Below are positions 1-39,504 of a stretch of DNA of 39,504 nucleotides, in pieces. Origin of the DNA: Gammaproteobacteria bacterium (GTDB lineage Bacteria > Pseudomonadota > Gammaproteobacteria > Steroidobacterales > Steroidobacteraceae); the NCBI GenBank assembly GCA_015655465.1, contig JAATEY010000116.1, positions 1 to 39,504 on the forward strand, in the 5' to 3' direction. The position numbers and the translations under genes were made by a program. The notes beneath the pieces were generated by a model. That model searched no databases. It was not told the DNA's origin and was given only the letters and a program-made list of their open reading frames with translations. Each line of letters starts with the position of its first letter. Within the stretch, counting starts at the first letter, position 1.

Positions 1-1
1 C

Positions 2-1159
2 GACATCACCTACAGCAGCCAGTCTGCCGCCGGCCGCTTCCGCAGTTTCTATGCAGACAATGGCCTGGGTGGCAGCGTTGAGGCTGGAGCCAGCCTGCTT
101 GCGGGCAGCACCACGCGGGCAGCGTTCCACTGGCGCCGCGACCGGCACAGCGAATACAACTTCAACCGGCCCACCAGTACTGTTGCGGGGCAGGCGATGA
201 CCGAGCCGAAGCAGCACAACGAGGAACGCACCTGGTCATTGGCCGTCGAGCATGACTGGGCGGCGACCGACGTGCTGGATCTGGTCGCAGGCGTAAGTTA
301 CGACCACAACGAACGCACACGGGCCGAAGAGTACGGTGCAACGATTCCGGCCCTGCCGGCCGGCATGACTTGCGTCCCCGCGGGGGCGCCGCCCTGCGTG
401 TATGGGCAACCACTCGGCGATGACAGCGCCTTCAACTGGCAGACGGCTCTGCAGTGGCACTACGCCGGCAACGCGCAGCTCGGCGCCAGTGTGTCGTCGC
501 GCTCGCGTTTTCCCAACAACTTCGAGCGTTACAGCACACGCTTCGGCACCGCGCGGCCGAACCCGGACCTCGGCTCCGAGCGGGCGATCAACTACGAGCT
601 CAACTGGAAGGTCGCTCCGGCAGAAGGCGCGGAGCTTTCGGCGGCGGTGTTCTATGCCGACGTGCAGAACATGATCCAGACGGTAATCGTGCAGGTCTCG
701 CCGCAGCAGACCCAGACACAGAACGTCGGCGATGGTCGCAATTACGGGCTGGAACTGGCAGCAGACTGGAAGGTGCTGCCGGAATTGCGGGTTGGTGCGA
801 ACTACAGCCGCCTGCACCGCAAGGTCGATGATCCCGTGCCGGCAAACCTGAAGCCTACCGGCGTGCCGGATCACCTGGGTTTCGCGTATGTCGCCTGGCA
901 GCCGGTGGCCGCGGTCATCGTGCAGCCCAGCGTCGAATTTGCCGGCAATCGCTGGACCGATCTGAATGGCAACGCCACCGCGGCCTACCAGCGGATCGGA
1001 CGGTACACGCTTGCCAACCTGCAGGTGACCTGGCGGCCGCTGGCCAATGTCGAGGCGGTGCTGGGCGCACGCAACCTGTTCGACAAGGAGTTCCAGCTTG
1101 CTTCCGGCTTCCCCGAGCCGGGCCGCTCGCTGTTCACGAAGGTACGCGTGACCTTCTAG
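2..1159 (+). CDS. TonB-dependent receptor, C-terminal part (5' end outside window)
   Basis: Frame is open from base 2 (DITYSSQSAAGRFRSFYADNG...) through the listed ORF; C-terminus ...ARNLFDKEFQLASGFPEPGRSLFTKVRVTF is a classic TBDR last beta-strand ending in F. Confidence 0.9.
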   Translation, partial: DITYSSQSAAGRFRSFYADNGLGGSVEAGASLLAGSTTRAAFHWRRDRHSEYNFNRPTSTVAGQAMTEPKQHNEERTWSLAVEHDWAATDVLDLVAGVSYDHNERTRAEEYGATIPALPAGMTCVPAGAPPCVYGQPLGDDSAFNWQTALQWHYAGNAQLGASVSSRSRFPNNFERYSTRFGTARPNPDLGSERAINYELNWKVAPAEGAELSAAVFYADVQNMIQTVIVQVSPQQTQTQNVGDGRNYGLELAADWKVLPELRVGANYSRLHRKVDDPVPANLKPTGVPDHLGFAYVAWQPVAAVIVQPSVEFAGNRWTDLNGNATAAYQRIGRYTLANLQVTWRPLANVEAVLGARNLFDKEFQLASGFPEPGRSLFTKVRVTF

Positions 1160-1166
1160 GCCATGG

Positions 1167-1212
1167 CTGCTCCAATGGGTGGGATCTACAGTGATCCCAT
1201 CCATTGGAGCAG
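1167..1212. terminator. 20-bp-stem hairpin between convergent genes (putative bidirectional terminator)
   Basis: ctgctccaatgggtgggatc - tacagt - gatcccatccattggagcag; arms complementary except one G.T wobble; lies at the convergent ends of the TBDR and DUF1111 genes. Confidence 0.6.
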
Positions 1213-2478
1213 CAGTTGTCGCTGCTCCGCGGGCATCGCAAGGAACGCGCGACGCGCAGCTTCCGCCTGGCCGCCGTGCCACAGGATTGCCTCTTCCAGG
1301 CTGGCCGCGCGGCCATCGTGCAGCAGTGCCACCGCCTCGTTCTTCAGGGCGTGGGCGAGTCCCCACAGTGGGGCCGTGCGCCAGCGACTCGCGACGCTGC
1401 GGCCGGACTGGGTGCGGTCGGCCAGCAATGGCCCCAGATCATGCAGCAGCAGATCGGTGTAGGGGTCGATCATGCCTGGGCCGGATGCGGTTCCCGCGGG
1501 CAGGCGACTTACGTGGCAGGCCGCACAGCCGGTGTCTGCAAAGAGCCTGCTGCCCGCAGCTTCCTCGCCCGGCGGCAGTGTTGAGCGGGCAGGCACCGCA
1601 AGCTCGCGCTGGAAGGTCACCACGGCATCCAGGAATTCGTCCGACACCTCCGGTGTGCCGCCATTCGGCGCGTTGCGGCAGGCAACCTGGGTTGGGCTGC
1701 AGTCGTCTGCCAGGCGCAGCCGCGAAGTCACGCCAATCTCCCGCGCAAACGCGCGGGTGGTCTGGTCTTCGATGTCGCGTGCCTCGGCCTGCCAGCCGAA
1801 GCTGCCAGCCGGCAGTTCACCCCGCATCGAGGCTGCCTGGTGCCGGCGGATATCGCGCAACGCCTTCCTGGGCACGGATTCAAGCAACCCCGCGCCGAAC
1901 AGGGGTGGCGCGATGCGTGGGCGCAGCACTGCGTCAGGTGGCGGCGGACCGTAGATGAGTTTGCGCAGCGCATACTGCGGCTGGCGCAGCGTCCAGCGGG
2001 TGCCGTCCGCGTACTGGCCTTGAAGCGCGGTCCAGCTGACTTCGATCTGCCCTTCGGCATTGTGGTCGGGCACGGCGGCAGGGTTGAGCACTGCACCGTA
2101 GATCGGCGCGGCACCTTCCAGCTGCATCACGAACGAGTTCGACAATCCGTCGGCACGCGCTGGTGCGCGGCCCCTTGCGCCGTTGTTGTGGCAGGCATCG
2201 CAGCTGGCGCTGACGAACAACGGGCCGAGGCCATCGCGCCTGCCGGCATTGGGCGTGCCGGCGGCGACCCACGGTGTGTTGAAGACCAGCAGCCCGAGAT
2301 CGAAGGTTTGCCTTGGCGCCGCTCCGAGCACTCTGCGCGCGGGAGGATCACGGCGATCGACGAATTCAGCCCGGCCGATGACCGGTGCGGCCGGCGGTTC
2401 CCCGGCTGCCTTGCCTGCGGCCAGCGCGGCGAGCAGCGCGAGAATCAGCGCTGCCGGATCAGGGCGCGGGCATGGCAA
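1186..2478 (-). CDS. DUF1111-type di-heme (thiol oxidoreductase / peroxidase-like) c-type cytochrome
   Basis: Two CxxCH motifs (CDACHNNGARGRAP, CAACHVSRLPAG) and DUF1111-like context (FVSASCDACHNNGARG...). ORF extends to 2520; a TTG at 2478 followed by a signal-peptide-like stretch (PAALILALLAALAAGKAAG) fits better, so start is uncertain. Confidence 0.8.
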   Translation of the reverse strand: MPCPRPDPAALILALLAALAAGKAAGEPPAAPVIGRAEFVDRRDPPARRVLGAAPRQTFDLGLLVFNTPWVAAGTPNAGRRDGLGPLFVSASCDACHNNGARGRAPARADGLSNSFVMQLEGAAPIYGAVLNPAAVPDHNAEGQIEVSWTALQGQYADGTRWTLRQPQYALRKLIYGPPPPDAVLRPRIAPPLFGAGLLESVPRKALRDIRRHQAASMRGELPAGSFGWQAEARDIEDQTTRAFAREIGVTSRLRLADDCSPTQVACRNAPNGGTPEVSDEFLDAVVTFQRELAVPARSTLPPGEEAAGSRLFADTGCAACHVSRLPAGTASGPGMIDPYTDLLLHDLGPLLADRTQSGRSVASRWRTAPLWGLAHALKNEAVALLHDGRAASLEEAILWHGGQAEAARRAFLAMPAEQRQLLLQWMGSL

Positions 2479-3001
2479 CTGGCGTAACCGCAAGCCTGGC
2501 CTGCGCGGAAGACGCGGCACTCAGCTGCACGGTCAGTTCCGCACCAGCGGGCAACTCGTAAACGACAATCTTGCGTGGGCCATCGCAGCTCGAGCTGCCG
2601 TTGAAGTCGAGTGTCGCCAGTTGCTTGCCCTCGTGCACCACATCGAGCCAGTAGCCCGAGTCGATGGCCAGCCGGTACGGACCTGCGCGATCCACCCGCA
2701 GCTTCAGCACGCCGCCGAAGGCGCCGTCCGCCAGCATCTTCTTGCCGGGCGGCAGCAGGTAGCGGACTTTTTCCTGTGGCTGCAGCGCCAGCGCATAGAG
2801 CCGGCCGGCAACGATGGATGGTGCTGCGGCTGCTTCACTGCCCGCATTGACCGCGGTGGGAGTGGTCCGGTACAGCTGCACTTCACGCGTCACATCCCAT
2901 TTGAAGGCGCTGCAGCCATCGGCAGCCTGCATGGTGGTGCTTGCCAGCAAGGCAAGGCTTGCAGCGGCGGCGCAGCGCCAGATGTCATGCATGGTTTTCA
3001 C
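2459..3001 (-). CDS. hypothetical secreted protein, 180 aa
   Basis: N-terminal signal-like sequence MKTMHDIWRCAAAASLALLASTTMQAADG; overlaps modA by 4 nt, suggesting translational coupling. Confidence 0.7.
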   Translation of the reverse strand: MKTMHDIWRCAAAASLALLASTTMQAADGCSAFKWDVTREVQLYRTTPTAVNAGSEAAAAPSIVAGRLYALALQPQEKVRYLLPPGKKMLADGAFGGVLKLRVDRAGPYRLAIDSGYWLDVVHEGKQLATLDFNGSSSCDGPRKIVVYELPAGAELTVQLSAASSAQARLAVTPVAMPAP

Positions 3002-3753
3002 GGTTTGCCGAACCCCGCGTTGTCGAAGATGGCCCGCGCCGCATCGCTGCCCAGGAACTTCACGAAGCTCTGCGCATCCGCGCCTGCGCTGGTCGTGGCT
3101 GCTGCCGGGTAGCTGATGGGTTCATGGGTGGAGGCCGGGAAGGTATCGACCACCCGCACCTTGCTGTTGCCACGCGCATCGGTGGCATAGACGATGCCCA
3201 GCGGCGCCTCGCCCAGTGCGACGAAGTTCAGCGCGGTGCGGACATTGTCGGCGGGAATGATGCGGTCCTTGACCTCGTTCCAGACGCCGAGCCTGGTCAA
3301 GGCCGCGCTGGCATATTTGCCGACCGGCACGCTGGCCGGATCCCCGGTGGCCAGGCGGCCGTTCCTGCCCAGTGCCGCCACCAGTCCAAATCCGGGCGCG
3401 ATGCGCAGGCTGACCTTGCTGTCTGCCGGTGCCACCAGCACCAGGGAGTTCGAGACGATGTTGCTGCGTGTCGCGGGCTTGATGAGGTTGCGGCTCGCCA
3501 GGTAGTCCATCCATTCCTGGTCGGCGGAGACAAAGACGTCTGCTGGCGAGCCGGATTCGATCTGGCGTGCCAGGGCGGAACTGGCGGCGAAGGAGAATCG
3601 CACCGGGACCTGCGTGGCGCCCGTATACGCCTTGCCAATGTCTTCCAGCACATTCGTGAGCGAAGCTGCTGCAAACACCGTGACGATCCGTTCGGCAGCG
3701 TGGCCGGCGGTGGCGGTGAGCAGCAGCAGGGTCAGCAGCGATCTTCGGAGCAT
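2998..3753 (-). CDS. modA: molybdate ABC transporter substrate-binding protein
   Basis: Signal peptide then VTVFAAASLTNVLEDIGKAY...VRFSFAASSALARQIESGSPADVFVSADQEWMDYL, characteristic of ModA. Confidence 0.93.
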   Translation of the reverse strand: MLRRSLLTLLLLTATAGHAAERIVTVFAAASLTNVLEDIGKAYTGATQVPVRFSFAASSALARQIESGSPADVFVSADQEWMDYLASRNLIKPATRSNIVSNSLVLVAPADSKVSLRIAPGFGLVAALGRNGRLATGDPASVPVGKYASAALTRLGVWNEVKDRIIPADNVRTALNFVALGEAPLGIVYATDARGNSKVRVVDTFPASTHEPISYPAAATTSAGADAQSFVKFLGSDAARAIFDNAGFGKP

Positions 3754-3791
3754 GATGGCGTAAGCGTACAGGGGTGACGGATGCCATTATA

Positions 3792-3815
3792 CGCAGTATT
3801 TACCCTGATACAGCG
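3792..3815. promoter_or_regulatory. imperfect palindrome, candidate Mod box / ModE-like operator
   Basis: CGCAGTAT-TTACCCTG-ATACAGCG: 8-bp arms with one mismatch and an 8-bp spacer, located between divergent modA and the modE-like gene. Confidence 0.4.
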
Positions 3816-3864
3816 AACGCGGCATGGCCGGGCCTGCCGGCTTGGGGCTAAACTTGCGACCATC

Positions 3865-4269
3865 ATGCTCAAACCGCAAACCCACATCCGCATCGACTTC
3901 TCCGGCAGCTGCTCCCTTGGCCCGGGCAAGGTCAGCCTGCTGGAGGGCATCGAGCGCACCGGCTCCCTGTCGGCCGCTGCCCGCGTACTGGGCATGAGCT
4001 ACCGACGCGGCTGGTTGCTGCTGCACAGCACAAATGAAGGCTTCAGCCAGCCGGTGGCAGAGCTCAGCGTGGGTGGGAAGGATGGTGGCGGTGCGCGCCT
4101 CACCGATTTCGGCAGGCAGCTGATTGCCGACTACCGCAGTTTTGAAGCGGCGGTGGATGCCCTTGCCGTGAAGACATTTGCCGCCGTTCGTGCCAGCGGC
4201 AAGGCGGTCGAGAACGCGGCCCCGCGTCGCCCCATCAAGCGCTCGGTTACGGGCAGTGCCAGGAAATGA
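3865..4269 (+). CDS. ModE-like single-domain winged-helix transcriptional regulator
   Basis: MLKPQTHIRIDFSGSCSLGPGKVSLLEGIERTGSLSAAARVLGMSYRRGWLLLHSTN: ModE/LysR-like HTH; no TOBE-like C-terminal domain. ATG at 3865 preferred over the ORF start at 3781. Confidence 0.8.
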   Translation: MLKPQTHIRIDFSGSCSLGPGKVSLLEGIERTGSLSAAARVLGMSYRRGWLLLHSTNEGFSQPVAELSVGGKDGGGARLTDFGRQLIADYRSFEAAVDALAVKTFAAVRASGKAVENAAPRRPIKRSVTGSARK

Positions 4270-4287
4270 CCGCTGCGCAGCGGGCGG

Positions 4288-5451
4288 CTAGAACCAGAAC
4301 GAAACGAAGAACTGGATGATGCTGGCGTCGAGCGAATACAGCGGCTCGGTGCCCGGGTTGGGGGCGGACTGCGGGTAGTTGGTCAGGTCGCGGAACTTCG
4401 AATAGTCCACCATCATGCGGGTGAAATGCAGGTTCGCCGTGCCTTTCTTCAGCCAGGAGGCCCAGGCCACCGGGAACTGGTAGGACGCGCCCAGCCCAAG
4501 CGTGTGGCTGTGCAGGGCCGATGTTTCCTTGTCGCGTGCCATGAAGTTCTGCGCATCGACATAGGGAAACAGGTCGCTGAAGAAAACCGCGCTGTTCTGC
4601 GTGTAGAAGCGGTAGGAGCCCGACAGCACCCAGCGACCGCCGCGCAGCGGGTGGGTGTATTCAACGCCGGCAGTGTGGGCGTAGATGCCCCAGGTGTCGG
4701 TGTAGAAGCGATACTGGCTTTCGAGCGCGGCGCGCCAGGGCAGGTAGTACTTCAGGCGCGCCGAAACGGCGTTGCCGGTGCGGGTACCCGGAAACTTTTC
4801 CGACTTCCGGATATAGCCGCCCAGCGGGTTCACATAGCGCATGAAGCGATAGGGGTTCTGCAGATAGCCCTGTTCCGCCACTGTTTCGAAATTCAGCGAC
4901 AGCAGCATGTTGCGCGTGAGTACCTGCGTCACACCCAGCCTGTAGTCGCGGCGCTTGACCTGCTCCGCGAAGCCCGGGTCCACCGCGCTGCCGACCTTGT
5001 CGAGGCCCTGCGAGTAGCCGAAGCTCACCGTGGTCAGGTCGCCGAACATGTCCTGGCTGACGCCCAGCGACCAGGTGCTGGCCTTGTAGTCGTTTTCGGC
5101 GCTGTTGACGTAGCTCAGGGAGTAGGTCGACTTGCCGCGCAGGTAGTCCAGCGACAGGCTCTTCTGCTCGCGCCGCTCGCGGTACTCGCTGGCACCGGAC
5201 ACCACCACGTCGATGGACGCGCTGGTGATGTTGTCCACGTAATAGTTGGCAGTGGCCGAGAACGACTCGCCGAAGCCCTTGCGCACCAGTACGGATGGTC
5301 CATCCACGGTGATGCCGCCGCCGGAATAGCGGTGATACATGATGTCGGCGCGATCTTCGGGCAGCACGCCGGCATGGGCCGCGGCGGCAGCCAGCAGCAG
5401 TGCCGCCAGAGCCGGAAGTCGCGGGCAACGCAGCATCAGGAGCAGCCGCAA
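4288..5451 (-). CDS. DUF3570 family outer-membrane-like protein
   Basis: HAGVLPEDRADIMYHRYSGGGITVDGPSVLVRKGFGESFSATANYYVDNITSASIDVVVSGASEY and amphipathic strand pattern, C-terminal F. Confidence 0.8.
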   Translation of the reverse strand: MRLLLMLRCPRLPALAALLLAAAAAHAGVLPEDRADIMYHRYSGGGITVDGPSVLVRKGFGESFSATANYYVDNITSASIDVVVSGASEYRERREQKSLSLDYLRGKSTYSLSYVNSAENDYKASTWSLGVSQDMFGDLTTVSFGYSQGLDKVGSAVDPGFAEQVKRRDYRLGVTQVLTRNMLLSLNFETVAEQGYLQNPYRFMRYVNPLGGYIRKSEKFPGTRTGNAVSARLKYYLPWRAALESQYRFYTDTWGIYAHTAGVEYTHPLRGGRWVLSGSYRFYTQNSAVFFSDLFPYVDAQNFMARDKETSALHSHTLGLGASYQFPVAWASWLKKGTANLHFTRMMVDYSKFRDLTNYPQSAPNPGTEPLYSLDASIIQFFVSFWF

Positions 5452-5663
5452 CCGCCGCCGCCGGCCCCGGTTGCACCCTTGGCGCCTTCGCGGACTTCGA
5501 AGACGTGATCCATGTATGACGACGACACCGGATCAGGATCGATCGCCATGATGGGATCGGCGAGGTGTTCGCGCTCGTAGGGTTTGACCCAGGGCTCAAG
5601 CGGCGCGCAGGCCGAGGCCGCCAGCAGGGCGCCCAGGCCTATGAACATCAACCGCTTGCGCAT
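5436..5663 (-). CDS. DUF4266 family small lipoprotein
   Basis: Cys-containing signal (LLAASACAPLEPWVKPYEREHLADPIMA) and C-terminal GGGGCGCS typical of DUF4266; overlaps the DUF3570 gene. Confidence 0.8.
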   Translation of the reverse strand: MRKRLMFIGLGALLAASACAPLEPWVKPYEREHLADPIMAIDPDPVSSSYMDHVFEVREGAKGATGAGGGGCGCS

Positions 5664-5671
5664 CGATCTTC

Positions 5672-6172
5672 CTATTCGCGCACCAGGGCGCGGATCTGGT
5701 TCAGGTACTCGTTCTCGTCGCCGTCCTTGTAGCCGCGATGCAGCCAGCGCAGGTTGCCCTTGCGGTCGATGATGACCGTGCTGGGCATGCCGGCAACCGC
5801 ATACAGCTTACTGACTTCGCTCTTCGTGTCGAACAGTATCGGAAAGGTGACAGGTGTGCTCTTCAGCCAGTTGGCGGCCAGGCTGGAATCCGGCTCCACG
5901 TTCACGCCGATCATGGTGAAGCCCATCGGCTTGTACTTGGTGTGCAGCTTCTCGAGGATGGGCATCTCGGTGCGGCAGGGGCCGCACCAGCTGGCCCAGA
6001 AGTTGATCATGACCACCTGGCCCTTGTACTGGTCGAGGCTGACCGGCTTGCCGGCCATGCTGTCGAGCTTGAACTGTGGGGCGGGGCCGGCGGGCGCCAC
6101 GGCGAGCGCAGGCGCAGCCAGCAGTGCCGCCAGCAGCAATGTACGCAGGGAGTGCATCTTGTTCATAACCAA
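5672..6172 (-). CDS. TlpA-like thioredoxin-family protein
   Basis: Signal peptide, VVMINFWASWCGPCRTEMPILEKLHTKYK, cis-Pro region GMPSTVIIDRKG. Confidence 0.9.
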   Translation of the reverse strand: MVMNKMHSLRTLLLAALLAAPALAVAPAGPAPQFKLDSMAGKPVSLDQYKGQVVMINFWASWCGPCRTEMPILEKLHTKYKPMGFTMIGVNVEPDSSLAANWLKSTPVTFPILFDTKSEVSKLYAVAGMPSTVIIDRKGNLRWLHRGYKDGDENEYLNQIRALVRE

Positions 6173-6186
6173 CCAGCTCCTGGAAA

Positions 6187-6894
6187 TCAGAAGAAAGCGG
6201 TCGCTCCGATGAACGCGCCGATGTTGTTGGTGAGCTTGTCCACACCGAGCAGATCCGACTGGAAAACGTGATCCTGCACGTCGATATGAATCGCCAGCCA
6301 GTCTGTCGGCAACACCCGGTAGCCGGCGCCGAAGTTCACGGTGAAACGCTGGTCACCGGCAAACTTCGCGCTGCCGATACCACCCAACAGGTACAGCGCG
6401 CTGTTCATGGCGAGATTGCGACCGATATACACCTCGCCAGGCAGCAAGTTGTAGCCCAGGGACAGGCTGTAATACGTGAAGCGTCTCTCACTGGGAGTAA
6501 GCAGCTGCACGTTGCCTCCCAGGGTCTCGAAACTGGTACGCCCGGCCTTCGACCGGCCGAACTGGGCTTCGAAGAACAGGTCTTCTGTCACATGGAAGGC
6601 GGCGCGGATGCCGGTCACGGGGTTGGTGCCGAAGTCCTCGATCGACAGGGCGCCGTAGTAACCGCCGAGCTCGACGTTTTCCGTATCGATCCTGTTGACC
6701 TTGATCTTGCGCCGCTCGACCTCGGGTTCGATGACCTTCGGCGGTGCCGCGCTGGTGGTTGCCTCGTCTTCCGCCACGGGCTCCTCTGCGGCCGCGCGGT
6801 CACGGTCGCGCGACCAGGGCCAGTGCAGCGAGGCGCAGCCGGTCAGCGGCAGCAGCAGCGCCGTCAGAAGAAGAATGCGAGCCCGAGTTTCCAT
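6187..6894 (-). CDS. outer-membrane beta-barrel domain protein (lipoprotein signal)
   Basis: Lipobox-like LTGCASLHW; repeated beta-strand pattern with C-terminal IGATAFF; resembles the beta-barrel family known from myxobacterial OM proteins. Confidence 0.7.
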   Translation of the reverse strand: METRARILLLTALLLPLTGCASLHWPWSRDRDRAAAEEPVAEDEATTSAAPPKVIEPEVERRKIKVNRIDTENVELGGYYGALSIEDFGTNPVTGIRAAFHVTEDLFFEAQFGRSKAGRTSFETLGGNVQLLTPSERRFTYYSLSLGYNLLPGEVYIGRNLAMNSALYLLGGIGSAKFAGDQRFTVNFGAGYRVLPTDWLAIHIDVQDHVFQSDLLGVDKLTNNIGAFIGATAFF

Positions 6895-7667
6895 TCGTTG
6901 ATCTCCTCATTCTCGTTGCGCGTGGTGAACACCATGTGGTGCCGATACTCGGCGCGCACGAAGAATCGTCTGGTCACGTAAAAGCGCAGGCCGGCACCCG
7001 CATAAGCGGTCTGGTCATTGCGGTCGCCGGGCAGCACCAGGGTTGATTTCGGTTGAATCCAGATCATGCCGCTGCCCAGCGTCAGCAGCGGCGACAGGCG
7101 CCAGTCCGGGCGATATACGTGCACCAGGCCCACTTCAGCCGTATAGCCGTTCGAAGCGTTGCCGAGAAACTGGGAGCCGGTGAATTCAACCGCCAGCTGC
7201 TCGTTGAACGAGCGCGACAGGAAACCCGACACCAGCGTGGCGCCACCGTAGTCGCCGGCCATGAAGCCCAGTTCCCAGCGGTGCGAAGTGAAGCCGGTGC
7301 GATTGCCCAGGTCGAAGCTGAAGGCCGAGCCGTCGGCGAGCAGCGTCTTCAGCATGTCGCGCTGGTGTGCCCAGCCTTCGATACCGCGCTTTGTGCGCAC
7401 GCGGAACCACTCGGTGCGGCGATACAGCACGTCGATGGCATCGCCCCGCGGCACCACCTGCGTGACCGCATAGCCGCGACCGGGGCCCTCATGCAGTTCG
7501 AGATAGGCCTCCGCGACGAACAGCTGCTGCAGCTTGTCCTGCCGGTCGGCAGCCGCGCTCGCACCAGAGAACAGCGTCGCCAGTGTCAGCAGTGCCGCGT
7601 GGAGCAGCGGCCTAATTGAGGAATCCGGCCGGCAGGCCAATCGGATTGTTGTAGTACTGCGCGCCAA
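6864..7667 (-). CDS. SH3-like plus outer-membrane beta-barrel protein
   Basis: SH3b-like LFVAEAYLELHEGPGRGYAVTQVVPRGDAIDVLYRRTEWFRVRTKRGIEGWAHQRDM followed by a beta-barrel ending KLGLAFFF; start uncertain because the ORF start lies inside the upstream gene's 3' end. Confidence 0.7.
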   Translation of the reverse strand: MARSTTTIRLACRPDSSIRPLLHAALLTLATLFSGASAAADRQDKLQQLFVAEAYLELHEGPGRGYAVTQVVPRGDAIDVLYRRTEWFRVRTKRGIEGWAHQRDMLKTLLADGSAFSFDLGNRTGFTSHRWELGFMAGDYGGATLVSGFLSRSFNEQLAVEFTGSQFLGNASNGYTAEVGLVHVYRPDWRLSPLLTLGSGMIWIQPKSTLVLPGDRNDQTAYAGAGLRFYVTRRFFVRAEYRHHMVFTTRNENEEINEWKLGLAFFF

Positions 7668-10278
7668 TGTCGACCCATTCGGAAATCAGACGCAGCTCGG
7701 CTGACGTCAGGAAGGGCCTATGATCAACCCCGCTGCCTGCAACCGCAAATTTGTTGAAGAATCGTGTGGACCCGAGCGCATTTGTGGGTACGAGTGAGCG
7801 CTGGACCGGCACCGGCACCATCGTCGGCAGTCCCGTATCCGGGTCATTCGGACCGGGCACAAGTCTAACCTGCAAGGCTCCACCGACAACCTCCCGTTCA
7901 ACATCATTGAACAGCAATTCGCGGTAGGCCGTCATGTGCAACTGTTGCTCAGCCGATGGTGTGCCGGAAAGATCCAGATGTCCGGCGGGTTCACGTGCCG
8001 CGCCCATGGCGTCGGCCGGCGTGTGGCAGTTGATGCAGGTGTTGGCGCCACGATCCAGCGACCAAAGCGGGTGGATGTGCTGCTCGTAGTTGACGATGGT
8101 GCGGCAGGTGCTGCTCCAGGTGCCCATGCAGCTGGTGCGTACCGGTGGCGGTGTGTTGAAGCCGCCGGCCGTGCCATAGGTGTAGCTGAGTGAATCATCC
8201 GCCGGACGATTCGCACCCGCGGGAGTGGGATCGGTCCACACGTCGTCATATAACAGGTTCACGCTGGGCTGTTGCGAGCACAAGCTGCCGCTGACACAGG
8301 TAGTGCGTGCGCGGGCCTGGGCCATCGTGTCGCCGATCTCGGCACCGGCGGCCGTGGCGGCAAGTGTGGCCGGAAAGCGCACACCGGAGGCGGCGGCACC
8401 TGACCAGGGCACCGGCATGTGCGCACCGTCCCGGCCGTGCGAGCGATCCATCGCGCCGCCGGTTGCATTCTGGTGGCAGCCATTGCAGCGACGGATCTCA
8501 CCGGGCCGGATCTGCAGCCAGCTGCGATGCGCCTGGAACAGGCGGCGGCCATTCTGGTCGAGCACCGAGATGACAAAGGCGACATCCGCCGGCACGCGCA
8601 CCGACACCGAACCATCCGGCTCGATGGGCGCGTAGCCCAGTATTTCACGCATGTATCCGACGCCACTGCCGACCGCGATGTTGAACTTGATATCGGGGAA
8701 GTTCAGGTCCTTGTCGCCGATCGACACCGCCTTTTCGATGCGCAGGAAGCGTGCCGGCCGCCGCGCGGCAGTGCGCAGCGACGGGTTGGCAATGGTCGCG
8801 ATGTCGGCGGTTCCCGGCCCGGCATTGAGTACCGCGCCGTCGAAGTCATAGACGCTGCGGATCTCCAGCAAGCCGACGCCTTCACCGATCAGCGCCGGGT
8901 CAAAGTCCGCGCCAGCCAGCGTGTGGTCGAGCCGCACAGCGGGTGGTATGCGCGGCTGGGCCGCCACCAGATCCGTGATCATCACGCCTTCGACCGGCTG
9001 GAACAGCGGCTTGAAGGTGTTGTCTGCCGGGTCGAATACGAACGCGCTGTACAGCGACGGCGCAGGCTGCGCGTTTGGATCTGCCAGCCGCTGTGGCGTG
9101 CACGGAACGATGGTGGCTGGCGTAACCGTGCTGTCCAGCAGGCGGCACTGCGACCAGCTGACCAGGATGCGGTTGCTGCCATCCCACAGCGGGAATGCAG
9201 AGCGGAAGCGGCCGCCCACGGAAGGTCCCGCGACAGTCGAGACCTGGTTCGGAGTGGCGCGCGTCTGCGCAGGCCCGGGCAGGCCGGCACTGGCCGCCAT
9301 CGGCTGCGTGTTCTCGACGTAGGTGCTGGTGTCGATCACCACCAGGTCGCCACCAAAGTCCGAGTCCCTGAAGGGGCGCACCAGCGTCAGCACGCGGCCG
9401 TTCTGCATCTCGCGCGGACGGGTGAACTGGATGGTGGTCGGGCCGTTGGCATCGGGCGTGCCGGTCTGGTGACTGCGCGCGCCGTAGAGCAGCTGCAGGT
9501 CGGTGCCATCGGGATTGGCGGTGTACAGGTGCATGCCACGGCCACCGTTGGCCCCGTCCCAGCGCGTGAACAGCACCCGTCCATCGGTCAGCACCGACGG
9601 CCACAGGTCATGGCTCTGGTTGAAGGTGATCTGATGAATGTTGCTGCCGTCGCCATCCATCACGTGCAGCACGAAGGCGCTCTCGCTGCGATTGTCGGTC
9701 TGCGCCTCGAATCCCGCCTTGCTTTCGTCCAGCAGTATGGCCTTCGACTGACGCTGGCGGGTGGAGGTAAACAGGATGCGACCGTCCGGCAGATACTGCG
9801 GACCGATGTCATTGCCCTCCGAGGCGATGGTGTTCGAAGGAATCACACGATGCAGGATGTCGGTGGGAATGTCGTATTCCCAGATCTGCCAGCTCGGCTG
9901 CTTTTCCTCATCCTGGTTGGCTCCCAGCGGGCCGCGCATCGCAAACACGATCTTGCGGCCATTGGCCGAGACATCGACATCCTTGATGTCGTAGCGGTCG
10001 CTGCCGGTGACGCGTTCGGTGATGTTGCGTTCGACGGAGGAGGGCGAAGCGCGGTCACGAAAGAAAAGATCTGCATCGGGAGCGGTATCGCGCTGCTGGC
10101 GCAGGTCGTCCGCATCCTCGGGAATGGTGCGCTTCACATAGGCGATCGGAAAGTCGACCGTGCCGGGATCGGCACCCTGGCCGTTGCCGATACTGACGCT
10201 GCCGCCGCCGCTGCAGCCGGCCAGCAGCACGAATGCTGCTGTGCCGGCGGCACGACACAACCCTGAGATCCTGTTCAC
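7612..10278 (-). CDS. PD40 beta-propeller lipoprotein with HzsA-like (hydrazine synthase alpha-type) domain and two heme c motifs
   Basis: GTG at 10278 gives VNRISGLCRAAGTAAFVLLAGCSGGG with lipobox LAGC; propeller segments (LPDGRILFTSTRQ, LTDGRVLFTRWDGANGG); EILGYAPIEPDGSVSVRVPADVAFVISVLDQNGRRLFQAHRSWLQIRPGEIRRCNGCHQ; second motif CINCHTPAD. The 1191-aa ORF's N-terminal extension is antisense to the next gene. Confidence 0.8.
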   Translation of the reverse strand: MNRISGLCRAAGTAAFVLLAGCSGGGSVSIGNGQGADPGTVDFPIAYVKRTIPEDADDLRQQRDTAPDADLFFRDRASPSSVERNITERVTGSDRYDIKDVDVSANGRKIVFAMRGPLGANQDEEKQPSWQIWEYDIPTDILHRVIPSNTIASEGNDIGPQYLPDGRILFTSTRQRQSKAILLDESKAGFEAQTDNRSESAFVLHVMDGDGSNIHQITFNQSHDLWPSVLTDGRVLFTRWDGANGGRGMHLYTANPDGTDLQLLYGARSHQTGTPDANGPTTIQFTRPREMQNGRVLTLVRPFRDSDFGGDLVVIDTSTYVENTQPMAASAGLPGPAQTRATPNQVSTVAGPSVGGRFRSAFPLWDGSNRILVSWSQCRLLDSTVTPATIVPCTPQRLADPNAQPAPSLYSAFVFDPADNTFKPLFQPVEGVMITDLVAAQPRIPPAVRLDHTLAGADFDPALIGEGVGLLEIRSVYDFDGAVLNAGPGTADIATIANPSLRTAARRPARFLRIEKAVSIGDKDLNFPDIKFNIAVGSGVGYMREILGYAPIEPDGSVSVRVPADVAFVISVLDQNGRRLFQAHRSWLQIRPGEIRRCNGCHQNATGGAMDRSHGRDGAHMPVPWSGAAASGVRFPATLAATAAGAEIGDTMAQARARTTCVSGSLCSQQPSVNLLYDDVWTDPTPAGANRPADDSLSYTYGTAGGFNTPPPVRTSCMGTWSSTCRTIVNYEQHIHPLWSLDRGANTCINCHTPADAMGAAREPAGHLDLSGTPSAEQQLHMTAYRELLFNDVEREVVGGALQVRLVPGPNDPDTGLPTMVPVPVQRSLVPTNALGSTRFFNKFAVAGSGVDHRPFLTSAELRLISEWVDIGAQYYNNPIGLPAGFLN

Positions 10279-10521
10279 AATTGGTTTCCCTGTGCCCGCG
10301 ATGCGGGCCCGTGTGAGGTAATTAGTGCCTGCAGGCTGCATATGGCTGTGACCGAGGTCCCACATTGCAGAGCAAATCATATCCTTGCGGCGCAAAACAG
10401 TGTGCTGTCTGTATGCGGCGACGTCTGTCGTTTGAGACATTACCGCAGGCTCCACAGGGCAGATACATTCGTCGCCCATGGAACAGGGCGCGGCATTCCG
10501 CGACAGGTAAGGACGGGTCTC

Positions 10522-11703
10522 ATGAAACGATTCCACAATGTTCAGAGTGTCATCGCCGCAGCGCTGGCTGTCACGCTGTCGGTGTGTGCTGCCACCGCTC
10601 TGGCCGGCCCGGTACAACGGGCGCAGGCCAAGCGCATCCATGACCGCATTGCGGGCGTGCCGCCGGACGCGGTGGTGCTGAATCAGATGGAAGCACTCAT
10701 TGTCGCGAATCCGACAACCGGTCCCGTCGCAGCTGCCCGCATTGCGATGCAGGCGCCGAGCTTCTACACCACTGTTCTCAAGAACTGGGTCACGCCATGG
10801 ACCAACCGCGACCAGACGGCGTTCGCGCCGCTGAACGACTACACGGCAACGGTCATCGGGATGGTCCGCGACGACATCGATTTCCGCCAGGTGCTGAGCG
10901 GTGACATCCTCTACACAGGGGGTCCGGGTCTGCCTGCGTATTCGCCAGCCAACAACAACCTCTATCAGCAGATGGAGGACGACGATGTCGATCTGGGCAA
11001 GGACACCGTGCTGGTGAAAGGAACCCAGTCCGCGTATACCGGCCTGCCGTCGGCCGCCACTGCCGGCGTGATCACCACCCGCGCGGCAGCCCAGGCGTTC
11101 TTCATCGCCGGCACCAATCGCGCAATGTTCCGATTCACGATGATCAACCACATGTGCAAGGACATGGAGCAGGTCCACGACGTGCACCTGCCCAATGATC
11201 GTATCCGGCAGGACGTGAGCCGCTCACCCGGTGGCGACAGCCGGCTGTTCCTCAACAACTGCATCGGCTGTCACAACGGCATGGATCCGCTGGCGCAGGC
11301 CTTCGCCTACTACAACTTCAATGAGACCACCGGCCGCATCGAATACACCGACGGTCAGGTGCAGCCGAAGTACCTCATCAACATGGACAACTTCAAGCCG
11401 GGCTACATCACCCGCAATGACGGCTGGAACAACTACTGGCGCCAGGGCGCCAACACGGTGCTGGGCTTCAGCAGCCAGTTGCCGGGCAGTGGCAGTGGCG
11501 CGAAGTCGATGGGCCAGGAACTGGCCAACAGCGACCAGTTCGCCCGCTGCCAGGTCGAGAAGGTGTTCAGGACCGTATGCCTGAGGCCGCCGGTCAACGA
11601 TGCCGACCGCACTGAAGTCAACCGCATCATTGGTGTGTTCCGCAACTGCGGTTACAAGGTCAAGGACGTGTTTGCCGAGACCGCCGCAGTCTGCAAGGGG
11701 TGA
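10522..11703 (+). CDS. secreted c-type cytochrome-like protein, one CIGCH
   Basis: ATG at 10522, signal peptide MKRFHNVQSVIAAALAVTLSVCAATALA, heme motif NNCIGCHNGMDPLAQAF. Confidence 0.75.
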   Translation: MKRFHNVQSVIAAALAVTLSVCAATALAGPVQRAQAKRIHDRIAGVPPDAVVLNQMEALIVANPTTGPVAAARIAMQAPSFYTTVLKNWVTPWTNRDQTAFAPLNDYTATVIGMVRDDIDFRQVLSGDILYTGGPGLPAYSPANNNLYQQMEDDDVDLGKDTVLVKGTQSAYTGLPSAATAGVITTRAAAQAFFIAGTNRAMFRFTMINHMCKDMEQVHDVHLPNDRIRQDVSRSPGGDSRLFLNNCIGCHNGMDPLAQAFAYYNFNETTGRIEYTDGQVQPKYLINMDNFKPGYITRNDGWNNYWRQGANTVLGFSSQLPGSGSGAKSMGQELANSDQFARCQVEKVFRTVCLRPPVNDADRTEVNRIIGVFRNCGYKVKDVFAETAAVCKG

Positions 11704-11713
11704 GTAGATAACC

Positions 11714-14158
11714 ATGAACACATTGCGCTACCTTTCCGTGGTCGTGTCTGTCGCCCTGCTGGCTGCCTGCAGCGGCGGTGCACCTACCACCAGCAACCCC
11801 AACACCGCTCCGCCCACGGTTTCCGCCTATTCGGGTCCGGCGCCGCAGAGCGCGGCCGTGCAGTCGTTCCGTGTCAGCTTCTGGGAAAACATCAAGGCCA
11901 ACAACCGTTGCGGTGGCTGCCACAACGCCACCGGCCAGTCGCCGCGGTTTGCTCGCAACGACGACATCAATCTCGCGTATGCGGATGGCACCAGCCTCGT
12001 GAACCTGACGGAGCCGGACCAGTCAAAGCTGGTGTTGAAAGTGGGCGGCGGCCACAACTGCTGGCTGTCGAGCAATTCGGCCTGCGCCGACATCCTCACC
12101 ACCTGGATTCGCAACTGGGCGGGTGCGGCCGCAGGTGGCGGTGGCACGCAGATCCCGCTGAAGGTACCGGTCGATGTATCGGTGGGTCAGAGCAAGACCT
12201 TCCCCGATTCGGCGGCGGGATTCCAGTCGACCATCTGGCAGCTGGTGCGCGACCCCGCGCGCGGCAACTGCCTGCGCTGCCATGCACCCACTGCAGCGAC
12301 CCCGCAGTCGCCGTTCTTTGCCAGCGCCGATGTCAACGAGGCCTACGCCGCAGCACGTGCCAAGATCGATCTCGACAATCCGGCGCGCTCGCGCCTGGTG
12401 GTGCGCCTGCGTGAGGAATCGCACAACTGCTGGACATCCAGCTGCACTGCCGACGCCACCGCGATGCAGAACCAGATCGAGGCATTCGCCAACGGCATCA
12501 GCCTGACGCCGGTCGACGCGAACCTGAAGATCAGCAAGGCGCTGACACTCTACGACGGCACGGTCGCGGCCGGTGGCAACCGCTACGAAGCGAATACCAT
12601 CGCCAAGTACGAGTTCAAGACCGGCACCGGCAGCACCATATTCGACACCAGTGGTGTCGAGCCGGCGCTGAACCTCGGCATGTCCGGTGACATCACCTGG
12701 ATGGGTGGCTGGGGCGTCAACATCAAGGCGGGCGGCAAGGCACAGGGCACTACCACCGGCAGCCGCAAGCTGGCAGATCGACTCAAGGCCACCGGCGAGT
12801 TCGCCATCGAGTTGTGGGCCGCACCGGCCAACGTCACCCAGGAAGACGCCTACATCCTCAGCTATTCCGGTGGCGTGATGTCGCGCAACGTGACGCTGGC
12901 GCAGCGTGCCTACCAGTACGAGGCGCTGACCCGTTCCAGCACCACCGGCGCCAATGGCGCGCCGGCACTGCTGACGCGCGATGCAGATCGCGACGCGCAG
13001 GCTTCGCTGCAGCATGTCGTGCTCAACTATGACCCGGTCAACGGGCGCCGGCTCTATGTGAACGGCAATTTCACCGGTGACCAGGATCCGCGCGCCGGCG
13101 GCGCGCTGGGCGACTGGGACGACACCTTCGCCCTGGTGCTCGGCAACGAAACCTCCAACAACCGGCAGTGGCAGGGCGTCATCCGCTTCGCCGCGATCCA
13201 CAGCCGCACGCTGACTCTCGAGCAGATCCAGCAGAACTTTGCTGCCGGTGTCGGTGAGCGCTATTTCCTGCTGTTCAACGTCACGGCCCTGACCGGCATG
13301 CCGCAGAGCTACGTCATGCTCGAGGCCAGCGAATACGACAGCTACGGCTACCTGTTCACCAAGCCGACGTTCATCAGTCTCGACCCGGCTGCGCGTCCTG
13401 GCTCGATTCCGGTCGAAGGTATCCGTATCGGCATCAACGGTTCCGAAGCGCCGGTGGGCCAGGCCTATGCCAATGTTGCGCTTGCCATCACCGACGCGAA
13501 CTACGCAACGGGCACCGGCCAGTTGCTGTCCGAGGTCGGCACGATCATCGGCCGGCAGAAGGGGCCGGCTGCCGACCAGTTCTTCCTCAGCTTCGACCGC
13601 ATCGGCACCAATACCTACGTGCGTACGCCCGTCACCGGCATCACGCAGGCCCCGGTCGACCTGCCCGCGAAGTCGGACATCGGTGTGCGCACCTTCGAAC
13701 AGCTCAACCAGAGCATGTCGCGCATCACGGGTGTGGCCACTACCAACAGCGGCGTGCGCAGCACCTACCTGCAGGTGCAGCAGCAGCTGCCGCCGGTGGC
13801 GAGCATCGAGGCCTTCCTGGCGTCGCATCAGACAGGCGTGGCGCAGCTGGCGATCAAGTACTGCTCGGTGATGGTGGACAATCCCGCGACGCGTTTGGCG
13901 TTCTTCCCGGCCCTGGATATCGCGACTGCGCCCGCGGTGCAGTTCGCCGATGCCAACGGCAAGGACATCCTCGCCACGCCGCTGCTGCAGAAGGTCGTGG
14001 GTGCGAACCTGGCAAGCCAGCCGTCCGACGCGGCCGTGCGCAATGAGCTGCATGCGCTGATCGGCAAGCTGGCCGCGAAACCCGGTGCCAGCAGCGCCAC
14101 AGTGGCCAAGGCAGCTTGCGCGGCGGCGCTGGGCAGCGGCGTGTTGTCGATCCTCTAA
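11714..14158 (+). CDS. LamG/concanavalin-like lipoprotein with two heme c motifs
   Basis: Lipobox LLAACSGG; CGGCHNATG and CLRCHAPTA; FAIELWAAPANVTQEDAYILSYSGG...RLYVNGNFTGD...WDDTFALVLGNE typical of LamG. Confidence 0.8.
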   Translation: MNTLRYLSVVVSVALLAACSGGAPTTSNPNTAPPTVSAYSGPAPQSAAVQSFRVSFWENIKANNRCGGCHNATGQSPRFARNDDINLAYADGTSLVNLTEPDQSKLVLKVGGGHNCWLSSNSACADILTTWIRNWAGAAAGGGGTQIPLKVPVDVSVGQSKTFPDSAAGFQSTIWQLVRDPARGNCLRCHAPTAATPQSPFFASADVNEAYAAARAKIDLDNPARSRLVVRLREESHNCWTSSCTADATAMQNQIEAFANGISLTPVDANLKISKALTLYDGTVAAGGNRYEANTIAKYEFKTGTGSTIFDTSGVEPALNLGMSGDITWMGGWGVNIKAGGKAQGTTTGSRKLADRLKATGEFAIELWAAPANVTQEDAYILSYSGGVMSRNVTLAQRAYQYEALTRSSTTGANGAPALLTRDADRDAQASLQHVVLNYDPVNGRRLYVNGNFTGDQDPRAGGALGDWDDTFALVLGNETSNNRQWQGVIRFAAIHSRTLTLEQIQQNFAAGVGERYFLLFNVTALTGMPQSYVMLEASEYDSYGYLFTKPTFISLDPAARPGSIPVEGIRIGINGSEAPVGQAYANVALAITDANYATGTGQLLSEVGTIIGRQKGPAADQFFLSFDRIGTNTYVRTPVTGITQAPVDLPAKSDIGVRTFEQLNQSMSRITGVATTNSGVRSTYLQVQQQLPPVASIEAFLASHQTGVAQLAIKYCSVMVDNPATRLAFFPALDIATAPAVQFADANGKDILATPLLQKVVGANLASQPSDAAVRNELHALIGKLAAKPGASSATVAKAACAAALGSGVLSIL

Positions 14159-14193
14159 GGCAGACGGACTCTCAAGGAAAGGACCAGAAGACC

Positions 14194-15750
14194 ATGCGCT
14201 ACATCCGCAAGATCCCGAAGGGCCGGGGACTGAACGAACCGGTGCTGCACGCCGACCACCAGCGTCCGGTTTCGCGCCGCGATTTTCTTTCCGCGGGACT
14301 GGTCACCGGCACGGCCACCGTGGTGGTGCCCACCGCGATGAGCCTGCTCGCCGCGCAAGCGGCCCGCGCCGACGTCAGGGGCGACCTGAACTACCTCGGG
14401 CTCACCAACTGCGGCCTGGAAGGCGGTGCCGGCAGGATCCCGTTCATCTGCTTCGACCTTTCCGGCGGCGCCAACATCGCGGGCTCGAACGTGTTGATCG
14501 GCAAGCAGGGGGGGCAGCTCGATTTCCTCACGACGGCGGGTTATTCCAAGCTCGGCCTTCCCGGCAACATGACGCCGAATCTGCCCACTTTCACCGACTC
14601 CACTTTCGGTCTCGCCTTCCATTCCGACAGTGCATTCCTGCGTGGCATGAAGATGCGTGCCACGGCCGGAACCGCTGCCAGCACCAATGGCACGATCATC
14701 GCGGCACGTTCGGAGAACGATACCGCCAACAATCCACACAATCCCATGTATGGCATTGCCCGCATCGGCGCGAAGGGCCAGCTGCTGACGCTCATTGGCT
14801 CGGTCAGTTCGGATTCCGGCGGCAACTCCACGGCGCCCATCGCGATGATGGATCCCAAGGTGCGCCCCACGAAGGTGGATCGCGCCAGCGATGTCACGGG
14901 CCTGGTCGATACCGGTGAGCTGGGCACCCTGTTCCCGGATCCAAATGATGCCGTTGCGGTGATGGAGTCGATGGCGGTGCTGACGAACAGCAAGCATGGC
15001 GCGGTCACCACCGGCCTTGCCAACGATGCGGCATTGAAAGACTTCAACAAGTGCGGCTATGTGAAGTCGGCCTATCTGGCCGAGCAGTTCAATAGTCCCG
15101 CTGCGCTCGATCCGGGTCGTGATACGCGGGTGGTTGGTGCAGGTGGCATCTTCACCCAGGCGGAATACAACGGCGACAGCGAGTTCCGCAAGACCGCCGC
15201 CGTCATGAAGATGGTGATCGACGGCAATGCCGGTGCGGGCACCATCCAGATGGGTGGTTTCGACTATCACACCGGCGAGCGTGCCACCGGCGAGATGCGC
15301 GACCTGCGCGCCGGCCAGTGCATCGGCGCCTGCCTGGAGTACGCTGCGCGCGCCAATCGTCCACTCATGCTCTACGTATTCAGCGACGGTTCGCTGTCGT
15401 CCAGCGGCATGATCGACAATTCGGTCAATGGCCGGGGCAAGGGTGTGTGGACGGGTGACAACCAGGCTACGGCGTCGGCGTTCTTCCTGGTGTTCCGCCC
15501 CGGCCAGCGGCCGGTGCTGCGCGCCCCGACCCTGAACCAGATCGGCTGGTTCAGCGGCGATGGCTCGGTGGTGACTTCGTCGCACCCGGGCGCCAATGCA
15601 GTCAACCTGCTGGTCGAACTGGTATTGCTGAACTACATGGGCCTGCATGGGCAGGAAGGCCAGTTCGCGTCGGCGGGGCTCTTCCCGGGCCAGGGCCTGG
15701 GCGGCACCACCCAGCGCGACGCGCTTACCGCTTTTGCGCCGATCGTGTGA
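14194..15750 (+). CDS. twin-arginine signal protein, DUF1501-like
   Basis: SRRDFLSAGLVTGTATVVVPTAMSLLAAQAARA Tat-like leader; ...PFICFDLSGGANIAGSNVLIGKQGGQLDFLTTAGYSKLGLP and YVFSDGSLSSSGMIDNS resemble DUF1501/alkaline-phosphatase-superfamily layout. Start at ATG 14194. Confidence 0.6.
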   Translation: MRYIRKIPKGRGLNEPVLHADHQRPVSRRDFLSAGLVTGTATVVVPTAMSLLAAQAARADVRGDLNYLGLTNCGLEGGAGRIPFICFDLSGGANIAGSNVLIGKQGGQLDFLTTAGYSKLGLPGNMTPNLPTFTDSTFGLAFHSDSAFLRGMKMRATAGTAASTNGTIIAARSENDTANNPHNPMYGIARIGAKGQLLTLIGSVSSDSGGNSTAPIAMMDPKVRPTKVDRASDVTGLVDTGELGTLFPDPNDAVAVMESMAVLTNSKHGAVTTGLANDAALKDFNKCGYVKSAYLAEQFNSPAALDPGRDTRVVGAGGIFTQAEYNGDSEFRKTAAVMKMVIDGNAGAGTIQMGGFDYHTGERATGEMRDLRAGQCIGACLEYAARANRPLMLYVFSDGSLSSSGMIDNSVNGRGKGVWTGDNQATASAFFLVFRPGQRPVLRAPTLNQIGWFSGDGSVVTSSHPGANAVNLLVELVLLNYMGLHGQEGQFASAGLFPGQGLGGTTQRDALTAFAPIV

Positions 15751-15811
15751 ACGGAATCATTGTCACGCGGCACCAGCGCGCTATCCTTGGCGCATACTGT
15801 TAAATAGTCGC

Positions 15812-16339
15812 GTGGTGCTTGCTGCTGTGCGGAATCGATCCAACTCCTTTTTTCTGCTGGCAGCAGTGCTGCTGGGCGCAGGCCTGTGCAGCGCCGCCGA
15901 ACTGCGCTATGGCCTGCAGGGGCAGGCGGCTCCCGACTTCGCCCTGCGTGCCACCTCGGGTACCAATTTCCGGCTGTCGGAGCATCGTGGCGATGTGACG
16001 CTGCTGGTGTTCTGGGGCAGTCGCTGCGGCCAGTGCGGTGCGCAGCTGGCAATGCTCAGCCGCATGGTGGACACCTACCGTTCGGCGGGGCTCGCGGCGC
16101 TGGCCGTGAACGTCGATGACGATCAGGTGGCCGCGGCGGAGTTTGCCATGGCGCATCCGGTGAGCTTTCCGGTGCTGCTCGATCCCGCCAAGACCGTCGC
16201 CAGGCAATATCGGGTGGACAACCTGCCCATGCTGCTGCTGGTCGATCGCGCGGGCGTCATCCGCCATGTGCATCGCGACTATCGCAGCGGCAGCGACGCC
16301 CGGTACCTGGACCAGATCAAAGTTCTTCTCGACGAGTAG
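15812..16339 (+). CDS. TlpA/redoxin-like protein with CGQC active site
   Basis: LLVFWGSRCGQCGAQLAMLSRMVDTYRSAGLAALAVNVDD...YRVDNLPMLLLVDRAGVIRHVHRDY; GTG start at 15812 or 15815. Confidence 0.8.
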   Translation: MVLAAVRNRSNSFFLLAAVLLGAGLCSAAELRYGLQGQAAPDFALRATSGTNFRLSEHRGDVTLLVFWGSRCGQCGAQLAMLSRMVDTYRSAGLAALAVNVDDDQVAAAEFAMAHPVSFPVLLDPAKTVARQYRVDNLPMLLLVDRAGVIRHVHRDYRSGSDARYLDQIKVLLDE

Positions 16340-16359
16340 CGCAAGGCTCAAGGGGCATC

Positions 16360-16920
16360 ATGAAGCGTTCGTTCCATCAGGCATCCATACTGCTCGCGCT
16401 GCTTGCCGTCACGGGATTCGCCGCTGCGGCCGAAGTGCCCGCACCCGCCGCCGCACCCGCTGCTGCTCCCGACACCCGCGCGCTGGATGAAGAAATCCAG
16501 TCGATCAAGAAGGATGTGGTCGACCTGAACCGCGACCTGTTCGTGCTGGAGGAGGAACTGCTGTTCCCCGCCAACACCCAGGTGGCCGTGTTCCTGTCCA
16601 TGGATGTGGGTGATTTCTTCGCCCTCGATACCGTCGAACTGCGGGTCGACGACAAGCAGGTGGCGAAATACCTCTACACGCCGCGCGAAGCCGAAGCGCT
16701 GCTGAAGGGCGGCGTGCAGCGGCTGTATCTCGGCAATCTGCGCGTGGGCAATCACGAGCTGGTGGCGCTGTTCACCGGCAAGGGGCCAAACGGCCAGGAC
16801 TACTCGCGCGGCGCGCAGCTGAAGTTCGAGAAGTCCGTGGGCGCAAAGTATCTGGAACTGAAGATCGCGGACCGGCAGCGCAAGCGCCAGCCCGAGTTCG
16901 AAATCAAGGACTGGGAATAA
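16360..16920 (+). CDS. hypothetical secreted protein, 186 aa, first gene of Agl/Glt-like cluster
   Basis: Signal peptide MKRSFHQASILLALLAVTGFAAAAEVPAPA; coiled-coil-like LDEEIQSIKKDVVDLNRDLFVLEEELLFP. Confidence 0.75.
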   Translation: MKRSFHQASILLALLAVTGFAAAAEVPAPAAAPAAAPDTRALDEEIQSIKKDVVDLNRDLFVLEEELLFPANTQVAVFLSMDVGDFFALDTVELRVDDKQVAKYLYTPREAEALLKGGVQRLYLGNLRVGNHELVALFTGKGPNGQDYSRGAQLKFEKSVGAKYLELKIADRQRKRQPEFEIKDWE

Positions 16921-16927
16921 CGCGCGC

Positions 16928-18832
16928 ATGCTGCGCAAGGCCTTCATCGTCTGCCTGCTTGCTGCAACGTCTGGCATGACGTCGCTGCCGGCAGCGGCTG
17001 CGCGCAAGAAGGCGGACAGGATTCCTGCTACCCGCGTGCAGGATCTGCACTACGGCGATGTGCTGTTCCAGACCTTCATCGGCGAGGATTTCGAAGCCCT
17101 TACACGTCTGGAAGCCTATTCCCTGTGGCAGCAGATGCCGCATCACAAGGGCGAGGCGGACCTGCTGGCCGGGGGGCTGTACCTGCAGCTTGGCATGCAC
17201 AATGAAGCGGGGCGGCGCTTCGAGACACTGCTGGGCCCGGAGATTCCGGCCAGTGTGAAGGCGCGCGCCTGGTTCTATCTCGCCAAGGTCTGGTATGTGC
17301 GCGGCTACTACGATCGCACCATCGACTCGCTGGGCAGGATAGAAGGCAAGCTGGAACCTGCGCAGGAAGCCGAGCGGGTGCACCTTGCGGCCAACGCGCT
17401 GATGCATCTGGAACGTTACGACGATGCCATCGCATTGCTCAGTGGCTGGACCAGCCGCAGCACCTGGATGCAGTACGCGCGCTTCAATCTCGGGGTGGCG
17501 CTGTTGCGCAGCAATCGCCTCGCCGACGGCGCGCAGTTCCTCGATGCCGTAGGTGCCCAGCACAGCCGCGACGAAGAAATGCTGGCGTTGCAGGACAAGG
17601 CCAATCTCGCGCTGGGTTTTGCCTACATGCAGGCCAATGACCCTGCAAAGGCCATGCAGAGCCTCGAGCGTGTGCGGCTGGATGGGCCGCAGTCCAGCCG
17701 CGCGTTGCTGGGGCTGGGCTGGGCCAATGCGGCGCTTGAAAAATACGACGACGCGTTGACTCCCTGGCTTGCGCTGCGCGAGCGCAACCTGCTGGATGCT
17801 GCCGTGCAGGAAGCCTGGCTCGCCGTCCCCTATGCCTTTTCCAGGCTGGGCGCCAATGCCCAGGCCGCCGAGTACTACGAGCAGGCGCTCACTTCCTTCG
17901 GCAGTGAGCAGGGGCGCATCGATGCCTCCATCGCCCGTATCCGCGAGGGCGGCCTGCTGAACAACCTGCTGGGCGCAGACGATGCCAACTCCCCGCAGCG
18001 CGGCTGGTTCTGGCAGCTGCAGGAACTGCCGGATGCGCCCGAGTCGCGCTACCTGTTCCCGGTGCTGGCCAGCAATGACTTCCAGGAAGGCCTGAAGAAC
18101 TTCCGCGACCTTGCCTATCTCGGGTCGACGTTGTCGCGCTGGGACGAAAACATGGTGGTCTACGCCAACATGATCGAGACGCGCGAGAAGGCCTATGCCG
18201 AGCGCATCCCGCGCGCGGACGCACTGCTCGCCGGCGGCGCAACCGAGGCGCTGGCCTCACGTCGCAAGGCAGTGGAAGGGCGCTTCAACGACATCATCAT
18301 CATGGAAGACGTGGCCGCCCTGGGTACGGCGGAGCAGCGTGCGCAGTGGCAGCGTATTGCCGGGATCGAGGCCGGGTTGGCGGCAGAGCCCGACAGTGAG
18401 GAAACCACCGCGAAGCGCGACCGGCTGCGCCTGGTGAAGGGCGTGCTGTACTGGGATCTGCGCCAGAGTTATCGCGAGCGGCTGAATCGGCAGCGTGGGG
18501 AGTTGAAGTCCCTGGACGCCGCGCTGGCCGAGGCCAATCGGCGCTGGCTGCGGGTCGAGCAGGCGCGCAGGACGGCGCCGAGCACCACCGGCGACTTTGC
18601 AGCGCGGATCGATGCACTGCAGGCGCGCATGACATCGCTGCGTGCCAAGCTGCGCGATGCAGCGAAGGCGCAGAGTGACCTGCTCGCCGATATCGCCGTG
18701 GCGGAACTCGAGACGCAGAAGCAGCGCATCGCCGACTACGAGCTCCAGGCCCGCTTCGCGCTCGCAACCATTTATGACCGCGCGGCAGAATCGCCGCGGC
18801 CCGCACCCGCACCCGGCGCAGGTACGCCATGA
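16928..18832 (+). CDS. secreted tetratricopeptide-repeat protein, 634 aa
   Basis: Signal peptide; TPR-like helical repeats (ARAWFYLAKVWYVRGYYDRTIDSLGRI, SRALLGLGWANAALEKYDDALTPW). Confidence 0.8.
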   Translation: MLRKAFIVCLLAATSGMTSLPAAAARKKADRIPATRVQDLHYGDVLFQTFIGEDFEALTRLEAYSLWQQMPHHKGEADLLAGGLYLQLGMHNEAGRRFETLLGPEIPASVKARAWFYLAKVWYVRGYYDRTIDSLGRIEGKLEPAQEAERVHLAANALMHLERYDDAIALLSGWTSRSTWMQYARFNLGVALLRSNRLADGAQFLDAVGAQHSRDEEMLALQDKANLALGFAYMQANDPAKAMQSLERVRLDGPQSSRALLGLGWANAALEKYDDALTPWLALRERNLLDAAVQEAWLAVPYAFSRLGANAQAAEYYEQALTSFGSEQGRIDASIARIREGGLLNNLLGADDANSPQRGWFWQLQELPDAPESRYLFPVLASNDFQEGLKNFRDLAYLGSTLSRWDENMVVYANMIETREKAYAERIPRADALLAGGATEALASRRKAVEGRFNDIIIMEDVAALGTAEQRAQWQRIAGIEAGLAAEPDSEETTAKRDRLRLVKGVLYWDLRQSYRERLNRQRGELKSLDAALAEANRRWLRVEQARRTAPSTTGDFAARIDALQARMTSLRAKLRDAAKAQSDLLADIAVAELETQKQRIADYELQARFALATIYDRAAESPRPAPAPGAGTP

Positions 18833-21800
18833 AGCTGCGGCGCACAGTGTGGATGGCCGCAGCAGCAGTGGCGATCAGCAGCGCCGCTTTCGGCGCGGCC
18901 AGATCGCAGCCGGCGCCGACACTCAAGGATCTGCCCCGGCGCCAGGTCGAGATCCGCAAGGATGCACCGACGGACAACAATGCCGCCAAGGCGATGGACA
19001 ACTACCGGAAATTCCTGGAACTGCAGAAAACCGACCCGGCCCTGCGTGCCGAGGCGCTGCGGCGGCTCGGCGACCTGTCGCTGGAAAATGGCGAGCTGGA
19101 ACGCATGGAGACCGAAGTCACGCGAGTGGATCTCGGCGGCGCGGAAGCGATCCGGCTTTACACGCTGCTGCTGAAGGCGCATCCGGACTACCCGCGCAAT
19201 GACCAGGTGCTCTACCAGCTGGCACGCGCCTACGAAACCACCGGTCAGCCCGACAAGGCGCTGGCGACCCTGGACGACATCGTGCGCCGCTATCCCGCGT
19301 CGCGTGACCTTGCCGAGTTGCATTTCCGTCGTGGCGAGCTGCTGTTCTCGGCGCAGAAATACCGCGATGCGGAAGCGGCCTATGCGGAGGTCACCCGCCG
19401 CGGTGCCGGAGCTTTCTACCAGCAGGGTCTGTACAAGCAGGGTTGGGCGCTGTTCAAGCAGAACCTGAACGAGGAAAGCCTGCCGGTGTTTGCGCGCCTG
19501 CTCGACGTCAAGCTGCGCGATGCCTCTGCCGCGCGTGGCTTCCGGCCGCTCGAATCCCTGCCGCGCGCCGATCGTGAGATCGTGGACGACACGCTGCGCG
19601 TGATGAGCGTGACGTTCTCGTATGCAGAGAGCATCGAACCGCTCAACCGCTTCGTCGACAGCATCGGCAAACCTCCGTATGCCGCATTGCTGTATGCGCG
19701 CCTCGGCGACCTCTATGTCGACAAGCAGCGCTACCAGGACGGTGCCGCGGCCTATCGCGCCTTCGTGGTGCGGGAACCGGACAACGAGTTCTCGCCCGGC
19801 CTTTCGACGCAGACCATCGAGGCCTACCGCAAGGGCGGGTTCGCCCAGCTGGTGCTCCAGGGCAAGCGCGAGTACGTCGAGAACTACAATCTCGGCACCA
19901 GCTTCTGGCAGGGCCGCGACCGCGCCAACTATCCGCAGGTGATCGCCGAGATCAAGGCGCACCTCGCCGATCTGGCTGCCTACCACCATGCAGCGGCGCA
20001 GAAGAGCAGGCATGCGGACGATTTCGCCCAGGCTGCACGCTGGTATCGCCTGCAGTTGCAGTCCTTTCCCCAGGATCCGGAATCCGCGCAGGTCAATTTC
20101 CGCCTGGCTGACGTGCTCTACGAAGGTGGCCAGTTTGCTGCCGCGGTCGATGAATTCGAACGCTCCGCCTACGCCTATCCGGTGGGTCCGGATTCCGCCA
20201 AGGCCGCCTATGCGGCGCTCGGTGCCTACCAGAAGCAGCAGCCGCTGCTCGCGGAAGGCGAGCGCGCGGCCTGGAAACTGCGCTCCATCGAATCGGGTGT
20301 GAAATTTGCGCAGGCCTTTCCTGAGCATCCAGACGGATCCGGTGTGCTGGCCCGCGCCGCCCAGGATCTGTACGCCGCGAAGAATCTGCCGCGTGCCATC
20401 GAAGTGGCGGCTCTGGTGGTCAACCGGAATCCTGCGGCCAGTACCGCGCAGCAGCGCATCGCGCATGGCGTGGTGGGTCAGGCGCGCTTTGACCAGGGCG
20501 AGTTCCAGGCCGCTGAACAGTCGTGGTTGCGGGCGCGTGAACTCGCCGCCGACGATCCCGCGCTGCAGAAGAGCCTCACCGAGCAATTGTCGGTGGCGGT
20601 GTATCGCCAGGCCGAGGCCAGGCGTGCCGCAGGCGATACGGCGGGCGCGGCCGATGATTTTCTGCGTGTGGCAAGCGTGGCGCCGGGCACGGCAGCAGTG
20701 GAAACAGCCCGGTACGACGCCGCCGCCGAACTGATCAAGGCCAGGGACTGGCCGCGCGCCATCGGTGTACTGGAGGCATTCCGGCGCGACTACCCGAAGA
20801 GCAGGCAGCAGCCTGATGTCACGCAGAAGCTGGCGGTGGCCTACATGGAGGGCGGTCGCGCGGATGCCGCAGCTGCGGAGTTCGAGCGCATTGCAGACGC
20901 CAGGGACCAGGCGCCGGCATTGCGGCTCGAAGCGCTTGGAATCGCTGCGGATCAATACGAAAAAAGCGGCAACGACGCGAAGACCATCGCATTGCTGGAA
21001 CGCCTGGTTGCCGGGTTTCCGGCGCCCGTGGCGGAGCGGATCGAGACCCGCCAGCGTCTGGCGGACTTTGCGGCCAGGGCCGGCAACAACGAACGGGTCG
21101 CCTACTGGCAGCGTGAAATCGTGAAGGCCGATGCCAGCGCGGCAGCAGCCCGCAGTGATCGCACGCGTTACCTGGCTGCCAGGGCCAGTCTGGCGCTGGC
21201 AGCGCCGGCGCGCGACAGCTTCCGCGCCCTGAAGCTCGGCTCGCCGCTGCAGCGTTCCCTGGCGGTCAAGCGCCGCGCGCTCGAAACCGCGCTCGCGGGC
21301 TACAAGGCCGCCGCCGCGTACAACATTGCCGAAGTGACCACGCAGGCCAGCTTCGAGATCGCCGAGCTCTACGGTCAGCTCGGCGCAGACCTGATCGCGT
21401 CGGAGCGGCCGAAGAAGCAGTCCGCCGAGGTGCGCGAGCAGTACGACCTGATGCTGGAAGAGCTGGCGACACCGATCGAGGAACAGGCCATCGCCCTGCA
21501 TGAGGCCAACGTGGCGCATGCCCGCGACGGCATTTTCGACGCCGGCGTGAAGGCGAGCTACGCTGCTCTCGCCAGGCTGCTGCCGGCCCGCTATGGCAAG
21601 ACCGAGTTGCCGGGCAACTACCATGATTCGCTGGTACTGCCGGTGGGCATGCAGCCGGTGGCGGAGGCTGGCGCGGGTGGCGCGGGAGTTGCGCCACGGG
21701 CCGCTGCTCCACAGCCTTCGGGGCGACTGGTGGCACAGCACGAGCGCGCGCTGGCGCAGGCCAATGCGGGCCAGGCAGCGGATGCCGAGCTCGAATTCAG

Positions 21801-22233
21801 GCGGCTGATGGAGGCCACGCCGGAATTCGGTGGTGCGGCCTACAACCTCGGTGTGTTGCTGTTCGGCCTGCAGCGGCTGGACGAGGCTGAAGCTGCCCTG
21901 CTCGAAGCCGCGCGCCGCGCGCCGCGCAGTGACGTGGCACTGACCGAACTCGGACTGGTGCAGCGGCAGCTCGGCAAGTTTGCCGCCGCCGCCGCTTCCT
22001 ACGAGAGGGCACTGCAGGCCAATCCGGAGCATGCTCCGGCATGGCGCAATCTCGGTGTCGTACGCGATATGTATCTTGGCGATCCCGCAGCCGCGGTGGA
22101 GCCATTCGAGCGTTACAAGGCGCTCACCGGTGAGGACCGGCCCATTACCAGCTGGATTGCAGATGTGAAGCAACGTGCCGGCAGGCGCGATGCCGCAATA
22201 TCCACGCCGGAAGCAAAGGCGGAGGTCCGATGA
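18829..22233 (+). CDS. large secreted tetratricopeptide-repeat protein, 1134 aa
   Basis: Signal peptide; many TPRs (NDQVLYQLARAYETTGQPDKALATLDDIVRRYPAS; GGAAYNLGVLLFGLQRLDEAEAALLEAARRAP); 4-nt ATGA overlap with the upstream gene. Confidence 0.85.
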   Translation: MKLRRTVWMAAAAVAISSAAFGAARSQPAPTLKDLPRRQVEIRKDAPTDNNAAKAMDNYRKFLELQKTDPALRAEALRRLGDLSLENGELERMETEVTRVDLGGAEAIRLYTLLLKAHPDYPRNDQVLYQLARAYETTGQPDKALATLDDIVRRYPASRDLAELHFRRGELLFSAQKYRDAEAAYAEVTRRGAGAFYQQGLYKQGWALFKQNLNEESLPVFARLLDVKLRDASAARGFRPLESLPRADREIVDDTLRVMSVTFSYAESIEPLNRFVDSIGKPPYAALLYARLGDLYVDKQRYQDGAAAYRAFVVREPDNEFSPGLSTQTIEAYRKGGFAQLVLQGKREYVENYNLGTSFWQGRDRANYPQVIAEIKAHLADLAAYHHAAAQKSRHADDFAQAARWYRLQLQSFPQDPESAQVNFRLADVLYEGGQFAAAVDEFERSAYAYPVGPDSAKAAYAALGAYQKQQPLLAEGERAAWKLRSIESGVKFAQAFPEHPDGSGVLARAAQDLYAAKNLPRAIEVAALVVNRNPAASTAQQRIAHGVVGQARFDQGEFQAAEQSWLRARELAADDPALQKSLTEQLSVAVYRQAEARRAAGDTAGAADDFLRVASVAPGTAAVETARYDAAAELIKARDWPRAIGVLEAFRRDYPKSRQQPDVTQKLAVAYMEGGRADAAAAEFERIADARDQAPALRLEALGIAADQYEKSGNDAKTIALLERLVAGFPAPVAERIETRQRLADFAARAGNNERVAYWQREIVKADASAAAARSDRTRYLAARASLALAAPARDSFRALKLGSPLQRSLAVKRRALETALAGYKAAAAYNIAEVTTQASFEIAELYGQLGADLIASERPKKQSAEVREQYDLMLEELATPIEEQAIALHEANVAHARDGIFDAGVKASYAALARLLPARYGKTELPGNYHDSLVLPVGMQPVAEAGAGGAGVAPRAAAPQPSGRLVAQHERALAQANAGQAADAELEFRRLMEATPEFGGAAYNLGVLLFGLQRLDEAEAALLEAARRAPRSDVALTELGLVQRQLGKFAAAAASYERALQANPEHAPAWRNLGVVRDMYLGDPAAAVEPFERYKALTGEDRPITSWIADVKQRAGRRDAAISTPEAKAEVR

Positions 22234-22679
22234 GGCATGCAATACTGAAATGGTCGCTGCTGATGCTGGTTGCGCCGGCATGGGCCATGGAGCCTGTTCC
22301 CGCCGCCACCGCGGCGCCAGCGCCTGCCGTTCCGCCAGCGTCGACCGTCAAACCTGCAGCAGCTGCACAGGCATCCCGTTCACTCGAACCCGCGGTGCGG
22401 ACAACACCGCCCGCAGTGGCAAAGCCGGCACAGGACCGGCTCGAACTTGACGCGACCCAGATCACGGGCAACCGTGAGTTGCCGCGGGTGCTCTACGTGG
22501 TTCCCTGGAAGCACCCTGATCTGGGGGATCTGTCCGGCAAGCCGGCCAACAGCCTGCTGGATGAAGTTCTGGCACCGGTGGATCGTGACGTCTTTCGGCG
22601 ACAGAACCGCTACTACCAGGCCCTGAAGCCGGACTCGGCCGGCGCGGGCAAGGCCACTGGCACAGAGGGTGAGAAATAG
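22230..22679 (+). CDS. hypothetical secreted protein, 149 aa
   Basis: ATGA overlap with upstream TPR gene; signal peptide, Ala/Pro-rich linker, then compact domain LELDATQITGNRELPRVLYVVPWKHPDLGDLSGKPANSLLDEVLAPVDRDVFRRQNRYYQ. Confidence 0.75.
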   Translation: MRHAILKWSLLMLVAPAWAMEPVPAATAAPAPAVPPASTVKPAAAAQASRSLEPAVRTTPPAVAKPAQDRLELDATQITGNRELPRVLYVVPWKHPDLGDLSGKPANSLLDEVLAPVDRDVFRRQNRYYQALKPDSAGAGKATGTEGEK

Positions 22680-22749
22680 GTCGCAGCAATTTCGCTGCAT
22701 AGGTTTCAAGGTGCGCAGGAGTCTTGCGCACCAGCAAGGGAGTCTCCAG

Positions 22750-23406
22750 ATGGATGTCTTTTCGACGATTGCCCGCTTCTTCCAGAACGGTGGGCACTTC
22801 ATGTATCCAATCGCGGTGGTGCTGGTCATCGGCCTCGCGATTGCCCTTGAGCGCTATGTGTATCTGACGGTTACACGCAGCCGCAACCGCGCCACGTGGC
22901 AGCAGGTCGAGCCGCTGCTCGGGCAGGGCGATTTCCGCCAGGCGGCACAGGTCGCATCGCAGTCGGAATCCGCGGTGGGACAGATCCTCACCTACGGCCT
23001 GACGCGCATCCAGAACGCCAAGCGCCGTGACGACATCGAGAAGGCCATGGAAGAAAGCCTGATGGGTATCGTGCCGAAGCTTGAAAAGCGTACCCACTAC
23101 CTCGCGACTTTCGCGAACCTGGCAACCCTGCTGGGTCTGCTCGGCACCGTGATGGGCCTGATCAGCGCGTTCAGCGCCGTGGCCACGGTGAATCCGGCCG
23201 AAAAGGCGAACCTGCTGTCCGCCAGTATCTCGGTGGCGATGAACTGCACGGCCTTCGGTCTGATGACTGCAGTGCCGTTGCTGGTCATCCATGCCGTCAT
23301 CCAGACCAAGACCACCGAACTGATCGACAGCCTGGAGATGGCCTCGGTGAAGTTCCTGAACTCCATCGTGGAGCGCCGTACGGAAGCAGCCCAGGCCAGC
23401 GCCTGA
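22750..23406 (+). CDS. MotA/TolQ/ExbB proton channel family protein
   Basis: GGHFMYPIAVVLVIGLAIALERYVYL; HYLATFANLATLLGLLGTVMGLISAFSAV; MNCTAFGLMTAVPLLVIHAVIQTKT. ATG 22750. Confidence 0.93.
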   Translation: MDVFSTIARFFQNGGHFMYPIAVVLVIGLAIALERYVYLTVTRSRNRATWQQVEPLLGQGDFRQAAQVASQSESAVGQILTYGLTRIQNAKRRDDIEKAMEESLMGIVPKLEKRTHYLATFANLATLLGLLGTVMGLISAFSAVATVNPAEKANLLSASISVAMNCTAFGLMTAVPLLVIHAVIQTKTTELIDSLEMASVKFLNSIVERRTEAAQASA

Positions 23407-23447
23407 AGTACCGGTGCAAGTCCAGCCGACTGTAAGGATTCGTTCCG

Positions 23448-23978
23448 ATGCGTCGTAACTACGCCATGCGCAAGCTTGAGCGGCGGCACCGCAAACCCGC
23501 GGAGCTGCTGCTCGTGCCCATGATCGACATCTTCACGGTGCTGGTCACTTTCCTGCTGATGACGGCGGTGTTCTCGCGCACCGTGATCCTGGAGCTGAAA
23601 CTCCCCAGCCAGAGCGCGGATTCGGTTCCACTGCCACCCGGCCTGAGGCTGGAAGTGCTGCTGCGCCAGAACATGGTGCAGGTGGCCGACAGCAACTCGG
23701 GCCCGCTCAAGACTTTTCCGCGCAAGGACCGCAGTCAGCCCTACGACCTCGCAGGACTTGCCGCATTTCTCCAGGAGGTCAAGGCGAAGTATCCCGACAT
23801 GACCGACGCAACGCTGTTGCTGGAGAAGGATATTCCCTACGACTCGCTGGTGCAGGTGATGGATGCCATGCGCCTGGTCGAGCAGCGCCAGGGCACCCAG
23901 CTGGTGCAGGCCGAGCTGTTCCCCAATGTGTCCATTGGCGATGCGCCCGAGATCGATGCGCCGGGAGCAAGGCCATGA
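23448..23978 (+). CDS. ExbD/TolR family protein (first copy)
   Basis: LLLVPMIDIFTVLVTFLLMTAVFSRTVILELKLP with the TM Asp typical of ExbD/TolR. Confidence 0.9.
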   Translation: MRRNYAMRKLERRHRKPAELLLVPMIDIFTVLVTFLLMTAVFSRTVILELKLPSQSADSVPLPPGLRLEVLLRQNMVQVADSNSGPLKTFPRKDRSQPYDLAGLAAFLQEVKAKYPDMTDATLLLEKDIPYDSLVQVMDAMRLVEQRQGTQLVQAELFPNVSIGDAPEIDAPGARP

Positions 23979-24496
23979 TGTCCAGCCGCGCGCGTCGCAT
24001 GATGATGCACCACCTGCGCAACCGGAACGAATCCGAGCTGAACCTGATCCCGATGATCGACATCCTGTCGGTGCTGGTGTCGTTCCTGCTGGTTTATTCC
24101 ACCGAAGTCGAGGTGGTGCAGAACAGCAAGGGCATCGAGATTCCCGAATCGATCGTGACTGCCAAGCCGCGCGAGACGGTGGTGGTCATGCTGACGAAAG
24201 ACGAGCTGTTCGTGCAGGGCGAGCGCGTGGCATCCATCGCCGAAGTGCAGGCCATCGATGGGCTGATCATCGCGCCGCTGCGCGAAGCCCTGCTGCGCCC
24301 GCGCATCATCGGCAAGGCCATGGCCGAGCGCGAGCTGGCTGACCGCGAAGTGACCGTCATGGCCGACAAGACATTGCCTTACGAGGTTCTGAAAAAGGTG
24401 ATGAGCACCTGCACGGACGCCGATTTCGGCAAGATCTCGTTTGCCACCATGCAGAAGGACAAGGCGCTGGCTCCCGGCGCCTTCCAGCCGAAGTAA
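23975..24496 (+). CDS. ExbD/TolR family protein (second copy)
   Basis: ELNLIPMIDILSVLVSFLLVYSTEVEVVQNSKGIEIPES; 4-nt overlap with the first copy. Confidence 0.9.
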   Translation: MMSSRARRMMMHHLRNRNESELNLIPMIDILSVLVSFLLVYSTEVEVVQNSKGIEIPESIVTAKPRETVVVMLTKDELFVQGERVASIAEVQAIDGLIIAPLREALLRPRIIGKAMAERELADREVTVMADKTLPYEVLKKVMSTCTDADFGKISFATMQKDKALAPGAFQPK

Positions 24497-24508
24497 CGCG
24501 GAGCCATC

Positions 24509-25435
24509 GTGGTACTTGCACCTTATTACCGTAGCTACGATCTTCCCTGGGAGGGCGATCCGGACTCGGGCCGGCGCTTCCGTCGCCTGCTGGTCATCGG
24601 CCTCACGCTGTTCGTGGTGCTGGGCATTCTGGTGCCGGTGCTGCATCTGCCGCGGCCGAAGGAAGCCGCTGCAGAAGCAGTGCCGGAGCGCCTTGCCCGA
24701 TTGATGGTGGAGGAGAAGCCCCAACCGCCGCCTCCTCCTCCTCCCCCCCCGGCGCCAGCCGAGCGGCCAAAGCCCGAGAGCAAACCGGAGCCCAGGCCAG
24801 TACCCCAGCCGGTGGATCGCACCGCCGAGGCGCGCAAGCAGGCCGAGCAGTCGCTGAAACGGGTACGCGATGAACTGGAGGATCTGCGCCGCGATCTGAC
24901 CAGGGATCTGCCGAGCCAGACCCGCAATCTCACCGGCGCCGTCGGCGCCGAGAGCAAGGCGGAGCGTTCGCTCATTACATCGAAGGCCGGCGCGGGCAGT
25001 GCCGGCGTGCAATCGACCAACAGCAGCCGTGGCTTCGGTTCCGGCGCCGGTTCGCTGACCGGCCACTCCGCCACCTCGGTCAATTCGCGCGTGGCAGCCA
25101 TCGGTGCGGAGAACAAGGCCATCCGCACCGGCAGCAGTGGCAAGGCCGCCCGCGGCCAGGAGGAAATCGAGCTGGAGTTCGATCGCAACAAGGGCGCGAT
25201 CTATGCGCTGTACAGCCGCGCGCTGCGCGACCGGGCGGACCTGCAGGGCAAGATGGTGCTGGAATTCACCATCGCGCCTTCCGGAGAAGTTACCGCCTGC
25301 CGTGTAGTGTCCAGCGAACTCAATGACCCCGAGCTGGAGCGCAAGATCATTGCGCGTGTGCGCCTGATCCGCTTCACCGCGCGTGATGTGGAAAGCATCA
25401 CCACCACCAAGCCGATCGAGTTCTTCCCGGGCTGA
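24509..25435 (+). CDS. AgmX/PglI-C-terminal-like / TonB-like protein
   Basis: Single N-terminal TM, PQPPPPPPPPPAPAERP linker, coiled-coil-like segment, C-terminal IELEFDRNKGAIYALYSRALRDRADLQGKMVLEFTIAPSGEVTACRVVSSELNDPELERKIIARVRLIRF. Confidence 0.85.
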   Translation: MVLAPYYRSYDLPWEGDPDSGRRFRRLLVIGLTLFVVLGILVPVLHLPRPKEAAAEAVPERLARLMVEEKPQPPPPPPPPPAPAERPKPESKPEPRPVPQPVDRTAEARKQAEQSLKRVRDELEDLRRDLTRDLPSQTRNLTGAVGAESKAERSLITSKAGAGSAGVQSTNSSRGFGSGAGSLTGHSATSVNSRVAAIGAENKAIRTGSSGKAARGQEEIELEFDRNKGAIYALYSRALRDRADLQGKMVLEFTIAPSGEVTACRVVSSELNDPELERKIIARVRLIRFTARDVESITTTKPIEFFPG

Positions 25436-25478
25436 GACTACCTGTCGACCGGGGAAGGCTTCGGCTATCCTCCGGTGA

Positions 25479-27467
25479 ATGTTGCATGATCCGCTGACCC
25501 AGGTTCTCGCCCTGCTGCTCGTTTCCGTGCTGGTGGTAACACTGGCGCGGCGTGTCGGCATGCCGCCGGTGCTCGGCTATCTGGTGGTCGGTGTGCTGGT
25601 GGGTCCATTTACCTTCGGCCTCGTTCCGGAGTCCAACCAGACGCATCTGCTCGCCGAGATCGGCGTCGTGTTCCTGCTGTTCACGCTGGGCCTGGAGTTC
25701 TCCTGGCCGCGCATGGTCGCCATGCGCCGCGAGGTGTTCGGGCTCGGGTTGCTGCAGGTGGTGGGCACCACCACATTGTTCGTGGCGATCGGCAGGATGC
25801 TGGGGCTGCCGTGGCTGACTGCCATTGTCGTGGGCGGCGCACTGTCGATGTCGTCCACGGCCATCGTGATCCGCCAGCTCACCGAACAGGCGGAGATCAA
25901 CCGCACCCACGGGCGCCTGACGCTTGCCATCCTGCTGTTCCAGGATCTGGCCTTTGTGCCGCTGCTGGCCCTGGCCACGGCCATGTCCGAGGGCGCCCCG
26001 GCGCGTTTCAGCTTTGCCGGCATAGCACAGACCCTCGCCAGTGGTGTTGCCGCACTGCTGGTGGTGATGGCGGCAGGGCGCTGGCTGCTGCGGCCGCTGT
26101 TCGTGGAAATCGCGCACAGCCGGCTGAAGGAGCTGTTCACCCTGACGGTGCTGTTCGTGGTGCTGGCAGCGGCATGGGTCACCGAGCACGCCGGGCTGTC
26201 GCTGGCGCTCGGTGGCTTCCTGGCTGGAATGATGCTCGCCGAGACCGAGTACCGGCATCAGGTGGAAGCGGTGATCCGGCCGTTCCGCGAGCTGCTGCTG
26301 GGCCTGTTCTTCATCTCCGTGGGCATGCTGCTCGACCTGCGCCTGATCTACGACCAGTTCCTGCTGGTGTCGGTGATGGTGGTGGCGATCGTGGTGATCA
26401 AGGTGTTTGCCGGCACGGTCGCCGTGCGGGGCTTCGTCAGCACGCATTTCAAGGCACTGCGCACCGGCATGTTGCTGGGCGGCGGTGGCGAATTCGGCGT
26501 GGCGCTGCTGACGCTGCTGCTCCAGGCCCCCGAGATGCCTGAGACAGTTGCGGTATTCATCCAGCCGCTGCTGCTGGCGCTGGTGGTCACCATGCTGGGT
26601 GCGCCCTTCGGCATCCGCTACAACAAGACCTTTGCCCGGCTCATGCTGCGCGAGAAGGGACCGCCGCAACGCGCCATCGAGCGCGAGGATGCGGCCACCG
26701 GCGAAGTCGCAAAACGCGAGCATGTCGTGCTCTGCGGCTTCGGCAGGGTGGGCCAGAACATAGCCAGGGTGCTGGAGTCGCAGGGATTCGAATACATCGC
26801 GGTCGACCTGGATCCGGCACGGGTGCGGCCGGCGCGGCAGGCGGGATACCCGGTAATCTTCGGTGATTCCACCGATGAGGATGTGCTGGTGGCCTGCGGG
26901 CTTGCCAATGCCAGCGCCGTGGTGGTGAGCTTCGCGAACCCCGCGGTTTCGGTGGGCATCGTGCGCGCGGTGCGTGAGCAGCGCAGCGATGTGCCGGTGC
27001 TGGTGCGCACGGCCGATGACCTGGGGATCGCGGAGCTGACTGCCGCCGGCGCAACCGAAGTAGTGCCCGAAACCTTCGAGGCCAGCCTCATGCTGGTGTC
27101 GCAGGTGCTGATGCTGCTCAATGTGCCGGTGACGCGCGTGGTGCGCACGGTGGGCGAGATCCGCCGTGCCCGCTACGTGACGCTGCGCGGTGTGGTGCCG
27201 GCCGACTCCGGTGCCGGCGATGTGCTGGATGAGCCCTTCGAAGGCATTGCAACGATCGTCATCCCGCCGCGCGCCTGGGCAGTGGGTCGGGCGCTGGCCG
27301 AGGTGCGCGCGCGCGGCGCAGAAGTCGCGTTCACGGCGCTGCGCCGGCAGGGTATTACCGGCCGCGAACCCGCCGATACCACCACGCTGCGTGGTGGCGA
27401 TGTACTGGTGGTCTACGGCATGCCGGAGGCCATCGAGCATGCCGAGGCCATTCTGCTGACTGGCTGA
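25479..27467 (+). CDS. CPA2-family monovalent cation:proton antiporter with TrkA-N domain (KefB/C-like)
   Basis: Multi-TM region with LGYLVVGVLVGPFTFG, GALSMSSTAIVIRQL, then HVVLCGFGRVGQNIARVLESQGFEYIAVDLDP (RCK Rossmann). Confidence 0.92.
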   Translation: MLHDPLTQVLALLLVSVLVVTLARRVGMPPVLGYLVVGVLVGPFTFGLVPESNQTHLLAEIGVVFLLFTLGLEFSWPRMVAMRREVFGLGLLQVVGTTTLFVAIGRMLGLPWLTAIVVGGALSMSSTAIVIRQLTEQAEINRTHGRLTLAILLFQDLAFVPLLALATAMSEGAPARFSFAGIAQTLASGVAALLVVMAAGRWLLRPLFVEIAHSRLKELFTLTVLFVVLAAAWVTEHAGLSLALGGFLAGMMLAETEYRHQVEAVIRPFRELLLGLFFISVGMLLDLRLIYDQFLLVSVMVVAIVVIKVFAGTVAVRGFVSTHFKALRTGMLLGGGGEFGVALLTLLLQAPEMPETVAVFIQPLLLALVVTMLGAPFGIRYNKTFARLMLREKGPPQRAIEREDAATGEVAKREHVVLCGFGRVGQNIARVLESQGFEYIAVDLDPARVRPARQAGYPVIFGDSTDEDVLVACGLANASAVVVSFANPAVSVGIVRAVREQRSDVPVLVRTADDLGIAELTAAGATEVVPETFEASLMLVSQVLMLLNVPVTRVVRTVGEIRRARYVTLRGVVPADSGAGDVLDEPFEGIATIVIPPRAWAVGRALAEVRARGAEVAFTALRRQGITGREPADTTTLRGGDVLVVYGMPEAIEHAEAILLTG

Positions 27468-27516
27468 GCGGGAGTCGCGCGGGAACTTGCAATCTGGCTG
27501 ACGTGTCAATATTCAT

Positions 27517-28881
27517 ATGAAATGCAGGCTCAGGGCTCTGCTGCCGATGCTGGCCTGCGGCGGACTGTGGTCGGCTGCCGCAGGCGCCGATACCGACCGG
27601 CTGCTGGTGAATGCGGCTCGTTACGATCAGGAATACCCGGTCATCGCCTATTCCGGGCCTGCCACGCACAATCGCGTCTGGCGGCTGAAGCAGCAGCTCG
27701 AAAGCGGTCAGCTTGCGCTGGCGTGGGAGCCGAAGTGGGGCTATCTGCGCTCCCTGCTGCAGGCGCTGCAGATCAATATCGATTCGCAGATCCTGGTGTT
27801 CTCCAGGACCAGCCTGCAGACCAGCTTCATCAACGACAGGACGCCACGCGCCATCTACTTCAATGACGACACCTATGTCGCCTGGGTACAGGGCAGTCCG
27901 CTGCTCGAGTTCACGGCGATCGATGCCGAAGCGGGCGTGGTGTTTTTCGGCGTGGACAACCGCCGTGAGGCCGCCGTGCAATTCGAGCGTGAGGGCGGGC
28001 GCTGCCTGACCTGCCACGATACCTATTCGATGATGGGCGGCGGTGTGCCGCGAATACTGGTGATGTCATCGCCGGTCGACGATCCGGTCGATACCCGGAC
28101 CTACACCAGCGCTTCGGATGTGGATGACCGTACCCCCATCGCACAGCGGTGGGGCGGCTGGTATGTCACCGGGCATGCGGGCAAGCAGACACATTTCGGC
28201 AATATGCCGCTGCGCGAAGAGCGCGGTGGCGAGCAGTTGCGCAGACTGCTGTCGACGCGCGCCAATCGTCAGACGCTGGAAGGCTATTTCGATACCACGG
28301 CCTATTTCACCGACAAGAGCGATATCGCCGCCTTGCTGGTGCTCGAACACCAGTCGTTTGTCCAGAACCTGATCACCCGCGCAAACTTCAAGGTGCGCAC
28401 CGTGATGTCACGCGAGGGGCACGACACGGTCGGCGTGCCGCGCACCTGGGCCGAAATGGGTTCGCATGACCAGTCGCTGGTGCGCGTGATGATAGAGCCG
28501 CTGGTGCGGGCGATGTTCTTCGCGGATGCAGTGACGCCAGTCGATCGCATCGAGAGCAGCAGCGGTTTTGCCGCGCGGTTCGCGAAGGCAGCGCCGCTGG
28601 ATTCGAAGGGCCGCAGCCTGCGCGAACTCGACCTCAACAAGCGCCTGTTCCGCTATCCGCTGAGCTACCTGGTGTACTCGGAGCATTTCGACGCACTGCC
28701 GCCGTATGTGCTGGACTACATCGACTCGCGTATCGCCGAGGTGCTGCAGGGCCGGGACACCACCGGCCTGTCGGCGCGCATCGACCCTGCGGACCGTGCT
28801 GCCATCATCCAGATCCTGATGGACACCAGGCCGCGCCTGGCCAGCCGCCTGCGGAAAGCCCCGGTCGCCGCGCACCAGTAG
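27517..28881 (+). CDS. secreted protein with one heme c motif (CLTCH), function unknown
   Basis: Signal peptide; VQFEREGGRCLTCHDTYSMMGGGVPRILVMSS. Confidence 0.75.
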   Translation: MKCRLRALLPMLACGGLWSAAAGADTDRLLVNAARYDQEYPVIAYSGPATHNRVWRLKQQLESGQLALAWEPKWGYLRSLLQALQINIDSQILVFSRTSLQTSFINDRTPRAIYFNDDTYVAWVQGSPLLEFTAIDAEAGVVFFGVDNRREAAVQFEREGGRCLTCHDTYSMMGGGVPRILVMSSPVDDPVDTRTYTSASDVDDRTPIAQRWGGWYVTGHAGKQTHFGNMPLREERGGEQLRRLLSTRANRQTLEGYFDTTAYFTDKSDIAALLVLEHQSFVQNLITRANFKVRTVMSREGHDTVGVPRTWAEMGSHDQSLVRVMIEPLVRAMFFADAVTPVDRIESSSGFAARFAKAAPLDSKGRSLRELDLNKRLFRYPLSYLVYSEHFDALPPYVLDYIDSRIAEVLQGRDTTGLSARIDPADRAAIIQILMDTRPRLASRLRKAPVAAHQ

Positions 28882-28907
28882 CCGTGGATGGGTAGAATCC
28901 CAGCCCC

Positions 28908-31643
28908 GTGGACCGTCATCAGATCCAGTTTCCGCCCAAGCACCTGGCCCTGCGCGAGGATGTGCACCAGTTGGGCGTGCTGGTGGGCGAAATGCTGCGG
29001 GAGCAGGGTGGCGACGAGCTCTACACCCTGGTCGAGGCAGATCGATGCGCGGCAATCGAGCGACGCGATGGCGCCGAAGGCTCCACCAGCGTGCTTGCGC
29101 AGCGCGTCGCCGGGCGGCCGCCTGCCATCGCCCGCGATCTGGTGCGTGCCTTCTCGACCTGGTTCCAGGCGGTAAATCTCGCCGAGAAAGTGCATCGCAT
29201 CCGGCGTCGGCGCGAGTATTTTCTTGCCGATGGCGGCCGGCCGCAGCCCGGTGGCATCGAAGATGCGCTGGCGCAGATCAAGGCGCAGGGCCTGTCACTG
29301 GAGGAAATACTGCAGCTGTTGTCCAGCCTGCGCATACAGCCCATTCTGGTCGCGCACCCCACCGAGTCGCCGCGCCGCACGCAGCTGCGCCGCTGGCAGC
29401 GCATGGCCGGCGCATTGCTCGACCGGCTGAATCCGAACCTCGACCCGCAGGAGCAACGCCATGTCTGGGCGCGCCTGCGCACGGAGATCACCACCGGCTG
29501 GCAGACCGAAGAACATCCGCGGCAGCGCCTGACCATTGCCGATGAGCGCGAGTTCGCGATGTTTCATTTTGCCGAAGTGCTCTACCGGATCGTGCCGACG
29601 TTCTACGAGGAGATCGGTACTGCACTCGAGAACCTCTATGGCGTGAACTTGTCGACTGTCGACCCGCCCACCGTGCTCAGTTTCGGCACCTGGGTCGGTG
29701 GCGACATGGAAGGCACGCCCGATGTGCACGCCAAGACCATTCGTGAAACGCTGGCCCGCCAGCAGCAGGTGGTGGTGCAGGAGTACTTCCGCGAGTGCCA
29801 GCATTTGTCACAGCTGCTGTCGCAAAGCTCCAGTCGTGTGCCGGTCTCCGCTGAACTGCGGCGCCGCATCGATGAATACGCGATGCTGCTGCCGGGTGCG
29901 CGCCTGATTGCGCCGTCGCGGCACGACCAGATGCCCTATCGCGTGTTCTTCGCACAGGTGGGCGAGCGCCTGCGCCAGACCTACGAATTGCAGGGGAATC
30001 GCTACGAGCGCGTGGAGCAGTTCCGTGCCGACCTGATGCTTGCCGCGCAGAGCCTGCAGGCAAATCGCGGTACCAGCGCCGGCTATCAACTGGTGCGCCG
30101 GCTGTTGCTGCGGGTCGACACCTTCGGCTTCCACCTTGCCACGCTCGATCTGAAGCAGCGCGCCGAAGTGCATCACCGCGTGATCGCGCAGGGCATGGAC
30201 GATCCGGAATGGCTGCGACGCAGCCGCAGCGAGCGGATGAGCCGCCTGGCGGATATCCTGAAGCGCGATGTCGGACCGGTAGCGCCGCTGGATGCATTGA
30301 GCCGGCGCACCCTGGCGGTGTTTGAAGCCGCCATGCAGTGTCGCGCACGATTCGGGGCGCGCGCGATCGGCAGCTATGTAGTGGCTGCCACCGAAGGTCC
30401 GGACGACATCCAGGCGCCGCTGGTGCTGGCACGCTGGGCTGGAGTGGATGACCGGCGCTCGGGTGCGGTGGGCATGGATTTCGCACCGTTGTTCGAGTCC
30501 GGCGACAGCCTGCGGGCCGCGGGCAGCGTCATGCGCGAAGTGCTGTCCAATGCAGATTATCGCGACCATCTGGCCGCGCGCGCCGTGCCGCAGCCGCTGC
30601 TGATCGGCTATTCGGAGGCGGGGCGCGATGGTGGCTATCTCGCCATGCGCATGGCCGCATATGATGCGCAGCGCAGTCTGGCCCAGACCTTCGCCGACGC
30701 GAAACAGCCGGCGTCGATCCGGCATGCGCGGGGCGGCAGCACGGCGCGCGGTGGCTCCAGACTGGACGCCATGATCCGCACCGCTCCCCCCGAGACCGTC
30801 GATGGCACGCTGCACATCACCGAGCAGGGCGAAATCATCAGCCAGAACTATGGCCTGAACTCGAATGCGCTGCGCTCGCTCGAGCGCGCCTTCGGCGTGC
30901 TGGGCATGGCGACCCTGGCCCGCCGCCGCGGCAGCGTCCGTGTGGAACGGCCTGAGCACTACGCACTGGTGGGCAGCCTGGCCGCGCACAGCCGCAATGT
31001 ATGGCGCGCGCTGTTCATCGATGATCACGAATTCAACGATTTTTTCCGCGCCGCAACGCCGATCGACGTCATCGAAAAAATGCAGATCGGATCGCGCTCG
31101 ATCTGGGAGTGCGCAAATTCCGGCAGTGGCGTGCTTTCCATCCGTTCCACGCCCTGGGTGTTCGCCTGGTCGCAGGCGCGCTATTTCCTGCCCGGCTGGT
31201 ATGGCGCCGGTTCGGCACTGCAAGGCAGCCTGGCCGCCCAGGGCCTGCCGCAGCTGCGCGAGGTCTATCGCGACTGGCCATTTTTCGCGCTGGTGATCGA
31301 CGACATCGAAGCGCAGCTGGCGCGCACGGACCTTGCGATTGCCGAGCGCTATGGGGAACTGGCTTCGCCGGGCCTGCGCCACTACATGGCTGTGCTGCGC
31401 GAGGAATTCCAGCGCACGCGGGAAGCCGTGCTGGCAGTCAAGGACGAGTCCGACCTGCTGGATGGAGACCGCACCCAGCAGCGCGCCATCCAGCTGCGCA
31501 ACCCGTATGTAGACCCCATGAACCTGATGCAGGTGGACCTGCTGCGCCGCTGGCGTGCCACCGCCCGCGAGGACGAGGACCTGTTCCGCGCGTTGCTTGC
31601 CAGCGTCAGCGGTATAGCGCAAGGGCTCCAGACGACCGGCTGA
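28908..31643 (+). CDS. ppc: phosphoenolpyruvate carboxylase
   Basis: VLVAHPTESPRRTQLRRWQ, FGTWVGGDMEGTPDV, FHLATLDLKQRAEVHHRV, GYSEAGRDGGYLA, C-terminal QLRNPYVDPMNLMQVDLLRRWR..; GTG start. Confidence 0.95.
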   Translation: MDRHQIQFPPKHLALREDVHQLGVLVGEMLREQGGDELYTLVEADRCAAIERRDGAEGSTSVLAQRVAGRPPAIARDLVRAFSTWFQAVNLAEKVHRIRRRREYFLADGGRPQPGGIEDALAQIKAQGLSLEEILQLLSSLRIQPILVAHPTESPRRTQLRRWQRMAGALLDRLNPNLDPQEQRHVWARLRTEITTGWQTEEHPRQRLTIADEREFAMFHFAEVLYRIVPTFYEEIGTALENLYGVNLSTVDPPTVLSFGTWVGGDMEGTPDVHAKTIRETLARQQQVVVQEYFRECQHLSQLLSQSSSRVPVSAELRRRIDEYAMLLPGARLIAPSRHDQMPYRVFFAQVGERLRQTYELQGNRYERVEQFRADLMLAAQSLQANRGTSAGYQLVRRLLLRVDTFGFHLATLDLKQRAEVHHRVIAQGMDDPEWLRRSRSERMSRLADILKRDVGPVAPLDALSRRTLAVFEAAMQCRARFGARAIGSYVVAATEGPDDIQAPLVLARWAGVDDRRSGAVGMDFAPLFESGDSLRAAGSVMREVLSNADYRDHLAARAVPQPLLIGYSEAGRDGGYLAMRMAAYDAQRSLAQTFADAKQPASIRHARGGSTARGGSRLDAMIRTAPPETVDGTLHITEQGEIISQNYGLNSNALRSLERAFGVLGMATLARRRGSVRVERPEHYALVGSLAAHSRNVWRALFIDDHEFNDFFRAATPIDVIEKMQIGSRSIWECANSGSGVLSIRSTPWVFAWSQARYFLPGWYGAGSALQGSLAAQGLPQLREVYRDWPFFALVIDDIEAQLARTDLAIAERYGELASPGLRHYMAVLREEFQRTREAVLAVKDESDLLDGDRTQQRAIQLRNPYVDPMNLMQVDLLRRWRATAREDEDLFRALLASVSGIAQGLQTTG

Positions 31644-31669
31644 CATATAACGCCGGCGCAGGTCAAAAT

Positions 31670-31686
31670 GCGCCGCCCAGCGGCGC
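31670..31686. other. perfect GC-rich hairpin between ppc and cysI-like gene
   Basis: GCGCCGC-CCA-GCGGCGC, 7-bp stem, 3-nt loop; no T-tract follows. Confidence 0.35.
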
Positions 31687-31717
31687 TTCCGCCCGCCATT
31701 TGGAATAAAATCCGCCC

Positions 31718-33364
31718 GTGTACCGCTATGACGAAATCGACGCGACACTCGTAGCCGAGCGGGTCGCCCAGTTCCGCGACCAGACGCGGCGTTTCCTCGA
31801 CGGCAAGCTGCCGGAGGACGAGTTCCGTCCGCTGCGCCTGCGCAACGGGCTCTACATCCAGAAGCATGCACCCATGCTGCGGGTGGCGATTCCCTACGGG
31901 CTGCTGTCCACCCGGCAGCTGCGCATGCTCGGCCATCTGGCGCGCAAGTACGACCGCGATTACGCGCACTTCACCACCCGCCAGAACATCCAGTACAACT
32001 GGCCGAAGCTCGAAGACGTGCCCGACATGCTGGCGGACCTCGCCTCGGTCGAGATGCACGCCATCCAGACCAGCGGCAACTGCATCCGCAACACCACCGC
32101 CGATCATTTCGCCGGCATCGCGCCCGACGAGATCGACGATCCGCGACCATATTGCGAAATCATCCGCCAGTGGTCGACGCTGCATCCTGAATTCACCTAT
32201 CTGCCGCGCAAATTCAAGATCGCGGTGACCGGCTCGCCGGCCGATCGCGCCGCTTCCGAAGTGCATGACATCGGCCTGCATATGCGGCGCGACGCCAACG
32301 GGCAGGTGGGTTTCGAAGTGCTGGTCGGTGGCGGCCTCGGCCGCACACCCATCCTCGGCAAGGTCATCTGCGATTTCCTGCCGCGCGAACACCTGCTGTC
32401 GTACCTGGAAGCCATCCTGCGGGTCTACAACCAGGAAGGCCGGCGCGACAACATCTACAAGGCGCGCATCAAGATCCTGGTGAAGGCCAAGGGCATCGAT
32501 GCGTTCCGTACGGCCGTGGAAGCCGAGTGGGCACTGATTCGCGACTCGGCGCTCAGGCTCGATGTCGCCGAGATCGACCGGGTGCGGGCGTTCTTCAGGC
32601 CGTTACCCTACGAAAAGCTCGCGGACATCAACGTTACGCAGGGCCAGTCAGCCGATTTCCAGGCCTGGTATCGCTACAACACCCGCCCGCACAAGGTTCC
32701 CGGCTACCGCGCCGTGATCGTGTCGTTGAAGGCGCACGGCGAAGCACCCGGCGACATCACTGCAGACCAGATGGATCGCGTTGCCGATCTCGCCGACCGG
32801 GTATCCAGCGGCGAACTGCGCGCCACGCATGACCAGAACCTGGTGCTCGGCGAAGTGCGGCAGATCGATCTGCTGGAAACCTGGCAGACGCTGAAGGCAT
32901 TGAACCTGGCGACGCCGAACATCGGCACGCTCACCGACATGATCTGCTGCCCGGGTCTGGATTTCTGCAGCCTGGCCAACGCCGGTTCCATCGGCATCGC
33001 CAAGCAGATCCACGAACGCTTCAATGACTTCGACTATCTCTACGACCTCGGCCACGTCGAGATCAAGATGTCCGGCTGCATGAATGCCTGCGGGCATCAC
33101 CATGTCGGCCACATCGGCATCCTCGGCGTCGACAAGCGTGGCGAGGAGTGGTACCAGATCACGCTCGGCGGTTCTGCCAGTGGCAAGAGCTCGCTGGGTG
33201 AAGTCATCGGTCCCTCGGTTGCCAAGGATGCAGTGGCCGAAACCATCGCGCGCATCCTGGACGTCTACGTGGCCAGGCGCGAAGACGGCGAGGAATTTCT
33301 CGAAACCGTGCGCCGTATCGGCGTCGATCCCTTCAGTGAGCGCGTGTATGCCGCAGCTCATTAA
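31718..33364 (+). CDS. cysI: nitrite/sulfite reductase (CysI-like, siroheme/4Fe-4S)
   Basis: AHFTTRQNIQYNWPKLEDVPDML, TSGNCIRNTTADHFAGI, CCPGLDFCSLANAGSI, KMSGCMNACGHHHVGHIGILG; GTG start at 31718. Confidence 0.9.
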   Translation: MYRYDEIDATLVAERVAQFRDQTRRFLDGKLPEDEFRPLRLRNGLYIQKHAPMLRVAIPYGLLSTRQLRMLGHLARKYDRDYAHFTTRQNIQYNWPKLEDVPDMLADLASVEMHAIQTSGNCIRNTTADHFAGIAPDEIDDPRPYCEIIRQWSTLHPEFTYLPRKFKIAVTGSPADRAASEVHDIGLHMRRDANGQVGFEVLVGGGLGRTPILGKVICDFLPREHLLSYLEAILRVYNQEGRRDNIYKARIKILVKAKGIDAFRTAVEAEWALIRDSALRLDVAEIDRVRAFFRPLPYEKLADINVTQGQSADFQAWYRYNTRPHKVPGYRAVIVSLKAHGEAPGDITADQMDRVADLADRVSSGELRATHDQNLVLGEVRQIDLLETWQTLKALNLATPNIGTLTDMICCPGLDFCSLANAGSIGIAKQIHERFNDFDYLYDLGHVEIKMSGCMNACGHHHVGHIGILGVDKRGEEWYQITLGGSASGKSSLGEVIGPSVAKDAVAETIARILDVYVARREDGEEFLETVRRIGVDPFSERVYAAAH

Positions 33365-33842
33365 GAATCGTGCGCTCTGCAACAACGAGTGGGTGGTTGC
33401 CGGCAGCGAAGCGGCAGGGTCCGCTACGCGCCTGCTGCTGCCGCTGGCCGATTACATCGCGGCAATCGCAGCTGGCGAACCGGCGGATTCCCGTGCGGTG
33501 CTGCTGAAGCCCGAAGTCCATGACCTGACGCCTCTTCTGCCTCACCTGCAACATCTGCCGCTGATTGCCGTGCAATTCGGCACTACGGGTGAGGGACGTG
33601 GCTATACGCAGGCCCGCCTGCTGCGCGAGCGACATGGCTACAAGGGTGAGTTGCGTGCGATCGGCGCGGTGCGCACCGACCAGGTCTACTTCCTGGCACG
33701 CTGCGGCTTCGATGCTTTTGACCTCGTCGACGGCGATGATGCAGCGGTTGCCATCTCGCAGCTCGACCGTTTCAGCGTGGCCTACCAGACCAGTGCGGGA
33801 AACCTGACGCACACGCGCATGCGTTACGGACACCAGGGCTAG
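33348..33842 (+). CDS. DUF934 family protein (sulfite-reductase associated)
   Basis: MPQLIKNRALCNNEWV...IAVQFGTTGEGRGYTQARLLRERHGYKGELRAIGAVRTDQVYFLARCGFDAFDL; overlaps the end of the cysI-like gene. Confidence 0.88.
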   Translation: MPQLIKNRALCNNEWVVAGSEAAGSATRLLLPLADYIAAIAAGEPADSRAVLLKPEVHDLTPLLPHLQHLPLIAVQFGTTGEGRGYTQARLLRERHGYKGELRAIGAVRTDQVYFLARCGFDAFDLVDGDDAAVAISQLDRFSVAYQTSAGNLTHTRMRYGHQG

Positions 33843-33914
33843 CAGTACCTGGAGTACTTGCTGGCAATAGGACTAGAAAGGATGCGCGTAAAGCACGAGA
33901 GGCATGCGATACCC

Positions 33915-35180
33915 TCAGCCTTGCAAGGCAACACGCAATTGCGTCGCCAGCTGCGCCACATGCGTGCTGTTGTGTGCTGCCGATAGAAAGCCGACTTCGA
34001 AGGCGCTTGGCGCCAGATAGATGCCTGCTTCCAGCAGCCGGTGAAACACCGGCCCGAATGGCGTGGCAGGTTTCGATTTCAGATCAGCCAGGCTGCGCAG
34101 CGGTGCGGCGTCGGCCGCCAGGTATGGCCAGAACACCGACCCCAGGCGCTGCACGGTAACTCCCGGGATCGCATTGAGCTGCTGCTCCAGCTGCGCGCCC
34201 AGCGCCTCCAGCTGCGCGTACAGTCGCCCATCAGCCAGCTGCTCGAGCGTGGCAAGGCCCGCACACATGGCCACAGGATTCGCGCTCAGTGTGCCGGCCT
34301 GATACACCGGCCCCACTGGTGCTACCAGCTCCATGTATTGCCGCTTGCCGCCATAGGCGCCAACCGGGAAGCCGCCGCCGATGACCTTGCCATAGGTCAC
34401 AAGGTCCGGCTCGATGCCGAACAGGCCGGCGCAACCCTGAAAGCCGACACGAAAGCCGCTGATCACTTCGTCCAGCAACAGCAGCGCGCCGTGCTTGCGG
34501 CACAGACGCTCAAGCAGCTGCAGATATTCAAGACGCTGCGGCAGCAGGCCATAGTTGGCAGGCAGCGGTTCGATGATGGCGCAGGCGATTTCGGCGCCGT
34601 GCCGCGCGAAGACCTGTTCCAGTGCAGCCTCGTCGTTCAGCGGTGCGACCAGGGTTCCGCCCAGCGTTGCCTTGTTCAGGCCCGCGCTGTCCGGTTCCGT
34701 AGCTTCGGCGAGGCCGGAGCCGGAACGGATCAGCATCGCGTCCGTGTGGCCGTGATAGCAGCCGTCGAACTTGAGGATGCGGTCGCGACCGGTGGCGCCG
34801 CGTGCCACCCGCAGCGCCGACATCACGGCTTCGGTGCCGGAGTTCACGAAGCGGATGCTCTCCACCCAGGGAATGCGGCTGGTGATGAACTCGGCCAGCG
34901 CCAGCGAATAGGGCTCGCAGGTGCCCAGGCTCCAGCCCTTGTCGATGGCGCCCACGGCAGCATCGCGCACGGTCTTGTTGCCATGCCCGAGGATCAGCGG
35001 GCCGAAGGCCATGCAGAAATCCAGGATCTCGCGACCATCCACATCGCGGATGTGCGCGCCAGCGCCACCCGTCATGAATCGCGGCGTGCCACCCACGCCC
35101 TTGAACGCGCGCACGGGCGAATGCACGCCACCCGGAGAAACCAGCTTCGAACGTGCGAACAGCGAATCCGAGGTACTCAT
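33915..35180 (-). CDS. hemL: glutamate-1-semialdehyde 2,1-aminomutase
   Basis: MSTSDSLFARSKLVSPGGVHSPVRAFKGVGGTPRF; RFVNSGTEAVMSALRVARGATGRDRILKFDGCYHGH; LLLLDEVISGFRVG; VTYGKVIGGGFPVGAYGG. Confidence 0.96.
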   Translation of the reverse strand: MSTSDSLFARSKLVSPGGVHSPVRAFKGVGGTPRFMTGGAGAHIRDVDGREILDFCMAFGPLILGHGNKTVRDAAVGAIDKGWSLGTCEPYSLALAEFITSRIPWVESIRFVNSGTEAVMSALRVARGATGRDRILKFDGCYHGHTDAMLIRSGSGLAEATEPDSAGLNKATLGGTLVAPLNDEAALEQVFARHGAEIACAIIEPLPANYGLLPQRLEYLQLLERLCRKHGALLLLDEVISGFRVGFQGCAGLFGIEPDLVTYGKVIGGGFPVGAYGGKRQYMELVAPVGPVYQAGTLSANPVAMCAGLATLEQLADGRLYAQLEALGAQLEQQLNAIPGVTVQRLGSVFWPYLAADAAPLRSLADLKSKPATPFGPVFHRLLEAGIYLAPSAFEVGFLSAAHNSTHVAQLATQLRVALQG

Positions 35181-36154
35181 GAAGCCAGCCATTCCTTTGC
35201 ATGGCGGGCGCCATAGCTGATGATCATCGAAGCGCCCGCGCGCACGAACCCGGTCCAGGCTTCGCGGTGGGCATTGATGCGGTTCGCCAGTCCCTGGTCG
35301 GCCAGCAGTTCGATGCCGGCGTATTCGCCGCTCACCTCATACACGGCCCATGGATGCGCGAACTGGCGCGACAGGTCGGCCAGAATGTCGAGATAGGGCA
35401 TGCCCGGCTTCACCATCAGGATGTCGGCGCCTTCGGCCACATCGCGCTCCACCGACAGCAGCGCATCACCGGCGCGTGACGGGTCGATCTGGTACGAAGC
35501 GCGATCGGTGAGGCCGCTGGCAGTCTTCGGTGCGGAGTCCGCGGCCACACGGAAGGGGCCATAGAAACTGGAATGAAACTTCGCCGCATAACTCATGAGC
35601 ACGGTGCGTTCGAGCCCGTTGTCATCCAGCGCGGCGCGAATGGCGCCGATGCGGCCATCCATCATGTCGCTGGGCGCCACGCAGTCGGCACCAGCTTTGG
35701 CATAGGCGAGGGCGGCCGCGGCCAGCTCCTTCACGCTGGCAGCATTGTCCAGGTGATCGGCCGAATCGTTGAGCACGCCGCAGTGGCCATGCGGCGTGGC
35801 GGAGCACAGACATACATCCACCGCCAGCCATAGATCCTTGCCGAATTTCTTCTTTACCGCAGCGATCTGGCCGGCCGTGAAGGACCAGTCGATGTCATGC
35901 GTTGCGTGGCTCGCCGGCACGCCGAACAGCAGGAATTTGTTCACTCCGCGCGCGAGGTCGGATTCGATCTGCGTCAGCAGTGAAGCAGGCGTCTCGCGAT
36001 ATACACCGGTCAGCCCCGGAATGGTTTCGCGCTGCGCGATGCCCTCGACCACAAACAGGGGCTGGATGAACTGCTCGGGATGCGGACGCGCGCCGCGCGT
36101 CAGGGCGCGCACATGCGGATCCTGCCGCAGGCGCCGGAGGCTGATTTGGGTCAT
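35177..36154 (-). CDS. hemB: delta-aminolevulinic acid dehydratase (porphobilinogen synthase)
   Basis: RRLRQDPHVRALTRGARPHPEQFIQPLFVVEG; DVCLCSATPHGHCGVL; GADCVAPSDMMDGRIGAIR; MVKPGMPYLDI. Confidence 0.96.
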   Translation of the reverse strand: MTQISLRRLRQDPHVRALTRGARPHPEQFIQPLFVVEGIAQRETIPGLTGVYRETPASLLTQIESDLARGVNKFLLFGVPASHATHDIDWSFTAGQIAAVKKKFGKDLWLAVDVCLCSATPHGHCGVLNDSADHLDNAASVKELAAAALAYAKAGADCVAPSDMMDGRIGAIRAALDDNGLERTVLMSYAAKFHSSFYGPFRVAADSAPKTASGLTDRASYQIDPSRAGDALLSVERDVAEGADILMVKPGMPYLDILADLSRQFAHPWAVYEVSGEYAGIELLADQGLANRINAHREAWTGFVRAGASMIISYGARHAKEWLAS

Positions 36155-36359
36155 GGGAGTACTCTATGATGCTGCGGCGCGACAATGTGTCATGGCTGCA
36201 TCATATTCTTCCGTGAAGGGAATCGGCAGCCCGGGGCGACCCTGGCTACCTCGTGCCGCCGGGCGGAACAAAGGAAGTTCACCGGGCATTCGTCCGACAA
36301 CTTGACAGCCTGAAGGGCGTTACGGATCGTTGTCCGAAAGAATGAAGGGAGGGAAACCC

Positions 36360-37568
36360 ATGTGGAACGACCTTTCGAACCCCGCGCGCAGCTGGGCAGG
36401 TCTTGTTGCCGTCATCTGTCTGGGCACGGTGCTGAATGCAGGTGCCGCGGAAAACCCTGTCATGGACGAAGCTGCAACAGCCAGGGTGCTGTTTGAAAAC
36501 GGCAATGCCGTGGCTGCTTTGCCCTACTACGAACGTCTCGCCCAGAACGAACCGCAGAACCCCCTGTATGCCGAAAGGCATGCGTTTGCGATGCTGACAC
36601 TACTCAATGGGATGCCCGCAGGCGAAAAGCGCACCGCAATAGTGGGGCAGATCAGGACGGAAGCATTGCGGGCGAAGGCACTGGGTGACAACAGCAATCT
36701 GCTGGCCACATTGCTCGACTCCCTGGACAATATGGCCGCCTTCGAGCCGAGCAAGGAAACCCAGGAATTGGCCGCCGCAGAAGCCGCGTTCCAGCGTGGC
36801 GATTACGACAAGGCGCTCGCAGGCTATGAAGCCGTGGCGGCGGCGAATCCGCTGTCGTACGGCGCGCGGCTGTTTGCAGGTGACGTTCATTTCATCAAGG
36901 GCAATGTGGACGCGGCTGCAAAGTGGTTCCAGGCTGCCATCGACCTGAACCCCAATGTCGAAACGGCGCATCGCTACTGGGGTGATGCGCTGGCGAAGGC
37001 GAAGCGGGAGGACGAGGCGCTCGCGCACTACATCGATGCCTTCGTGGCCGAACCCTACAATCGCACCGCGCGGACGGGCCTGCAGCAATGGGCGGACCGC
37101 AATGGTGTCAAGTTGCGCAAGCCCAGTGTTCCCGTGCCGCCAGCGCCCACCGTCACCGTACAGGAGAACGCGAAACCAACGGTGGCCATCAACCTTGGCC
37201 CGGATACACTGAAGAATCCCCGCACGAGAGTGGCCTGGCTTGTCTATGCCACGATGCGCGGCAGCTGGATGGCCAGCGAATTCGCCAAGCAGTACCCGCA
37301 GGAGCAGAAGTACCGGCATTCATTGATGGAGGAAGCCGACTCACTGAAAATCGCATTGGCCTCACTGAAGGTGGATCAGCTCGATCTGGAGGGCGCCGAC
37401 GCGGACGTGCGGGATCTGGTGATGCTGGGCAGGGCGAAGATGATCGATGCGTACATCCTGCTGCAGGCGGCGGATGAGGGTATCGCCCAGGATTACAACG
37501 CTTATCGCGTCACCAACCGGGCCAAGCTGGCGGCATATTTCCGTCAGTTCGTCATTCCGTCGAACTGA
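36360..37568 (+). CDS. secreted TPR protein
   Basis: SD-like AAGGGAGGG upstream of ATG 36360; TPR-like AALPYYERLAQNEPQNPLYAERHAFAML, AKWFQAAIDLNPNVETAHRYWGDALAKAKREDEALAHYIDAF. Confidence 0.75.
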   Translation: MWNDLSNPARSWAGLVAVICLGTVLNAGAAENPVMDEAATARVLFENGNAVAALPYYERLAQNEPQNPLYAERHAFAMLTLLNGMPAGEKRTAIVGQIRTEALRAKALGDNSNLLATLLDSLDNMAAFEPSKETQELAAAEAAFQRGDYDKALAGYEAVAAANPLSYGARLFAGDVHFIKGNVDAAAKWFQAAIDLNPNVETAHRYWGDALAKAKREDEALAHYIDAFVAEPYNRTARTGLQQWADRNGVKLRKPSVPVPPAPTVTVQENAKPTVAINLGPDTLKNPRTRVAWLVYATMRGSWMASEFAKQYPQEQKYRHSLMEEADSLKIALASLKVDQLDLEGADADVRDLVMLGRAKMIDAYILLQAADEGIAQDYNAYRVTNRAKLAAYFRQFVIPSN

Positions 37569-37569
37569 C

Positions 37570-37594
37570 GGGGCAGGGGGTTGCCGGCTGCCCC
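37570..37594. terminator. hairpin after the TPR gene
   Basis: GGGGCAG-N11-CTGCCCC followed by ATTTAACAAT; weak terminator-like structure. Confidence 0.4.
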
Positions 37595-37702
37595 ATTTAA
37601 CAATAACCTAGCGGCGCCATTTTGCGTGTTGAGGCACAGCAAGCCCCGCCGGGCAGCTTGTAACTTTGTGCCATCAACACTCACTCTCTTCGGAGCAGGT
37701 TC

Positions 37703-37963
37703 ATGCAGCGCAGCAAGCGATTGATTGTTTCGCGTGTCGCCATCGCCGCGGTGATCGTGTCGGTCTGCCAGGGCGCCATGGCTGACGAAGTGCCAATTAC
37801 CAAGGAAATCCAGAACCTCATCGACTTCCAGTGCAATGCCGCCAAGACGCTGAAACAGGCCGAGGCAAACTACGCCAACATGGCTCGTGGTTACACGGAC
37901 CAGCATCCGGTCATTATCTGTTTGAAAAAGAAGATCGAGGAATTGAAGGCGGCCGGGAAGTAG
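37703..37963 (+). CDS. small secreted protein, 86 aa
   Basis: Signal peptide MQRSKRLIVSRVAIAAVIVSVCQGAMA then DEVPITKEIQNLIDFQCNAAKTLKQAEANYANMARGYTDQHPVIICLKKKIEELKAAGK with two Cys. Confidence 0.6.
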   Translation: MQRSKRLIVSRVAIAAVIVSVCQGAMADEVPITKEIQNLIDFQCNAAKTLKQAEANYANMARGYTDQHPVIICLKKKIEELKAAGK

Positions 37964-37999
37964 GCGGAATCTCGTGTGGTGATAGCATAGACCGCTCTC

Positions 38000-38190
38000 G
38001 AAGAGCACACAGGCGCCGCGCCCAGCTCATCGCCACATGTTTTGGCTGCGGCGCCTTCTCGTCGGTCGGACCCGGTTCGCTTGCCTGCTGTCGGCTACTC
38101 CCGCCGTGATGCGCTGGCGTCACTGCCCGCGGCCGGCTGTGCGGGGCGAACACGCCGTGATACCGCGTCAGGTGCATCGGGCGAAGGCTC
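38000..38190 (-). pseudogene. IS91-type (Y2/HUH) transposase remnant
   Basis: Minus-strand translation LRPMHLTRYHGVFAPHSRPRAVTPAHHGG...VAMSWARRL matches the LTRYHGVFAPHS and MSWAxRL motifs of IS91-family transposases, but the rest of the enzyme is missing. Confidence 0.7.
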
Positions 38191-38551
38191 TGCAGTTGGG
38201 GATTGATCTCGATCAATAGGCGCAGATACGACACGAATTTCCCGTTCTTCGGCGTCGCATTTTCGACAGTATCGTCGAATGACGCATGGTCCGTCGTTGA
38301 TGGCGTGCCGACGGGCAGCGGTCTTCCAGCGCTTTCCGGTGCAAACGGTTCTTGGCGCAATCGCACTTGATATTCAGTTACAGCGTTGTGTCACGTTGGT
38401 ACAGCATCCGTTGTTCCCAGTTACTTTCGGAGATGGCGACATTGTTTGCTGCCAACGCAGGGCTTCGCACGCTCGCCGTGGATTGTCGAGTATCGGAGGC
38501 GCATGATTAAGAACTGATCAGATTTGCCACCTGCTCACTAGGAGAAGCGAA

Positions 38552-39340
38552 ATGGCCGGATTCAGACTGGCGGAACCTCTTTGCCGATTCGGGACGCTAT
38601 ATCGGAACGCGTCGTCAACGTCCAGCGCAACGCGCATCGACTTCGGGACGCTATTTCGGAGCGCCACGTCAATACCAAGCATGACGGGCATCGATTTCGC
38701 GACCCTACTTCAGAGCACGGCATCATTACCAGGCGTGACAGGCATCGGCTTCGGAAACCTACGTGGGAGTACACCATCAATACCAAGCGTGGCAGACTTT
38801 CAACCTCCTGCGGTTAGGCTGAACAAGAGCCCGCTCATCCGAGACGTCTGCGAGAAGATGTGGGAAGCTAATAAGACCAGCTGCAACGGCTTTGTCTGTG
38901 CTGTAGCAAAATATCTGGGAGTTCCACTGCCAAGCGGCAAACCACCAAGCGATCTCCCCGGCGCTAGCGCTATCGTCGAGGCATTGACGGCTGAAAAATA
39001 CGGTTGGGAGTATCTTGGCAACGACGCTGCAGCTAAGAATAGCACCGATGCTGCTGCAGCAAAGAAAGCCGTTGAAGCTGCAGCCAGTAATTACTTGGTC
39101 ATCGGTGGACTGACCAAAGATCAATTGAATGACCGCGACAATGGCCACGTGGTTGTAGTTGTTCCCGGTAGTCCCAAACTCAGTATCGACGGGATACATT
39201 GGTTTCCGAAAGCATGGTGGGGCAGCATAGAGCGTGGTAAATGGGACAATGATGAATTCGTCGACGGTGCTTTTGCGGTTCCTTACTGCAGGAGGGTGGA
39301 GTATGCCCGGCACGCCCTACCTAGTCTTACTGTGTCATAA
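38552..39340 (+). CDS. Tae1/Tse1-like NlpC/P60-type peptidoglycan amidase with N-terminal tandem-repeat region
   Basis: SD-like AGGAG upstream; NKTSCNGFVCAVAKYLGVPLPSG (candidate catalytic Cys111) and NYLVIGGLTKDQLNDRDNGHVVVVVPG...WWGSIERG (candidate His199) parallel the recalled Tse1 motifs NKDNCSGFVQSVAAELGVPMP and GFLVIAGLKGRTYGHVAVVISG...WCGSIAG. Confidence 0.75.
   Translation: MAGFRLAEPLCRFGTLYRNASSTSSATRIDFGTLFRSATSIPSMTGIDFATLLQSTASLPGVTGIGFGNLRGSTPSIPSVADFQPPAVRLNKSPLIRDVCEKMWEANKTSCNGFVCAVAKYLGVPLPSGKPPSDLPGASAIVEALTAEKYGWEYLGNDAAAKNSTDAAAAKKAVEAAASNYLVIGGLTKDQLNDRDNGHVVVVVPGSPKLSIDGIHWFPKAWWGSIERGKWDNDEFVDGAFAVPYCRRVEYARHALPSLTVS
38591..38806 (+). repeat. four degenerate 54-nt tandem repeats (18 aa each) inside the amidase-like gene
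   Basis: Unit starts at 38591, 38645, 38699 and 38753 (gggacgctat / gggacgctat / gcgaccctac / ggaaacctac); peptide phase: TRIDFGTLFRSATSIPSM / TGIDFATLLQSTASLPGV / TGIGFGNLRGSTPSIPSV plus a more divergent first copy. Confidence 0.85.
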
Positions 39341-39386
39341 AGATCAAGGTATTATAGGAGCTCCTTCCTGACAAGGATGAGGCGTG

Positions 39387-39504
39387 ATGACCGGACGCAG
39401 TCGGTTCGATCAGTACCTGGAGCATTTGTCGCTGAGCTTGGGCCACGCAGATCGAGTGGCTGGCCTGAAGGGCTACTGCACGGGACTTATGATGCCACTG
39501 GAAC
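39387..39504 (+). mobile_element. IS701-family transposase, 5' end (truncated by window edge)
   Basis: ATG at 39387 translates to MTGRSRFDQYLEHLSLSLGHADRVAGLKGYCTGLMMPLE, the characteristic N-terminus of IS701-type DDE transposases; not in the supplied ORF track. Confidence 0.85.

Follow-up and report, generated by a model that had tools for sequence, protein, structure and literature searches.

The stretch of DNA analysed here (the window, 39,504 nucleotides of a gammaproteobacterial contig) harbors eight co-directional open reading frames on the plus strand between positions 16360 and 25435. A sequence-only reading of the window had described them as tightly packed genes with several 4-nt ATGA overlaps, and a check of the open reading frames recovered every one at the coordinates first assigned to it, with three such overlaps located at 18829/18832, 22230/22233 and 23975/23978. 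The genes are as follows.

16360 to 16920, plus strand: X186, a secreted protein of 186 aa, predicted N-terminal helix and Ig-like beta-sandwich
16928 to 18832, plus strand: secreted TPR protein of 634 aa in the GltC position (Pfam TPR)
18829 to 22233, plus strand: secreted TPR protein of 1134 aa, GltD-like and GltE-like (hhalign, GltE model)
22230 to 22679, plus strand: Y149, a small secreted protein of 149 aa with a conserved GNxELP...VPWK motif
22750 to 23406, plus strand: AglR-like ExbB/TolQ channel subunit (Pfam MotA_ExbB; conserved start)
23448 to 23978, plus strand: ExbD1, AglQ/AglS-like, 176 aa (Pfam ExbD, transmembrane Asp27)
23975 to 24496, plus strand: ExbD2, AglQ/AglS-like, 173 aa (Pfam ExbD, transmembrane Asp)
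24509 to 25435, plus strand: GltG/AgmX-like TonB protein of 308 aa with a GTG start (NF033768, NF033760, TonB_C)

This gene order is repeated in nearly all of the complete loci examined, about 120 from Gammaproteobacteria, Betaproteobacteria and Geobacter/Geomonas, an arrangement far beyond chance. A splitting of the cluster among relatives, which the sequence-only reading had named as counting against its proposal, is not seen; the core genes stay together in one cluster in these loci outside the Myxococcales.

The ExbB open reading frame spans 22669-23406, with start-site conservation pointing to the ATG at 22750 and thus to 218 aa. It matches MotA_ExbB at 5.9e-28, while both ExbDs match ExbD at 3e-17 (Pfam) and carry the transmembrane Asp within PMIDI, as had been proposed. 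The Asp of ExbD2 is invariant (111/111 relatives); the proton-binding Asp of ExbD1 is replaced in most relatives, by Asn in 88/113, with the window keeping Asp27. This near-fixed Asp-to-Asn change in one ExbD offers a natural test of whether both acidic residues are needed in a 5:2 motor. The TonB-like protein has one transmembrane helix, a Pro-rich stalk and the proposed AgmX/PglI C-terminal domain, the corresponding model, NF033768, being passed at 4.5e-17 (62 bits, cut-off 40; NCBIfam). The GltG model NF033760 matches its C-terminal region only, at 1e-9 and under the equivalog cut-off (NCBIfam), and TonB_C matches at 3.9e-6 (Pfam). All of the subunits score far under the curated equivalog cut-offs for TolQ, TolR, ExbB, ExbD or TonB (for example, TolQ 61.7 versus 221), the sole models passed among the TonB/Tol set being broad TonB_C domain models, and the ExbB is clearly apart from the other TolQ/ExbB proteins of the same genome. 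A Tol-Pal or plain TonB-ExbBD system was rejected on these grounds, and the proposed Agl/Glt type is supported by the separate ExbB, GltD-like homology and the AgmX/PglI tail.

The GltD-like homology lies in the 1134-aa protein, with a GltD-like part at about residues 1-950 and a GltE-like TPR domain at about 970-1110. The former aligns with a GltD-like protein of the deltaproteobacterium Desulfatitalea, whose locus also holds a barrel and a GltC-model protein (hhalign E 1e-23, probability 99.6, 793 columns), and the GltE model matches residues 976-1104 at 3e-8. In most relatives the counterpart is two genes, encoding a TPR protein of about 930 aa and a TPR lipoprotein of about 200-250 aa that matches the GltE model NF033758 at up to 8e-13, although TPR similarity is generic. 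Judged by these alignments, the 1134-aa protein appears to be a GltD::GltE fusion. The GltE-like part is thus its C-terminus, and an assignment of the 634-aa protein to GltE/AglT found no support and was dropped. The 634-aa protein was also rejected as GltC: the GltC model NF033756 gives no match at E<=10 for it or its relatives, and in profile comparison with GltC-like proteins the similarity is weak and confined to a short TPR stretch (E 2e-5 over 95 columns). X186 opens the core in about 120 loci; its AlphaFold2 model has a pLDDT of 84, and a fold search of the PDB returned no significant or informative match.

The eight-gene core is already known. Luciano et al. (PMC3169522) reported in 2011 an Agl-Glt "core complex" of unknown function in Gammaproteobacteria and Geobacter, comprising the Group B genes gltC, D, E, G, aglR, Q, S and one extra gene. 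The window shares with it one ExbB, two ExbDs, TonB-like and TPR proteins, a single cluster and an extra gene; it differs in that GltD and GltE are fused and the 634-aa protein lacks a GltC-model match. X186 is possibly the additional gene described there as having no Myxococcales homologue. The core of the window is further accompanied by an outer-membrane redox module, which the text consulted of that paper does not mention; the module as the other half of the system appears to be unreported. It fills positions 4288-16339, upstream of the core.

4288 to 5451, minus strand: DUF3570 outer-membrane barrel (PF12094 1.6e-38), possible ApbE flavinylation site DNITSAS
5436 to 5663, minus strand: DUF4266-type small lipoprotein ending GGCGCS (C-terminal CxC)
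5672 to 6172, minus strand: TlpA-like thioredoxin (Redoxin 5e-31, AhpC-TSA 8e-30)
6187 to 6894, minus strand: outer-membrane beta-barrel, TIGR04565 OMP_myx_plus (3.5e-44, 150.6 bits, cut-off 60)
6864 to 7667, minus strand: SH3-like domain and outer-membrane barrel (TIGR04565 8e-9, TIGR04211 9e-9, both below cut-off)
7612 to 10278, minus strand: hydrazine synthase alpha (HZSalpha)-like dihaem lipoprotein with beta-propeller repeats (PF18582 3.5e-17, PD40 6e-6)
10522 to 11703, plus strand: secreted monohaem protein (weak PSD2/DUF1585 C-terminus, under the Pfam cut-off)
11714 to 14158, plus strand: dihaem lipoprotein with a LamG/concanavalin-like domain (Laminin_G_3 8e-16, lipobox LLAAC)
14194 to 15750, plus strand: putative Tat-exported protein of 518 aa (weak Tat signal model)
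15797 to 16339, plus strand: TlpA/ResA-like thioredoxin, start uncertain

In most loci of the core clade to which the window belongs, the last of these directly precedes X186. Five c-haem motifs are distributed across three secreted or surface haem proteins, with two CxxCH in the LamG lipoprotein (28/29 relatives), one in the monohaem protein (28/28) and two in the HZSalpha-like protein. Residues 512-582 of the latter match PDB 5c2v (1.2e-10), and it shares the middle domain and two CxxCH with hydrazine synthase alpha and its distant homologues (PMC12758564). The similarity is local (71 residues, 1e-10), the protein is a lipoprotein and no gene for a hydrazine synthase beta-gamma subunit was recognised; hydrazine chemistry is not implied. 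The 518-aa protein has a Tat-like motif in 24/27 relatives, and its model (pLDDT 79; best Foldseek E 1e-3, low TM-scores) weakly resembles the alkaline phosphatase/sulfatase superfamily.

The DUF3570 protein, the CxC lipoprotein and a thioredoxin-like protein are shared with the DUF3570-DUF4266-thioredoxin-ApbE clusters of Meheust et al. 2021 (PMC8238504), and it is from the CxC description in that paper, rather than by a Pfam model, that the lipoprotein, whose CxC is kept in 25/25 relatives, was assigned to DUF4266. As in those clusters, ApbE can be close by, lying inside the cluster or <=4 kb away in 6/11 module-bearing genomes checked; the ApbE of the window's own genome is on other contigs. 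Differences are the short DUF3570 subfamily with mostly DxxSSAS rather than DxxSGAS, the lack of a visible DsbD, and the link to a proton-motive-force motor, Glt-family barrels and haem lipoproteins. The motif D-x-x-[ST]-[SGA]-A-S is found in 22/24 relatives (DxxTSAS in the window), usually with Ser in place of the Gly of the canonical flavinylation motif; the canonical SGAS was rejected as the conserved form, since [ST]GA[ST] occurs in only 7/24. Flavinylation of DUF3570 is thus a possibility suggested by the motif.

The two small barrels are paralogues, the one at 6864-7667 being the weaker match to the family. In 5/5 Desulfobacterota loci the gene directly upstream of a clear GltC-model protein is TIGR04565, which matches the M. 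xanthus gene order gltB-gltA-gltC, suggesting that the barrels of the window belong to the Glt barrel family; Agl/Glt homology was judged throughout by models and Desulfobacterota loci. TIGR04565 gave no match in one Myxococcales-titled sequence. The sequence-only reading saw no Glt/MglA regulatory parts here; as to the absence of further Glt parts it was wrong, since two Glt-family barrels lie at 6187-7667, within a module that is co-inherited with the core.

The module lies next to the core in the window and in genomes of many families, Microbulbifer donghaiensis among them. Among 59 relatives, 37 with the core clade of the window (clade 1) and 22 others, the HZSalpha-like protein is present in 34/37 clade-1 genomes and 0/22 others, short-type DUF3570 in 35/37 and 0/22, and the TIGR04565 barrel in 34/37 and 0/22 (raw counts with no phylogenetic correction; long-type DUF3570, found irrespective of the core, was kept apart from the short type). 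Three clade-1 genomes are without the HZSalpha-like protein. In a second sample, of 274 genomes spread evenly over the class, the 634-aa protein (scored at E<1e-30) is found in 36/38 genomes with the HZSalpha-like protein versus 57/274 overall, likewise without phylogenetic correction. The two HZSalpha cases apparently without a core were rejected as true exceptions: in one the core is divergent, and in the other HZSalpha is a broken remnant and barrels are lacking. It could be argued that the core stands alone and that the adjacent redox genes are an independent system travelling along by chance. The module is never linked in a second core clade (61 loci), indicating that the core has some use even in its absence, and several genomes carry the two on different contigs. 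Nevertheless, the markers co-occur as counted above also where the loci are on different contigs, as is often so, presence/absence differences within genera are concordant in three genera, and two of the barrels in the module belong to the Glt family, making this explanation unlikely.

Somewhat less likely still is that the machine serves gliding or the transport of surface polymers, as its Myxococcus counterparts do, the LamG lipoprotein then being the substrate or binding the polymer. The M. xanthus AglRQS-Glt and AglRQS-Nfs machines (PMC4488436, PMC3858216) share with the window the motor type, the AgmX/PglI tail, a GltD-like TPR protein and paired paralogous small outer-membrane barrels, and this homology to a gliding and spore-coat machine, the Glt-family barrels and the LamG domain are all in keeping with such a role. 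Unlike those machines, the window shows no MglA/AglZ regulators, GltF or GltH-K, and a Pfam scan found no FHA domain on its GltG-like protein; it adds DUF3570, the CxC lipoprotein, TlpA and haem proteins, and its barrels are on the opposite strand. Five conserved haem motifs, thioredoxins, a CxC lipoprotein and ApbE are unnecessary for gliding. A TonB-ExbBD-type energiser of nutrient uptake through an outer-membrane receptor, suggested by the TonB_C-like C-terminus, ExbB and ExbD, is highly improbable given the separate ExbB, the lack of a TonB-dependent receptor noticed as a conserved neighbour in the loci viewed (with no systematic search), and the large TPR proteins and Glt-family barrels found instead.

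The position of the module beside the core and their near-constant co-inheritance suggest that the motor drives a surface redox apparatus and not gliding, and the gene content is consistent with a role other than gliding, as the sequence-only reading had suggested. We favor, at a probability of roughly 0.58, a gammaproteobacterial Agl-Glt core that is proton-driven and acts, in this clade, on the dedicated surface redox module beside it. The AglR-type ExbB ring and two different ExbDs would use the proton motive force to move the GltG-type TonB-like arm, which would transmit force through periplasmic TPR proteins (the GltD::GltE fusion and the 634-aa protein) and X186. The machine would then work on the two Glt-family barrels, the DUF3570 barrel, the CxC lipoprotein, the thioredoxins, the three haem proteins and the Tat protein, and may export these redox proteins to the cell surface, position them there or cycle their conformation. 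More tentatively, and with rather less confidence than in the pairing itself, such handling of haem-bearing and perhaps flavin-bearing surface proteins might link redox chemistry at the surface, or electron transfer outside the cell, to the proton motive force. To our knowledge, no ExbBD-family motor has been described with a surface redox role.

The core has been without an assigned function since 2011, and its clade-specific co-inheritance with the module provides concrete partners. With this list of barrels and of haem, thiol and possibly flavin proteins, the role of the core can be tested in cultured Microbulbifer. Two other orphans, the DUF3570/DUF4266 clusters and the hydrazine-synthase-alpha-like proteins of non-anammox bacteria, gain a context as well.

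Upstream of the eight-gene core (16360-25435, + strand), which opens with X186, a secreted 186-aa protein (16360-16920), lies a module of outer-membrane barrels and haem and thiol proteins, arranged as follows:

7612-10278 down to 4288, - strand: HZSalpha-like dihaem lipoprotein (with a hydrazine-synthase-alpha middle domain), SH3-barrel protein, TIGR04565 (Glt family) barrel, TlpA, DUF4266-type CxC lipoprotein and DUF3570 protein, in that order
10522-16339, + strand: monohaem PSD2-like protein, LamG dihaem lipoprotein, Tat protein and a second TlpA

Many gammaproteobacterial families have this block next to the core, in divergent orientation or immediately upstream of X186; Microbulbifer donghaiensis (L167, L174) has it complete. 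No description of the core-module association was found in searches of open-access papers. Elsewhere in the window, close to its left edge, a gene for a di-haem oxidoreductase (DHOR; 1186-2520) borders a probable TonB-dependent receptor gene, of which the end is present; downstream of a KefB-like antiporter gene lies a gene for a secreted protein with one CxxCH and no Pfam match (27517-28881).

In one clade of the core, core and module are almost always inherited together. When the 634-aa homologues of 59 relatives were split into two clades by identity and tree, clade-1 relatives (n = 37, including G032, on a fragment) carried the HZSalpha-like protein in 34/37, the short-type DUF3570 in 35/37 and a TIGR04565 barrel scoring above its cut-off in 34/37; among the remaining 22 relatives, each was found in 0/22. 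Within each of three genera (g1, g4 and g7), core and module are jointly present or jointly absent, and in several clade-1 genomes the two lie on different contigs, with the module retaining its own divergent layout (L170-L173). In a second set of 274 genomes, sampled evenly across the class, the 634-aa protein (E<1e-30) was found in 36 of the 38 genomes with an HZSalpha-like protein, alone in 21, and neither was found in 215 (Fisher p 9e-28, ignoring kinship). There are two exceptions: L176 pairs an HZSalpha-like cluster with a divergent core, and L175 holds a broken HZSalpha remnant without barrels. The latter lies in a complete genome without the core (G096), where the genes for the PSD2-like, LamG and Tat proteins survive, the HZSalpha-like gene is present only in fragments, and DUF3570 and DUF4266 are missing; this cluster is apparently a decaying remnant. 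In clade 2, whose members include Microbulbifer's second copy, Geomonas and Alcanivorax, the module is linked to none of 61 loci.

Haem motifs are conserved in the module, numbering mostly two in the HZSalpha-like protein, two in LamG and one in the PSD2-like protein, and the CxC end of the DUF4266-type lipoprotein is kept in 25/25. DUF3570 proteins in flavinylation clusters are ApbE substrates (PMC8238504); here, the motif D-x-x-[ST]-[SGA]-A-S is found in 22/24, with mostly Ser where the canonical flavinylation motif has Gly (PMC12052999), and ApbE lies inside the cluster or <=4 kb away in 6/11 module-bearing genomes tested, so that flavinylation of DUF3570 is possible.

The core itself is already known: it matches the Agl-Glt genes (gltC, D, E, G, aglR, Q, S and one additional gene) that Luciano et al. 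2011 (PMC3169522) described from Gammaproteobacteria and Geobacter as a single cluster with no assigned function. All eight genes described in the sequence-only reading were found, with three ATGA overlaps, and domain scans bore out the ExbB (start better placed at 22750), two ExbDs, two TPR proteins and the AgmX-like TonB protein, whose C-terminus exceeds the AgmX/PglI model cut-off. The core ExbB clusters with other core ExbBs, separate from its own genome's remaining ExbB/TolQ proteins; the whole genome holds eight MotA/TolQ/ExbB-family genes, each on separate contigs. The proposed kinship of the 1134-aa protein (18829-22233) with GltD is supported: its profile aligns with a Desulfatitalea GltD-like protein over 793 columns (E 1e-23), and the locus of the latter encodes a GltC-model protein as well as a TIGR04565 barrel. 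Since most relatives have two separate genes in its place, one encoding a TPR protein of ~930 aa and the other a TPR lipoprotein of ~200-250 aa, it is probably a GltD::GltE fusion, seen in the window and close relatives. The 634-aa protein gave no match to the GltC model with hits up to E 10 allowed; its position and a weak similarity in the TPRs make it a possible equivalent of GltC.

M. xanthus has two paralogous outer-membrane barrels, GltB and GltA, and both bind GltC (gene order gltB-gltA-gltC; PMC4488436). Five Desulfobacterota loci have a clear GltC-model gene, and in 5/5 it is directly preceded by a TIGR04565 barrel over cut-off, the next gene encoding a TPR protein wherever readable. 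The window barrel also belongs to TIGR04565 (3.5e-44), and its neighbouring gene is a weak paralogue. This comparison of window and Desulfobacterota barrels suggests that Glt-type outer-membrane parts may extend beyond Myxococcales and Bdellovibrionales. At the Glt-type Desulfatitalea locus (L169), the GltD-like gene is followed by genes for thrombospondin-type-3-repeat and VWA proteins resembling the myxobacterial cell-cohesion proteins MtsC/MtsD.

The two ExbDs differ at the TM Asp, which is retained in ExbD2 in 111/111; across 113 loci, the ExbD1 position (window gene 23448-23978) is Asn in 88, Asp in 24 and Ser in 1. In an ExbD1 tree of 36 loci with ExbD2 as outgroup, the Asn forms make up one well-supported group inside the Asp forms, and the window is among the minority with Asp in both. 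Most of the family would thus have a motor with a single acidic residue, the proton-binding TM Asp being left in ExbD2 alone. In M. xanthus, function is lost when AglQ carries D28N (PMC3858216), and AglQ/AglS heterodimer formation is not settled in the literature (PMC9389320).

Observed directly in this system are which genes it contains, what they are homologous to, that their order is conserved and that they are inherited together. By analogy with known ExbBD-family motors, proton flow through ExbB/ExbD would move the TonB-like arm, which would act via the periplasmic TPR proteins on the outer-membrane barrels; as proposed here, the module's haem and thiol proteins would be the effectors. 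The new element is the pairing of a known core with a redox outer-membrane module.
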